Shown: positions 1-64,000 of the stretch, piece by piece
Position numbering within the stretch: the first letter of the stretch is position 1
Layout: each line of letters opens with the position of its first letter
Source of the DNA: Candidatus Puniceispirillum sp.
GTDB lineage: Bacteria; Pseudomonadota; Alphaproteobacteria; Puniceispirillales; Puniceispirillaceae
NCBI GenBank assembly: GCA_028382965.1
Contig: JAOEUK010000002.1
Coordinates: 124,001 to 188,000, forward strand
Direction: 5' to 3'
DNA length: 64,000 nt
Made by a program: the position numbers and the translations under genes
The notes under the pieces: generated by a model
The model's database searches: none
The model's input: only the letters and a program-made list of their open reading frames with translations
Told to the model about the DNA's origin: nothing

Positions 1-74
1 ACGAGTAAAATTATTTTGATTAATATACCTGTTTTTAACTTCACGTTGTGCTGCAAATAAACGAGGGGGTCTTC

Positions 75-770
75 ATGTCGGAGCATCACATCCTGGTCAT
101 CGATGATGATGAACGTCTTCGTCTTCTTCTACGCCGTTTTCTTGAGGAAAGCGGATTTCGTGTTACTGATGCTTGCAATGCCAGTGAAGCGCGAAAAATC
201 CTAGCAGGTATAGCCTTTGACCTTTTAGTTATTGATATCATGATGCCAGGAGAAACAGGACTTGAGTTTTTGACTGACATTCGAAAGGAAAATCCTGTAC
301 CTGCACTATTTTTGACCGCTATGTCTGATACGGAAAATCGAATTGAAGGCTTAGAGGTAGGCGCAGATGACTATATGTCAAAACCTTTTGAACCTCGCGA
401 GCTTGTACTCCGAATAAAAAGAATACTACAACGCAAACTTACCAATGAGCCCGACAACATGCAGATCATGTTTGGGCCTTTTCATTTTGACCCTAACACC
501 GCCATGCTGTCAAAGTCAGGTAATCGAATTCATATCACAACTGCTGAGCAGCAGTTGCTAATGAGTTTTGGAAAGCGACCAAATCAGATCCTGTCACGTG
601 ATGATCTTGGCGCTGCACTTGATGGACGTATGGAAGGAAGGTCAATTGATGTTGCAGTTGCTAGGCTGCGCCGTAAATTGGAGCCAAATCCGCGGCATCC
701 AGTCTATTTGCAAACTGTCCGTAATCAAGGCTGGATATTGCGCACCGACACCACATTAACGATGCGTTAG
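75..770 (+). CDS. OmpR-family two-component response regulator
   Basis: ORF 48..770; receiver domain (VIDDDERLR, DLLVIDIMMPGETG, K in MSKPFEP) plus winged-helix C-terminus; likely start at internal ATG 75 (MSEHHILVIDDD). Confidence 0.9.
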   Translation: MSEHHILVIDDDERLRLLLRRFLEESGFRVTDACNASEARKILAGIAFDLLVIDIMMPGETGLEFLTDIRKENPVPALFLTAMSDTENRIEGLEVGADDYMSKPFEPRELVLRIKRILQRKLTNEPDNMQIMFGPFHFDPNTAMLSKSGNRIHITTAEQQLLMSFGKRPNQILSRDDLGAALDGRMEGRSIDVAVARLRRKLEPNPRHPVYLQTVRNQGWILRTDTTLTMR

Positions 771-782
771 GCTTATATTTCC

Positions 783-2102
783 ATGCAGTTACGCGAATTT
801 CTTCCAAAAACCCTGTTTGGGCGAATGCTATCAATCATCCTTGTCCCAATGATTTTTGTGCAGATTATTACTGTTTTTATCTTTTACGAACGCCACTGGG
901 ACACTGTCACCCGCCACATGGCGCAAAACCTTGCTGGTGAGATAGCCTTATTAGTCAGCAACATTGGTTCAAGACCCGATAAATTTACTATTGAAACCAT
1001 AACTGCCAAAGGTGCCCAATATTTCAACTTTCCAATTTATTTCCGAGAAGGTGATCTTCTGCCAACTATTCCTGTTGCCCCTCCCGAAACATATGCAGAA
1101 ACTATGTTACGACGTGAACTAAAACGACAGGTTAAACAAGCGTGGCGTCTTGACACTAGCAGTAATGAAAATTTAATTTTTGTTGATTTAGAAGTAGCAA
1201 ATGGTGTCCTTCGGATCTATGCAAGCCGAAAGCGTATTTTTAGTTCTACCAGTTGGACATTTATAGGCTGGACAGTGAGCAGTTCAATTATTCTTTTTGC
1301 TATCGCTCTAATGTTTCTTCGTGGTCAAGTTCGCCCTATTCACCGTTTGGCAAACGCAGCACGGCAGCTTGGCTTAGGCCGCACTGCACCTGATTACCGG
1401 TTAGAGGGTGCACGTGAAGTTCGTCTTGCTGGCCGGGCTTTTCAAGCCATGCGACATCGTATCATGCGGCAAGTAAATGAACGCACAGAGATGTTAGCTG
1501 GAGTTAGCCATGATTTAAGAACGCCCCTTACCCGCATTCGCCTCCAATTGGCATTAATGAAAGAGAGCGTTGACACAAAAGCCATCATAAATGATCTTAG
1601 TGAAATGGAAGAAATGATTGGCGGGTATATTGCATTCGTAGCAGGTGAAGGCGAGGAAGCACCCCAAGATATTGCCATTAATTTATTACTTGAGCGGCTT
1701 GTCACACAAGCCCAAAAAAGCCACAAATTTGATATCACACTCTTACCTGTAAAGGACGAAGTTCCAGTTTTCCCAATGCGGAGAAATGCCATTCAAAGAG
1801 CTTTCTCAAATATTATTTCTAACGCCATACGCTATTCTTCAAAATCTATAGTTACCATTCAACTGCGTAATGATGAACTAATTCTCACTTTTGATGATGA
1901 TGGTGCAGGCATCCCAAAGGAGCGTAGAGCCGATGCAATTCGTCCCTTTATTCGGCTTGAAGAATCTAGAAATAGACGCACTGGTGGTGCTGGCCTCGGC
2001 TTGTCAATTACCAGTGATATTATACATAGCCATGGAGGTGAACTAACCCTCGCCGACTCTGATCTCGGGGGGCTTCGCGTTTTAGTTAAATTGCCAATCT
2101 AG
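783..2102 (+). CDS. EnvZ-like sensor histidine kinase
   Basis: HAMP region, H-box GVSHDLRTPLTRIRLQL, N-box NIISNAIRYS, G-boxes DDDGAGIP and GGAGLGLSI; directly downstream of the response regulator. Confidence 0.9.
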   Translation: MQLREFLPKTLFGRMLSIILVPMIFVQIITVFIFYERHWDTVTRHMAQNLAGEIALLVSNIGSRPDKFTIETITAKGAQYFNFPIYFREGDLLPTIPVAPPETYAETMLRRELKRQVKQAWRLDTSSNENLIFVDLEVANGVLRIYASRKRIFSSTSWTFIGWTVSSSIILFAIALMFLRGQVRPIHRLANAARQLGLGRTAPDYRLEGAREVRLAGRAFQAMRHRIMRQVNERTEMLAGVSHDLRTPLTRIRLQLALMKESVDTKAIINDLSEMEEMIGGYIAFVAGEGEEAPQDIAINLLLERLVTQAQKSHKFDITLLPVKDEVPVFPMRRNAIQRAFSNIISNAIRYSSKSIVTIQLRNDELILTFDDDGAGIPKERRADAIRPFIRLEESRNRRTGGAGLGLSITSDIIHSHGGELTLADSDLGGLRVLVKLPI

Positions 2103-2125
2103 AAGTAAAGGCTAAAACAAAGTGA

Positions 2126-2464
2126 TTAAAACATTTTACTGCCATTAGGGACTTGTTTCTCAGGCACAACAAGCACCACCTCGCCACCTAAATCAGGCAC
2201 ACCAAGAGTTAAAACTTCAGACACAAATGGTCCAATCTGGCGCGGTGGAAAATTCACCACTGCCATAACCTGCTTTCCTACCAAATGATCTAATTGATAA
2301 TGAGTGGTAATCTGCGCTGAGGATTTTCGTCGTCCAAGTGATCCACCAAAATCAATCTCCAACTTTACAGCCGATTTACGGGCTTCAGGAAACAAATTTG
2401 CTGCAACAATGGTACCGCAGCGTATATCCAATTTTAGAAAATCATCAAATAAAACTTCAGTCAT
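2126..2464 (-). CDS. csaA: CsaA-like tRNA-binding-domain chaperone
   Basis: From internal Met: MTEVLFDDFLKLDIRCGTIVAANLFPEARKSAVKLEIDFG...SAQITTHY, typical of the CsaA/tRNA-binding OB fold. Confidence 0.85.
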   Translation of the reverse strand: MTEVLFDDFLKLDIRCGTIVAANLFPEARKSAVKLEIDFGGSLGRRKSSAQITTHYQLDHLVGKQVMAVVNFPPRQIGPFVSEVLTLGVPDLGGEVVLVVPEKQVPNGSKMF

Positions 2465-3137
2465 TATCTTCACCATAGCGACCATCATCTTGTCCATTCT
2501 CATTTGAGTTCTGGCCGGACTGACTCTCCAAAGCAAATACACGCAAACTAGTGCACCATTCTTCAGCTGTGGACATTCGTTGGTCAAGCATCTTCATAGT
2601 AGCGGCAAGGTCAGGGCTATCATCCTTCATCCACACACGAGACGTTAACAAAAAAACACCCGCAACACCCTTTACCCTTAACATGCCTTTTAGGCCATTC
2701 GCAGGATCACCTGATATCATTAGAATACGTCGTATCGCAGCTTCGAGGCCATCTAGTAGCCGGACTGCCAACTCAGGATGGCGGCGTGCAGACTTATTCA
2801 ACTGGTCAATTTGGCGACGGAAGGGCCCATAAGTTTCAAAGCGATGCAAGAGACCCTCAATAATTTTTTCACGGATTGATACCTCGCCAGCATCTGCAAT
2901 ATCGTGATAGGCTTCAAGTATAGATTGGCAATCCAACGCAGCCATTTTAGCTAAAACAAGACTTTGAACACTCCCCACGAGCGCCGAAGCAAACCGTTGG
3001 TCAATACCTACCATATCGGCAACAGCATCAAATTTTATCTGATCAAGCCGTTGATTTTCCAGAAGAGCCCAAGCCGCATCGGCAAGCCTAACCATCTTTT
3101 CATAATTTAATCCTGGTGTTTTAGTATTCAGCGACAT
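2457..3137 (-). CDS. TetR/COQ9-like protein
   Basis: 226 aa; N-terminal HTH-like segment, C-terminal COQ9-like helices (TSRVWMKDDSPDLAATMKMLDQRM). Confidence 0.55.
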   Translation of the reverse strand: MSLNTKTPGLNYEKMVRLADAAWALLENQRLDQIKFDAVADMVGIDQRFASALVGSVQSLVLAKMAALDCQSILEAYHDIADAGEVSIREKIIEGLLHRFETYGPFRRQIDQLNKSARRHPELAVRLLDGLEAAIRRILMISGDPANGLKGMLRVKGVAGVFLLTSRVWMKDDSPDLAATMKMLDQRMSTAEEWCTSLRVFALESQSGQNSNENGQDDGRYGEDND

Positions 3138-3269
3138 CTAATAGCCTTCTCACCATTACGCTATAAAACGTAGGTTTCAACGCACCACATTCTTTCAAAA
3201 TGAACCGTAGCACAAAAACCGTCCTAAGATAGACCACAGTCACTTCATTAACCCGTCGGGCAATTTGAA

Positions 3270-4088
3270 TTACTCACCAAGTGCGACTGATCTTGCTCTT
3301 GCAGCTTCTATCGCTTTCGTCATTAATGCATAAAGCCCGTCTTTAGCCATCAAAACTGATAGCGCTGCCTCAGTCGTCCCACCTTTGCTTGTCACATTTT
3401 CACGTAAAGTTGCAGGCGGTATATCTACTGCCGCCATTAATGCCCCAGCCCCACACACAGTCGCCTTTGCCAGATCCTTTGCCAATGCATCAGGCAACCC
3501 AGCCTCAACCCCAGCCGCACTCATCGCGTCAGCCAGCAAAAAAACATAAGCTGGGCCGGACCCAGATACCGCAGTTACTGCATCCATTAACCCCTCATCG
3601 TCAAGAAGCACCACGTCACCAACCGCAGATAATAATTGGCGCGCTAAATCACGCGAAACGGCAGGTGCAGCTCCGTATAGTGCCGTTATACCTTTGCCAA
3701 TTGCTGCCGGCGTATTAGGCATTGCACGGAGTACAACTGCATCTGCACCAAGACGCTGCTTTAACCAGCTAGTTGAAATACCTGCAGCAATCGACAAGTA
3801 GGCACTACTGGTGTTGGTCATTGCACCCAAAACGTTCAGTGCTTCGTCCATTATTTGTGGTTTAACTGCTAAAACAGTCATCGTACTGGCCAGTACATTA
3901 TCCGAAATGGCGCTCGCACAATCTGAGTATAGCTTCACACGCGGCTCATTTGTAAGCCAGCCAAGATGCTTCTGGTCAGGCTCGATAATAATGAACCGTG
4001 CATGAAGAGAGAGATCATTAAGCCAGCCCTTCAGCATCGCGCTTCCCATCTTACCACATCCAATCAGCGTTATTTGATATTCAGCCAT
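3270..4088 (-). CDS. proC: pyrroline-5-carboxylate reductase
   Basis: GCGKMGSAMLKGWL, AVKPQ, MPNTPAAIGKG, AVSGSGPAYVFLLADAM, VTSKGGTTEAAL. Confidence 0.95.
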   Translation of the reverse strand: MAEYQITLIGCGKMGSAMLKGWLNDLSLHARFIIIEPDQKHLGWLTNEPRVKLYSDCASAISDNVLASTMTVLAVKPQIMDEALNVLGAMTNTSSAYLSIAAGISTSWLKQRLGADAVVLRAMPNTPAAIGKGITALYGAAPAVSRDLARQLLSAVGDVVLLDDEGLMDAVTAVSGSGPAYVFLLADAMSAAGVEAGLPDALAKDLAKATVCGAGALMAAVDIPPATLRENVTSKGGTTEAALSVLMAKDGLYALMTKAIEAARARSVALGE

Positions 4089-4093
4089 AAAAT

Positions 4094-4597
4094 TTAAGCC
4101 TCACCTTCAGTCATGAAAGAAGCTGCAGCGGCCGCATCATCTGCTGACAATTGATTGTGTGCCACTTGATAGATCGATGGAAAACAATATTCACATTCAC
4201 CAAGCATAATATCAACAACATCTTCGATCTGCTCAGGTGTTGCTCCCCCAGCACCACGAAGTGGCAGTGTATGCCTCAGCTCCAACTCACCAGTGCCAAT
4301 ATCAAGCGCAAGGTGCCCCATGAAGATCTGTTGGTTCATCAATGCCGCCAACAAGGCTATTTCGCCAAGCCGACCCTCCTCACATTGAATATCAATGCGG
4401 CATGTCACCTGCATTGCCTCTTCATTGTGCCGCCACGTAACAGCTAGCTGATAATCACACCATTTGCCTGGCACCTCGACAAGCACCGCATTTTCTGCGC
4501 GCCGTTGCAGCAACCAATCCTGGTTAGTTACAAATTGGGTAACAAGTTCGATAGGATTGCCAAGAAGAATGTTATGCTGATTTTGGCTGGGTGCCAT
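4094..4597 (-). CDS. YbjN domain-containing protein
   Basis: VEVPGKWCDYQLAVTWR, LRHTLPLRGAGGATPEQIEDVVDIMLGECE; adjacent to proC. Start uncertain (ORF opens at 4675). Confidence 0.75.
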   Translation of the reverse strand: MAPSQNQHNILLGNPIELVTQFVTNQDWLLQRRAENAVLVEVPGKWCDYQLAVTWRHNEEAMQVTCRIDIQCEEGRLGEIALLAALMNQQIFMGHLALDIGTGELELRHTLPLRGAGGATPEQIEDVVDIMLGECEYCFPSIYQVAHNQLSADDAAAAASFMTEGEA

Positions 4598-4781
4598 AGC
4601 GACAGGTTCCAAAATATGGCTTTGGCGTAATTGCCAACCAACTTTTTTATAAAGTGCCAAATTTGTAGAACCCAATCAATCTAATTCAACACAATATTTT
4701 GTGCGTCCACCACCCAACACACACATGAATTAGTGTTTTTCCTCAATTTCCGCTGATTCGCAGCAATTTTAATCAAGTTCA

Positions 4782-5090
4782 TTATTTAATGCTCTTTTTT
4801 GTTGCCCTCTTACGTTTTGGTGTCTCTTTCGCCTCGGCCGTTGATTTGTCTTGCGACTCGGCCTTCGGCCACTCAGTCGACTCAAGAAAGGTAAGGCGTG
4901 CGGCAAGGGCTTCGTGACGAGTACGCAGAGCGTCAAACTCTTCACGCGTCACAAGGCCATGCGTGTTAAGGCTGCGTTCTATACGCTGACGGATCAAATT
5001 ATCAACCTCTTCTCGCACCCCACCAAACGCAGATGCAGCTCCATTTGCCATTATCGCAAGGTCTCCCATAAAATTTGAACGCGGCGCCAT
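4782..5090 (-). CDS. UbiK/BMFP-family accessory factor
   Basis: GGVREEVDNLIRQRIERSLNTHGLVTREEFDALRTRHEALAARLTFLE is the typical BMFP coiled coil. Confidence 0.75.
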   Translation of the reverse strand: MAPRSNFMGDLAIMANGAASAFGGVREEVDNLIRQRIERSLNTHGLVTREEFDALRTRHEALAARLTFLESTEWPKAESQDKSTAEAKETPKRKRATKKSIK

Positions 5091-5313
5091 AATTCATCTC
5101 CTAAAAATTTTCACACTGAAGTCTTTGATAAAGCGATTACTATCGACATCATCTTTTCTTGCCACATATGTTTCTTATCATAAACAATATGATTAGAGTA
5201 ATATTGCAATGGATTTTGGCATAATAAAATAAATTCCTGCCTGAAAATTAAAGTCAAAGTAGCTTGGAAATATACCCGTAAATGAATTTGCTAAAAAATC
5301 AGAGAGACGCCCC

Positions 5314-6153
5314 ATGATTAAAGAGACGGCACCTATTGAATTTTTATACAGCGCCATAATACTGCCTGAATTCAATATTTTCGCCATTCAAATTGGTGAC
5401 TTTGGCATCCGCTGGTACGCACTTTCCTACATAGCTGGGTTGCTGATAGGTATCTATATATTGCGGCGCGAAACGCGATTACCAAAATCTTTAATGACTC
5501 CAGATCAAATAGACCATCTTTTCAACTATTTGCTGGTAGGTATTATTATTGGTGGGCGGCTTGGCTATATTCTATTTTACAATGCGGCTTTTTATCTCTC
5601 AAACCCATTATCAATTTTTCGGCTGTGGGAAGGCGGCATGTCTTTCCATGGCGCCCTGATTGGGGTTGGTCTCTCACTTTTTGTCATGGCTCGACGCAAT
5701 GATCTTCCATTTCGAGCATTAAGTGATAGGGTTGCTATGGTAGCCCCAATTGGCTTGTTTCTGGGGCGCTTGTCCAATTTTATTAATGGCGAGCTTTATG
5801 GCCGCATTACAACTGTGCCATGGGCAATGATCTTCCCCCATAGTGACCTCCAGCCGCGGCATCCAAGCCAGCTATATGAGGCTGGCCTAGAGGGCGCTCT
5901 GTTGGGCCTTGTAATGTATATCTTGTTGAGGAAGAACTGGCTTGATAGTTTAGGGCGCTTAACCGGCGTGTTTTTATGCGGCTATGGTTTGGCGCGATTT
6001 CTTGTCGAGACCGTTCGGCAACCCGATGCGCACATCGGCCTTTTTGCAGGCGGCATTAGCATCGGACAAATCTTATCATTGCCAATGATACTATTTGGAT
6101 TTTATTTGCTACTTCAGAGTTGGCGTCAGGAGCAAAATCATGGCAAACTATAA
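5314..6153 (+). CDS. lgt: prolipoprotein diacylglyceryl transferase
   Basis: GGRLGYILFYN, WEGGMSFHGALIG, GRLSNFINGELYGR, PRHPSQLYEAGLEG. Confidence 0.95.
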   Translation: MIKETAPIEFLYSAIILPEFNIFAIQIGDFGIRWYALSYIAGLLIGIYILRRETRLPKSLMTPDQIDHLFNYLLVGIIIGGRLGYILFYNAAFYLSNPLSIFRLWEGGMSFHGALIGVGLSLFVMARRNDLPFRALSDRVAMVAPIGLFLGRLSNFINGELYGRITTVPWAMIFPHSDLQPRHPSQLYEAGLEGALLGLVMYILLRKNWLDSLGRLTGVFLCGYGLARFLVETVRQPDAHIGLFAGGISIGQILSLPMILFGFYLLLQSWRQEQNHGKL

Positions 6154-7297
6154 GTCTAAAAGTACGCAGCATAAAACTGCGTTGTTTGACTATATAGCTG
6201 CCAAAATTATTGAAGATGGTCCTATTTCGCTCGCCAGCTACCTCAGCCTTGCACTTAGTGATCCAAGTTATGGATACTATCAGAAAAAAGATCCATTTGG
6301 AGAAACAGGAGATTTCACAACTGCACCTGAAATTTCAGGCTTATTTGGAGAAATGTGTGGGCTTTATTTTGCTCACATAATCGAATTATCAGAATTAAAA
6401 GATCCATCCATACTCGAACTTGGCCCAGGACGCGGTAGTTTGATGGCAGATATGCGACATGCCTGGCGGCAGGTTAAGCCATCACTCTTGACAGCAGATT
6501 TACACCTGGTTGAAAACAGTTATAAACTTCGACAATTACAAAAAGCCAAATTAGCAGGTGCTAATCTTCATTTTCATGACGATTTGAAGTCGTTGCCGCC
6601 ATATCCCATCTTTGCTGTTGCCAATGAGTTTTTTGATGCTCTGCCAATAGCACAGGCTATTTGGCGCGAAAATGACAGTAAAACCTCCGGTGTTTGGCGA
6701 CACCGATTGATCGGACTTAGTGATGGCAAGCTTGGTTTTGTAGATGGACCACCACTAAACACTTCGCAATTGCAAGATTGGTCGCTCGCTTTACCAAAAG
6801 AATTTGGACATAGAGACGGTGCAATAGCGGAACATTGCCCACTGGCATCCGTTTACGCAGAAAAAATTGCCTATCATCTCGTCACCTATGGTGGCGCATG
6901 CCTAATAATTGATTACGGCTATAAGGGGCAAAGTTGTGATACCCTTCAAGCAATTGCCAATCACCAAGCAGTCGACATATTTTACCAACCAGGAAACGCA
7001 GATGTATCACATTGGGTCGATTTTAGTGCGCTCAGTCAAACAATTAAAGAGGCTGGAGCGCGTCTCATAGGTCCTGTAACCCAAAGTGAGTTTCTGCAGG
7101 AAATCGGTATTATCCAACGCGCAGAAACCTTAGCAAAATTAGCTGACAATAAAACCCGCCGCAGCCTATTTGCAGCGGTTGACAGGCTTATCAGTAATCA
7201 ACAAATGGGATCCGCTTTCAAGGTAGCTCTGTTACTGCCACCAGGCACCGGAACTCCTCCTGGTTTTTTTTCTAATGGTGGGACAACAAATTTGTAA
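6140..7297 (+). CDS. MidA/NDUFAF7-like SAM-dependent methyltransferase
   Basis: GPISLASYLSLALSDPSYGYY, GDFTTAPEISGLFGEM, ELGPGRGSLMADM; overlaps the lgt end by 14 nt. Confidence 0.9.
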   Translation: MANYKSKSTQHKTALFDYIAAKIIEDGPISLASYLSLALSDPSYGYYQKKDPFGETGDFTTAPEISGLFGEMCGLYFAHIIELSELKDPSILELGPGRGSLMADMRHAWRQVKPSLLTADLHLVENSYKLRQLQKAKLAGANLHFHDDLKSLPPYPIFAVANEFFDALPIAQAIWRENDSKTSGVWRHRLIGLSDGKLGFVDGPPLNTSQLQDWSLALPKEFGHRDGAIAEHCPLASVYAEKIAYHLVTYGGACLIIDYGYKGQSCDTLQAIANHQAVDIFYQPGNADVSHWVDFSALSQTIKEAGARLIGPVTQSEFLQEIGIIQRAETLAKLADNKTRRSLFAAVDRLISNQQMGSAFKVALLLPPGTGTPPGFFSNGGTTNL

Positions 7298-8148
7298 TGA
7301 CTCTCAACAAACCAATAAGCATCGTGCCATGTTTTCAACATCAGCAATGGCAGAAAAAAAGGGAGTCTGGATTACAGATTCGCCATGGATTTTTTACAGC
7401 AGGTGGTGGCGTCAGTTCGGGACTCTATAAAAGTTTAAACTGCGGCTTTGGATCAAACGATGATCAACTGTTGATCGCTAAAAACCGTAAGCTGGTCGCA
7501 ACTAGCCTTGGTTTTAGCTCCAACCAGATGGTAGGACTACGCCAGGTCCACTCAGCAACCAGTATTTTAATTGACGCTGAAAGTGATAAAAGAATTGATG
7601 AACGTGCTGAGGCTGATGCCATGGTCACAAGAACACCTAATATTGCACTTTCTATTTTGACTGCGGATTGCGTGCCAGTGCTTTTTGTAGCGCCCTCTTT
7701 TGGTTTGGTTGGAGCCGCTCATGCCGGGTGGCGAGGGGCAGTGAACGGTGTTCTTGAGTCAACCATCGCAATGATGGTCAAACTAGGTGCAAAACCTCAG
7801 CAAATAGAAGCTGTGATTGGCCCAGCCATACAACAAGCGAGCTATCAAGTTGGCAGTGATTTGCGTGACTATGTTCTGAAATACCACTCGGATGCCGAAA
7901 TATATTTTGAAAGTGACGTAAACAGAAAATACCGTTTTGATTTACCAGGTTTCATCAAATGGCGCCTTAATTTGGCTGGCCTATTACAAATCGAAAACCT
8001 TGGCATTGATACATATGGCGAATCATCAAATTTATTTTCTCATCGCAAAGCAACCCATGCGGCATTAAATGACACCGGTCGTCAAATCTCCGTTATTGGC
8101 CTTTTGTCAGAACATCTGACTGAAGCCACGCAAAAGGACCACTTATAA
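7297..8148 (+). CDS. pgeF: peptidoglycan editing factor PgeF (laccase domain)
   Basis: RHGFFTAGGGVSSGLYKSLNC, LTADCVPVLF, GAAHAGWRGAVNGV, IGPAIQQASYQV. Confidence 0.9.
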   Translation: MTLNKPISIVPCFQHQQWQKKRESGLQIRHGFFTAGGGVSSGLYKSLNCGFGSNDDQLLIAKNRKLVATSLGFSSNQMVGLRQVHSATSILIDAESDKRIDERAEADAMVTRTPNIALSILTADCVPVLFVAPSFGLVGAAHAGWRGAVNGVLESTIAMMVKLGAKPQQIEAVIGPAIQQASYQVGSDLRDYVLKYHSDAEIYFESDVNRKYRFDLPGFIKWRLNLAGLLQIENLGIDTYGESSNLFSHRKATHAALNDTGRQISVIGLLSEHLTEATQKDHL

Positions 8149-8216
8149 TGCCACATCTCTATATTTTCCTTGGACTGATGTTTGTTGCTTTGCTGGCATC
8201 GTGCATCATCGCTTGA
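8148..8216 (+). CDS. putative 22-aa lipoprotein-like microprotein
   Basis: ATG overlaps the pgeF stop (TAATG at 8146-8150). Translation MPHLYIFLGLMFVALLASCIIA* has a hydrophobic stretch ending in the lipobox-like LASC. Below the ORF-track length cut-off. Confidence 0.35.
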   Translation: MPHLYIFLGLMFVALLASCIIA

Positions 8217-8330
8217 ACGAGACATGCCAATTTTTAAACAAATACGAGCTTATCTTCTTGCCCCGCTGATCGCTGATTGCTATAGCAAGGCTTGCGTAAT
8301 TTAAGATTGTCTCATACAGGTTTTGCACGA

Positions 8331-9260
8331 ATGAAGATTTTATCTTGCAATAGTAACAGACCCCTCTCAGAGGCAATTGCTACTTATTTGGACTCCCCTC
8401 TCACTCAAGCTGACGTTAAACGATTTGCCGATATGGAAGTTTTTGTCGAAATTGGCGAAAACGTTCGAGGTGAAGATGTATTTGTTGTGCAATCAACCTG
8501 TTTTCCTGCCAATGACAACGTAATGGAATTATTGGTTGCTTTAGATGCGCTCCGCCGAGGTTCTGCCCGCCGAATAACCGCTGTCATTCCTTATTATGGC
8601 TACGCACGTCAAGACCGCAAATCTGGTCCACGCACACCAATTTCAGCTAAATTGCTCGCTAACCTTATCACTTCGGCAGGAGCTGATCGAGTTTTAACCA
8701 TTGATCTTCATGCTGGTCAAATTCAAGGTTTCTTTGACATTCCTACTGACAATCTATTTGCCGCACCCGTCTTTGTTAGCGATATAAAGAAACGATATGA
8801 CGGATCAAAGCTCATGATTGTATCTCCAGATGTTGGGGGTGTTGTCCGAGCGCGGTCCCTCGCCCGACGTCTAGAAGCAGATCTTGCCATAATCGACAAA
8901 CGTCGTCCAAAGGCTGGTGTTTCTGAAGTAATGAACATCATTGGAGATGTTGAAGAGCGCCATTGTATAATGGTTGATGACATTGTTGATTCAGGTGGAA
9001 CATTATGCAATGCCGCCGCTGCGCTTATGAAGGCCGGAGCGATCTCAGTTGACGCCTATGTCACGCACGGTGTGTTGTCCGGTGGTGCTGTTAGCCGAGT
9101 AGCTGCATCACCACTAAACTCTTTGGTAACAACTGACTCAATCCCAGCAACAGAAGCAGTCCGCGTTGCACGCAACATACGGCAACTATCGATCGCACCA
9201 CTTTTAGGCGAGGCAATGCTGCGGATCAATGAAGAGCGCTCAGTCTCAACGTTGTTTTAA
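8331..9260 (+). CDS. prs: ribose-phosphate pyrophosphokinase
   Basis: Internal start [55 protein letters not shown]. Confidence 0.95.
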
Positions 9261-9383
9261 CAACTTAGGTGAATGGCTCATCAGACTTGTGAAAAGGCTT
9301 GTATTTTTGCAGTAATAAGCCTATTAATCCGCTGCCGTCCACCCCTGGAGGCGCGGCACATTGTTTTTTAAAAGGAGTTAACA

Positions 9384-10034
9384 ATGTCTGACAACACAAC
9401 CATTAGTGCTGAAAAGCGCGAACGGGTCGGTAAGGGGTCCGCCCGTGCGGTACGCCGTGCAGGTCGTGTCCCTGCCGTCATTTATGGCGACAAAAAGGAT
9501 CCGTTAGGAATAACACTGGAATCCCGTGAGATAAGTAAAATTGTTCATCAACCCGGTATATTTGGCAAATTGCTCGACATCCAGGTTGGCGGTGAAAAAA
9601 ATACCGTACTGACCCGTGACATCCAGTTTCACCCAGTAACCGAGTATGTCCTTCACATGGATTTCCTGCGTATATCTGGTTCGGCCAAGGTTGCTGTGGC
9701 GGTTGCTGTTGAATTTCTCAACCAAGATATTTGCCCTGGAATCAAGGCTGGAGGTGTGCTGAACGTTGTTCGTTATGAAATTGAACTATTGTGCCCTGCG
9801 ACAAAAATTCCAAATAAAATCACAGTGGACCTTGATGAGCTCAAGATAGGCGACTCTGTTCATATCAGCTCCATCGTACTCCCAGAGGGGGTAACAGCAA
9901 CAATTACAGATCGTGACTTCACCATTGCGACTATCGCCTCACCGGGGGGAGGTGTGAAGAACGAAGATGGTGAAGATGGAGAAATGACCGAAGGTGAGGA
10001 TTCAGCATCAGATAAAGAAGAATCTGGAGAATAG
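9384..10034 (+). CDS. rplY: 50S ribosomal protein L25/general stress protein Ctc
   Basis: RERVGKGSARAVRRAGRVPAVIYGDKKDPLGITL, acidic C-terminal tail. Confidence 0.93.
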   Translation: MSDNTTISAEKRERVGKGSARAVRRAGRVPAVIYGDKKDPLGITLESREISKIVHQPGIFGKLLDIQVGGEKNTVLTRDIQFHPVTEYVLHMDFLRISGSAKVAVAVAVEFLNQDICPGIKAGGVLNVVRYEIELLCPATKIPNKITVDLDELKIGDSVHISSIVLPEGVTATITDRDFTIATIASPGGGVKNEDGEDGEMTEGEDSASDKEESGE

Positions 10035-10067
10035 ACCTCAAGTTTTTTCAAACTGAACGGGTTGAGC

Positions 10068-10658
10068 ATGCGTTTATTTGCAGGACTAGGAAACCCCGGA
10101 TCAGCTTATGCCATGAACCGACACAATGTGGGGTTCATGGCAGTGGACCGTTTTGCCAACCAGAATAGTTTTTCACCATGGAGAAAAAAAGGAGCATCGC
10201 TAATAAGTGATGGTCAGATCGAATCCGAAAAGATCATCCTTGTGAAGCCACAAAGTTTTATGAATGGATCCGGCCTGCCTGTTGCTGAACTTGTTCGGTT
10301 TTACAAAATTGAGCCAAATGATGTGTTTGTGTTCCACGATGAGCTTGACCTTCCAGCTGGAAAATTACGTGTAAAAGCTAGCGGTGGCCACGGTGGCCAC
10401 AATGGCCTTCGTGATATTGACCGGCATATTGGGGTCAACTATTGGCGTGTCCGCATTGGTATTGGTCGCCCACCACATAACAATATGGTCGCAAAAGCAT
10501 GGGTGCTTGCCAATTTTAACAGTGATGAACAATCGGGTTGGCTTCACCGTCTACTGGATGCCATCGTTAATGAAGCAGGCAGGCTTTGCGAGCACGATGA
10601 CGGTGGGTTCATGAGTCGTGTTGCCTATCTTGCACCCGCACCTAAACAAAGAAGTTAG
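10068..10658 (+). CDS. pth: peptidyl-tRNA hydrolase
   Basis: AGLGNPGSAYAMNRHNVGFMAVD, KPQSFMNGSG, HDELDLPAGKLRVKASGGHGGHNGLRDI. Confidence 0.95.
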   Translation: MRLFAGLGNPGSAYAMNRHNVGFMAVDRFANQNSFSPWRKKGASLISDGQIESEKIILVKPQSFMNGSGLPVAELVRFYKIEPNDVFVFHDELDLPAGKLRVKASGGHGGHNGLRDIDRHIGVNYWRVRIGIGRPPHNNMVAKAWVLANFNSDEQSGWLHRLLDAIVNEAGRLCEHDDGGFMSRVAYLAPAPKQRS

Positions 10659-10717
10659 TGGCCCCCGAAACCAAGTAAATGACTATAAACCACAACCAAA
10701 GAACGGATTAATTAGAT

Positions 10718-11818
10718 ATGGGATTTAATTGTGGCATTGTTGGGCTGCCAAATGTTGGAAAATCTACCTTGTTTAATGCCTTGACCCAAACCGCAGTAGC
10801 AGATGCAGCAAACTATCCATTCTGTACTATCGAACCAAACACCGGTCGGGTTCCGGTACCGGATAGACGGCTTTACGCCCTAGCTGAGTTAGCTAACTCA
10901 AAAACAATTTTGCCAACCTATCTAGAATTTGTTGATATTGCAGGTCTTGTACGGGGAGCATCCAAAGGTGAAGGCCTCGGAAACCAGTTCCTTGCTAATA
11001 TCCGGGAAGTAGATGCAATTGCTCATGTATTGCGCTGTTTTGATGACAGTGAGATCACCCATGTTGATGACAATGTTGACCCTATCCGTGACGCAAACAC
11101 GGTAGAAACTGAGCTGATGCTCGCGGACATTGACTCATTAGAACGCCGCATGACAACTTTAGTAAAAAAATCACGTGGCGGCGACAAAGAGGCTGAAACT
11201 GATCTGACCCTGATGGAAAAGTTGTTTAGCCATTTGTCTGATGGTCAGCCTGCACGTAGCACAACAGGTTTAACAGATGAAGAAATTCTGCGTCTTCCCC
11301 AATTACAGCTTCTGACTGCCAAACCAGTTCTCTATGTTTGTAACGTAGCAGAGGGTGATGCTGCTAGCGGTAATGCATATTGCAAGCTTATTGCTGACAA
11401 GGCAGCTAATGAAAGCGCTGCTTTTGTCATAGTGTCTGCTGCTATTGAGTCCGAAATAGCTCAGCTTGAAGACACTGATAAAATTGACTTCCTCAGTGAG
11501 CTGGGCCTTACAGAAACCGGATTGGCACGACTTATTCGCGCAGGTTATAGTTTGCTTGATCTTCTAACTTTTTTCACCGTTGGTCCAAAAGAAGCGAGAG
11601 CTTGGACTGTTGCCAATGGGGCGAGTGCGCCACAGGCCGCCGGGGTAATTCATACCGATTTCCAGCGTGGCTTCATTCGTGCAGAAACGGTTACCTTCGA
11701 TGATTATATTTCATGCAAGGGAGAAAATGGCGCAAGAGAGGCAGGCAGATTACGCGTAGAAGGCAGCAGTTATAAAGTCGTTGATGGTGATGTGTTTCAT
11801 TTCCGTTTTAACGTCTAG
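10718..11818 (+). CDS. ychF: redox-regulated ATPase YchF
   Basis: [54 protein letters not shown]-type C-terminus. Confidence 0.95.
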
Positions 11819-11966
11819 TCAACAACTTTTTATCCTTGTCCTTTATAATCCATAAATTTTTAAATAAGTGTCTCTCTTTAAGAATTTCTGCTCTGATTCA
11901 ATCAATCCATTAAAATTGATTTTACTAACACGTGAGGTACCCAAATAATAATCAATTTAATTGTAC

Positions 11967-12725
11967 CTAGTGAACATCAGCCCATACCCGCCTTTTTGCT
12001 AGATATGACACTATAACAAAAATGCAGAGAAAAAACACTGCGGCAACACCAATTCTTTTGCGCGCTTCCATTTTCGGTTCTGCCGCCCACATTAAGAACT
12101 GTGTGAGATCAGCAGACACCGCTTCAATAGTGGTTTCTGACCCATCACTAAAGCTAACATCATCACCGTACAATGGTTGTGGCATTGCGATTAGATGGCC
12201 TGGGTACGCAGTATTATAGTACAAGCCTTCCGGGACATCCTTACCATCTGGTACATCTTTATAACTCGAAAGAAGGCTATATAAATAATCAGCTCCGTTA
12301 GGACGTGCCTTAGCAATTAAAGAAAGATCCGGGGGTAGAGCACCGTTGTTTCCAGCTCTTGCTGCGTTGTCATTTGCGTATGGTGCCGGCATTCTATCCG
12401 CTGGGATTGCTGCACGCAAAAACATATCACCATCATCATTTGGGCCGTCTTTCACCTCATATTGTGACGCTATTGCTTTAATTTCAGATTCATTATACCC
12501 AAGGTCTATAAAGTTACGAAAAGCTATGAGTTTCATGGAATGACAACCAGCGCAGACCTCAGTATATACTTGAAATCCCCGCTGCATCGAAGCCTTGTCA
12601 TACGTTCCAAAAGGTCCAGAGAAGCTCCAGCTACGACTTCGCAGCTCCACCTCTCCACCAGCCGCCACCGCTGGACTCGATAATAACACAAGCAATAAAA
12701 TTGTAATTGTACGTTTTAACATCAC
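11967..12725 (-). CDS. petC: ubiquinol-cytochrome c reductase cytochrome c1
   Basis: Haem motif CAGCH ([15 protein letters not shown]), [12 protein letters not shown]-terminal TM; 4-nt overlap with petB. Confidence 0.92.
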
Positions 12726-13978
12726 AATCTCCGGGGAGCAGCAAAAGCTTTTTCTGGAGCAGAGGAGAACCCTGTAAGCACAGGCTCTGCAATAGATTTT
12801 GGCAATGGTTTAGTTGTTTCAAAAACACTAAGCAAAGGCAAAATTATCAGAAAATGGACAAAATACCACGCTGTTGCAATTCTGGACAATATCACATACA
12901 CACCCTCAGCAGGTTTTCCACCAAGATACCCAAGAGCGATAGCATTTACAAGAAATAGCCAAAAGAAGATCCTAAAAACTGGACGGAAGCGAGCCGATCT
13001 TACAGGTGATTTGTCTAGCCAAGGAAGAATAAAGAGTACAGCAATAGCGCCAAACATCAATAAAACTCCACCAAGCTTATCTGGCACGGCTCGCAAAATT
13101 GCATAAAATGGTAAAAAATACCATTCGGGAACTATATGTGCTGGCGTCTGGAGTGGATTTGCTGGAATATAATTATCAGGGTGACCCATTGCATTTGGGA
13201 AAAAGAAGACTACTACAGCCAGTAATAAAAGAAAAACAGCAATCCCAAAAACATCTTTGATAGTGTAATATGGATGAAACGAAATTGTGTCCTGAGGCCC
13301 AGTTGAATCTATACCAATCGGGTTATTAGAGCCGAATCTGTGGAGAGCAACAATGTGAAGCACCACAACGCCTGCAATGAGAAATGGCATTAAATAATGC
13401 AATGAAAAAAACCTGTTTAATGTTGCATTATCTACTGAAAACCCACCCCAAAGCAGGGTTACAATACTATCGCCGACTAAGGGAATGGCGGAGAAAAGGT
13501 TTGTAATAACCGTAGCCCCCCAAAAACTCATTTGTCCCCATGGCAACACATATCCCATAAAAGCTGTAGCCATCATAAGCAAGAAAATTACAACACCAAG
13601 TATCCACAATAGTTCACGTGGAGCCTTGTAAGAACCGTAATACAACCCCCTGAACATATGGAGATAAATGACGATGAAAAAGAAACTCGCAGTGTTCATA
13701 TGGATATAACGTATTAACCAGCCGTGATTAACATCGCGCATGATCCGTTCTACCGATAAAAATGCATAATCAACATGAGCTGTGTAGCTCATCGCTAAAA
13801 CAATTCCCGTAACAATCATAATCGCAAGAGAGAGCCCCGCAAGGCTTCCAAAGTTCCACATATAATTTAGGTTCTTAGGTGTTGGGTACTCATGCGCAGT
13901 GTGATGCAGCATAGAAAACACGGGAAGACGGTGATCAATCCAGCGTACAACTGGACTTTTAAACTCGTGAGCAGACAT
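12722..13978 (-). CDS. petB: cytochrome b of the bc1 complex
   Basis: [54 protein letters not shown]. Confidence 0.95.
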
Positions 13979-14009
13979 AGGTTACATATCCTCCAGTAAC
14001 AAAAATACA

Positions 14010-14570
14010 TTACCCAATACGGATAACTGAGTCAGACAGATAAGAGTAAGGCGGGACAGCAAGGTTTGTTGGAGCAGGCCCTTTGCGGATTCTTCCAGAG
14101 GTGTCATAGTGCGAACCGTGACATGGACAAAACCAACCATCGTATTCTCCGCGCACTTCACCAGACTTCTGGCCAAGTGGTACGCACCCAAGGTGGGTAC
14201 AAACCCCCACAAGCACTAAAAGCTGGGGTTTTTCAGCTCGATCTTGATCAGACTCAGGGTCTCGCAGATTGTTTATTTCAGTGGCGTTAGCGCGTGTTAT
14301 TTCGTCTGCCGTTCGGTGACGAATAAAAACAGGTTTGCCACGCCACTTAACCGTTATGGACTGTCCTTCAACAATTTTTGAAATATCAACCTCGATATTA
14401 GCAAGTGCCAAAGTATCGGCGGCCGGATTCATCTGATCTATCAGCGGCCAAGCGACTGAGGCGGCACCTAATCCTGCCATCGCATAGGTTGCCACAACAA
14501 AAAAGTCGCGTCGTCCGGGCTCATGAACCCCTGCTGATGTTAATTTTTTCTTTGAATTCGATTTAGCCAT
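14010..14570 (-). CDS. petA: Rieske iron-sulfur subunit of the bc1 complex
   Basis: CTHLGCVPLG and CPCHGSHYDTSGRIRKGPAP Rieske boxes. Confidence 0.95.
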   Translation of the reverse strand: MAKSNSKKKLTSAGVHEPGRRDFFVVATYAMAGLGAASVAWPLIDQMNPAADTLALANIEVDISKIVEGQSITVKWRGKPVFIRHRTADEITRANATEINNLRDPESDQDRAEKPQLLVLVGVCTHLGCVPLGQKSGEVRGEYDGWFCPCHGSHYDTSGRIRKGPAPTNLAVPPYSYLSDSVIRIG

Positions 14571-14777
14571 TTTGTCCTCTATCTATGGTCCCGTGAACAC
14601 ATGAGATGCCGCTTCCTAAGCATGTATTCCAACAAAAACCATTACACATGCCAGAACGAAAATTCTATATTGGGTTAAATAACACAGCCTCGCAGTCTTT
14701 TCATACCCCAATTTTGCAGTTTTAAACCAAAATCTTAATGATTCGAAATTGGTGAATAAATTTCTACCCGCAAAACA

Positions 14778-15656
14778 TTACGGCCATCGAACCTCTGGAG
14801 GTAGACTCATTAGAATTGCTTCAATATTTCCACCCGTTTTCAATCCGAACAGTGTTCCTCTATCATATAATAGATTAAACTCAACATAGCGTCCGCGCCG
14901 GACTAGCTGAGAATGTCGTTCTTCCTCTGTCCATGGCAATCCCATTCGACCCTTCACAATTTTTGAATAACCCTCTTTAAATGCTCGACCAACACTTCGA
15001 GCGAACGAAAAGTCATGGTCCCAGTCACCACTATTTAAATTGTCATAAAAAATTCCACCTGACCCTCTTGGCTCATCGCGGTGCGGCAGAAAAAAATATT
15101 CATCACACCACTTTTTATATTTTTTATAATAGTTCAGATCATGGCTGTCACAGGCACCCTTCATAGCGCGGTGAAATGTCTCACCTGCTGCCTCATCTGG
15201 CAAGAGTGGTGTTAAATCTCCACCTCCACCAAACCAACTTTTTGAAGTGGTTATAAACCGAGTGTTCATGTGGGCCGCGGGCACATGAGGATTCCACATG
15301 TGCGCTACAACAGAAATGCCAGAAGCCCAAAACTCACCATTTTCGGTAGCGCCCTCGATATGGCCTTTGAAATCATCAGAAAAAGTTCCGAAAACAGTTG
15401 AAATATTAACTCCAACTTTTTCAAAAACACGCCCATGCATCAGGCTAATTTCGCCGCCGCCGCCGCCGTCTCGCTGCCATGTTTTCCGATTGAAGCGACC
15501 TGAAGGACGGTCGCTATCGTCGGCAGCATCTTCAATTGCTTCAAACACCGTACAAATTTCGTTTCGAAGGCTGCAAAACCATTTGCTAGCTTCTACTTTT
15601 TTTTCCGCAATTGATGGTTCCATTTGACATGCCGACATGGCCATCATAACTCCCAC
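14778..15656 (-). CDS. hemF: oxygen-dependent coproporphyrinogen III oxidase
   Basis: [68 protein letters not shown]. Confidence 0.95.
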
Positions 15657-16907
15657 CTAATTTCTAAGTATCCAATGTAATATCTCTGGTTTTCCTAGGG
15701 CGAAATTCGAAGCCACCCAGCGCTTTTCCGCCATGATTAACATCTGGCCCATTCTCGGCCCAATGTCAACGCCATGCGACAATAAGTCTGCTCCACAAAT
15801 TGGGCTTTGAGGTAGCCTCCACGAGGCTAGCTCGTTATATCGAGCCACATTAATGGGTACATTATTCCTCAATGACTGGACTACGTAGAGCATTGTGTTC
15901 CAATGCCCAAGATGATAAGCAATTTGGCGCCAATTTTTGCCGTTTAAAAGCGCTAGTTCAGCACCACTGATACCAACATCTAGTCGAAAAAAAAACCGTT
16001 TTTCTTTACGGCTTAACCGAAGTCTGTTTGCAATAAGCGCGCTAGAGCCAACAGGCACCAGTGCAACCAAGCACGTTAGCCAATCAAATTGGTCAAGTAT
16101 CGCAGATGTCTCTTTACTTTCAACTTGCGACGACAACTCAAACTTAATTCCAAGTGCAGCTTGATCAATATTTGATATATGCATCAATTTAATCACTTGC
16201 GCCAGAGAACCACCAACCATGATTCTACGAAATTCATTTGCCACACGCTCACCAGACAATTCCTTACAAAGACTGGCATGCTTACGCAACATATTCTGAG
16301 TTTTTTGGTCAATTCTGCACTTGGAAAACCTTGGCCAGAAACGACAGTAACGTATGATCCTTAATGCGTCTTCTTGAATGCGCTCGCCAGCATCTCCCGC
16401 AAAGCGCAAGCGACCTCTTTTCAGGTCTTTGAGACCACCAAGCGGATCAAAAAAAACTCCATCCTTATCCATATATATTGCGTTAATAGTGAAATCTCTT
16501 CTCACTGCATCAATGGCCCAATCACGCTCATACGCGACAATGGCATGTCTCCCATCAGTTTTCAAATCAACGCGTGTTTGTGTAACCTCAATGCTATCTT
16601 CTTGGTCACACAGCGTGACTGTGCCATGGTTCAATCCAGTTTCTACAACTTTAATATTTTGTGTTGCCATCTTGGCTGATAACTTATTGATCGGTATGTT
16701 TACTGCCATATCGATATCACCTATCGCGTATCCAGCAATCCAATCACGAACTGCACCACCAACAATACGAGCTTCACCTCCAAGCGCCATCGTTTCAATA
16801 AAAATTTTTTTTATCAATGGTCGTTGCGCCCATTCAGGCAAGCCATGGCAGAATTGGCTATTATTTTGGTTAGTCAAATTCACCCCCGGTAACAAGCCCA
16901 TTCTCAA
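15657..16907 (-). CDS. cca: CCA-adding enzyme / poly(A) polymerase-family nucleotidyltransferase
   Basis: RIVGGAVRDWIAGYAIGDIDMAVN, RRDFTINAIYMDKDG, DPLGGLKDLKRGRLRF. Confidence 0.9.
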   Translation of the reverse strand: MRMGLLPGVNLTNQNNSQFCHGLPEWAQRPLIKKIFIETMALGGEARIVGGAVRDWIAGYAIGDIDMAVNIPINKLSAKMATQNIKVVETGLNHGTVTLCDQEDSIEVTQTRVDLKTDGRHAIVAYERDWAIDAVRRDFTINAIYMDKDGVFFDPLGGLKDLKRGRLRFAGDAGERIQEDALRIIRYCRFWPRFSKCRIDQKTQNMLRKHASLCKELSGERVANEFRRIMVGGSLAQVIKLMHISNIDQAALGIKFELSSQVESKETSAILDQFDWLTCLVALVPVGSSALIANRLRLSRKEKRFFFRLDVGISGAELALLNGKNWRQIAYHLGHWNTMLYVVQSLRNNVPINVARYNELASWRLPQSPICGADLLSHGVDIGPRMGQMLIMAEKRWVASNFALGKPEILHWILRN

Positions 16908-17136
16908 TCTTTGCTGGCAAATAAGTTAGGTTTGGCGAGGCACTATCCCGTTCAAGCCCCCACACACAAAAAACAAACACAATAACAGAAACCATTGCAC
17001 CAAAAATGTAATTGTTCTCAATTTTTTCTAGTGGCTTCCCAAGCCTCATAGCCCGATTAATTTGCCAACTTTTTAGGAAGCTCATTAACAAAAAAGCTGC
17101 CCCAAGAGCAGAAAAAATAGCAAAAATAGCTCTCAT
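16870..17136 (-). CDS. small membrane protein (DUF6111-like)
   Basis: 88 aa, two predicted TM stretches; position next to cca/CoA pyrophosphatase. Confidence 0.5.
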   Translation of the reverse strand: MRAIFAIFSALGAAFLLMSFLKSWQINRAMRLGKPLEKIENNYIFGAMVSVIVFVFCVWGLERDSASPNLTYLPAKIENGLVTGGEFD

Positions 17137-17228
17137 TTATATCCACTCCACATTTATATTGATTTGAAAAGTTATCTAATTCTATCTTAGCTCAAATATA
17201 TCCAGCAACAATGATATTTAAGCTCTAG

Positions 17229-17900
17229 TCAACACGCCAAACGCTCAGAAAGGTCGATCAAAACCTTTGCCGAAAGTCCCCATATAAAATGTTCATGGTG
17301 CTCAATTACCCAGTAATCGTTGGGCCTTCCATCAGTCTTACGAGTAACTAAACGTAGGTTTTTAGGATTAGCTATATGAATTACCGGCACAGTAAAAATC
17401 AGTTCTACTTCCATCGGATCAAGCACAAGGTCCTGCAACCTGTTTTCACCGCTAACAATTCCAACAACTGGCTGAACCACGAACCCTGCCGGGCTTCGCA
17501 CTAGATCAAGCCCACCGATAACTTGAACCAATTCAGGAGCCAAATGAACCTCTTCATATGCCTCCCTCAATGCTGCAGCTACTGGCCCTGAATCACTGGG
17601 TTCCACTTTGCCCCCAGGAAAGCTAATTTGTCCAGCATGGTGAGCCAAATGTGGAGCGCGTTTTGTCATCAGAATATGCCATTCATTTTGAACTTTTAAA
17701 AACGACACAAGAACGGCAGCAGGACGATCATGTGAGAATACCTCCAAAGAGTTTGATGAAAGTGGCATCTCAGATCTAGTGATAGATGAATCTGGTAATA
17801 AATTCAAACAAGTACTCAGATGATTTTGTAAATTTACACCCTTAGCTCTTGTCCGGTCTGGACAAAAAAAATCTATTCTGTCAAAAGGTTGAGTCATCAT
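17229..17900 (-). CDS. NUDIX hydrolase, CoA pyrophosphatase type
   Basis: GQISFPGGKVEPSDSGPVAAALREAYEEVHL (Nudix box). Confidence 0.88.
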   Translation of the reverse strand: MMTQPFDRIDFFCPDRTRAKGVNLQNHLSTCLNLLPDSSITRSEMPLSSNSLEVFSHDRPAAVLVSFLKVQNEWHILMTKRAPHLAHHAGQISFPGGKVEPSDSGPVAAALREAYEEVHLAPELVQVIGGLDLVRSPAGFVVQPVVGIVSGENRLQDLVLDPMEVELIFTVPVIHIANPKNLRLVTRKTDGRPNDYWVIEHHEHFIWGLSAKVLIDLSERLAC

Positions 17901-18415
17901 GACTCCAAATCAAAAAAATGTTGGTGGCTCCAAACGCCTAGCTTACCATTAGGCCCCTCTTCAGCATATTCGGCGAGTTGGTAGTACACAGGCCGCGACA
18001 ACCTAGCAAGCAATCCGTCTCGTACTTCAATGTATGGTCGCAAATCTCTTGATCTTTTGCTGTAAACTAGTTGCAAAGGACATTTTTCATCCAATACGAT
18101 TTTATCATCAAGGCTGGTCAAAAAAACAATTTCGTTTGATTTTGAAATATCCCCAATTGTGATTGCCATATCGATTACAACGAATGGTACATCTTCTACT
18201 TTAATACGGCCTTTTTCGGCTGGTGTGGCCAACCAATAATCACCGTCATCGTCACAAAATAAGATTGATGCAAATAGTTTTACCAGCTCAATTCGAAAAA
18301 TTTCACCACCTTCGTGAAACCAGCGACCATCAGGTGCAATCCGAATATCAAACCGCTGCTCTTTAAGGTGGCGCAGGCTGTCCAAGTTTATTTTTCTTTT
18401 CTGTTGGTCTTCCAT
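17897..18415 (-). CDS. DUF1285 domain-containing protein
   Basis: DIRIAPDGRWFHEGGEIFRIELVKLFASIL, DDDGDYWLATPAEKGRI; 4-nt overlap with the Nudix gene. Confidence 0.75.
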   Translation of the reverse strand: MEDQQKRKINLDSLRHLKEQRFDIRIAPDGRWFHEGGEIFRIELVKLFASILFCDDDGDYWLATPAEKGRIKVEDVPFVVIDMAITIGDISKSNEIVFLTSLDDKIVLDEKCPLQLVYSKRSRDLRPYIEVRDGLLARLSRPVYYQLAEYAEEGPNGKLGVWSHQHFFDLES

Positions 18416-18828
18416 AATGACATTCTAGCGATATTTATCTAAGGTCCAAAAGGTTTCTGCTGAACTTTTTTTCATTTAGACATCATAAGACTCAGAAGGG
18501 GATCATCTCTAAGGATTAAGATGTGTTTTTGACACATATAAACATTCTGACATCAATTAGCCGGGCACTGTAGTAAATCCAAATAAAAACTCCCGTAAAA
18601 CTCTTTCTTGCCTTCCGGTTGTGGACACCCTCGCATGAAAACCACAAGGCTGAATAATTGCTCACATCCCATTACTTTTTTAAACAATTTTGATCACTAA
18701 TCGCTATATAAAAATAACCTTGCGTTAAACCCAACTCTATGCGATTTGAATGTTCTCAGCGGTAGTGAAATGGCGTTTTTTATATGTAGTTTCATTCGCT
18801 TTAATAACATTATCTAAATCTGGCGTTT

Positions 18829-19743
18829 ATGTATATCTACCTACCCATTGCGGAAATATCCATGCATATAGGGATCATTATTGGTCTTGGTGGTGCTGTT
18901 GGTTTCTTGTCAGGTTTATTTGGCGTTGGTGGCGGGTTCTTAATGACCCCATTACTGATTTTCTTTGGCATTCCACCAGCCGTTGCTGTTGCCACCGAAG
19001 CAAATCAGATTGTCGCCTCGTCAGTTTCTGGCGTTCTTGCTCACATGCGACGCGCAAATGTAGACTTCAAAATGGGTAGCATTTTGCTGGTTGGCGGAGT
19101 TTTTGGTTCGTCGATAGGTGTAATGCTATTCGCTTTTTTACGCGAAGCTGGTCAAATTGACCTAGTGATTAAACTTTCCTACGTGTTTTTTCTAGGAATG
19201 ATTGGGTTTTTAATGCTGCTAGAGAGCCTGCGGGCTATCATGCGCACCAGGCGTCCCGGCAATCACAAAACTAAACTTCATCAGCATAATTGGCTGCACG
19301 GCTTGCCGCTAAAAATGCGGTTTCGCCGTTCAAAGCTTTATATCAGCGCACTTTTGCCATTAGCAATCGGTGCATTTGTTGGTATTTTAGCTGCAATTAT
19401 GGGTGTTGGTGGTGGTTTTATTATGGTTCCAGCAATGATCTACTTGCTTGGCATGCCAACTTCTGTAGTTGTTGGCACATCGTTATTTCAAATTATTTTT
19501 GTTACTGCAAATGTAACTTTTTTACAATCTGTTCAAACTCAAACTGTTGATTTCGTCCTCGCAGGCCTCCTCCTTCTTGGGGCTGTGATTGGCGCACAAT
19601 TTGGGACAAGAGCCGGTGTGCTACTTAGAGGTGAACAGCTCCGCGGTTTGCTGGCGCTTATGGTTCTTGCCGTTTCCATAAAAATGGGATTTGATCTGGT
19701 TATCCGCCCTGAGCATCTTTTCAGTGTGGAGCTACTAAAATGA
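18829..19743 (+). CDS. TauE/SafE-family sulfite/anion exporter
   Basis: MYIYLPIAEISMHIGIIIGLGGAVGFLSGLFGVGGGFLMTPLLIFFGIP, second repeat GVGGGFIMVPAMIYLLGMP. Confidence 0.85.
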   Translation: MYIYLPIAEISMHIGIIIGLGGAVGFLSGLFGVGGGFLMTPLLIFFGIPPAVAVATEANQIVASSVSGVLAHMRRANVDFKMGSILLVGGVFGSSIGVMLFAFLREAGQIDLVIKLSYVFFLGMIGFLMLLESLRAIMRTRRPGNHKTKLHQHNWLHGLPLKMRFRRSKLYISALLPLAIGAFVGILAAIMGVGGGFIMVPAMIYLLGMPTSVVVGTSLFQIIFVTANVTFLQSVQTQTVDFVLAGLLLLGAVIGAQFGTRAGVLLRGEQLRGLLALMVLAVSIKMGFDLVIRPEHLFSVELLK

Positions 19744-20507
19744 TTCTTATTCACAAGATACTCATTACCTTTACGTTACTATTCAGCGCAAGCATCCCAA
19801 CGTCTGCTTATTCCAAACAGATCATTGCTGATCTATCAAAATCGAACATCACAATAACCAGCGGATTTCATGGCGTCGATTTACTTTTGTTTGGGGCTGT
19901 CGAAGGAAAACCTGGCGACGATATTCTAGTTGTTATTAGTGGACCACCTACTGATATTGCACAACGAAGAAAAGCCAATCGGGCCGGCATCTGGATAAAT
20001 GTTGAGACAAATGTCTGGCAAGAAGTGCCCAGCTTGTATACGATTTTGACCACCAGTCCTATTAATAAAATAGCCAAACCAGAGACACTTTTCAAGCTCG
20101 GAATTGGAGCTGAAAATATGAAGCTAAAACTCGCTAATAGACCAGAACTAACCAAGAGTGGACTTGTTCCTAAAAAATTGATTGCAGCACTAAAACAAAA
20201 CATGAATAATCTAGACTTATGGTCAAAGGACATTGGCGGCGTGGTGGTAACAAAAAACGTTTTGTTTCGCGCAGAAGTCCATCTGCCTGCAAACATCTTA
20301 TCAGGCGCTTATGATGTTCGCGTGCTTCAGTTCCGTGATGGCATTGCAATCAGCGAGGATAATACCAATCTCCTCATCGGAAAGGGTGGTTTAAGCGCTA
20401 AAATTTATAATTTTGCACACGAGCATTCAGCATTATATGGTATTTTTGCAATCTTATTTGCAGTGGCATCCGGTTGGCTCGCCGCCACAGCATTCAGACG
20501 CGCCTAA
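19740..20507 (+). CDS. TIGR02186-family predicted transmembrane protein
   Basis: SNITITSGFHGVDLLLFGAVEGKPGDDILVVISGP; follows the TauE gene with a 4-nt overlap. Confidence 0.75.
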   Translation: MILIHKILITFTLLFSASIPTSAYSKQIIADLSKSNITITSGFHGVDLLLFGAVEGKPGDDILVVISGPPTDIAQRRKANRAGIWINVETNVWQEVPSLYTILTTSPINKIAKPETLFKLGIGAENMKLKLANRPELTKSGLVPKKLIAALKQNMNNLDLWSKDIGGVVVTKNVLFRAEVHLPANILSGAYDVRVLQFRDGIAISEDNTNLLIGKGGLSAKIYNFAHEHSALYGIFAILFAVASGWLAATAFRRA

Positions 20508-20543
20508 CCATTAGCTTCCTATAAAAACTGGAGACCCAAGACT

Positions 20544-21023
20544 ATGGCAAATGTAAAGAACAAGCAGCCCGTGTTTCTTGTTGTGGTCGATGATAGTGAA
20601 GAAATGCACCAAGCATTGCAGTTTGCTTGTGGCCGCGCCCGCTCAGTTGGCGGCCATGTTGCTCTCATGTATTGTATTCTTCCGACAAAATCCGGGCTCT
20701 GGGCGGGTATCGGTGAACTGATGCGTGAAGAGGCTCGCGAGGAAGCTGAAGCAAAAATGGGTATTCACGCAGATTATGTAAAAAAATTAACTAATAGCAC
20801 TCCAATCCTTTATGTTCGCGAAGGTAACATCAGTGATGAATTACTTAGCCTCATTGATGAAGAGCATGATATTAGTCTGCTTGTTCTGGGCGCTGACATC
20901 CGTGCAGAAACAGCTGGTCCCTTGATTACCTTTTTGATGTCTCGAGGAGCCTCACGCTGCCGAGTACCTATCACCGTTGTTCCCGGAAATTTAACTGACG
21001 AACAGCTTGATGCACTTTTCTAA
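20544..21023 (+). CDS. universal stress protein
   Basis: VVVDDSEEMHQALQFAC... LLVLGADI...CRVPITVVPGNL. Confidence 0.8.
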   Translation: MANVKNKQPVFLVVVDDSEEMHQALQFACGRARSVGGHVALMYCILPTKSGLWAGIGELMREEAREEAEAKMGIHADYVKKLTNSTPILYVREGNISDELLSLIDEEHDISLLVLGADIRAETAGPLITFLMSRGASRCRVPITVVPGNLTDEQLDALF

Positions 21024-21052
21024 TCATATTTTTCTGTTTAAAGAAGGGTTCT

Positions 21053-21571
21053 ATGATGAAGTCTATTTTATTACATCTTTTAGGAGTTGGATTCTTAATT
21101 ATGAGTGAAACAAGTACAGCCGAAACTAACAAGATTCTTTTACTAGAAACCAGTCAAGGGCAAGTAGAAGTTACGTTGTTACCCGACATTGCCCCAAATC
21201 ACGTTGCACGAATATCTGAACTTGTCGAATCTGGGTTTTATGATGGCATCATATTTCATCGTGTCATCCCTGGATTTATGGCGCAAACTGGCGATCCAGA
21301 TGGCACAGGCATGGGTGGATCAGGTGAAAAATTAAATGCGGAATTCAGTGATTATGAATATCGATTGGGTACAGTTGGCATGGCCCGATCATCTAGTCCT
21401 GACAGTGCTGATAGCCAGTTTTTTATATGCTTCGACGGCTGCCAGCACCTGACTGGACAGTACACAGCTTGGGGACAGGTTGAAAATGGAATGGAAATCA
21501 TTGAAAAATTGGCTGTTGGTGAGCCACCGGAAGAACCAGATCAGATAATATCAGCAAAATTAATAGATTAA
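21053..21571 (+). CDS. cyclophilin-type peptidyl-prolyl isomerase
   Basis: DGIIFHRVIPGFMAQTGDPDGTGMGG, MARSSSPDSADSQFFI; N-terminal signal-like segment. Confidence 0.92.
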   Translation: MMKSILLHLLGVGFLIMSETSTAETNKILLLETSQGQVEVTLLPDIAPNHVARISELVESGFYDGIIFHRVIPGFMAQTGDPDGTGMGGSGEKLNAEFSDYEYRLGTVGMARSSSPDSADSQFFICFDGCQHLTGQYTAWGQVENGMEIIEKLAVGEPPEEPDQIISAKLID

Positions 21572-21606
21572 AAAAAGCTGGCTCTTATTAACAAATATCA
21601 ATCGTT

Positions 21607-21639
21607 AAAAGTTTGGGGTACATACCCCAGACTTTTTTT
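21607..21639. terminator. bidirectional rho-independent terminator
   Basis: AAAAGTTTGGGGT-ACAT-ACCCCAGACTTTTTTT, about 13-bp stem with one mismatch flanked by A/T runs, between convergent ppiase and rarD. Confidence 0.8.
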
Positions 21640-21641
21640 GG

Positions 21642-22544
21642 TTAGGCTAATGACTTAGTTGTATCTATGGCCTTACCTACCGTAAAAAAATACACTGCAA
21701 TGCCAGCCCATATCATGCCAAATGGTATTAAATCAAACGCAACAAACGGCTCGGCAAAAACAAACACCCCAAGAAATAAATGGGCTGTGGGATTACTATA
21801 AAAAAGTAAACTAGCTGAAGTCATGTTCAGTAGGCTGTTGCCCTTTAAAAACAGCACTAATGGCAGGACGGTGACAACACCAGCAAGTAATGCCAGGCAT
21901 ACATTTGCTGTCCCACCGCCAAAAAATAAGACCTGTCCATCTGCCTTCATCCAAATCAAAAATACAATCGCAAATGGAAATAAAGCTAAAGTTTCAATAA
22001 ACAGTCCCTGTAAGGGATCAAAATCCATCCGCTTGCGCAACACAGCATAAAGCGAAAAACTCCCGGCAAGTGCTAACGAAACCCACGGAACATTCGTCAT
22101 CATCAGTGCTTTGGTTAAAACTCCAAAGCCAACGAATCCAATTGCGATCCACGCCCAAGCAGTAAGCCTCTCATTGAGCACCAGGATTCCTAGCATTACA
22201 GTGCATAATGGATAGACAAAATAACCAAGCGCAGCAGCAACAACCTGTTCAGTTTGAACCGCGTAAACATACATGCTCCAATTCAGCAACAAGAAAAAAG
22301 TTGTAATAGAAAAGTTGATCAAGTGACGACGTCCTTTGATCAACATCCAGATATCACCAAGATGGCCCCTCATCCAACAAATGACAAAAAGCAGCACAGC
22401 CGACCATAAAGAACGTTGTGCAATGATTTCATAAGGATCGGCAGCATCAACAAGATTAATATAAAGAGGCATCATTCCCCATAAAATTCCTGCACTTAAA
22501 GACAAAGTAACGCCTATGGACCTTTTGCTCTTTAAGTTTTTCAT
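21642..22544 (-). CDS. rarD: RarD-type EamA/DMT permease
   Basis: GILWGMMPLYINLVDAADPYEIIAQRSLWSAVLL, multiple TM segments. Confidence 0.8.
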   Translation of the reverse strand: MKNLKSKRSIGVTLSLSAGILWGMMPLYINLVDAADPYEIIAQRSLWSAVLLFVICWMRGHLGDIWMLIKGRRHLINFSITTFFLLLNWSMYVYAVQTEQVVAAALGYFVYPLCTVMLGILVLNERLTAWAWIAIGFVGFGVLTKALMMTNVPWVSLALAGSFSLYAVLRKRMDFDPLQGLFIETLALFPFAIVFLIWMKADGQVLFFGGGTANVCLALLAGVVTVLPLVLFLKGNSLLNMTSASLLFYSNPTAHLFLGVFVFAEPFVAFDLIPFGMIWAGIAVYFFTVGKAIDTTKSLA

Positions 22545-22839
22545 TAATCACCAATTCTTCATTGTTCAATATATCAGTTATCAAATTGACTTGATTGCAA
22601 ATGAATTTCATGCCCGAGTTTGCGCAAAACTCGTACGCGGTAGAATCATTGCGGACCCTAATTGAGAATTATCGTTATAACTTCACTGTTTTCTTTATTT
22701 AATGCTTTTTTCATGTGTGAATAGTAAAAAGGCTTTATGGAGCTGGAAATATTAAAATTTTACGAATAGTAAAAGTTAAGTTTAGAACATGGGGCTTGGA
22801 TCGAAGACAGGTCAAAGCTAAATTTGCAGACAGGACAAC

Positions 22840-22983
22840 ATGACACAGGGAACTATAAAGTGGGTTAACATTCAAAAAGGGTTTGGCTTTATTAACCCCC
22901 ACAATGGCGGAAATGGCGTCTTTATTCACATCACTGCTGTACAAAATTCAGCCCTCAATGGCTTGAATGAAGGACAGAGGTAG
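22840..22983 (+). pseudogene. truncated CspA-family cold-shock protein
   Basis: MTQGTIKWVNIQKGFGFINPHNGGNGVFIHITAVQNSALNGLNEGQR*; the usual C-terminal beta-strands are missing (stop TAG 22981-22983). The -1 frame continues VVHENS* like GQKVSYE. Confidence 0.6.
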
Positions 22984-23104
22984 TGCATGAGAACTCGTAG
23001 AGTAGCGTAACGGTCAGAAGGCTGCTGTTTAGTTGGCTGTTATCGGGTAGACTTTAGCCACACGCGATCCTTCGGTCTATCAACCAGCTATGCTGCGCCT
23101 GAAC

Positions 23105-24274
23105 TTAATACGAACAGTTAGTCCACGAATCTGATGTGGCTTTTTTCTTTGATACCTGATTGCTCCAAGTAAAAGGTAAGGATACTGTTTCTGCTGTGCG
23201 AGGACCGTCATCCGTCATTATTTTGAGGTGCCCTGAGGACTCAATCGCTGCCAATTGTATCATGCCAAGGGCAATATTTTTATTCATCCGCGGTGAATAC
23301 GCGTAAGCACTCAAATAGCCAACGACCTCATCATTCTGCAACACTTTTATTCTATCTTCATTCGTCCTAGTCAAATTTTCTCCACTTATGAAAAAGCCCA
23401 TAAATCGTCTTTTGACGCCAGATTTTTTAATATTTAGTAAAGCGCCTTTGCCAACAAACTCATGAACTTGAGCCAAGTCAACAAACCTGTCCATGCCAAG
23501 CTCAAAAGGATTGGTTTTATCATCCGTGTCCGCACCATATGAAACGAGGCCACTCTCAATGCGTTCAACATAATTTGGCGTTCCAGGACCAATATTATAA
23601 GGCTTTCCTGCTTGCAGAACTTTTTCCCAAAGATCATAACCACGGTTACCATCGCGAAGATATAACTCGTAGCCACCTTGCTTTGACCAACCAGACTTCG
23701 ACACTAGAAGCGGGATACCATCAAGGCTTGCCTCACGAAACCCAAAATATTTTAAGTCCTTGACCCAACTACCAAATAAATCAGTTACCACTGCTGAAGC
23801 CATCGGTCCCTGGATAGCAAGAGGTGAGACATCAGGCTCAAAAACTTCTACATTCATTCCTAGTGACCCTGCTATAGCGCTAACCCATAATTGAATATCA
23901 CTATCAGCAATTGATAGCCAGATTTCATCATTCTCAACTTGGAGTAAAACCGGATCATTAATAATAGAACCGTCATGCTTGCACATCGGCACATATTTAC
24001 CTTGCCCGATACACAGTCCATCAAGATTCCGAGGCGTTAAGTAACGAGCAAGTTTTATAGCATCCGGACCCTTGATAGCAACTTGGCGCTCCACAGAAAC
24101 ATCCCACATTGCAACGCCGTTGACCAAGCGCTCGTATTCAGCAACTGGATCACCATAGCTTGTTGGCATGTACATATGATTATAAACGCTAGCTGATGAG
24201 AGACCTGCCTCAAGGCAAGCATTAAAAAATGGACTCTTGCGAACTCTAGTACCTAAAGATAGTTGTATTGTCAT
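23105..24274 (-). CDS. dmdA: DmdA-like dimethylsulfoniopropionate demethylase (GcvT superfamily)
   Basis: VYNHMYMPTSYGDPVAEYERL, VWDVSVERQVAIKG-type segment, SIADSD, AIQGP, SGWSKQGGYELY, IGPGTPNYVERIESGLVSYGAD, NPFELGMDRFV. Start chosen at 24274 (MTIQLSLGTRVRKSPF). Confidence 0.7.
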   Translation of the reverse strand: MTIQLSLGTRVRKSPFFNACLEAGLSSASVYNHMYMPTSYGDPVAEYERLVNGVAMWDVSVERQVAIKGPDAIKLARYLTPRNLDGLCIGQGKYVPMCKHDGSIINDPVLLQVENDEIWLSIADSDIQLWVSAIAGSLGMNVEVFEPDVSPLAIQGPMASAVVTDLFGSWVKDLKYFGFREASLDGIPLLVSKSGWSKQGGYELYLRDGNRGYDLWEKVLQAGKPYNIGPGTPNYVERIESGLVSYGADTDDKTNPFELGMDRFVDLAQVHEFVGKGALLNIKKSGVKRRFMGFFISGENLTRTNEDRIKVLQNDEVVGYLSAYAYSPRMNKNIALGMIQLAAIESSGHLKIMTDDGPRTAETVSLPFTWSNQVSKKKATSDSWTNCSY

Positions 24275-24390
24275 CAGCACCTCAACGGATATTATAGCAG
24301 AATTGTAAACGGCGCTATTATTGCCAGAAGTGACGGTGATCAATATCCTCATTGCGTCATGTTATTACTTGTTTGTTGTCTAAATTCGCC

Positions 24391-25440
24391 TTATGCAAAA
24401 AAATTAGCAATTTCTGCAGCTAATTGATCAACCTCATCCACTCCGATATCAAGATGGGTGACAAGTCGAATCACATTATTACCCTCACCCAGTAAAATAC
24501 CGCGTGCAGCAAGATATTCACAAAGAGCAACTCCCGAGCCATCGGGAACAGTCATAAATACCATATTTGTGTCAACCTGATCTACGGCAATGGTAACCTG
24601 ATTAATTTTGTTAAGCTGTTCTGCTAACCGGATTGCATGTTCGTGGTCTTGATTAAGCCGTTCAATGTGATTATCGAGAGCGTAAAGTCCAGCTGCGGCC
24701 AAAATACCTACTTGCCGCATTCCACCGCCAACCAGTTTACGCATACGACGCGCCCGCGTGATAAAATCATTTGATCCGACTAACACTGATCCAGCTGGAG
24801 CGCCAAGCCCTTTGGACAGACATAACGACACACTATCTACTGCCTTCACAATATCGCAGGCTGGCACACCAAGTTTGATAGCAGCATTCATAAGCCGAGC
24901 TCCATCAAGATGAACAGATAGCCCACAACCTTTGCCAGCAATCGCAAGTGTTGTAATATCCGCAACATCAAGCACGTGGCCCGATACAGTATTCTCAAGA
25001 CATAATAATCGACTAATTGGACAGTGCAAGTCATCCGGTTTAATTGCTTTTACGATTTGAGCAGCTTTCATGCACCCACGATGATCAGTTGCAATAGCTT
25101 CCATCATCACGCCACCAAGGACAGAAACGCCACCAGCCTCATAACGATGAATATGGTAACAATCACCAACCAACAATTCATCTCCGCGTTGGCAATGCGA
25201 CAGTAAAGCGACTAAATTTGACTGGGTGCCGCTGGGAACAAACAGGCCCGCATCCTTACCTAGAAGGAGGGCAACCCGTTTTTGAAGAGTGTTAACCGTA
25301 GGATCATCGCCATAAACATCATCACCAACCTCAGCAGCAACCATTGCTTCTCTCATCGCGCCTGTTGGTTTAGTAACAGTATCACTTCGCACATCAATAT
25401 AGTGCGACTTATTAATTTTTGATGCTCCTTGATCAATCAT
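24391..25440 (-). CDS. low-specificity L-threonine aldolase
   Basis: DVRSDTVTKPTGAMREAMVAAEVGDDVYGDDPTVN, HLDGARLMNAA, SLCLSKGLGAPAGSVLVG. Confidence 0.92.
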   Translation of the reverse strand: MIDQGASKINKSHYIDVRSDTVTKPTGAMREAMVAAEVGDDVYGDDPTVNTLQKRVALLLGKDAGLFVPSGTQSNLVALLSHCQRGDELLVGDCYHIHRYEAGGVSVLGGVMMEAIATDHRGCMKAAQIVKAIKPDDLHCPISRLLCLENTVSGHVLDVADITTLAIAGKGCGLSVHLDGARLMNAAIKLGVPACDIVKAVDSVSLCLSKGLGAPAGSVLVGSNDFITRARRMRKLVGGGMRQVGILAAAGLYALDNHIERLNQDHEHAIRLAEQLNKINQVTIAVDQVDTNMVFMTVPDGSGVALCEYLAARGILLGEGNNVIRLVTHLDIGVDEVDQLAAEIANFFA

Positions 25441-25496
25441 TGCTTTCGAACCTCTGACAAAAAATCAACTCCATTTTATATTGCGTTTCCACTCTT

Positions 25497-26252
25497 TTAT
25501 TCAGCAGTTTTGTAACGCTCAAAATTCGCCATTAATGCTGGTAATTCGTCAAGTTTTCTTATGAAATTGTTATGTTTTAGATCCGTATGAGCCCAGGTTT
25601 CAACATCATCAGTGACACAAATGAAATCATTAGCTTTAGCGGCAGTAGCTGCTCCATAATCAGCCATAGTATCTCCAACCATCACGCTCGCCTCCGGTGC
25701 AACACCAGCAACATTACAACATTGCAAAAATCCATATGGTTCAGGTTTTGACCCAAAACCACTATCGGCGCCAATCACCACACAAAACAATCCAAGAACA
25801 CCAAGAGCATTCAAATTACTTTTAGCACTATCAGCGCTATCATTAGTCAGAATAGCAAGTATATAACCTTCTTTATGAAGCTTGCGAAGCGGCGTCTCAA
25901 CATCACCTTTTGGAATAGTTTGCTTGCTCCGGTGCAAGGTCAGCAATCCCTTCACATCATTTTGATACTTTTTATCTTGATCTAGCCGGATCATGTTCTT
26001 AGGAAGTATTTGCTGCCAACAGTTACGAATATCAGCAAAGGAACCAGCAGCGAATATACCTTGGGAGTCGATATGTCCGCTTTCATCATTCACGCCAATC
26101 GCCGCGAGCAGATCCTTCACTCCAATATCGTTATCCCAATCATCAGGGAAACGGCTTACCGTATAATGAGCAACGGCACGCGCCACAGGAAGCCACGTAG
26201 CCTCTAAGTCAAGAATTACTCCATCCTTATCAAAAACAATCAAGCCCGTCAT
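25497..26252 (-). CDS. HAD-family hydrolase
   Basis: VFDKDGVILD, AILTNDSADSAKSNL, KPEPYGFLQCC, VMVGDTMADYGAA. Confidence 0.85.
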   Translation of the reverse strand: MTGLIVFDKDGVILDLEATWLPVARAVAHYTVSRFPDDWDNDIGVKDLLAAIGVNDESGHIDSQGIFAAGSFADIRNCWQQILPKNMIRLDQDKKYQNDVKGLLTLHRSKQTIPKGDVETPLRKLHKEGYILAILTNDSADSAKSNLNALGVLGLFCVVIGADSGFGSKPEPYGFLQCCNVAGVAPEASVMVGDTMADYGAATAAKANDFICVTDDVETWAHTDLKHNNFIRKLDELPALMANFERYKTAE

Positions 26253-26392
26253 TGCTGTCTATGGCACCGTAATCGTTGCGCAAACTGCATATTGCGCGAC
26301 AGACTGAACGATGTCCACGCCATAACCAAGTTACTTTTATAAATTCTGATGTGGCCACCTATTATTTAAAAAATCACATACCAATTAAGTGA

Positions 26393-27364
26393 TTACTTGC
26401 CAATCACAAAGCTGCGCCCCTGCAGACGCGCAAAAACAGCAGTTATTTGTCCTGAAATATACATTGCATTCGCAAGGCTAGCACCAGATGCAAGCGCCCT
26501 ATCAACTTCATCATCCGTTAACACGTCTACTGCGACTGTTACCAGCCGATCTCGAAGGTCACTATCAGGAGCCAACAAATTTGCAGGCTGGCGTGATATA
26601 GCAGGCGACGGCACATTGATCGCATTCGCAATCAATGTCGCTGCAACATCTGCATCTGCAGCTGTCTTTGCCAAAACAGTTACTGAATCAGCAATGCCAA
26701 GCGAATGGCTTCGTCCACGCCACCCACTTGTGGCAATACCACCAATTTGGTCTTTTTGGACAAGCCTAATCCGGCCATCAAGAGGCATTTTACCCAACTG
26801 CTTACCATGAGCCAACATCACAGAATCACTCAAGTACACATTGCGATCATCGGCAACCCCAACATCAAAGTACGCATCTTTGCTTAAATACAGCGCGATA
26901 TCCCCACTATTATTAACACTAACGCGCTCTAAGCCATCGCCCATAGTATTCAAAATATGATCTGCAACACTGCCAGCAACAGCAACCATTGGGGTGATGT
27001 AGTTTTCTTTTTTATAGCAACTAAGGTAAGGTCGAATGGCGCGGTCCATCCTCTGGGCAACCAAGCCTTTTAAATCAGGCGGCAGCAACACTTCTGCTGG
27101 TGAACGCAACACAGGCAGTTCTTCGACAAGATTTTCCAGAAGGTTACAGAAAGCATCAGCAGCGTAAGCATAGGCGTTTGCCACCGCATCAGCTGCACCT
27201 TCAGCATTGATTATTAGATCAATTGGCCCGTGCTGGAGATGCAATCGATGATCAAGCCAGTTTGCTTGAGCCCCCCCTGGCATTTGCACCGGCACACCAA
27301 CTGCCGTTGGTAAATGTGCGGTTATTGGAACTGCTTTCCACGGATGGATTGTACCCTGCAACAT
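26393..27364 (-). CDS. UPF0280 family protein
   Basis: VAVAGSVADHILNTMGDGLERVSVNNSGDIALYL, GIATSGWRGRSHSLGIADSVTVLAKTAADADVAATLIANAIN. Confidence 0.75.
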   Translation of the reverse strand: MLQGTIHPWKAVPITAHLPTAVGVPVQMPGGAQANWLDHRLHLQHGPIDLIINAEGAADAVANAYAYAADAFCNLLENLVEELPVLRSPAEVLLPPDLKGLVAQRMDRAIRPYLSCYKKENYITPMVAVAGSVADHILNTMGDGLERVSVNNSGDIALYLSKDAYFDVGVADDRNVYLSDSVMLAHGKQLGKMPLDGRIRLVQKDQIGGIATSGWRGRSHSLGIADSVTVLAKTAADADVAATLIANAINVPSPAISRQPANLLAPDSDLRDRLVTVAVDVLTDDEVDRALASGASLANAMYISGQITAVFARLQGRSFVIGK

Positions 27365-27367
27365 AGT

Positions 27368-28873
27368 CTAACGCCAAATTGGCCATGGATTTTGATGCTG
27401 CTGCGGAATGCTCTTTTTACCAGAAATTTTATGATCATTTTGCGGACCTATCTTACCTGCCAGCACATCATCAATCGACATCACATGATTAAGATGTCCC
27501 CCAAGTTCAATATAGTCATTCTTTCGCATGGTAAATTCAATCGGCGCCACTAATGCAGGGGTAGGCACATACCCAAACGCATTGTCCGGAAGCCCCATAA
27601 CGTCAACCATCACTGTAATACCGCCGCCAGGCCATATGTAGACAGGCGCCCCACCGCAAGTGACGCGAGTTAACGCATCCTTTACTGATCGAGTAAGCAT
27701 AACAGGATTTTCGGTAACACCTGCACGAAGGGAGCCTCCAGCACCACCCATAAAATTAATTGACGTTAATGCAGGTTCGCAATTTTCTTCAATACGCTGG
27801 ATAGAGGGTTGCAGACTTGATGGCATTGGCTTTTCTGTCGGCACCAACTCATCATTCAACTCGTAATAGCCAAATTGTTCTCCAGTGGTTGATACCATCA
27901 ATAGCGACTGACCAGAACGTGCAATTTTTGTATCAAAAGGCCCCAGAATGGCCAATGGATCAATCAGATTGGTCCCGCCCCATCCCGTGCCAGGCTCAGC
28001 CACTTGGAAATAACGTCCGGGGGTTGATCGGCGACCAATTATCTTGATCCCACTTGGTGCCCAGCCAATAACCTTACCAGCCTGATGTTCAGACATCACA
28101 CCAGTAATGTGGTCATCAACAATCACAACTTCATCAACAAGGCCATGCCATTGAGCCGCAAACATTCCAACTGTGGCAGAACCGCAACCAACCCGCATGC
28201 GCGACTCGGTAACACCGTTTATTATCGGCGCCTTGCCAGCTTGCAAAAGAAGGTTTGATCCATCATCAACCTGCATATCAACAGCATTACCATTACATAA
28301 AGCCAACAATGTAGCGCAAGTCACCCGACCTTCTTTTTTGCCTCCCCCAGTCAGATGATGAACCCCACCCAATGACAACATTTGCGAGCCATATTCGCCA
28401 GTTGTCACGTGCCCAACAGGCTCCCCGTCAACGCGAACAGTGGCGCATTCAGGACCAATATGACGATCCGTGTCAATTTTTACTTTAGCACCGCAATAAC
28501 TAAAAATTCCCTCAGATACTACAGTTACCATATCAACACCATCAACAACACTACTGACGATAAAAGGGGCCGGCTTGTAATCTGGATATGTGGTGCCAGC
28601 ACCTACAGCAGTGACAAAGGCATCCTCTGGGGTAACCAGATCGCCATTCCAGTCATCCGTGCCATCAAGAAACGGAACCAGCTCACCACCTTCATCAAAA
28701 CGCCGCTGCATTACCACCAACGGATCAACACGAAGAAGTTGGCCTCCCTCATTGGCATAACGGTCGCAAGCACCTGATTTACCATCAGCGATAAAACACA
28801 TCACTGGGCAGGCATCACAGCGGATTTTTTCTTTGTCCCGTTTATCACGCTTGATTTTTGTTGCCATACTCAA
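27368..28873 (-). CDS. 6-hydroxynicotinate-reductase-like iron-sulfur protein
   Basis: 501 aa; N-terminal CDACPVMCFI...GACDRY cysteine cluster; resembles proteins annotated as 6-hydroxynicotinate reductase (recalled family); ATGA overlap with the upstream Mo-hydroxylase gene. Confidence 0.65.
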   Translation of the reverse strand: MSMATKIKRDKRDKEKIRCDACPVMCFIADGKSGACDRYANEGGQLLRVDPLVVMQRRFDEGGELVPFLDGTDDWNGDLVTPEDAFVTAVGAGTTYPDYKPAPFIVSSVVDGVDMVTVVSEGIFSYCGAKVKIDTDRHIGPECATVRVDGEPVGHVTTGEYGSQMLSLGGVHHLTGGGKKEGRVTCATLLALCNGNAVDMQVDDGSNLLLQAGKAPIINGVTESRMRVGCGSATVGMFAAQWHGLVDEVVIVDDHITGVMSEHQAGKVIGWAPSGIKIIGRRSTPGRYFQVAEPGTGWGGTNLIDPLAILGPFDTKIARSGQSLLMVSTTGEQFGYYELNDELVPTEKPMPSSLQPSIQRIEENCEPALTSINFMGGAGGSLRAGVTENPVMLTRSVKDALTRVTCGGAPVYIWPGGGITVMVDVMGLPDNAFGYVPTPALVAPIEFTMRKNDYIELGGHLNHVMSIDDVLAGKIGPQNDHKISGKKSIPQQHQNPWPIWR

Positions 28874-31629
28874 CCGCTCCTTTTTGCTTTTTCTTCTAAC
28901 GCAGTAATGGCCGCGAAAATTTTGTCTGGTGTGGCTGGCAAGTCAAAAACACTTGCCCCAGTAGCATGACGGATTGCATTTAAAATTGCTGGGGCAGTTG
29001 GTATAAGAACATGCTCACCAAGGCCTTTAGCACCATAAGGACCTTCTTCATCTGGAACCTCAATAATCACGTGGTTGAATTCTGGAATATCACCAATAGT
29101 TGGGATAAGATAATCATGCAAATTTTCAGTTCTGCCCGGCTGATAATCTTCCATCAAGGCAAGCCCTAAACCTTGAGCAACCCCGCCCTCAATTTGTCCT
29201 TCAATCAAAAGTGGGTTAATCGCCCGCCCAACGTCATGCGCTGTCGTCACTGTTTCAAGCTTGACTTGACCAAGCACACAATCAACTGAAAGTTCCATCA
29301 TCTGTGCACCATAGCCAAACACAGCATAAGGGATGCCCTGCCCTTTATCATTAAGTGGGCTTGTCGGCGGGTCATAGGTTTCCTCAGCCATAAAGACATA
29401 TCCAAAATCATTGACAGGCAACTCCGACAAATCAATACGCGCAAAACCTCCAGCCGCATCATTTAGAAGAAGCAAGGAGCCGTCAAAATTAATCTGGGCA
29501 TCGCTATCAACATTACCTTGGCGTATTAAGATCTCACGTAATGCATTGCCTGATAACATGGCCGCCTTTCCTGAGACAAAGGTTTGGCGTGAAGCTGAAG
29601 TTTTGCCGCAGTCAGGTGTGAGGTCTGTATCACCTCCAACAATTTGCACTTCATGCACTGGTAAACCCAGTGCATCAGCGGCAATTTGAGTAATTACCGT
29701 ATTTGCACCCTGACCAATATCCATTGCCCCTTGGTGCAGCACAACCACCCCACTAGAGGTAACCCCAATACGCATGGTTGATGGGTTTGGTAATGAGGTA
29801 TTACCACATCCATACCAACAACTAGCAACCCCTACGCCTCGGCGCCATGGGCTACCATTTTTAATCGCCACTTCATTAAAATTTGCAGCCTTCAACAGCG
29901 CGGATTGCCAGCATTCTTCTAAAGCTTCAAAACACTCATCAATTCCTACACCACTCTTAAAAACTTGCCCAGTTACTGTTGGCACGCCATTTTTTAGAGC
30001 ATTTCGCCGCCGAAATGCTAGGCGGTCCATGCCCACTTTTTCAGCGAGCAAGTCATAGGCGCATTCTTGAGCAATTGCTGATTGAGGCACCCCAAACCCA
30101 CGAAAAGCGCCAGCTGGCGGTGCATTCGTATGGACCGCAACACTTTTGGCGCGATAGTCAGTGGTTTTATAAGGTCCACACGCATGTATTGGTACACGGT
30201 TCGCCACAGTCGGTCCCCAGCTCGCATAGGCACCAGTATTAAAAACACCATCAAATACAAAACCACTGATCTCCCCTTTTTCATCGCAGCCAATGCTTAA
30301 TCGAATATCAGATGGATGGCGCTTGGTTGAAGCACGCATTGACTCACCACGGCTGTAGCAAATACGGGCTGGCCGTTTTAACACCCAAGCGGCAAGAGCA
30401 ACATAAGGTTGAAATGAAACATCCAGCTTTGCGCCGAATCCACCACCACAAGCAGAAGGCACCACACGAATTTTTGCTAGGTCCATGCCCATAATCTCAG
30501 CAAGGCTCTCACGGTCCATTTGGGCTGCCTGTGTACAGCCATGAATGACAATTCTACTGCCCTCAAGTACTGCATATCCTGACTCAGGTTCGATATAAGC
30601 ATGCTCAATAAATGGTGTTTTGGTCCTTACGTTCACTTGGTGCTTGGCAGCAGCTAATGCCTTGTCAGCATCTCCACATTCAACATAACCACGCACCAAA
30701 ATGTTGCCATCACGGCTATTATGCAGCTTTGGCGCACCAGAACTCGTCGAAGACTCTGGAGTCAGCATAGTGTCATGTGGTTCCCATGAAATTGGAAAAT
30801 CAGCCTCATCAAATCTACTAACGCTGTCCGGATCACCTACAATTGCTGCGACAGCATCACCTCTATAAAGGGCTGTCGTTTCGGCAAACACCGGTTGATC
30901 AGCAAATGGTGGGATTACACCAAAACAATTCCGGCCGGGAACATCACTGGCATCCAGCACCGCCAAAATCCCAGGTTGTTCTGCCAGGAACGCAGCCTTA
31001 TCACCAATCTGGAAACTAGCATAGTGATGCGGGCTTCGGATAACTCTTACCAACACTGCATCGTGCGGCACCTGATCATCACCATAAACAAGACTGGCAT
31101 CCACCTTTGGTTGTCCGTCAATATGCCGGATGGGGCTGCCAACACTGCATCCTCCTTTCGGAGATAAAGGCACGCCTATTCCAGTGCCAACCGCAAGCAC
31201 AGCATCAATGATTTTGCTATATCCTGTGCAACGGCATAAAACACCACCAAGCGCGTTTTGGACATCGCACCGCGATGGTGCTGGGTTTTCAGCAAGCAAC
31301 GCATGGGCAGCAACCAACATCCCCGGCGTGCAAATACCACATTGAGCTGCTCCATAGGCAAGAAAACTATCTTGCAGCCCTGCAATTTTACCAGCTTCAT
31401 GAAGCCCCTCAATACTGGTAACTTCGGCACCCTCAACTTGCCCGATAGCCGTCAGGCAACTACAGATTGGTGCTCCGTCAAGAAGTACGCTACAGGCCCC
31501 ACAATCGCCAGCATTACAGCCAATTTTTGTACCAAAAAGGTCCATTTCGTTCCGAAGCACATCACTTAGTCTCGTGCTTGCTGGCAACTGGCTGGTCACA
31601 ATTCGACCATTCAGGGTAAAATAAGTCAT
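28870..31629 (-). CDS. molybdopterin-dependent hydroxylase, fused [2Fe-2S] and Mo-binding domains (xanthine dehydrogenase family)
   Basis: N-terminus GCNAGDCGACSVLLDG...CGICTPGMLVAAHALL...CRCTGYSKI; C-terminal Mo domain CGGGFGAKLDVSFQPYVALAA, GAFRGFGVPQ, GAKGLGEH. Confidence 0.9.
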   Translation of the reverse strand: MTYFTLNGRIVTSQLPASTRLSDVLRNEMDLFGTKIGCNAGDCGACSVLLDGAPICSCLTAIGQVEGAEVTSIEGLHEAGKIAGLQDSFLAYGAAQCGICTPGMLVAAHALLAENPAPSRCDVQNALGGVLCRCTGYSKIIDAVLAVGTGIGVPLSPKGGCSVGSPIRHIDGQPKVDASLVYGDDQVPHDAVLVRVIRSPHHYASFQIGDKAAFLAEQPGILAVLDASDVPGRNCFGVIPPFADQPVFAETTALYRGDAVAAIVGDPDSVSRFDEADFPISWEPHDTMLTPESSTSSGAPKLHNSRDGNILVRGYVECGDADKALAAAKHQVNVRTKTPFIEHAYIEPESGYAVLEGSRIVIHGCTQAAQMDRESLAEIMGMDLAKIRVVPSACGGGFGAKLDVSFQPYVALAAWVLKRPARICYSRGESMRASTKRHPSDIRLSIGCDEKGEISGFVFDGVFNTGAYASWGPTVANRVPIHACGPYKTTDYRAKSVAVHTNAPPAGAFRGFGVPQSAIAQECAYDLLAEKVGMDRLAFRRRNALKNGVPTVTGQVFKSGVGIDECFEALEECWQSALLKAANFNEVAIKNGSPWRRGVGVASCWYGCGNTSLPNPSTMRIGVTSSGVVVLHQGAMDIGQGANTVITQIAADALGLPVHEVQIVGGDTDLTPDCGKTSASRQTFVSGKAAMLSGNALREILIRQGNVDSDAQINFDGSLLLLNDAAGGFARIDLSELPVNDFGYVFMAEETYDPPTSPLNDKGQGIPYAVFGYGAQMMELSVDCVLGQVKLETVTTAHDVGRAINPLLIEGQIEGGVAQGLGLALMEDYQPGRTENLHDYLIPTIGDIPEFNHVIIEVPDEEGPYGAKGLGEHVLIPTAPAILNAIRHATGASVFDLPATPDKIFAAITALEEKAKRSG

Positions 31630-32510
31630 GCATTTATCCCGCTTGCAAAATCGCGTTGCTGATCAGCCAGCAATCGTCGAACAACTTCAACTGAAGCTTG
31701 ACGTCGATAGCTAGCTGGGGCACGCACATCATCAATTGGCGCTAATGCGTCAAAATGTTCCAGCATTACTCGCTCAGTTGCAGTTGCCAATGGAGTGCCA
31801 AGCAAGGCGGCCTCAGCTCTATCCATCCGCATTGCAACTTCGCTGCATGCGCCAACAGACAAAGCAATTGTTGAGATCAAACCAGCCGCGTCTACATCCA
31901 GACGAAGCGCTGCCATACTTATCGAAATAACCAGATAAGACCGCGCGCCAAGTTTCAAAAAGCCAGATTTTCCCACTGTTGATTCTAGCGGAATACGCAG
32001 TGCACTGACCATTTCATTAGCTTTTAGTGCTGTTTTCCGATTACCAAGAATAAAAGCGGATAGCGGCAAATGGCGAAGGCCTGCCTTGGCAGCAATCTCA
32101 ACCTCCGCATTTAGTATCAATAATGGTGGCACACCATCTGCTGCTGGCGACGCATTACAAAGGTTGCCAATAATAGTGGCACGGTTCTGGATCTGGACTG
32201 AACCAACTTCACGTGCTGCTGTTTTCAGAGCATCAAATGCTGGCGGTAAATCGGCATCAATTACAGATCGCCAGCTTGCAGCGGCACCAATGCGCCAATA
32301 TCCACCATCAAAATTTATGTCTCCAAGTTCGGCAATGCCTGAAATATCAAGAATAGCACCAACAAGTGGCCGGTCTTGCAAACTTGGAAAAACATCAGTA
32401 CCACCTGCCAAAATTTTTCTAGGGCCTTTAGCCAGCGCTGAGACAGCAGCGTTTAAGCTATCAACACGCAAATAATCTACGTCACCCCTTGTATTCAATC
32501 TATTGTGCAT
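31626..32510 (-). CDS. FAD-binding subunit of molybdopterin hydroxylase
   Basis: KILAGGTDVFP, GSVQIQNRATIIGNLCNASPAADGVPPLL (CoxM-type FAD motifs); 4-nt overlap with the Mo subunit. Confidence 0.88.
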   Translation of the reverse strand: MHNRLNTRGDVDYLRVDSLNAAVSALAKGPRKILAGGTDVFPSLQDRPLVGAILDISGIAELGDINFDGGYWRIGAAASWRSVIDADLPPAFDALKTAAREVGSVQIQNRATIIGNLCNASPAADGVPPLLILNAEVEIAAKAGLRHLPLSAFILGNRKTALKANEMVSALRIPLESTVGKSGFLKLGARSYLVISISMAALRLDVDAAGLISTIALSVGACSEVAMRMDRAEAALLGTPLATATERVMLEHFDALAPIDDVRAPASYRRQASVEVVRRLLADQQRDFASGINA

Positions 32511-32566
32511 GGTGATCCCTTGATAACGCCACTATCTGCAATTCAGCCTCCATCAACACCTATATA

Positions 32567-34288
32567 TTAGCTGACTTGCGCATTCAGTAGATTCTGCATA
32601 GAGGCGTTCACTTCACGACTGTAAAGCCGTGCCATTTGCCCAGTAGGTGGTAACGGCTCGTCACAGAAAAAAGATGGTAATTCATCATCAATCTCATCAA
32701 ACCCAGCTGCCTTGTTAAAGGCCGCCTCAAGACGCAATGTCTCAAGACCAATATTTTGGATAAATTCCGGCGTTACTCCTGCATCAAAAGCATCATTAAT
32801 AGCATCAGCAATTAGCTTTAAATTATCATCGGTCACAGACCGACCAAAAACACATAAGCCAAATGAATCCGCCACTGCACTGCTGATCTGCATCCGAAGG
32901 CTCTCAGCTACCAATTCATCAATTGTTTTGTCATCACATTTGAATGATGGGGCATTGCCAACTGTATGATCAGCACCCTGTGCTGTAAGCATCATTGAAA
33001 TGCCTGTTACTTCTATTATGCGAGGATCATAGGCACTTATCGCCTGCTTTTTGATTACCGGCACCCTCGCTACATTAAAGGCTTCACCAACTCGAGCAGT
33101 TCCTGAGGCATATAGCTGACCAAGCTCACTGCCACTGCGAATTTCTTCCAGACAGCATTGCATAAAGCTGATGTCACCAAACTCTCCTTCACCGCCCTCC
33201 ATCAGAACACCAATAGTTGCACCAAGCTCAATACTATCAACCCCAAGATCATTCGCTGTTTCATTTAACCTTGCTACATCATCAGGGTTTTCAAGCCCAC
33301 AATTGGTACCTAGTAAGCCAATAGTCTCATATTCCAATGGTGATACGAGTTCACGCCCAGTGTCATCAACATAAACATTGCTACATTTGATCAGGCAGCC
33401 GGGCATACAAGCATGTGACGTGTCACCTCCACGTCCACCATTTAACTCACGAATATAGTCACCACCCATTTTAAGAGGACCATCTGATGTTGTAGTTAAT
33501 TGCCCTGACGAAAAATTACGAACCGGTAGCGCCCCAAGATGATTAGTCAAATCAGCTACCATTGCCGTTCCAGTTGTTTTCAAACTTTGCACAGCAACCG
33601 ACTCACCAAGCTTCTTTCCATAATCTTTGATCGCACCCATTAATTTTTTTCGATCATTAACAGGAGGCATGCGATCTTTATCGATGACCATCGCCTTAAT
33701 TTTTTTTGAACCCATAACCGCACCAACACCACCGCGTGCAGCAAGCCTTGAAGGCCGATTATCTGTATCAGAAAATGCCACGCCAGCCATCAAGCCAAGA
33801 TATTCACCAACGGGTCCACAAAGGGCTAGTGAAGTTTTTTCACCATAAGCCACATGTAGTTTTTTTGCACAGTCAAAATTGCCAAGCCCAAGATAAGGAG
33901 TTGCATCATCAAAGCAAATTTCACCATCTTTTTTAATGCGGATCACAACCCAATCATCGCATGCCCCATTAAGAGTAATACCAGCAATCAATAGTTGACC
34001 CATAGCAAAGCCAAATGTACCTCCACTATTAGCCTCTTTGATTCCGCCTGTTAACGGACTTTTGCAGCCAACACTTAGACGATTGGCATTGGAAAAATTT
34101 GTCCCAGCAAATGGACCAACAGAGAAAATTAATGGGTTTTCAGGTGCAAATGGCTCAACCCCAGCAATGTTTTTCTCAAGCAGCATTCTTGCTATCAAAT
34201 AGCGTCCAGACTTAGCAATTTCTTGCCCTGACAAATCACGGACAGAGCTTGTTTTGTTACTAAGATCAATATCAATGTGTTTGCGCAT
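32567..34288 (-). CDS. tungsten-type aldehyde:ferredoxin oxidoreductase family protein
   Basis: GPFAGTNFSNANRLSVGCKSPLTGGIKEANSGGTFG, RLAARGGVGAVMGSKKIKAMVI, HACMPGCLIKCSN, ADSFGLCVFG. Confidence 0.88.
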   Translation of the reverse strand: MRKHIDIDLSNKTSSVRDLSGQEIAKSGRYLIARMLLEKNIAGVEPFAPENPLIFSVGPFAGTNFSNANRLSVGCKSPLTGGIKEANSGGTFGFAMGQLLIAGITLNGACDDWVVIRIKKDGEICFDDATPYLGLGNFDCAKKLHVAYGEKTSLALCGPVGEYLGLMAGVAFSDTDNRPSRLAARGGVGAVMGSKKIKAMVIDKDRMPPVNDRKKLMGAIKDYGKKLGESVAVQSLKTTGTAMVADLTNHLGALPVRNFSSGQLTTTSDGPLKMGGDYIRELNGGRGGDTSHACMPGCLIKCSNVYVDDTGRELVSPLEYETIGLLGTNCGLENPDDVARLNETANDLGVDSIELGATIGVLMEGGEGEFGDISFMQCCLEEIRSGSELGQLYASGTARVGEAFNVARVPVIKKQAISAYDPRIIEVTGISMMLTAQGADHTVGNAPSFKCDDKTIDELVAESLRMQISSAVADSFGLCVFGRSVTDDNLKLIADAINDAFDAGVTPEFIQNIGLETLRLEAAFNKAAGFDEIDDELPSFFCDEPLPPTGQMARLYSREVNASMQNLLNAQVS

Positions 34289-34442
34289 GCCATTTCCTAT
34301 CCAGTAATAGCTATCAACTATAATAGGTAATCTAGCATTTAAATCATTTGATTACTAACAATAAAATTTTTGCTAATCGCTCCTAACTAAAAACATTCAG
34401 AGATGATAATAGTGCCATTTCTGCTGCTAAATTCACAGCTGA

Positions 34443-35621
34443 TCAATGAAGGATTTCTGGTAAATTCGTTGCTGGTGGGGTGTTACGGCTGCGGTCACTT
34501 CGTACAATGCCATCGATAATAGTCATTCCAATTCCAGGTAGGTTGCCTTGATAAATGCTTTCTAGCATGTTTTTACCTGGAGCGTGTTGTGCTGTATCCA
34601 TAAGCACAAAATCAGCGCTTCGCCCCACTTCCACAATTCCACAATCCAAATCACGTATTCGTGCCGTATTACCAGTTCCAAAGCAAAAAGCAATTTCTGG
34701 TGGGATATCGCCAAGACTTGAGAGCATGGCAATCATGCGGAGGATCCCCAGTGGCTGTACACCAGAACCTGCAGGCCCATCCGTTCCAAGAATTACCCGC
34801 TCAGCTTGCTTAATTTCAAAGGCGGTTCGCATTGCAAGTAATCCAGCACGCTCATTACCATTGTGAACAATTTCAATGCCGCGGCTACAGCTCTCACATA
34901 GACAGGTAATTTGGTCATCTGGAAGTGCGGTGTGACCGCCATTAATATGCCCGATAATATCAGCATCAGTTTCCAACACTACATCTTTATCAATCAGCCC
35001 TGACCCAGGAATTGATGGCCCCCCTGTGTGAATTGTAGATTGAATGCCATATTTCCGAGCCCATTTGACCATCTGTGCAGCTGTTTTTCCATCCTTAACT
35101 GATCCAAGACCAACCTCGCCAAGCAACGTTACGCCCGCATCGGCGAGTTCTTTGAAATCAGACTCAACCATGCCATTTTCGATAACTGGAGCTCCAGCGA
35201 GCACTTTTACACCTGATGGCCTGAAATTTTCGTACCATCGCTGCGACGCAATCGCCATTGCCTTGAGACCAACAATATCTTTTGGTCGTCCCGGCGCATG
35301 AACCTCACCAGCGGAAATCATGGTTGTCACCCCGCCATGAAGACAGGAGTCAATCCAGTTCAACTGTTGTTGCCGCGGCGTGTAATCACCAATAACAGGA
35401 TGCACATGACTGTCAATCAACCCTGGCGTAAGCGTCACACCGCGAGCATGGATCCGAACTGTCGCATTATCGAGGTCCATGTCCTTAGCGTATCCAATAT
35501 CTGTAATTCTGCCCTCAGTCGCAATCACGCAATCTCCATCAAGTATTGGCGCCTCAAGTTTTCCTGAAAGAATTTGTCCAATATTGGTGATCACAAGTTT
35601 TTTCGAAACCATTCTCTCCAC
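34443..35621 (-). CDS. enamidase-like amidohydrolase
   Basis: TPGLIDSHVHPVIGDYTPRQQ, HGGVTTMISAGEVHAPGRPKDIVGLKA, GEVGLGSVKDGKTAAQMVKWARKYG, HTGGPSIPGSG, HINGGHTALP, GSGVQPLGILR, SRNTPPA; recalled similarity to Eubacterium barkeri enamidase. Confidence 0.75.
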   Translation of the reverse strand: MERMVSKKLVITNIGQILSGKLEAPILDGDCVIATEGRITDIGYAKDMDLDNATVRIHARGVTLTPGLIDSHVHPVIGDYTPRQQQLNWIDSCLHGGVTTMISAGEVHAPGRPKDIVGLKAMAIASQRWYENFRPSGVKVLAGAPVIENGMVESDFKELADAGVTLLGEVGLGSVKDGKTAAQMVKWARKYGIQSTIHTGGPSIPGSGLIDKDVVLETDADIIGHINGGHTALPDDQITCLCESCSRGIEIVHNGNERAGLLAMRTAFEIKQAERVILGTDGPAGSGVQPLGILRMIAMLSSLGDIPPEIAFCFGTGNTARIRDLDCGIVEVGRSADFVLMDTAQHAPGKNMLESIYQGNLPGIGMTIIDGIVRSDRSRNTPPATNLPEILH

Positions 35622-35690
35622 TCCTCATGGCAGTGACTCGCTATCATATCATTAGCAAACAATCTCGCTATTCGGTCAAGCCGTTTGTCC

Positions 35691-36140
35691 TTAAAGCTTA
35701 TCTAACAAGGTCAAAAGCCTCGCAACCTCACGTTCTGTGAGTCGCTCAGTTGTCTCCTTCGTGATGTCTTTTGCCTTTGCAGTTGCTATATCTAATTCTT
35801 TTTTACCATGGTCAGTTAGGGAGATTTGTAAACGGCGCTTGTCCTCATTGTCTTGACGAGACCTTACTAGTCCACGTTGAATAAGCCTGGTAATCACGCC
35901 TTTGGTTGTTGCCGCATCCATCGCCACCAAACGCCCAAGCTTGTTCTGTGACATCTCACCAACTTCACTAAGCCTAGCTAAAATTGAAAATTGCGTAGGT
36001 GTCATTTCTGGCAAATGACGTGAAAAAATCTCGAGATGCCATTGACTTGCAAGTCGAAGTTTATAACCAACTTGCTCATTAAGCTGATATTCGGAGCTTT
36101 GCACTTTGGTAGGTACATGGTTTTGTTTTTGAACGGTCAT
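35691..36140 (-). CDS. MarR-family transcriptional regulator
   Basis: MTPTQFSILARLSEVGEMSQNKLGRLVAMDAATTKGVITRLIQRGLVRSRQDNEDKRRLQISLTDHGKK. Confidence 0.92.
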   Translation of the reverse strand: MTVQKQNHVPTKVQSSEYQLNEQVGYKLRLASQWHLEIFSRHLPEMTPTQFSILARLSEVGEMSQNKLGRLVAMDAATTKGVITRLIQRGLVRSRQDNEDKRRLQISLTDHGKKELDIATAKAKDITKETTERLTEREVARLLTLLDKL

Positions 36141-36194
36141 GACAATAAACTTAAATTACAGTGTTGAAGAAATTTCAGACTAAGAAGCATAACC

Positions 36195-36209
36195 TTAAAC
36201 ATACAGCAT
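36195..36209. repeat. 15-bp direct repeat copy 1 (TTAAACATACAGCAT), putative operator
   Basis: Identical to 36271..36285, in the MarR/AA_synth divergent intergenic region. Confidence 0.6.
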
Positions 36210-36270
36210 TCCGGAAACCTATCTTTAATCCAGACTACAAAATTTATAATCAAAAACTCTTAATACCTAT

Positions 36271-36285
36271 TAAACATACAGCATA
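36271..36285. repeat. 15-bp direct repeat copy 2 (TTAAACATACAGCAT), putative operator
   Basis: Identical to 36195..36209; start-to-start spacing 76 bp. Confidence 0.6.
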
Positions 36286-36372
36286 TCATTTGACAGCAAA
36301 CAAAATTTAATTCTTGATCATAGGCTTTAACAATATCAAAAAATCATCAGCACTGAGATGAAAGGATATCAC

Positions 36373-36960
36373 ATGGGTTTGGCAAAAATTCGAAAAATTG
36401 TAACTGTTGTTGAGGATACGCTTGAAGAAGCGGGGAAAAACATTTCACCACCAACCCGACGTGCTGCTGCAATTGCAGTCATTGAGAATCCCTTTGCCGG
36501 GACCTACAAGCATGATCTTGAAGCGCTGATGGCAATTGGTGAAGAGCTTGGCCGTCTCCTTGGTGATAAATGTGTTTCAGCCTTGGGGATCACCCCACAA
36601 GATGCAGAAAGCTATGGCAAGGCAGCCTTAGTTGGTGAAAATGGTGAACTTGAACATGCCGCAGCCATTCTGCACCCAAGGCTTGGCAAGCCGTTGCGAA
36701 TTGCAGTAGAAAAAGGCGCAGCACTTGTACCATCGAATAAAAAACGTGGGGGTATGGGGCATCCACTTGATGTACCTCTCGGTCATAAAGATGCAGCTTA
36801 TGTCCGGTCTCATTTCGATGGAATGGAAGTTCGCATCAATGATGCACCTCGGGCTAATGAAATTATGGTTGCGATTGCAGTAGCAGACTCAGGTCGACCC
36901 TTACCCCGGGTTGGCGGGTTAACTCATGAAGATGCTGTTGGCGAAGATGGATTACGCTAA
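36373..36960 (+). CDS. AA_synth (amino acid synthesis) family protein
   Basis: ENPFAGTYKHDLEALMAIGEELG, KAALVGENGELEHAAAILHPRLGKPLR, GHKDAAYVRSHFDGMEVRINDAPRANEI. Alternative start 36358. Confidence 0.75.
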   Translation: MGLAKIRKIVTVVEDTLEEAGKNISPPTRRAAAIAVIENPFAGTYKHDLEALMAIGEELGRLLGDKCVSALGITPQDAESYGKAALVGENGELEHAAAILHPRLGKPLRIAVEKGAALVPSNKKRGGMGHPLDVPLGHKDAAYVRSHFDGMEVRINDAPRANEIMVAIAVADSGRPLPRVGGLTHEDAVGEDGLR

Positions 36961-37021
36961 AAAAACATGCTGAAAATGACAACTATGATTAAGGGCGTTA
37001 ATCCCTTTATTCGCCAAAATC

Positions 37022-37477
37022 CTATTTTCCGTTTGCCACTTGAGTAATAATTAATCCAATTAAAAGTACCGAAGCACCAGTGAATTGTAAAAAATTGATT
37101 GGACGGATCGGAGCACCAAAAAACCCAAATTGATCTATCACCAATGACGAAATAATTTGACCAGTCACAGCCATAAGAATAAAGTTAGCAACTCCAATTT
37201 TTCCAGCTAAAACTGTTGCGCTCAACACGTAAAACGCAACCACAAAACCTGCTAAATATTCAATCGGTTGTAATTGCTCATAACTCCCGGCCGCAGGCAT
37301 CCCACGCCCTGCCATGAACGCGACACCAATTGCCAAGATCATTCCCACTCCAAAGACCAAAATGCAGGCATAAATAGGATCACCAAGGGCCTTTCCAGCG
37401 CGACCATTCAAAATTCCAACAAGTGGAATGAAAGAACCAGCAATAAGAGCCCAAATAAAAAACTTTAAATTAATCAT
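37022..37477 (-). CDS. YdcZ-type DMT family transporter
   Basis: 151 aa, about 5 TM segments, PLVGILNGRAGKALGDP, VANFILMAVTGQIISSLVIDQFGFFG. Confidence 0.75.
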   Translation of the reverse strand: MINLKFFIWALIAGSFIPLVGILNGRAGKALGDPIYACILVFGVGMILAIGVAFMAGRGMPAAGSYEQLQPIEYLAGFVVAFYVLSATVLAGKIGVANFILMAVTGQIISSLVIDQFGFFGAPIRPINFLQFTGASVLLIGLIITQVANGK

Positions 37478-37528
37478 CTTTACACCTTTTGAATGTGCTT
37501 TTGATCAAAGGCAGAACTACCAATTTCT

Positions 37529-37852
37529 CTAAGGGTGCGGGCCCCATGGTGACGCATTTAACAATTGATTGTGTTGACTAAGCAAAATTGGCCGAAGGTC
37601 ACCTGCAAAATTCATAAAATCTTTGTCTGAAAAAAGACTATCCCAATGATTGCGCCGGTCAGCATCATCGTCAAATTTCCATAAATGAATAATCTGATGA
37701 AGCCCTCCAGTGTCTGAAACAAAATAGCCCACAAGCTTTTTATCGTAACCACCTTTTTTCAGAGCAGGCCAACCCTTGTTACTATAGGCTTCAATCGCAT
37801 TCTTCATTTTTCCTACTACAACTTGATAGGTACGCAATTCATACAACGCCAT
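37529..37852 (-). CDS. NIPSNAP family protein
   Basis: MALYELRTYQVVVGKMKNAIEAYSNKGWPAL, HLWKFDDDADRRNHWDSLF. Confidence 0.85.
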   Translation of the reverse strand: MALYELRTYQVVVGKMKNAIEAYSNKGWPALKKGGYDKKLVGYFVSDTGGLHQIIHLWKFDDDADRRNHWDSLFSDKDFMNFAGDLRPILLSQHNQLLNASPWGPHP

Positions 37853-37924
37853 TGTGATGCCCTCACTTCTTATTGTTTTTTAAAACCACACTAAAAATTA
37901 GTTCATCAAGAACTAACTGATTAT

Positions 37925-38851
37925 CTAATTTTTTAAACCAGCTTCAGAGAGTGCTCTCTTTAGATAAGTAATTTCAATTTTGCCTAGCTTCTGAAGTGGG
38001 GGTCGGACAATTGCTTTATCCAGCCGGCCAAGAAGTACAAGGCACTCTTTCATACGATTATGCATATCAAGAAACGGTGCACTATAAAAAGCTTGAGCCA
38101 ACGGATAGATTCTATCGTTTACACGACGTGCCGTCGCGAGGTCATTATCCTGCATAGCATTAAAAAGCTTAACTTGTAGATCAGCGATTACGCTACCTGC
38201 ACCTGATAGCAGTCCTGCTGGCTTCATCGCGAGCGAAGCCATTAACCATGAAGAGTGAGTTGATAGAACGTTAACTCTTCGGGGAAGAGATTGAAATGTT
38301 CTTATGTGCCGCTCATGCAACATAGGGTCATTGCACCAGTCCTTAATCGCAACCACACTTGGCACTTGATCAAATATCCTTAGCAGTGTTTCAAACGGAT
38401 AACCAAGACCTGTGCTGGCAGGATATTGAAACAATATCAATGGCAGGTCTGTAGCATCAGCGATTATCTTAAAATGATTAATTGCCATGTCAGGGCACAA
38501 CTGCCCACCCATGCTCATGCTGTTTGGCGGGAACACCAAAAGCGCACTCGCCCCTTCATTAGCTGCCATTTTTGCTACTTTAACCGCCGCATGACTTCCA
38601 TCAGCATAAATTCCATTTATCAATGGCAAACCACCCCCAACCTCTTTTAGAGACTCAGCAAGAAGTAACTGCTGCTCATCAAAGGTAAAGGCATGAATTT
38701 CTGATGCATGGCCGTTGACGGTAATCGCGCTCAGTCCATTTACGTCTGCAACATCACGCAAATGTTTGCGCGACGCAATAGTGTCAATTTGAAAATCTTG
38801 TTTAAATGCCACAAGTGTTGCGGGGATAACCCCTTCAGCTATAAATGCCAA
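37925..38851 (-). CDS. dihydrodipicolinate synthase-family aldolase/lyase
   Basis: TIM-barrel DHDPS pattern; LFQYPASTGLGYP, candidate Schiff-base Lys in VVAIKDW. Confidence 0.8.
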   Translation of the reverse strand: MAFIAEGVIPATLVAFKQDFQIDTIASRKHLRDVADVNGLSAITVNGHASEIHAFTFDEQQLLLAESLKEVGGGLPLINGIYADGSHAAVKVAKMAANEGASALLVFPPNSMSMGGQLCPDMAINHFKIIADATDLPLILFQYPASTGLGYPFETLLRIFDQVPSVVAIKDWCNDPMLHERHIRTFQSLPRRVNVLSTHSSWLMASLAMKPAGLLSGAGSVIADLQVKLFNAMQDNDLATARRVNDRIYPLAQAFYSAPFLDMHNRMKECLVLLGRLDKAIVRPPLQKLGKIEITYLKRALSEAGLKN

Positions 38852-38868
38852 AAAATTCCCCTGTCAAT

Positions 38869-39513
38869 TTAGCTTTCAACAATCGATCCACGCTCAATAA
38901 CGTAGGTTCTATCAATTACATCGGCAACGTGCGCATCATTTGACTCGGCGATGAGTATCGAAACACCTTCTTTTTTAAGAGACGCGAGAATCTCCCCCAT
39001 ACGTTGCGCTAAAACTGGGGCAATTCCCTCTGTTGGTTCGTCGAGCAACAGCAGCGTCTTGCCAACCATTAATGCTCGAGCCAGAGCTACGAGCTTTTGC
39101 TGACCTCCAGAAAGAGACGTTGCTGGCATTTCTTTAAACTTTTCGCATTCAGGAATGATTTTGTAAATCCAGTTTAGTCGATCCATGTAATCTTCTATGC
39201 CAGTTGACCAAACAGGAACCAATATGTTTTGCTCTGAAGTCATTTCAGGAACAAGCCGCCGATCCTCTGGCATATAGCCAAATCCCATATGAGCTCGTTT
39301 ATACCCAGGCAACAAATTAAGCTCCTCCTCTCCAAAGCGAATAGTACCATCCACGATTGGCAGCAGGCCCATAATTGAACGAAGAAACGTTGTTTTACCT
39401 GCCCCATTCCGTCCGATTAATCCAATAATTTCACCCAAATTTATTTCTAACCCAATATCTCTAAGAATTGGGGTGCCATTAATGTCAACATCTAGAGCGT
39501 TTACAGCAAGCAT
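38869..39513 (-). CDS. branched-chain-type ABC transporter ATP-binding protein (LivF-like)
   Basis: GLIGRNGAGKTTFLRSIMG, SLSGGQQKLVALARAL, LLLLDEPTEGI. Confidence 0.9.
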   Translation of the reverse strand: MLAVNALDVDINGTPILRDIGLEINLGEIIGLIGRNGAGKTTFLRSIMGLLPIVDGTIRFGEEELNLLPGYKRAHMGFGYMPEDRRLVPEMTSEQNILVPVWSTGIEDYMDRLNWIYKIIPECEKFKEMPATSLSGGQQKLVALARALMVGKTLLLLDEPTEGIAPVLAQRMGEILASLKKEGVSILIAESNDAHVADVIDRTYVIERGSIVES

Positions 39514-39522
39514 AAGCGAGTC

Positions 39523-40296
39523 CTATTTCTTTTTTTTGTGATGCTCTTTTCCAATTACAAATTCTTGGACTTTTTTATCAGCCAATGCCTTTTTTGGGGG
39601 CATATCGGCAATTATTTCACCTTGGTAAAAAGCCAGCACTCTACTAACGTAACGAGCAACAATTTCCATATCGTGCTCTACAAAAAGGACAGTTACGCCA
39701 TCCTCTTTGAGAGCACCCATAACAATATCCATAAAATCAAATTTTTCCTCAACACTAATGCCACTAGTTGGTTCATCCAGCAATAAAATGCGCGGCTTGC
39801 TAACAACAGCCATCGCGATGTCCAGTAACTTTCTAACACCCTGAGCAAGAGCGCTAACCGTTGTGTCCTTTTGAGCATTTAACTTGTATCGATTTAAAAC
39901 ATTATCAAGTTTTGATCTAAGCTCAGGCGTATCCATCAAACTCAATGCATCCAGCGCTCGGTTGTTTGCAATTGCTAACGCAATCATCAAATTTTCACCA
40001 ACGGTCATTGAATGGAAGACCTGAGAAACCTGAAAAGACCTTGATATCCCAGCATGGGTTATCTTTCGTGTCTCCAAACCAACTAGCTCTTCGCCTTCAA
40101 ACTTTATACTGCCAGCAGTAGGCGGCAAGTAACCGGTAACCATATTAACAAAACATGTTTTACCAGCGCCATTTGCACCAATAATACCAACAATTTCACC
40201 CTTTGAGATATCTACATTGATATCATTTGCCGCAACAACAGCACCAAACTTTTTAACCAAGTCCCGCACTTGAAGTATCGGAGGATTACTTATCAT
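39523..40296 (-). CDS. branched-chain-type ABC transporter ATP-binding protein (LivG-like)
   Basis: GIIGANGAGKTCFVNMVTGYLPPTAG, RILLLDEPTSGIS. Confidence 0.9.
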   Translation of the reverse strand: MISNPPILQVRDLVKKFGAVVAANDINVDISKGEIVGIIGANGAGKTCFVNMVTGYLPPTAGSIKFEGEELVGLETRKITHAGISRSFQVSQVFHSMTVGENLMIALAIANNRALDALSLMDTPELRSKLDNVLNRYKLNAQKDTTVSALAQGVRKLLDIAMAVVSKPRILLLDEPTSGISVEEKFDFMDIVMGALKEDGVTVLFVEHDMEIVARYVSRVLAFYQGEIIADMPPKKALADKKVQEFVIGKEHHKKKK

Positions 40297-41227
40297 TTTT
40301 CTTACCCCCAATTTTTTCAAGAACACTCCAAATTCCGCCAGGAATAAAGAATATTATCGTTAAAAAGGTAGCACCCATTATCAGTTGCCATGCTTGTGGC
40401 GCTAATTCAAATGCATAAGTCCTGAGAACCTCAAAAACTAAAGAGCCAATAAACGGTGCAATAACATTGCCCGGACCGGAGAGGATTGTGATAAATACCA
40501 ATTCACCAGAAACTGTCCAGTTGATCATCGACTCAGGGTCAACTTGTCCCAACGACATCGCCATCAATGCCCCAGCGCCACCTGCTAAAATAGCAGATAT
40601 CGAATATTTAAGATGAATTGCATGCGCAACCGAGAACCCGAGGTATTCCACTCGTATTTCGTTGTCTCGAATTGCTGTTGTAAGCTTACCAAAGGTTGTT
40701 TTTAGATAATAATTCACTAGAATTGCCGCAACCATGCCAACAAGCGTTATGATCACAAAAAGAGGGTATTTTGTCTCTGGAGAAACTCCCAAGATAGTTG
40801 ACATAGAGATGGCAAAACCATCTGTTGAACCCAACGCCTCAGTTTTTACTACAATTCCAAAAAGCACCATAGATATTGCAGTATTAAGCATTGCAAAGAA
40901 AATATTTCTGTAATTGCGCATAATGAATCCAACCAAAAAACCTGCTGTACCAGCGACCAGTGCACCCGCAATCAACCTCAAAAACACATCTGTAACGCCC
41001 AATTTTATATCAAGAATCGCTACCGCATAGGCACCCAAGCCAAAGTAAAAGGCATGACCAAAAGACACTAACCCAGTGCGCCACAACACCATCAGGCCAA
41101 GGATGGCCAAAGCGCGCGAAAACCCAAACATAAACTGGTTAACAATCCAGTTTGGCGCAAAAGCGCCACCAAGAATAAGCAGCAAACCCGCAACTAATAA
41201 AAATTTTGAGGTTTTATCATTAAACAT
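40286..41227 (-). CDS. branched-chain-type ABC transporter permease (LivM-like)
   Basis: Multiple TMs, RTGLVSFGHAFYFGLGAYAVAIL; start taken at MFNDKTSKF. Confidence 0.88.
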   Translation of the reverse strand: MFNDKTSKFLLVAGLLLILGGAFAPNWIVNQFMFGFSRALAILGLMVLWRTGLVSFGHAFYFGLGAYAVAILDIKLGVTDVFLRLIAGALVAGTAGFLVGFIMRNYRNIFFAMLNTAISMVLFGIVVKTEALGSTDGFAISMSTILGVSPETKYPLFVIITLVGMVAAILVNYYLKTTFGKLTTAIRDNEIRVEYLGFSVAHAIHLKYSISAILAGGAGALMAMSLGQVDPESMINWTVSGELVFITILSGPGNVIAPFIGSLVFEVLRTYAFELAPQAWQLIMGATFLTIIFFIPGGIWSVLEKIGGKKNDK

Positions 41228-41228
41228 C

Positions 41229-42125
41229 TTATATTTTCCTCGGCTTAGCTGGGGCAAACAGCCCCTCTGGCCTGAACACCAAGACAACAGCCATAACGGC
41301 GAAAACAACAAAAAGTTCGACTTGTGGTAACTCATGGACAGCTACTGCTCGGAGTAAACCGATGATTAGCGATCCAATTGCAGCGCCGGCTATAGAGCCC
41401 ATACCTCCGACAACAACAACGGCAAAAGACAATACAATCACTTCAGTTCCAAGGCCGGGTGCTACTGATATAGTCGGGGCGATGTAAGCACCGCCAAGCC
41501 CCCCAAGAATTGCCCCACCAATGAATGTCAAGGTGTAGACTAATGGCACATTGATGCCCATAGAAATGCCCATTTCACGGTCAAAAATTACCGCTTTCAA
41601 AATAGTGCCCCATTTCGTTTTATTGAGGAGCCACCAACATCCAATAGCTACTAAAGTTGCAACACCAATAAGTGTTAGACCATAAACGTCACGCGTAATG
41701 CCGCCTATTTCAACAGCAGCTAAGAGAGCCATTGGCTGGTATGCAAAGTATGGATCCGTCCCAAAAGCTATTAAGATTATATCTTCCAAGACTAAAAAGA
41801 GACCAAAGGTAGCAAGAACAATCAACACTTCGTCCCGTTGGTACATATACTTTAATATACCCTGCTCAATTATAAAGCCTAGCACTACACCAACAACAAC
41901 TGCAGCAGCAATTATGATTAAAAATCCGAGCGCATCAGGCATACCCATATCTGAAAATTTACCAATGAAAAATGCAGCGGTATAAGCACCCCAAGCATAG
42001 AAGCTTCCATGTGCAACATTAAGAATCTTCATAACGCCAAAAATAATGGTAAGCCCTGCCGAAACGATAAATAAATATGACGAGAACTGCAGTCCATCCA
42101 AAAGAATGGTCAGGAAGGTATCCAT
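41229..42125 (-). CDS. branched-chain-type ABC transporter permease (LivH-like)
   Basis: GLTIIFGVMKILNVAHGSFYAWGAY, VVVVGGMGSIAGAAIGSLIIG. Confidence 0.9.
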   Translation of the reverse strand: MDTFLTILLDGLQFSSYLFIVSAGLTIIFGVMKILNVAHGSFYAWGAYTAAFFIGKFSDMGMPDALGFLIIIAAAVVVGVVLGFIIEQGILKYMYQRDEVLIVLATFGLFLVLEDIILIAFGTDPYFAYQPMALLAAVEIGGITRDVYGLTLIGVATLVAIGCWWLLNKTKWGTILKAVIFDREMGISMGINVPLVYTLTFIGGAILGGLGGAYIAPTISVAPGLGTEVIVLSFAVVVVGGMGSIAGAAIGSLIIGLLRAVAVHELPQVELFVVFAVMAVVLVFRPEGLFAPAKPRKI

Positions 42126-42208
42126 AAAAGCCTCCAAAAAGAGTTCAAAGTGATTAATGTAAAAAGTTGTCAGCGGCTAAAATCTGCCGCTAACAAATCA
42201 TTAATTGG

Positions 42209-43540
42209 CTAGCACTTTGCACCTTTCATGCCACCCTTTATCCATTCAACACTGCCCACACCATCTGGTGGCATAATGCACGAAGCTGGATAAAACTTAA
42301 CATCAGTGACAATGTTTTCGCCATTTACTTCATCATATTTTGTGATGCCATAACCGTTTTCAGTAACCGCCTGGTGACCACCGCCTAAAGACATCTCAAC
42401 TTTTGTAGAAAACGATTCAAAAGTGATGCCGCGAAGAGCCCCTGCTAATTGTTCGCTGCTCGGGTCACTTCCAGCCTTATCGTAAGCTATTTTAGCGGCT
42501 AAAATAGCCTGGCCATATTGATATGCAGGCCCTGAGGGATAAGTGCCATACAGATTTTTGTATGTGTTAATAAACCATTGATTTAATACGCTATCACGAT
42601 CCCTAACTAGAATTCCATATGGACCGCGCGCACCTAATACAATGCCATTAGGCAATTTTTTACCAAGCCGGTATGCCGCTGTACCACCGACAGTTAATAC
42701 ACCAGTCTTTTTAGCAAACAAGCCTCTTGCTGCACCCTGAAAAATAAAGGCTTCTAGGTCCCCCCCCCAAAAGCTAGAGTGAACAAGATCAGCCGAGTCT
42801 AACGACATTGCAGAAATTTCAGAGCCATACTGTCCAGCAAATATTTTTGGGAACTGAACATTATCTGAAGCTTTTGAATTAGGCATTATTTGTTTCAGTG
42901 TTAAATCAAAGTCACGCCAAGAGTCCTGACCCCAAGCATAATTCTGCTGGATACCAGTATAACCCTTCATACCTGGAAAGTTCTCCTTTACGTACATTGC
43001 CGCTGCCGTGTTGTCAGCTGTCGCGTGAGACATTGTCCTAAATACGTATTGCCTCGGAGCTTCCTCAAAAATACGCGGTGTTCCGCAAGTTGCAAAGATC
43101 GTAAACTGCTTTAACTCTTCTGCTATTGGGGCCAGAGCTTGACAATTACCAGACGAAATATAGCCAACAACAGCGTCCACATTGCGCTTTTCTACAAGAT
43201 TACGATATTCTGCGACCTGTTTGGTTGCGCCGCCACCTTCATCAAGTTCTATCAATGAAGCTGTTGCACCACCGAAACCCTTGGTGTTGTAGGGCGCTGG
43301 TAATTTGCCTTTATTAATGGCATCCACAACCATTTTCGCACCATTCATTGCTGGAATGCCAAATGGTCCAGCCGCGCCACCTGTTAAAAAGCTTGGCACT
43401 GCAATTGTTATCTGCTCTCCCTCATCTGCGACCGGAGCCGTAGCTTCTTTCTTTTCTTCAGATGGCTTCTCACTAGTAAGCATAAAGGCTACCGCCCCCA
43501 CAACCAATGCAGCCAGAACCGCAACTAAACCTTTGTTCAT
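42209..43540 (-). CDS. periplasmic substrate-binding protein of Liv-type ABC transporter
   Basis: N-terminal signal/TM, Peripla_BP_6-like sequence (VDAVVGYISSGNCQALAPIAEE, FRTMSHATADNTAAAMYV). Confidence 0.85.
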   Translation of the reverse strand: MNKGLVAVLAALVVGAVAFMLTSEKPSEEKKEATAPVADEGEQITIAVPSFLTGGAAGPFGIPAMNGAKMVVDAINKGKLPAPYNTKGFGGATASLIELDEGGGATKQVAEYRNLVEKRNVDAVVGYISSGNCQALAPIAEELKQFTIFATCGTPRIFEEAPRQYVFRTMSHATADNTAAAMYVKENFPGMKGYTGIQQNYAWGQDSWRDFDLTLKQIMPNSKASDNVQFPKIFAGQYGSEISAMSLDSADLVHSSFWGGDLEAFIFQGAARGLFAKKTGVLTVGGTAAYRLGKKLPNGIVLGARGPYGILVRDRDSVLNQWFINTYKNLYGTYPSGPAYQYGQAILAAKIAYDKAGSDPSSEQLAGALRGITFESFSTKVEMSLGGGHQAVTENGYGITKYDEVNGENIVTDVKFYPASCIMPPDGVGSVEWIKGGMKGAKC

Positions 43541-43561
43541 AAAATCTCTCCCCTAATACTA

Positions 43562-43582
43562 GTGCAATCACTGTGATTGCAC
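43562..43582. promoter_or_regulatory. perfect inverted repeat GTGCAATCA-CTG-TGATTGCAC, putative operator
   Basis: 9-bp arms, 3-bp spacer, 22 bp upstream of the substrate-binding-protein start codon. Confidence 0.6.
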
Positions 43583-43801
43583 ATCGAATACAATGTTCAG
43601 GCAAAATGCTAACGCCTTGCGCGTTTATAATTAGAAAGATAATTCTATTTGTACGTCAACCCTAGTAAGACTTCTCACGAAGGTTTTATAATGAGCGGGT
43701 TGTCAGCCAAACTTGAATCAGTAAGATAAACAACGTCATATTAAACTATTACGACAATATTTTTATTAAAAATTTTTATTTTGTTTTCTGGAATTAATAA
43801 C

Positions 43802-45619
43802 ATGCAGACACACAAAACATCCGATTCTAATGATTGCCGAATGCATGTTTTAAATTGGATTCTCCGTTTCAATCAGGCTTACAGTGAATGTGGACCAAGA
43901 ACTTTTGACGCAGACGGATTGTTTTTGGAAGAGAGCTTTTGGCGGGATATGTTGAGTTTAACATGGTTAATCCAAACGTTTTCTGGCACTGAAGATATAT
44001 TGGCGAATTTGAAAAAATATGTTGTAAAAGAAAAATTCTGCAACCTACAGATTGATGAGAAAGCTAGTCCGCCACAGTGGGTCAATCGGGCAGGTGTAGA
44101 CTCTATTGAAGCTGTCATTGAATTTGAAACAAAGGACGCAAGATGCCGAGGCATCATCAGGCTATGTCCAGTTATAAAAAAGCCTGAAGACAAGAGAAAA
44201 AACCACCACTGGAGTGCATGGACATTTTTTACTGCCATCGATGCTCTCAAAGGTTGCAAAGAACAACTTGGCCTCAATCAGCCAACTAACCAGTCTTACT
44301 CGCGTGATTTCCATGGTCCAAACTGGCTTGATAGGCGTGTTTTAGCTCAGCAGTATGATCACCACGATCCAACAGTTTTAGTTATTGGAGGAGGGCAAGC
44401 GGGCCTTTCAGTCGCCGCTCGGTTGAACCAACTTGATGTTGATACGTTAATCATTGACAGGAACCTTCGCGTTGGTGACAACTGGCGCAAGCGTTATCAT
44501 GCTTTAACCTTGCACAATCAGCTGCATGTAAACCATCTTCCTTACATGCCATTTCCTCCAACATGGCCAACATATATACCAAAAGATATGTTGGCACTTT
44601 GGTTTGAAACTTACGTTGCCGCGATGGAATTAAATTTTTGGTCTGGGTGCGAGGTAATTAGTGCCGAATATGATGAGGCCTGCCAGCACTGGCAAGTTGA
44701 ACTACTTAACTCAGACAGCACAAAACGCACCATATTACCGAGGCACGTGATCATGGCAACTGGCGTTAGCGGTATTCCAAACTGGCCAGATATCGAGACC
44801 TTGTCTGCTTTTCAGGGAACAGTTATACACTCTAGCCAGTATCATGATGGAGGCGACTGGTCAGGAAAGCGCGCAATCGTTGTCGGATGTGGGAACAGTG
44901 GCCACGATATCTCCCAAGACTTATATTCAAGCGGAGCAAAAGTGACAATGATCCAGCGCAGCCCTAGCCTTATAGTAAATATAGAGCCAAGCGCACAGTT
45001 CCCCTACAAGTTATACGATGAGGGAAAAAGCACTGATGAATGTGACTTCATTACCTCATCAATGCCAACACCTCTTGTAAAGGAAGCCCACCGTCAGTTC
45101 ACAAAAGCAGCGCGCGAAAATGATAGGCCCTTACTTGATAGCTTGAAAAAAATTGGTTTTAAGCTTGATTTTGGTGAGGAAGAGACCGGCTGGCAGTTTA
45201 AATACCTTACTCGCGGAGGCGGGTATTATTTTAATGTCGGCTGCTCTGATCTGCTTGCAGAAGGGAAGATTGACCTTGTTCAATATGATCAGATCAACAA
45301 GTTTATAAAGAATGGAATGATGCTCGCAGATGGGCGTCATATTGATGCAGATATCATTGTATTGGCAACGGGCTATAAACCACAGGAGTTTTTAATTAAA
45401 AAAATCTTTGGCGAGGACATAGCAGCAAGTATTGGTCCGATTTGGGGCTTTGGCGATGGACAAGAACTTCGGAACATGTATTGCCAAACTAAACAGCCAG
45501 GGCTGTGGTTTATTGCTGGCAGCTTTGCGCAATGTCGCATTAATTCAAAATATTTAGCATTACAGATCAAGGCACTAGAAGAACGCCTTATACCCCCACA
45601 AGAACAATTAAAATTATGA
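43802..45619 (+). CDS. flavin-containing monooxygenase-type NAD(P)/FAD oxidoreductase with extra N-terminal domain
   Basis: VIGGGQAGLSVAARL, FQGTVIHSSQYHDG, VVGCGNSGHDISQDL, LATGYKP. Confidence 0.85.
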   Translation: MQTHKTSDSNDCRMHVLNWILRFNQAYSECGPRTFDADGLFLEESFWRDMLSLTWLIQTFSGTEDILANLKKYVVKEKFCNLQIDEKASPPQWVNRAGVDSIEAVIEFETKDARCRGIIRLCPVIKKPEDKRKNHHWSAWTFFTAIDALKGCKEQLGLNQPTNQSYSRDFHGPNWLDRRVLAQQYDHHDPTVLVIGGGQAGLSVAARLNQLDVDTLIIDRNLRVGDNWRKRYHALTLHNQLHVNHLPYMPFPPTWPTYIPKDMLALWFETYVAAMELNFWSGCEVISAEYDEACQHWQVELLNSDSTKRTILPRHVIMATGVSGIPNWPDIETLSAFQGTVIHSSQYHDGGDWSGKRAIVVGCGNSGHDISQDLYSSGAKVTMIQRSPSLIVNIEPSAQFPYKLYDEGKSTDECDFITSSMPTPLVKEAHRQFTKAARENDRPLLDSLKKIGFKLDFGEEETGWQFKYLTRGGGYYFNVGCSDLLAEGKIDLVQYDQINKFIKNGMMLADGRHIDADIIVLATGYKPQEFLIKKIFGEDIAASIGPIWGFGDGQELRNMYCQTKQPGLWFIAGSFAQCRINSKYLALQIKALEERLIPPQEQLKL

Positions 45620-45665
45620 CAAAATAATAACCATTCTTATTACTTTTTTTCTTAAAAAGCGAGAC

Positions 45666-46460
45666 ATGAACATGAAATTTGCAACAATCAACGGTACGTC
45701 TATTCATTATCAGTTTGAAGATGCTGGAGTTGGTAACCCACTAATCGTTTTTTCCAATTCTCTTGCCACTGATTTTCGTATTTGGCAAGACTGCGTGGAC
45801 GAACTATCAGCTGACTATAGTATTCTGCGATATGACAAACGGGGGCATGGCCTATCTGGCTTAGGAAGCCCACCCTATAAAATAGCCGACCATATTAATG
45901 ATCTAGTTGGATTGATGGATTATCTTAAACTATCTGGTGCTGTTGTGGTTGGTTTGTCAGTTGGTGGCTTGATTGCTCAAGGCCTGTATCATGCGCGTCC
46001 CGATCTTGCGAAAGCTCTCATTCTTTGTGATACAGCTGCTAAAATTGGTAATACAGACATGTGGAATGATCGAATTAATATAGCTCGTGATGACGGTATG
46101 GGGGCACTGGTTGATGCCAATATGCAACGCTGGTTTTCACCCACATTTCACAAAGAGTGTACAACTGAACTTCAAGGTTTTATTGCAATGTTTACTAGGA
46201 CTCCTGTTGAGGGCTACATCGGCACAAGCATAGCCATTCGCGATGCTGATTTTCGAGAACAAGCAGCAAATATTTCTGTCCCGACTATCTGTGTTGTGGG
46301 CGATCAGGATGGAGCAACACCCCCCAACCTAGTAAGCGACACAGCCAATATGATTCCCGGTGCAAAATTTGAAATAATAAAAGATGCTGGCCATATCCCC
46401 TGCGCCGAGCAACCTGCAGCTATCATTAAAATAATACGTAATATGGTTGCATCCAGTTAG
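45666..46460 (+). CDS. alpha/beta hydrolase, 3-oxoadipate enol-lactonase-like
   Basis: SNSLATDFRIWQDCVDELSADYSILRYDKRGHGLS, GLSVGGLIAQGLY, catalytic DAGHIP. Confidence 0.8.
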   Translation: MNMKFATINGTSIHYQFEDAGVGNPLIVFSNSLATDFRIWQDCVDELSADYSILRYDKRGHGLSGLGSPPYKIADHINDLVGLMDYLKLSGAVVVGLSVGGLIAQGLYHARPDLAKALILCDTAAKIGNTDMWNDRINIARDDGMGALVDANMQRWFSPTFHKECTTELQGFIAMFTRTPVEGYIGTSIAIRDADFREQAANISVPTICVVGDQDGATPPNLVSDTANMIPGAKFEIIKDAGHIPCAEQPAAIIKIIRNMVASS

Positions 46461-46504
46461 CCACCACAAGGCAAACTAAGTAATAGACCATCTCCAACTA
46501 GCTG

Positions 46505-47127
46505 CTAGGCACGCTTGGCACGGCGTGGCTGTGCTGCAATGACTGAGTCAACTGAAGGCCGTGCTCGCATTTCATCAAGAAGTGCGCTCAACCTTGGACG
46601 ACTTTCACGCATGGCCGCCTTATTAAGGTCCCAGCGGGAAAGCATAAAAAAATAGAAATCTGCAGCGGTAAGGGTTGATCCACAAACATATGGATCAATG
46701 ACACTTTCAAAGTGGTCAAATATAATCTGATGTTCCGCGCGTGCCATCCGCTTGATGGATTCAAAGGCTACTTCATCACCATAATATTTGGTATGGTGCT
46801 GGCGATGATATGCTGGATATACAGATGTTGCTAAAAGTGCTAAATATTGATGGTATGTATCGCTTAAAGGCGTATTTTTTTTGGTGACATCTCATTATAT
46901 CGAGTAGTGATATGATTAATAATAGCAAGCGTTTCATAGATCTGCGTTCCATCAGGGCAGATGAGTACAGGGATCCGACCAAGGGGATTTGCCGCCTTAA
47001 AATTAGGGCTTTTTACTTCAGCAGGAGTTGGAAATGAAATTTCATAATCAACATTGACTTCACGAAGAAGAAATTCAGCAATCAATGAGCCAGCCCCGGG
47101 CCGACCAATAACATGATAATGTCCCAT
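46505..47127 (-). pseudogene. glutathione S-transferase family gene interrupted by an apparent 1-nt frameshift
   Basis: N-terminal ORF 46864..47127 and C-terminal ORF 46505..46747. Adding one T to the T8 run at 46875-46882 joins them into one ORF (...MSPKKNTPLSDTYHQYLALLATSVYPAYHRQHHTKYYGDEVAFESIKRMARAEHQ...). Confidence 0.8.
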
Positions 47128-47156
47128 TCTATTCCCTTCTCTAAAAACTGCTAAAT

Positions 47157-47202
47157 GATATAAAGGATCACAATAGGTTAGTCTCTATTGAACCTTTATA
47201 TC
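47157..47202. promoter_or_regulatory. long imperfect inverted repeat/stem-loop
   Basis: GATATAAAGG-ATCA-CAATAG-GTTAGTCT-CTATTG-AA-CCTTTATATC: 10-bp outer and 6-bp inner perfect arms between divergent genes. Confidence 0.6.
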
Positions 47203-47276
47203 TGTCTTGTCTGGTACTGTATCTATAGTTAGTCTTACGATATTGTCACTCTACATCGCTCGCATAGGCAAGTATC

Positions 47277-48440
47277 ATGTTTAATTCTGCTGTCACCAAT
47301 CTAAATGCCCCACCTGTTTCAATCGTCCTCAACTGGAAGTTGTCCTACGACGGCGGGAAGGGTCCATTGATTGATATGAGTCAAGCCGTTCCAGGTTATG
47401 CCGCTCATGCTGAAATTTTAGCATCACTCTCGCTCGCAGCAGCTGATCCTGAATTAGCTCGCTATGGGCCTGTCGAGGGTGATCTTGATTTTCGATCGGC
47501 ATATGCTGATCATGTAAGTCAAATTTACAATGCCCCAATCGACGTCAGCGAAGTGCAGGTTACATCTGGCTGTAACCAAGCCTTTGTTGCCGCAGCCCTT
47601 GCAGTAGCGGGTCAAGGGAAAAGCATCTTGATGATGCGCCCCTGTTATTTTAATCACGAATCAGCTCTTGGAATGCTCGGCATTGGAATTGATTATGTTG
47701 ACGGTGATATCAATAAAGGTTTGCTGCCCTCTATTGAGGCAATCGAAGCTAACATTGGGCCAAAAACAAGCGCCATAGCAATTGTCAGTCCAAATAACCC
47801 AACAGGCAGCATCTATCCTGCCTCTCTCTTAGATGACATTCTTGATTTATGTAAACACCACAAAATCTGGCTGATTCTTGATGAAACATATAGGGATTTT
47901 TTGCCAATGGATATGGATTTTCCTCACCAATTATTCGCACATAATAGCTGGCAATCAAACCTTATACAGCTATACAGTTTTTCCAAATCATACTGCCTTC
48001 CAGGGCACCGGCTAGGCGCTATCGTCGCAGGCTCACAAGCGATCAATCAACTAGCAAAGATAATTGATAACATACAAATTTGTGCACCTCGTGTAGCGCA
48101 ATATGCGCTAACCCCAATGTTAGCTTCAATGGCTCAGTGGCGGCAAAAAAACCGTGAGAAAATTGCTTTGCGCGCAGCTGTATTCAAAAGTGTGATTGGT
48201 GATTTGCCCGAATGGGACCTTCTTAGCAGCGGAGCCTATTTTGGATATGTGCGCCACCCCTACACTGGCATTGGGTCGCGGCAAGTTGCCGAGAGCCTTG
48301 CTGTCAAAGCTGGTATACTTGTTATCCCAGGCGCATTTTTTGGAGCTGGCCAGGACGGTGCCCTTCGGTTTGCTTTTGCCAATGCTGGACGCGATGTAAT
48401 TGGTCAGCTTGGTGACCGGCTCGCCTCAACAACGCTTTAA
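47277..48440 (+). CDS. PLP-dependent aminotransferase, class I/II
   Basis: VTSGCNQAFVAAALAVAGQG, IVSPNNPTGSIYP, LDETYRDF, YSFSKSYCLPGHRLG (PLP Lys). Confidence 0.9.
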   Translation: MFNSAVTNLNAPPVSIVLNWKLSYDGGKGPLIDMSQAVPGYAAHAEILASLSLAAADPELARYGPVEGDLDFRSAYADHVSQIYNAPIDVSEVQVTSGCNQAFVAAALAVAGQGKSILMMRPCYFNHESALGMLGIGIDYVDGDINKGLLPSIEAIEANIGPKTSAIAIVSPNNPTGSIYPASLLDDILDLCKHHKIWLILDETYRDFLPMDMDFPHQLFAHNSWQSNLIQLYSFSKSYCLPGHRLGAIVAGSQAINQLAKIIDNIQICAPRVAQYALTPMLASMAQWRQKNREKIALRAAVFKSVIGDLPEWDLLSSGAYFGYVRHPYTGIGSRQVAESLAVKAGILVIPGAFFGAGQDGALRFAFANAGRDVIGQLGDRLASTTL

Positions 48441-48460
48441 AAACCCAGGCGCTGCAGCAT

Positions 48461-49615
48461 TTATTTTATTCCAGAAGCGCCTAACTGAATGGTAAGAGGC
48501 CAAAGTTGAGTCTTTTTAATACGTTCAAAAGGTAATTGCGCATCGGCCATTAAAATGTCCTGCTTTAGTCCCATCATACTGCTATACCATTCACGTTGAA
48601 GTGGTGACTTCCATCGCCACAACAAGAGCTCTAATGCAGTTAGTGCATCTTCTTGAGATGGCATGTCAAAGGAAGAATTAAAGCCATGTGGTGCATCAAA
48701 ATAATAGGCAATATCAAAAAACGCATCAGGCACACCTGCATTACTGATCACTTCACACCAAGCTTCCTTACCCCCAGGCAGACCTCGCCCACCACGATTT
48801 TGCGCTACTACCATTAAGTTTATAAGCAACAAATCAGTTTGAACCATACCAGTTAGGTTTAACATCACATTAGGATGGCTAACTACCCGCCACGGCCCCA
48901 GAAATAAACGTCTCGGGCAATAATCATTGGCATAAAAATTATCCCAAAGAATTACTTTAGTAGGATCAAGATAGCCGCTGTCATCATGATTTGGCAGCTT
49001 TGCAATAATTTCTTCACCGCAATAAACAACCTTACGGTGAGGGTCCAGATTGCTGACCAGATCTTTCAGGTAAGCTATTGATTGAAGATCATCAAAAGTA
49101 ATCAGACAATCTGCATAAATACGTGGCACCACGATAACTGGCACATCAAGGGCTTCTCCAAGCTTATTTGTCAAAATTGCATGCGCTTCTCCTTCACTTT
49201 TGAAACTACCTGCTCTTAAGTCAAAATCAGCTGCAATATCATCCATCATCAGTGCAATAAAATCAGCCCCGCACGCCACAAACTGGCGCGCTTTTTTTAG
49301 TAGAATTGTAAAATCAGAGCTAGCATCATGCGCATGCGTCAGACTAGAAAATTCAAAATCCAAACCAGGCGCAATACCAGCAATCACCTGAACATTAATA
49401 GCTCTTGCAATGTCAGTGAACTTTCCAAAGGCGTGATTCCACGCTGGATCATATGGCTTGCGCCAAAACTGCCTATGACGATCGTCTTCCTTCGGCGCAT
49501 AGAAGTAGCTGGTCATGCCTGCCGATGCCACCGCATTGAGAAGATGAGCACGTTCTTCCCATTGAAGAAGCTTTCCGTAATACCCTTCAATATAGCCGGT
49601 AAATTGACGCGTCAT
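48461..49615 (-). CDS. GH84-type beta-N-acetylglucosaminidase (O-GlcNAcase/NAGidase-like)
   Basis: GYIEGYYGKLLQWEER, MTSYFYAPKEDDRHRQFWRKPY, ADFIALMMDDIA (Asp pair), ILWDNFYANDYCPRRLFLGP. Confidence 0.85.
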   Translation of the reverse strand: MTRQFTGYIEGYYGKLLQWEERAHLLNAVASAGMTSYFYAPKEDDRHRQFWRKPYDPAWNHAFGKFTDIARAINVQVIAGIAPGLDFEFSSLTHAHDASSDFTILLKKARQFVACGADFIALMMDDIAADFDLRAGSFKSEGEAHAILTNKLGEALDVPVIVVPRIYADCLITFDDLQSIAYLKDLVSNLDPHRKVVYCGEEIIAKLPNHDDSGYLDPTKVILWDNFYANDYCPRRLFLGPWRVVSHPNVMLNLTGMVQTDLLLINLMVVAQNRGGRGLPGGKEAWCEVISNAGVPDAFFDIAYYFDAPHGFNSSFDMPSQEDALTALELLLWRWKSPLQREWYSSMMGLKQDILMADAQLPFERIKKTQLWPLTIQLGASGIK

Positions 49616-49777
49616 TTATTCTCATAACCTAAATAGTTTATTGCGGTGTCAAAAATTGTTATTTTGAACTGGCGTTACTTTCGTTAACGTGCATTCATTA
49701 AACCCTATTTCTTGGCGAAAGCAAAATGTTGTAACGACGTTTCAGCGCTTCTTAATAAATGAAAGCGAGGTCAAAAT

Positions 49778-50467
49778 ATGAACATTGTGGCGATTGGCGC
49801 ACATCCTGATGATCTTGAAATCTTTGCTTATGGATTTCTAGCAGCAGCAACTGCACGCGGTGACCACCTATATCTTGGAGTTGCGACAGATGGAGCTGCT
49901 GGTGGTGTTAGTCCAGGGCCAAAATTAGCCAGACAACGCGCAAAAGAAACCGTGGCTGGGCTTGCTTTACTTGGTACGCCAACCCTTCTTGACTTGCCTG
50001 ACGGTGATCTTGTAAATGCCCCAAAGGCTCGTGAGAAAATTACTGATTTCATTCGAAGTAGCTCTCCTGATCTTGTCATTACTCATGCACCAGAAGACTA
50101 TCATCCAGACCATCGTGCTCTATCTTCTTTTGTTGTTGATGCAGCGGGTTTTATTTGTCCAGTTTTATTTTGTGACACATTAATGGGAGTAGGCTTTAAT
50201 CCAGATTATTATGTCGATATCAGCCTACACTTCGATGATAAAAAAAATGCCATCATGGCCCACCATAGCCAGGAACCAGCACGCTTTGTCAGTGCAAGCA
50301 ACATTATGAACAGGTTTAGAGCTGCGCAATGCAATGCACCAGAAGATCATTTTGCGGAGGCATACCGCGTGGATAGCCGCTTTCCCTTTGCCGATATCCG
50401 TGACCTATTACCACCGCCACCACCATATCGCCCCTTCTATGTGCCAGGTTCAAACGCTCTAATCTAA
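49778..50467 (+). CDS. PIG-L family deacetylase
   Basis: IGAHPDDLEIFAYGFLAAA, HAPEDYHPDHRAL. Confidence 0.9.
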   Translation: MNIVAIGAHPDDLEIFAYGFLAAATARGDHLYLGVATDGAAGGVSPGPKLARQRAKETVAGLALLGTPTLLDLPDGDLVNAPKAREKITDFIRSSSPDLVITHAPEDYHPDHRALSSFVVDAAGFICPVLFCDTLMGVGFNPDYYVDISLHFDDKKNAIMAHHSQEPARFVSASNIMNRFRAAQCNAPEDHFAEAYRVDSRFPFADIRDLLPPPPPYRPFYVPGSNALI

Positions 50468-51597
50468 ACAGGTTTTAGCAACCTACCGCCACACACCGGA
50501 TGGCGGCATCCAGTTGTTGCTGGAAATGAAGTTGATAATCCAGCTTGATAGCGAGCTGCTAAAAATGCCATCAATTCAGCTTCTAGCATATCTGGCCTAA
50601 AAATTGTCTGGGTTGTTTCAAAATTGGCATCATAGATTTGTGCTCCAAAACGTTTGCGCAACAGTGACAGAAGGCAAAGATTTTGTCTGCCACCGCCAGC
50701 TATTAAAATAGAACGTGGCCGTGTTGGTAATCGATCAATTGCAACGCCAATGCTCTGTGCCGTAAAAAGGGCAATGTTTGCCATTGCATTTCTTGTTGAT
50801 TTTGCTAACAAGCGTTGATCATTGAGGCAATGATGAAAAGCTTGTCTATCAAGTGATTTTGGCCAGTTGGCGGCAAAAAAAGGCATTTTCATCCAATCAT
50901 CAACAAGTGTTTGATCCGCGACGCCACTTGCAGCGAGAGCACCACTTTCATCAAAGTTGACACCGCAATGTTGCCGCATATAATCATCCATTAGGGCGTT
51001 GCCAGGTCCTGTATCAAAACCAATCAAGTCATCTTTACCATCAAACCAAGTTAAATTGGCAACACCACCAATATTCAACAAAACAGATGGAAAACTAACA
51101 CCTAGCCTAGAAAGCATCGCAGCATGAAACACTGGTGCCAAGGGTGCACCTTGTCCACCTGCGGCCATATCCGCGCGCCGAACGTCATGAACGACTGGAA
51201 GCTTTGTCAATTGCGCCAGTAATGCAGCATCACCAAGTTGGATCGTATCTCGGCCAAGTGGGTGTCCATCATTACCCGATGGATTGTGATATACAGTTTG
51301 CCCATGAAATCCAATGAGACCAGGGGTAAAACCGCCTGCATCAATGAGCTGCATAACTGCATTTGCATGATCTTCAGCGATCATCTGGTCTAGAATACCT
51401 TGCACAGGCTCATTTCGCATATGAGCGACAGGATTTGAGACAGCTTCCCAGATGCCATCCCGCGTTTCCTTCCGGTAATCATAAACACCATGATAATCAA
51501 GCGACCTGAATCTTTCACCGTCTGTTTCAAGAACTGCTGCATCTATGCCATCTGCACTCGTTCCAGACATCAAGCCAATTACAACCATATCTGTCAT
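50464..51597 (-). CDS. anmK: anhydro-N-acetylmuramic acid kinase
   Basis: GLMSGTSADGIDAAV, GFHGQTVYHNP, PVVHDVRRADMAAGGQGAPLAPVFH, NIGGVANLTW, GFDTGPGNALMDDY. Confidence 0.95.
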   Translation of the reverse strand: MTDMVVIGLMSGTSADGIDAAVLETDGERFRSLDYHGVYDYRKETRDGIWEAVSNPVAHMRNEPVQGILDQMIAEDHANAVMQLIDAGGFTPGLIGFHGQTVYHNPSGNDGHPLGRDTIQLGDAALLAQLTKLPVVHDVRRADMAAGGQGAPLAPVFHAAMLSRLGVSFPSVLLNIGGVANLTWFDGKDDLIGFDTGPGNALMDDYMRQHCGVNFDESGALAASGVADQTLVDDWMKMPFFAANWPKSLDRQAFHHCLNDQRLLAKSTRNAMANIALFTAQSIGVAIDRLPTRPRSILIAGGGRQNLCLLSLLRKRFGAQIYDANFETTQTIFRPDMLEAELMAFLAARYQAGLSTSFPATTGCRHPVCGGRLLKPV

Positions 51598-51639
51598 GTG
51601 TATCTTCTCTTTTTCACTGCACAGCGCTATAGTGAACTG

Positions 51640-52422
51640 ATGGGAATAAAAAATCGAGAATCAAATGAAGGCAGCACCGAAGCTCTGCCAGAAAATGACC
51701 TGCATGTTGATAAATTACAAACATCAGATGCGTTATCCTTAATGCTTGAGAGTCAGGCTGGTGCGATTCCGGCATTACAAGCTGCCTTGCCAGCGATTGA
51801 GAAAGCAGCTAACGCAGCCTATCATAAACTATCAATGACTTCCCACGGACGGCTAATCTACGCTGGTGCCGGCACTTCAGCGCGTATTGGCTTCCAAGAT
51901 GGTGCAGAATTGCTGCCAACCTTCAGCTGGCCAAAGAGCCGCATTGAGTTTTTAATTGCTGGCGGGCAGTTAGCACTTCTAGGCGCAATTGAAAATGCAG
52001 AAGATGACGCTGATGCGGGTGCCACAGACTTTGCCAAAATCGAGGCCGGGGTAGACGATGTTGTTATCGGCTTAGCAGCAAGTGGCCAAACACCATACAC
52101 ACTTGGTGTGATGTCTGCGGCACAGAACGCTGGTGCAATAACGATAGGTATTGCAAACAATCCAGACACACCACTTTTGAAGGCTACCAGCTATCCTATT
52201 TTACTGGCAACTGGTGGCGAAATAATTGCTGGTTCAACAAGACTAAAGGCTGGAACATCACAGAAAATATGTTTGAATTTGATTTCAAATATTATCATGG
52301 TTAAAATGGGGTTTGTTGCCAATGGCATGATGGTGGCTATGGTGCCAACCAATGAAAAACTTCGACGCCGCCGAGAACAGATTGATATTTCGTTAAGCAA
52401 GCACCCGAGCATTAATTCTTAA
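51640..52422 (+). CDS. murQ: N-acetylmuramic acid 6-phosphate etherase
   Basis: GRLIYAGAGTSARIGFQDGAELLPTFSW, AASGQTPYTLGVMSAAQNAGAITIGIANN, AGSTRLKAGTSQKICLN; start at MGIKNRESN. Confidence 0.92.
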   Translation: MGIKNRESNEGSTEALPENDLHVDKLQTSDALSLMLESQAGAIPALQAALPAIEKAANAAYHKLSMTSHGRLIYAGAGTSARIGFQDGAELLPTFSWPKSRIEFLIAGGQLALLGAIENAEDDADAGATDFAKIEAGVDDVVIGLAASGQTPYTLGVMSAAQNAGAITIGIANNPDTPLLKATSYPILLATGGEIIAGSTRLKAGTSQKICLNLISNIIMVKMGFVANGMMVAMVPTNEKLRRRREQIDISLSKHPSINS

Positions 52423-52935
52423 AAACTGATTGGCGCAAGCATGTTGAATTAAGTTCAAAAGATCCATACTAGGCAACGCAATGCATCCAGCTGTGTTGGT
52501 TTTCCCCAGCGCAACACAGTGCAGGAAAATTGCGCTACCACGCCCTGCTACTGGTGGCTCGTCATTAAATCCCAGCATAACAACTAAATCATAAGCGCCA
52601 TCTTCACGCCACATCCTTTCATGGCTAGCAGAAAATGGCAAAGTTACATGATGATTATATTCAGAATGCGTTGGATCATCACACCAGCCACAATGAGGAG
52701 TTATCTCACTCATTGGTAACGCGCATGAGATTTGCCCAAGACGATCTTTTCGATAATACAAATGGCGAAGTGCCCAACGGCCAACAGGTGTTGCCATATC
52801 ACCTTCACGCTTGGCCTTGCTAGAAATTAAACCCGCCTTGCCAATATTTACCACAATAGGTTCGACACCAGCTACCTTTATTGTGTTTTCACCATTTTCA
52901 CCGCAAAAAATCTGCCAATCCACCATAGAACACAT
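52393..52935 (-). CDS. YkuD-like L,D-transpeptidase
   Basis: SAIFLHCVALGKTNTAGCIALPSMDLLNLI (catalytic Cys region), ATPVGRWALRHLYYRKDR. Confidence 0.85.
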   Translation of the reverse strand: MCSMVDWQIFCGENGENTIKVAGVEPIVVNIGKAGLISSKAKREGDMATPVGRWALRHLYYRKDRLGQISCALPMSEITPHCGWCDDPTHSEYNHHVTLPFSASHERMWREDGAYDLVVMLGFNDEPPVAGRGSAIFLHCVALGKTNTAGCIALPSMDLLNLIQHACANQFLRINARVLA

Positions 52936-53033
52936 CCTTTTAAAAACGAAAACTTTGTAATCAGGAAAATTGTCTTTTACCAGCTACCCCAACTCCGATA
53001 GCATAATAGACATAATATAGTGGGGCCAAGTAA

Positions 53034-54395
53034 ATGGACAATTTTTGGGCAAGTTTTAAAGTATACAGCGATAAGCGTATGCTGCGTATATTGCTTCTTG
53101 GCGCAATGAGTGGTTTCCCATGGGTCTTAATTGGTTCGTCTTTATCACTTTGGTTGAGTGAAGATGGTCTAAGCAGGTCTGCCATTGGCTGGGCTGGATT
53201 AATTTTTAGTGTCTATGCAATCAATTTCTTGTGGGCACCACTCATTGACCGTATCCAACTTCCGTTTTTTGCTCGAAAAATTGGCCAGCGCAAAGCCTGG
53301 ATAGTATGTTTTCAGCTAGTCATTTTTTTTGCGCTCATAGCGTGGAGTATGCTTCGACCATCTGAGCACATATGGTTTGTAATGGCTATTGGCCTTGTGA
53401 TTGCTACCGCATCAGCCTCACAAGACATCACAATTGATGCACTTCGCATAGAACAAATCGAAGCATCAGAAAAAAGCGCTATGGCGGCAGGAGCTGCAAT
53501 CCACGTTACTGGCTGGTGGAGCGGTTATAAAATTGGAGGAATTGTTGCGCTATTTACCGCAGATATCCTCCAAAACTTTGGAGTCGTAAATTACTGGCAA
53601 GTAACATTTGTTATACTTAGCGGCTTAATTCTTATTGCTAATGTTGGTCTTTTGTTCATTCCAGAGGTCAGTGCTAACACCCGCATCAAAGCACAGAATG
53701 AAGCCCACAAAAGTATGACAAAGCTTATTGGCAGTAATAGCATTTTATTAGGATTATCTGGCTTTCTTGGAAGCACAATTTGGGGGCCACTTGCTAGCTT
53801 TTTTCGCCAAAATGGTCTTGCCATAGGTCTTGGCATTCTTAGCTTTGTCCTTTTATTCAAGGTAGGTGAAGCTTTCATGGGAAAAATGTCATTAATTTTT
53901 TACAAAGAAATTGGCTTTTCAAAATCTGATATTGCAATTTACTCAAAGGGACTGGGTTGGATAACAACAGTTGTCTTCACACTTCTTGGTGGTTTTTTTG
54001 CAATCAGAGCTGGCGCAGTGCGAGCTTTGTTTCTTGCAGGTATTGCAATGGCAGCTACCAATATCATGTTCAGTATTTTAGCATGGACTGGCAAATCTGA
54101 ATGGATATTTGCGATTGCTGTCTTGCTTGATGATATCGCTGCAGCTTTCGCTACAGTCGCCTTCGTCACTTTTATTTCACTTCTAGTTGATCGCACCTAC
54201 ACAGCCACACAATATGCACTCCTTGCCTCAATTGGTACTATTGGAAGGACCACTTTAGCTGCCTCATCGGGAGCTTTAGTTGATGGCCTTGGAGGTGATT
54301 GGGGATTATTTTTTGTGATCACCGCAGTGATGGTCCTTCCTTCCCTTGGCTTATTATGGGTACTTCGTAACAAGATTCAATTCAACGAGACTTAA
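53034..54395 (+). CDS. AmpG-like MFS muropeptide permease
   Basis: MLRILLLGAMSGFPWVLIGSSLSLWLSEDGLSRSAIGWAGLIFSVYAINFLWAPLIDR, SQDITIDALRIEQIE. Confidence 0.85.
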   Translation: MDNFWASFKVYSDKRMLRILLLGAMSGFPWVLIGSSLSLWLSEDGLSRSAIGWAGLIFSVYAINFLWAPLIDRIQLPFFARKIGQRKAWIVCFQLVIFFALIAWSMLRPSEHIWFVMAIGLVIATASASQDITIDALRIEQIEASEKSAMAAGAAIHVTGWWSGYKIGGIVALFTADILQNFGVVNYWQVTFVILSGLILIANVGLLFIPEVSANTRIKAQNEAHKSMTKLIGSNSILLGLSGFLGSTIWGPLASFFRQNGLAIGLGILSFVLLFKVGEAFMGKMSLIFYKEIGFSKSDIAIYSKGLGWITTVVFTLLGGFFAIRAGAVRALFLAGIAMAATNIMFSILAWTGKSEWIFAIAVLLDDIAAAFATVAFVTFISLLVDRTYTATQYALLASIGTIGRTTLAASSGALVDGLGGDWGLFFVITAVMVLPSLGLLWVLRNKIQFNET

Positions 54396-54444
54396 CCAGT
54401 GGACAGAAACAGGCAGGCTCAAAATGATATTTGCAAATGAAACA

Positions 54445-55239
54445 CTAAATACAAACGAGACGGCGTAAGGCAGTCACAGGTCCAGCAGTCATTCCAATGC
54501 GTTTGATTGCTTTGGATAACAATTCACTGGCTACCGCCATATGATACGCATTGGCGTGGAGTAATTGTTCTTGGCCCTGCATAATACCAACGTGACCTTT
54601 CCAAAACACCAAATCGCCTCGCCGAAGATCTTTTTCATGATCCAGACCCACTCCAACCTCATGCTGAGGACCAGAATCACGCGGCACATTTACACCCACT
54701 GCCGACAGCGCCAGTTGAACCAGAGCTGAACAGTCAAGTCCCCACGCTGTGCGCCCCCCCCATTTGTAAGGGCTTCCTATAAGACTTTCAGCAACCCCAA
54801 CCCAATCATCATAAAATCCTATCTCATTCATTATTACTGTATTACATTGCGTGGGTTTAAAGGGCAAAATATGGCGACAAGGAAGAAATCCATGACTTGT
54901 ATTAGTAACTATCTTGGCGCATTGATCCTGCTTGCAGAGCACAGTTAACTGCGCTCCAAGCGACAATGAAAAACAGCTGTGACTCTTAATTTTAGAGTCA
55001 CGTGTCACATTACTCATCGAAGAAATTAATTGCGCATTTGGCTCGGGCAGATCACCAAGGCAATCTTGAGGAAGCCATCCCTGATACCCGTCCGTGCTAA
55101 GAGCACCAAATACAAACCCATTTTCCGTTGCAATCACTTTAAAGGCCTCGCCATACAAACCCTCGCTATCAAGCGATGCATCAATAGCCGGGCCAGACCT
55201 CAGGGGAGCTGATGGAGTAATTATCCGAACTGACATCAT
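54445..55239 (-). CDS. NlpC/P60 (C40) peptidase with N-terminal SH3-like region
   Basis: YKWGGRTAWGLDCSALVQLAL, RGDLVFWKGHVGIM, LLHANAYHMAVA. Confidence 0.9.
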   Translation of the reverse strand: MMSVRIITPSAPLRSGPAIDASLDSEGLYGEAFKVIATENGFVFGALSTDGYQGWLPQDCLGDLPEPNAQLISSMSNVTRDSKIKSHSCFSLSLGAQLTVLCKQDQCAKIVTNTSHGFLPCRHILPFKPTQCNTVIMNEIGFYDDWVGVAESLIGSPYKWGGRTAWGLDCSALVQLALSAVGVNVPRDSGPQHEVGVGLDHEKDLRRGDLVFWKGHVGIMQGQEQLLHANAYHMAVASELLSKAIKRIGMTAGPVTALRRLVCI

Positions 55240-55244
55240 CTAAT

Positions 55245-55649
55245 TTAAAGACCTACTTTTTGGCACCATTGCGCAACGTCAAAATTTGGGCAAGTTTTGT
55301 CAGTATAATCAAAGTCACGATGGCCACAAATTTCTGCCTCAGGATAGGCCTCTTTCCATGAGCGCAAAACCATTTCAAGTGCTTCAAACTGTGCATCAGT
55401 AAAAACGTCACGACCAATCAGACAAACACCAAGGCTGACATCATTAAAGCCCTTCACATGCGCTCCTTCCCAGTAATCAGGGCGCCCATGTTGAATGCAA
55501 CCATCACGGCAAATCACCCTATGATACCCAATGCCATTCCAACCAAAGCCAAGATGCATATGATGAATATCACAGGCATAAAGTGATTGATTATCAGGCG
55601 TATCAGTGCAATGCACAACTAGGTAGCGGATATTTTCGACCTCAAGCAT
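55245..55649 (-). CDS. PGRP/amidase-2-type N-acetylmuramoyl-L-alanine amidase
   Basis: LVVHCTDTP, GYHRVICRDG, GRPDYWEGAHVKGFNDVSLGVCLIG, GHRDFDYTDKTCPNFD. Confidence 0.9.
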   Translation of the reverse strand: MLEVENIRYLVVHCTDTPDNQSLYACDIHHMHLGFGWNGIGYHRVICRDGCIQHGRPDYWEGAHVKGFNDVSLGVCLIGRDVFTDAQFEALEMVLRSWKEAYPEAEICGHRDFDYTDKTCPNFDVAQWCQKVGL

Positions 55650-55826
55650 TTTTATGCATCCTGTCTATTTGCAGCTTAATACAGGCAACAACCTAAAACT
55701 AAAAGTCCCAACATCGCAAACCTGCTAATCATGTTTTCCTTTGTTGGAGTTTCATGTCATAATTAATTTAATTCTATATATGCAGATCATTGCATAAGTA
55801 AAACCTCCATTCATAGGAAAAATTTT

Positions 55827-56525
55827 ATGCGATTATCACTGGCAAAATCAACAGATAGAACTCATCAAATCAAGGCAGTGATTTTTGATATGGATGGACT
55901 TTTGCTTGATACTGAGACTCTATCATTTGACTCATTTGTTACAACGGCAGCTCGTCACCAAATTGTAGTAGACATGGAACAGTATCAAGACATGATTGGG
56001 CTAAATGCGGCGACCAGTATTAACACTCTGCGCTCTATCCTTCCCACAAATATGGACGCTGTCACTTTCAAGAATGAATGGCTTGCCGTTTACCGTAAAC
56101 TTTTGGACGGTGATGTGCCTTCAAAAGAAGGGGCGCACGCATTCCTATCGACACTTCAGCAACTGGACATTCCGTGCGCAGTAGCCACATCATCATCAGG
56201 AACAAAGGCCCGTAGCATTTTAAAAAAAACAGGCTTGTTGACGTATATTCAACATGTTACCGGTGGCGATGAAGTAAAAGCTGGCAAGCCCGCTCCTGAT
56301 GTATACTTTGATGCGGCCAATAAACTTGGTATCAAGCCCATTGATTGCATTGCATTTGAAGACTCAGATAATGGTACCACAGCAGCGTTAGCAGCTGGCA
56401 TGAAAGTTGTTCAAATTCCCGACCTGGTTCCATCAAATCGACTTGCCGACCCTCCAAACTTATATATCTGCAAGAATTTGACGGAAGGAGCTTCATTAAT
56501 TGGCCTTTCAATCAAAGTCCATTGA
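55827..56525 (+). CDS. HAD-family phosphatase/phosphoglucomutase-like
   Basis: VIFDMDGLLLDTE, VATSSSGTKARSIL, KPAPDVYFDAANKLG, AFEDSDNGTTAALAAGM. Confidence 0.9.
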   Translation: MRLSLAKSTDRTHQIKAVIFDMDGLLLDTETLSFDSFVTTAARHQIVVDMEQYQDMIGLNAATSINTLRSILPTNMDAVTFKNEWLAVYRKLLDGDVPSKEGAHAFLSTLQQLDIPCAVATSSSGTKARSILKKTGLLTYIQHVTGGDEVKAGKPAPDVYFDAANKLGIKPIDCIAFEDSDNGTTAALAAGMKVVQIPDLVPSNRLADPPNLYICKNLTEGASLIGLSIKVH

Positions 56526-56680
56526 GTGACTGCTGCCCAAAACATTATAAGTCAAAGCTGTTAGTTGCAAGTTATTGTAAAAATGAAAACAAGCTAGACA
56601 GGTTGTTTATTTGACGCCTATCATATTACTTATTGCGTTATTCAGAAACAGGCGCAGATACAGCAGGAGTGGCGATAGAT

Positions 56681-57121
56681 ATGCGGTTTCTTCATACAAT
56701 GGTTCGAGTAAGTGACGTTGACGCGTCTCTGGATTTTTACTGTAACAAATTTGGTCTCAAAGAGATGCGTCGCAAGGATGTTACTGCTGGAAGATTTACT
56801 CTGATCTTTTTAGCCGCCCCAAAAGATATGGCTGGCAGCGAGGCTAATGGCGCTCCAGAACTTGAACTTACTTATAACTGGGACCCCGAAGATTACGATT
56901 TTGGTCGAAATTTTGGGCATCTCGCTTATAAAGTTGATAATATCTATAATAAATGCCAGCAATTGATGGATGCAGGAGTAATGATTAATCGGCCGCCAAG
57001 GGATGGACGTATGGCTTTTATCAAATCGCCAGACAACATCTCAATTGAACTGTTGCAGGAAGGCGATGCTTTACCTCAAGTTGAACCTTGGCTCTCAATG
57101 AAAAACACAGGAAGCTGGTGA
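56681..57121 (+). CDS. gloA: glyoxalase I (VOC family)
   Basis: HTMVRVSDVDASLDFYCNKFGLKEMRRKD, LELTYNWD, GHLAYKVDNIY, SPDNISIELLQ; start at MRFLHTM. Confidence 0.85.
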   Translation: MRFLHTMVRVSDVDASLDFYCNKFGLKEMRRKDVTAGRFTLIFLAAPKDMAGSEANGAPELELTYNWDPEDYDFGRNFGHLAYKVDNIYNKCQQLMDAGVMINRPPRDGRMAFIKSPDNISIELLQEGDALPQVEPWLSMKNTGSW

Positions 57122-57155
57122 ACAAAGTATAATTTGAATTTAAGGGAGAAGAGCG

Positions 57156-57923
57156 TTGGCTTTTCAAACACATCAATTTCCGTATGGAAATGATAATTAC
57201 GGGCTTTTATTGCATTGCACAGTTACTGGACAAACAGCGTGCATTGACGCTGGCGATGATGTTGCAACTGATGCCGCACTTGCTGAAACAGGCTGGCGCC
57301 TCAGTCACATTTTCATCACCCATCATCACAGCGATCATACTACAGGCCTTGCAAGTTTGAAAAAACGCCACAATGCAAGCATTTTTGGTCCCCATATAGA
57401 CAGTGCAGCGAGTGTACTTTACGACACTCGCTTTCAAGATAAAGATGAGTTTGAATTTTCTGGTCGTAAGGTTACGGTGATTGCAACACCCGGTCATACG
57501 CTGGACATGCTCAATTTTTACATTGCCGAAGAAGATATAGTGTGCACGGGTGACACATTATTTGTAATGGGATGTGGCCGTATTTTCGAGGGTGATGCCA
57601 ACATGATGTGGGCCTCACTAGAAAAGCTTTTGGCACTTCCTGATCACACAGTAATTTATTGTAGCCATGAATATACTATAGCCAACGCTGCCTTCGCACT
57701 GTCAATTGATCCTGACAATGCCTCACTAGCAGCAAGACAAGGTGCAATTATTGAGTTGAGAGAAAATGAATTTCCAACGGTACCAACACGACTTGATTTG
57801 GAAAAAGCCACAAATCCGTTTTTACGCGTGAGCGACCCTTCAATTCGAAAACATCTTGGCATGGAGAACGCAAGCAATGCTGAGGTGTTTGCCGAAATCC
57901 GTCGCCGCAAAGATAATTTCTAA
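57156..57923 (+). CDS. gloB: hydroxyacylglutathione hydrolase (glyoxalase II)
   Basis: TTG start; ITHHHSDHTTG, ATPGHTLDM, GDTLFVMGCGRIFEG, YCSHEYTIANAAFAL. Confidence 0.92.
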   Translation: MAFQTHQFPYGNDNYGLLLHCTVTGQTACIDAGDDVATDAALAETGWRLSHIFITHHHSDHTTGLASLKKRHNASIFGPHIDSAASVLYDTRFQDKDEFEFSGRKVTVIATPGHTLDMLNFYIAEEDIVCTGDTLFVMGCGRIFEGDANMMWASLEKLLALPDHTVIYCSHEYTIANAAFALSIDPDNASLAARQGAIIELRENEFPTVPTRLDLEKATNPFLRVSDPSIRKHLGMENASNAEVFAEIRRRKDNF

Positions 57924-58200
57924 GCGTCAACCAAGTTCATTATCAGCGAAAATCGTTACCGCTGCAAGTGGCTAATAGCAGCCGTAACTGTTCTTGATCG
58001 CACCCCAGATCACCAATGTTTCCAAAAGATTTAGGACTGCCTCTGACCGCTCCATTCACCTCATCGTTACACCTTTAAAGTCATAAGGCGAGATCCCATC
58101 AGTGAGACCAAATTGGTGTTTAGTAGTACAGCCATGGCAAGAGCAAAAATTTAGCCTAACTGTGCAAAATTAAAATGTATTCTATGTTTCAATTTCTTCA

Positions 58201-59196
58201 TCACTCTTCCTCACTTGTTTGTAAAATAATTTTCGGTGGCGCGTTTCCATTGTGGATATCCACAAAGGATTGCGCACCATCACTCAGAGACCGAATCTCA
58301 ACCCACCCATTCCCACTAACCTTACCCATTGAGAGAAGAGTTAAGGCCTCTGAGAAATCATCATTACGATAGCAGTAAGTCCCTTGAAATTTAATTTCTT
58401 GCAAAGTAAGGCGCCGCGTATCCAAACCAGCAGTGTTATCCTGTAATCCAATATGAACGATTGTCCCCCCAGGTTGAACAAGATTACTAGCCATTTTTCG
58501 CGTAGCTCCTGATCCAACTGCATCGATGATAACATCAATTTTATCCAAGGATGGTGCAGTATTAAGCGGATCAAAAGCCTGTATATTTCCAATCTTTTTT
58601 AACATTTCCAATCGAAAATAATTGGTTTCAGCAAGCCAAATATTACTATAGCCATAGGCCTCCAAAACCAGTGCTGCCAACAGGCCAATAGCGCCACCTC
58701 CAACCACAACAAAATTACTTCCAAAATCTTGGCCAGAAAGGTCTAACGCAATTCGGACCGCATGAACTGAACAGGCTAAAGGCTCTACAAGAGCAGCTTC
58801 AGTAAAGGACAGGTTGTCGGCAATCACATTCAGGTTGCGCACATCAATGGCTAGCCTCTCTGAAAAAGCACCCGGCACTCGCATACCAATCAATTCACGC
58901 TTTAGGCAAAGATGTTCATTGCCGTTATTGCAAAAAATACAATCACCACACGTCATAAGTGGATTAATAGCCACCCGCTTTCCAGTCAAATCTCCGGTCC
59001 GCACTATACCAACTGCTTCGTGTCCAAGCACCAATGGTGGAATGCGCCGTTCATCATGGCCGAGCCACGCATGCATGTCTGATCCACAAATTCCACAAAA
59101 TGTGATGTCAACAAGGCATTGATTTTCATCAACTTTTGGTGCTTCAACCTCACGTATTTCTGACATTTGTGTATCGGTATAAACAAGCGCCTTCAT
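58201..59196 (-). CDS. zinc-dependent alcohol dehydrogenase (MDR family), possibly HpsP/HpsO-like
   Basis: CGICGSDMHAWLGHDERRIPPLVLGHEAVGIV, CGDCIFCNNGNEHLC, VVGGGAIGLL. Confidence 0.85.
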   Translation of the reverse strand: MKALVYTDTQMSEIREVEAPKVDENQCLVDITFCGICGSDMHAWLGHDERRIPPLVLGHEAVGIVRTGDLTGKRVAINPLMTCGDCIFCNNGNEHLCLKRELIGMRVPGAFSERLAIDVRNLNVIADNLSFTEAALVEPLACSVHAVRIALDLSGQDFGSNFVVVGGGAIGLLAALVLEAYGYSNIWLAETNYFRLEMLKKIGNIQAFDPLNTAPSLDKIDVIIDAVGSGATRKMASNLVQPGGTIVHIGLQDNTAGLDTRRLTLQEIKFQGTYCYRNDDFSEALTLLSMGKVSGNGWVEIRSLSDGAQSFVDIHNGNAPPKIILQTSEEE

Positions 59197-59936
59197 TTTG
59201 CAGTAAAGCCGCCGTCTACTGCAATAGACTGACCAGTCACATAAGCACTGGCGTCAGATGCAAGGAACAATAGCGGCCCGCGAATATCTTCAGGAACCCC
59301 ATTACGGCCGATTGCGGTACAGGCTGCCAATCTTTTTGCTTCAGCCTGATCTGCAAACAACGGAGCCGTCAGTTCTGTTGGAAAAAATCCAGGCGCAATC
59401 GAATTGGCGGTAATGCCGAACATTGACCATGCTTCAGCCATTGCACGAGTTAATTGTAAAATTCCACCTTTTGCCGCACCATAAGAAATGCCATTCTCAA
59501 AGGCACGTGTTGATTGCAAGGACGCGATGTTGATTATCCGACCCCATCCAGATTTTTTCATATGTGGAACAAATTTTTGACTTACCAAAAAAGGTACATT
59601 CAAATTCAAATCAATTGAGTAGTGCCAGTCAGACTCAGAAATCTTATCCGCATGAAGTCGCGGATTTACGCCAGCTGCATTCACAATAATATCAGGCTGA
59701 TGAGATGTAGCAACAACCATTTTGTACAAATGATCAGCTGCCCCTTGCTTTACTAAATCAAGAGCAAAAATCTGTCCTTCATTATCGCCAAGTGTCTCAC
59801 GCAAACGATCTTCACGTCGCCCAACAAGGTAAACAATTGCCCCAGCTTGAGCGAGTGCATTAGCCATGAACTGGCCAAGGCCACTTCCTCCACCAGTTAT
59901 CAGAGCCACCTTTCCCGAAATATCAAACAAGTCCAT
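59193..59936 (-). CDS. short-chain dehydrogenase/reductase
   Basis: ALITGGGSGLGQFMANALA, NAAGVNPRLH, ISYGAAKGGILQLTRAMA; 4-nt overlap with the Zn-ADH; start at MDLFDISG. Confidence 0.9.
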   Translation of the reverse strand: MDLFDISGKVALITGGGSGLGQFMANALAQAGAIVYLVGRREDRLRETLGDNEGQIFALDLVKQGAADHLYKMVVATSHQPDIIVNAAGVNPRLHADKISESDWHYSIDLNLNVPFLVSQKFVPHMKKSGWGRIINIASLQSTRAFENGISYGAAKGGILQLTRAMAEAWSMFGITANSIAPGFFPTELTAPLFADQAEAKRLAACTAIGRNGVPEDIRGPLLFLASDASAYVTGQSIAVDGGFTAK

Positions 59937-59943
59937 GTTAGCT

Positions 59944-61236
59944 CTAGCCAAGGTTTTCTCCAGGAAAATACTTTCGCAAGCGTACATCAGCAGCTCGAGC
60001 GTGAGCTTCCATACCTTCTAACCGTGAAATACGTGCGGCGGCCTGGCCAACCTCACGATTAGCTTCTTTGGTCATACGCTGTGTAGTGACAATTTTTAGA
60101 AATTTATGGACAGACAATCCGCCTGTGTAATGCGCGGCACCTTTGGTTGGCAAAATATGGTTAGTTCCAGAACATTTATCACCGTACGTTACAGTCGTTT
60201 CCTCACCAATAAACAGAGAACCATAATTCCTCAGGCGCGCTGTATACCAATCGTTTTTACTGGTGTGAACTTCCAAGTGTTCAGCCGCATACTCATCTGA
60301 AATTCTTGCAGCTTCTTCATCCGTATCACACAAGATCACCTCACCATAATCACGCCACGCAGTACTGGCTGCATTACGAGCAGTTTCTGGCAATGCATTA
60401 ATATGCTGATCCATTTGTGTCATAACTTCATCAGCAAGCTTCTGGGACGTTGTTATAAGCCAAGCGGGTGAGTCAGGTCCATGCTCCGCTTGACTAACAA
60501 GATCTTCAGCAACCAAAGTTGCATCGGCAGTCGCGTCTGCAATCACTGCAATTTCAGTTGGACCAGCAAACATGTCGATACCTACACGTCCATAAAGCAA
60601 TCGTTTTGCTTCAGCCACAAAACGGTTGCCAGGCCCAACTAGGAGGCGGCAGGGCTTGCCAGTGAATAGTCCGTACGCCATAGAAGCAATGCCCTGTACT
60701 CCACCAAGCGACAAAATTGTATTTGCACCACATAAATTCATAGCGTAGATGATCGCTGGGTTTGCTCCATCACTTCCATGCGGTGCGGTGCAAGCAACAA
60801 CATTGCCAACACCAGCCACTTTTGCGGTTGCAATTGACATGATCGCAGATGCCACGTGAGCATAACGGCCACCAGGCACATAGCAACCTGCCGTTTCAAC
60901 TGGGATTAGTTTTTGTCCAGCCCAGAGGCCCGGTGACAACTCAGTTTCAAATTCTTCGATCGACGCCAATTGTGCCTTTGCAAATTTTGTCACTCTGTCA
61001 TAAGCAAACTTTATATCAGTTTTCAATTGTGGCGACACTGCTGCTGCTGCTGCTGCAATAACTTCTTTACTGACAATTGCTTCACCTGTGTAACCGTCAA
61101 GAGCACGTCCATAGGCCAGCGCAGTCTCTTCACCACCAGCTTCAATTTTGGCAAGCATATCCATAACAATTTTGCGAGTTTCGTCACTACCTGTTTGAGG
61201 ATTTTTTTGTGCCTTTTTCAAAAAAATAACCGTCAT
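59944..61236 (-). CDS. hpsN: HpsN-like sulfopropanediol 3-dehydrogenase (histidinol dehydrogenase family)
   Basis: GLWAGQKLIPVETAGCYVPGGRYAHVASAIMS, VGPGNRFVAEAKRLLYGRVGIDMFAGPTEIAVIAD; start at MTVIFLKKAQ. Clustered with SDR and Zn-ADH genes. Confidence 0.65.
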   Translation of the reverse strand: MTVIFLKKAQKNPQTGSDETRKIVMDMLAKIEAGGEETALAYGRALDGYTGEAIVSKEVIAAAAAAVSPQLKTDIKFAYDRVTKFAKAQLASIEEFETELSPGLWAGQKLIPVETAGCYVPGGRYAHVASAIMSIATAKVAGVGNVVACTAPHGSDGANPAIIYAMNLCGANTILSLGGVQGIASMAYGLFTGKPCRLLVGPGNRFVAEAKRLLYGRVGIDMFAGPTEIAVIADATADATLVAEDLVSQAEHGPDSPAWLITTSQKLADEVMTQMDQHINALPETARNAASTAWRDYGEVILCDTDEEAARISDEYAAEHLEVHTSKNDWYTARLRNYGSLFIGEETTVTYGDKCSGTNHILPTKGAAHYTGGLSVHKFLKIVTTQRMTKEANREVGQAAARISRLEGMEAHARAADVRLRKYFPGENLG

Positions 61237-61273
61237 TTTAACCTCTATTGACCATAAAAATAAGTAGATAACC

Positions 61274-61930
61274 CTAAAATAATACTGCGATAAACCCAAG
61301 ATCCACCAATCCATCATGAAGCATTTTTACTGTTAGATAGATCAAAAACCATAGCCCTAAATAAGACAGCCATTGATAGCGGATCATAATTTTCATAATT
61401 AATGAAGCGCTAAAAGCCATGAAGGCAATCGCCAACGCAAGGCCCAAGATTAAAAGTGTTGTATTGTCTCGAGCAATCGCAGCAACGGCGACAATATTAT
61501 CAATTGACATAGAAAAATCTGCAACAAGAATAGTGAACAGTGCGCGACCAAAACCCTTTTCATCAATTTGATTTTTGTTATCAATCACAGCCCCTTCATC
61601 AGCAAGGTTTTGCGCATTATTATTGAATTCTTTAAGGTCCTGATAGAATCTGTAGCAAACCCAAGCTAAAAGTCCACCGCCAATAAGTAGAATTCCTTTA
61701 ATAGCAAGCAGCTGGGCAGCTATTACAGCAAAGATAATGCGAAGAAGTGCGGCCACTGCCATACCTATTGCAATAGCCCTCTTTCGTTGCGCAGCAGTTA
61801 GACCAGCTGCAGCCATACCAATAACCAGCGCGTTATCACCAGATAAAATGATATCAGCAAAAATAATCTGAAAAATGTCAGTCACTTCCGTGAAGCCGTA
61901 TTGAGTAACGTCCAGTCCTACAATACTCAT
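61274..61930 (-). CDS. TerC family (YjbE-like) integral membrane protein
   Basis: FADIILSGDNALVIGMAAAGL, VADFSMSIDNIVAVAAIA; ATGA overlap with the GMC gene. Confidence 0.88.
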   Translation of the reverse strand: MSIVGLDVTQYGFTEVTDIFQIIFADIILSGDNALVIGMAAAGLTAAQRKRAIAIGMAVAALLRIIFAVIAAQLLAIKGILLIGGGLLAWVCYRFYQDLKEFNNNAQNLADEGAVIDNKNQIDEKGFGRALFTILVADFSMSIDNIVAVAAIARDNTTLLILGLALAIAFMAFSASLIMKIMIRYQWLSYLGLWFLIYLTVKMLHDGLVDLGFIAVLF

Positions 61931-63540
61931 TTTGCACTCTGAAGAATCATGTCAGATAATTTTTCACCAATCATTATGGTAGGCGCATTTGTGTTGCCTG
62001 AGGTAATTGTTGGCATGATTGACGCATCGGCAACCCGAAGGCCAGTAACGCCATAAACCTGAAGTTTTTCATTAACAACTGACATTTTGTCTTGTCCCAT
62101 TTTACAAGTGCCAGTCGGATGGTAAATCGTTGTTGCCGTGTTTCGCACCCACTCAAGAATTGCGTCATCATCATCTTCTGCCACCGTCAAACCAGGCGCA
62201 TATTCTTCAGTGATTAATGATTTCACAGGATTCGTTTTACAAATTACACGAGCAATCTTGATGCCAGCAATCAGCGCATCGCAATCCGTTCTTGTCGCAA
62301 GATAGTTTGGATGAATTGCTGGATAATCTTCAGAATTAGCCGATAATAATTTCAAACAGCCCCGGCTTTCGGGACGCAACTGCAATACTGATGTAGTGAA
62401 CGCAGAAAAGTGGTGACTGCCAGCAGCTACATTGTCAGCGCTAAAAGGTTGAAGGTGAAACTGGATATCAGGCGTTTCTAGTTCCGGCCGTGTTTTTAAA
62501 AAAGCTGTCCCTAGGCTAGCTGCCATTGCCATTGGTCCAGAACGTTTAAACGCATATTCCAATGCAATGGACAAAAGTTGGAATGGACTTTTTGTTTCTG
62601 TATTAATTGTGCTGGCATTGCATTTGTAAATTGGGCGTGCCTGGAGATGGTCTTGCAAATTTTTGCCTACCCCAGGCAAGTGATGTATCGATGCTATTCC
62701 GTGGTTGGCCAAATCTTTTTGGTCACCGATGCCTGACAACATCAGAATTTGAGGTGACCCAATGGCACCAGCAGAGATTATTATCTCGCAACGTGCTCTA
62801 ATTTTCTTCTGTTTTCCATGAATTCGAACAACTGCAGAAACAGCACGTTTGCCTTCGAATTGGATCTGATCAGTGTGCGCATGAGTGATGATGTGCAAAT
62901 TTTTACGTCCACGAATGGGTTTTAAGTAAGCAACTGCTGTACTACATCTCTGGCCATTCTTCATTGTCATTTGAAAAAAGCCGGCACCCTCCTGGTCCTC
63001 TAAGTTGTAGTCATCTGTGCGCTTATAGCCCGCTGACACAGCAGCCTCAACCCAGGCATTAATAACTTCACGGTCAACTTTATTTTCTGATACATTTAGA
63101 GGGCCTCCAATGCCTCGCTCTGCCGATGAATTACCTTCCCAATTTTCAGCCCGTCTAAAAAGAGGCATCACATCATCCCAGCTCCATCCTGCATTTCCAA
63201 GCTGTCGCCAATGATCAAAATCCTGCGGCTGCCCTCTGACATATAAAAGGCCATTGATCGAACTGCTACCACCAAGCACCTTACCCCGTGGCCAGTTTAT
63301 CGAACGACCATTTAATCCAGGATCTGGCTGTGTTTTATAACACCAATCCGTTTTTGGGTTGCCCATCGTTTTAAAATAACCAACCGGAATATGAATCCAA
63401 GGGTATCGATCGTTTCCACCAGCTTCAATCAGCGCAACTGTAACGGACGGATCAGCAGATAAGCGGTTAGCTATCACGCAGCCAGCGGATCCCGCCCCAA
63501 TAATAACATAATCAAATTCCAACCCGACCCCCGGGATCAA
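61927..63540 (-). CDS. GMC family FAD oxidoreductase (choline dehydrogenase-like)
   Basis: YVIIGAGSAGCVIANRLSADPSVTVALIEAGG, WPRGKVLGGSSSINGLLYVRG, GAIGSPQILMLSGIG, IYHPTGTCKMG. Confidence 0.93.
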   Translation of the reverse strand: MIPGVGLEFDYVIIGAGSAGCVIANRLSADPSVTVALIEAGGNDRYPWIHIPVGYFKTMGNPKTDWCYKTQPDPGLNGRSINWPRGKVLGGSSSINGLLYVRGQPQDFDHWRQLGNAGWSWDDVMPLFRRAENWEGNSSAERGIGGPLNVSENKVDREVINAWVEAAVSAGYKRTDDYNLEDQEGAGFFQMTMKNGQRCSTAVAYLKPIRGRKNLHIITHAHTDQIQFEGKRAVSAVVRIHGKQKKIRARCEIIISAGAIGSPQILMLSGIGDQKDLANHGIASIHHLPGVGKNLQDHLQARPIYKCNASTINTETKSPFQLLSIALEYAFKRSGPMAMAASLGTAFLKTRPELETPDIQFHLQPFSADNVAAGSHHFSAFTTSVLQLRPESRGCLKLLSANSEDYPAIHPNYLATRTDCDALIAGIKIARVICKTNPVKSLITEEYAPGLTVAEDDDDAILEWVRNTATTIYHPTGTCKMGQDKMSVVNEKLQVYGVTGLRVADASIMPTITSGNTNAPTIMIGEKLSDMILQSAK

Positions 63541-63553
63541 AAAGTTGCTTTTT

Positions 63554-63568
63554 GAGACTTATAGTCTC
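63554..63568. promoter_or_regulatory. inverted repeat GAGACT-TAT-AGTCTC, putative IclR-type operator
   Basis: Perfect 6-bp arms in the divergent GMC/IclR intergenic region. Confidence 0.4.
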
Positions 63569-63675
63569 TATTGTGTTAATTTATCTAAATAAATGCACGT
63601 AATAAAGGTCTTATCAAGTAAAATATCAGCCTACATGTAAAGCAGTATTAGATTTATTATCGAGCGGACAAAGTT

Positions 63676-64000
63676 ATGACAGTTTCAATCCCACCAAATT
63701 TGCGCATTTTGAAAATTTTTGAAATCATTGCCAACGCTGGACGTCCACTGACCCCAACTGAGATTAATGAACGACTTGAGTGGCCAAAGCAAAGCCTGCA
63801 CCGACTGTGTCAAACTCTGGTTACTGAAGGCTACTTAGTCAAACAGGCGCGCCGCCTTCATCCTACAAAACGGCTTTTGGAGCTAGCCGCAGGACTAACA
63901 CAGCATGCTTCAGGGCAAACTGCTCGACATCAAATTTTGTTGAATATTGCTCGTGAAACTGGCGAGACGGTTAATTTTGTTCGACCAGAGATTTTGGGTA
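63676..64000 (+). CDS. IclR-family transcriptional regulator (partial, runs off window)
   Basis: ATG at 63676: MTVSIPPNLRILKIFEIIANAGRPLTPTEINERLEWPKQSLHRLCQTLVTEGYLVKQARR...; no stop before the window end. Confidence 0.8.
   Translation, partial: MTVSIPPNLRILKIFEIIANAGRPLTPTEINERLEWPKQSLHRLCQTLVTEGYLVKQARRLHPTKRLLELAAGLTQHASGQTARHQILLNIARETGETVNFVRPEILG

Follow-up and report, generated by a model that had tools for sequence, protein, structure and literature searches.

Why should a gene of the tungsten-type aldehyde:ferredoxin oxidoreductase (AOR) family lie in what looks like an aerobic catabolic operon of a respiring alphaproteobacterium? The gene was analyzed within a stretch of 64,000 nucleotides of Candidatus Puniceispirillum DNA (the window) and in comparison with other genomes. 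It encodes an intact enzyme of the AOR/WOR family within a known pathway; the literature searched does not describe such a role, and no paper in it was found to link AOR to nicotinate or SAR116 bacteria to nicotinate. A physiological role is defined for only 5 of 92 WOR clades (PMC13328260).

Gene content of the AOR locus

The genes considered below are the following (window coordinates).

24391-25440, minus strand: threonine-aldolase-like protein of the GntG/L-threonine-aldolase family, downstream of AOR
26393..27364, minus strand: UPF0280 protein (NF003322, above cut-off)
27368..28873, minus strand: 6-hydroxynicotinate reductase (HNR) ortholog, 65-73% identity to plasmid-borne annotated proteins
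28870..31629, minus strand: fused [2Fe-2S] and molybdopterin subunit, putative nicotinate hydroxylase (Fer2_2, MoCoBD_1/2)
31626..32510, minus strand: FAD subunit of the Mo-hydroxylase (FAD_binding_5, CO_deh_flav_C)
32567..34288, minus strand: AOR/WOR-family large subunit, 573 aa (Pfam AFOR_N/AFOR_C, 1aor match, conserved active-site and Fe-S residues)
34443..35621, minus strand: enamidase ortholog (residues 8-390 match the E. barkeri enamidase structure 2VUN, E=3e-105)
35691..36140, minus strand: MarR-family regulator (Pfam MarR), conserved in 24 HNR loci
36358..36960, plus strand: PF06684 'amino acid synthesis' family protein (Pfam E=3e-72)
37925..43540, minus strand: DapA-like protein and branched-chain-type (liv-like) ABC transporter, conserved in SAR116 loci

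The AOR gene is located, as originally predicted, between the genes for the FAD subunit and the enamidase, and the predicted catabolic operon around it proves to be a nicotinate cluster, with enamidase, Mo-hydroxylase and HNR encoded on the same strand. The order of transcription is MarR, enamidase, AOR, FAD subunit, FeS-Mo subunit, HNR, UPF0280 and a HAD hydrolase. AOR is separated from the FAD subunit gene by 56 bp and from the enamidase gene by 154 bp, and the FAD-Mo and Mo-HNR gene pairs overlap. Since pattern scans found no excess of promoters or terminators, the genes are likely to share one transcript. The same gene order is observed in other SAR116 genomes. Judged by its predicted products, the operon is that of a reductive nicotinate pathway of the Azorhizobium/E. 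barkeri type. The enamidase and HNR steps are common to the SAR116 operon and the nicotinate fermentation of E. barkeri, which, however, is an anaerobe.

The HNR assignment is based on RefSeq-annotated 6-hydroxynicotinate reductases in plasmid records and not on the E. barkeri protein; the product of 27368..28873 has no Pfam or NCBIfam family match, and its predicted structure has a low pTM (0.45). The fused subunit matches the nicotinate dehydrogenase subunits of 3HRD with E-values from 1e-60 to 1e-33, other xanthine-oxidase-family enzymes ranking higher. The HNR-bearing plasmid clusters with UPF0280, PF06684 and ABC-transporter genes fit the published nicotinate cluster of Azorhizobium/SG-6C (PMC3511419). 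In the clusters described in the aerobe Azorhizobium caulinodans, Bradyrhizobium and SG-6C, the genes of the initial three steps are accompanied by those of an ABC transporter and of two conserved proteins without assigned function, but AOR is not named in that description (PMC3511419). Comparable liv-like transporter genes are found in many HNR loci, and the system at 37925..43540 is likely to be involved in substrate uptake. The MarR gene is a likely operon regulator, NicR-like by position.

Several minor features of the HNR clusters were noted. The HNR of the window has an N-terminal cysteine cluster, CDACPVxC...GAC. UPF0280 adjoins HNR in all 40 HNR loci; this protein may be a subunit, a cofactor-related factor or a maturase of HNR. 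PF06684 proteins often accompany HNR and enamidase; they occur in 28 of the 40 HNR loci, often as two tandem paralogs. A second enamidase-like gene of the same genome (G000:C35, approximately 21000-22800; L164:7007-8745) is 38% identical to the first and has a second PF06684-like gene directly after it, so that the pairing of the two families is repeated.

Identity of the AOR protein

Both Pfam domains of the family are present, AFOR_N at residues 3-204 (E=2e-50) and AFOR_C at residues 220-552 (E=2e-52), far above their gathering scores. Matches among solved structures are P. furiosus AOR (PfAOR; 1aor, E=2e-52), P. furiosus FOR (1b25, E=8e-44), two bacterial AORs, Haloferax WOR83, AorAa, WOR5 and BamB, and all Foldseek matches of the medium-confidence predicted structure at E<=0.001 are AOR/WOR-family enzymes. 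The NCBIfam models PRK09849 (aldehyde ferredoxin oxidoreductase) and GAPOR also match, both far below cut-off. The two motifs on which the original assignment was based, CMPGCLIKC (C294, C298, C302) and DSFGLC (C479), provide the complete set of four [4Fe-4S] cysteines, invariant in 93/93 full-length members of the subfamily. Thus the family assignment is confirmed. Equally invariant in the 93 full-length orthologs are T241, E321, Y420 and H441, which correspond in the alignment to 1aor to T243, E313, Y427 and H448 of PfAOR, the second-shell residues listed for aldehyde-oxidizing WORs (PMC13328260). This is the sole AOR of the genome (99.6% complete), and no gene for WorS or another subunit adjoins this worL, its neighbors encoding the enamidase and the FAD subunit. 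The protein is apparently a single-subunit, Class I-like tungstopterin aldehyde:ferredoxin oxidoreductase.

Its closest named relatives come from Candidatus Puniceispirillum and SAR116 genomes. The closest match outside Proteobacteria, with 52% identity over 99%, is the AOR encoded on pTT27 of Thermus thermophilus (TT_RS10740), which also belongs to an aerobic host and shares the CMPGC motif, but adjoins CRISPR type III-B genes and no nicotinate genes. The cluster spacing CxxxCxxxC, which exceeds that of 1aor by one residue, is common to the two proteins, and more distant alphaproteobacterial paralogs have CxxCxxxC. Similarly, K84, R286 and R408 are present in the Thermus AOR and absent from the alphaproteobacterial paralogs; R483 is kept in 93/93 subfamily members and is lacking in the Thermus protein. 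These basic residues of the subfamily could bind a second carboxylate.

The original prediction considered this an unusual role for a W enzyme in a respiring alphaproteobacterium. However, aerobes with a WOR have been described before: BmWOR of Brevibacillus massiliensis (Class I) is a single-subunit, ferredoxin-dependent enzyme of an obligate aerobe, ascribed to aromatic-aldehyde detoxification and residing in no catabolic operon, and its clade, WOR clade 83, includes Thermus and many aerobic haloarchaea (PMC9424855). The Haloferax WOR83 structure was not the best PDB match of AOR in the profile search.

Association of AOR with nicotinate genes

In a sample of 385 alphaproteobacterial genomes, AOR orthologs (with identities from about 60% upward, whereas all further matches start near 35%) were found in 16 and HNR in 68. 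HNR is present in 15 of the 16 genomes with AOR versus 53 of the 369 without it, with p=2e-11, a value that overstates the association, as the genomes are related and not independent; the family-level value is p=1e-7, with 171 families assumed. All nine AOR families (9/9) fall among the 33 HNR families. Since AOR is located away from nicotinate genes in 9 of the 15 alphaproteobacterial genomes having both, the link is not merely due to shared operon inheritance. The remaining 53 of the 68 HNR genomes have no AOR.

Comparison of 80 named AOR loci demonstrated that only nicotinate genes recur as neighbors across many lineages. In the AOR tree (built without rows L023 and L024), adjacency to nicotinate genes occurs in three separate supported clades: one of SAR116, Filomicrobium, Rhizobiaceae and Granulosicoccaceae, the carrier from the last family being a gammaproteobacterium; one of Magnetovibrio and SI054; and one of Burkholderiales. 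Parsimony on this tree gives seven changes of adjacency state, and 18 of 94 AOR orthologs were seen next to nicotinate genes. As the gene order is kept in SAR116 and lineages unrelated to it show the association again, the pattern is not a chance one. The predicted link of AOR to the nicotinate pathway is well supported by these genomic data.

The subfamily also has members outside the pathway. Of 50 named genomes in which AOR lies away from HNR, HNR was detected in 20 and undetected in 30, incomplete bins explaining a part of these cases, and one alphaproteobacterium (G359) has AOR without HNR. Most members are solitary and their neighborhoods are varied, as would be expected if AOR were a general aldehyde-detoxifying WOR similar to BmWOR or PfAOR, residing in the operon by chance and uncoupled from HNR, perhaps to protect the cell against formylglutarate or other aldehydes. 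Detoxification is also the role usually ascribed to characterized Class I WORs (PMC13328260). We regard this explanation, the strongest of the alternatives, as unlikely, though with a real chance of being correct, because it leaves unexplained the presence of HNR in nearly all alphaproteobacterial AOR genomes, the recurrence of adjacency in three clades, and the fact that the nicotinate neighborhood is the sole one shared by multiple lineages.

A tighter association of AOR with enamidase than with HNR was considered and rejected. The enamidase ortholog is missing from 5 of the 16 AOR genomes, and in a comparison run within HNR genomes and G359 it was found in 11/16 versus 19/53 (p=0.02, compared to p=2e-11 for HNR).

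Tungsten and pterin machinery

Genes of the tungstate-uptake type and pterin genes, on which the original prediction depended, are present in the genome. A TupABC-like transporter is encoded at G000:C34:52860-55100 (L159), where tupB- and tupC-like genes adjoin the gene for the TupA-like protein; MoaA was detected by a family search, and MobB-, MoeA- and MoaE-like genes were recognized by sequence at one locus beside it. The best PDB matches of the TupA-like protein are 3MUQ, 5MY5 and 3LR1, the last named as tungstate-binding (E=1e-55). TupA is also its best NCBIfam family, but the score is 212 bits versus the equivalog cut-off of 400. ModA was not detected, as a PF13531 search of the genome gave only the TupA-like protein and an iron-transport-type binding protein.

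The modest TupA score, and the consideration that without ModA the Tup-like system may also have to supply the xanthine-oxidase-family enzymes, would suit an AOR that uses molybdenum and not tungsten, with the TupABC-like system serving as a molybdate transporter for the Mo-hydroxylases. This is quite improbable: the best structural matches are of the TupA type, TupA is found in all 16 AOR genomes versus 29 of the 53 HNR genomes without AOR (p=6e-4), and the aldehyde-oxidizing members of the family characterized so far are tungsten enzymes (PMC12096430). Tungstate specificity of the transporter is likely, and tungsten is the predicted metal of AOR; if so, it would join the trace-metal needs of SAR116-type bacteria. 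The TupABC-like system is apparently the sole Mo/W oxyanion transporter of a genome with several Mo-hydroxylases, and may carry both metals.

Predicted substrate and pathway role

In the proposed pathway, the Mo-hydroxylase would convert nicotinate to 6-hydroxynicotinate, HNR would reduce the latter to 1,4,5,6-tetrahydro-6-oxonicotinate, and the enamidase would open and deaminate the ring to form 2-formylglutarate, whose decarboxylation would yield glutarate semialdehyde. AOR would then oxidize glutarate semialdehyde (less likely 2-formylglutarate) to the acid and reduce ferredoxin. We give about even chances to the complete proposal, that is, a tungstopterin enzyme that serves the nicotinate pathway by oxidizing glutarate semialdehyde and reducing ferredoxin for HNR. 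A WOR tied in this way to a named catabolic pathway of widespread marine aerobes would provide the subfamily with a testable role.

The original prediction was that AOR could process 2-formylglutarate, if the enamidase releases it, in place of the alcohol dehydrogenase of E. barkeri. In the latter, 2-formylglutarate is reduced to the alcohol 2-(hydroxymethyl)glutarate; AOR would occupy the same position in the pathway, but it oxidizes, and the product would be different. Further, beta-formyl acids readily decarboxylate, which counts against direct oxidation of 2-formylglutarate, and in the Azorhizobium route of Kitts (1992) decarboxylation reportedly comes first and oxidation after. In the outline given in PMC3511419 (citing Kitts 1992), Azorhizobium degrades the reduced ring through glutarate to intermediates of the TCA cycle. 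With a route through glutarate and decarboxylation before oxidation, glutarate semialdehyde is the likelier substrate. In support of this, the WOR precedent is also glutarate semialdehyde: glutarate was found in the active site of P. furiosus FOR (1B25/1B4N), and glutaric semialdehyde oxidation was proposed, the native substrate being glutaric semialdehyde or dialdehyde (PMC12096430). This ferredoxin-reducing enzyme shares family and fold with AOR, but belongs to an archaeal hyperthermophile, has the CxxCxxxC spacing instead of CxxxCxxxC, is only about 24% identical and is not encoded in a nicotinate operon. 2-Formylglutarate stands as an aldehyde of the pathway, and indeed as the product of the enamidase, which converts 1,4,5,6-tetrahydro-6-oxonicotinate to 2-formylglutarate and NH3 (PMC7356986) and whose gene is adjacent to that of AOR; its direct conversion by AOR to 2-carboxyglutarate is nevertheless improbable.

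An aldehyde of another origin was also considered. In SAR116 loci the threonine-aldolase-like gene (24391-25440) shares its strand with AOR, and AOR could clear acetaldehyde formed by the product of that gene, the nicotinate link being incidental. However, the aldolase gene was not found at the AOR-nicotinate loci of other lineages and is separated from AOR by five genes, which makes this explanation very improbable.

For glutarate semialdehyde, the preferred substrate, an SSADH-type aldehyde dehydrogenase, above its family cut-off, is encoded in the same genome (L149) and might perform the oxidation with NAD(P). The advantage of AOR would therefore be its electron acceptor and not the oxidation itself.

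Possible electron supply to HNR

HNR (EC 1.3.7.1) is ferredoxin-dependent in E. barkeri. Ferredoxin reduced by AOR would drive the HNR step, and the pathway would supply its own low-potential reductant. Since one aldehyde gives two electrons and one ring reduction takes two, a closed loop is plausible. This possible ferredoxin link between AOR and HNR was absent from the original prediction, and we infer it from the gene content. A ferredoxin gene adjoins AOR at L170 and L187, both of which have HNR and the latter also enamidase, at L191, where enamidase is present, and at L192; the operon of the AOR at 32567-34288 contains none. In six genomes of other lineages, HNR is flanked by genes of a Kor-type 2-oxoacid:ferredoxin oxidoreductase, and in Sagittula by a ferredoxin-NADP reductase (FNR) gene. 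At 75 comparison loci without HNR, the same threshold gave KorA once and AOR-adjacent ferredoxin and FNR not at all. POR_N is absent from the three SAR116-type genomes, including the host genome; the loop, if true, would explain the supply of reduced ferredoxin to HNR in an aerobe without 2-oxoacid:ferredoxin oxidoreductase.

A more general scheme, in which this loop is the aerobic pathway's own source of low-potential electrons and other lineages cover this demand by Kor or FNR genes at the HNR locus, is tentative, and we hold it to be somewhat less probable than its opposite. Twenty of the 53 HNR genomes without AOR are also without POR_N, so HNR can be fed otherwise and the loop is not general. 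Mutual exclusion of AOR and POR-type enzymes as ferredoxin reducers was tested and failed outside SAR116, POR_N being present in 13 of the 16 AOR genomes versus 33 of the 53 HNR genomes without AOR (p=0.23).

The Kor-type genes lie beside HNR or are divergent from it (L084, L090, L100, L101, L116 and genome G300), several together with an FAD oxidoreductase gene. Finally, hydantoinase/oxoprolinase A/B genes occur in the HNR clusters L081 (11193-14983), L082, L084, L090, L102, L107, L110, L113 and L117, and in most of these genomes no enamidase ortholog was detected, which suggests an alternative ring opening or another substrate.
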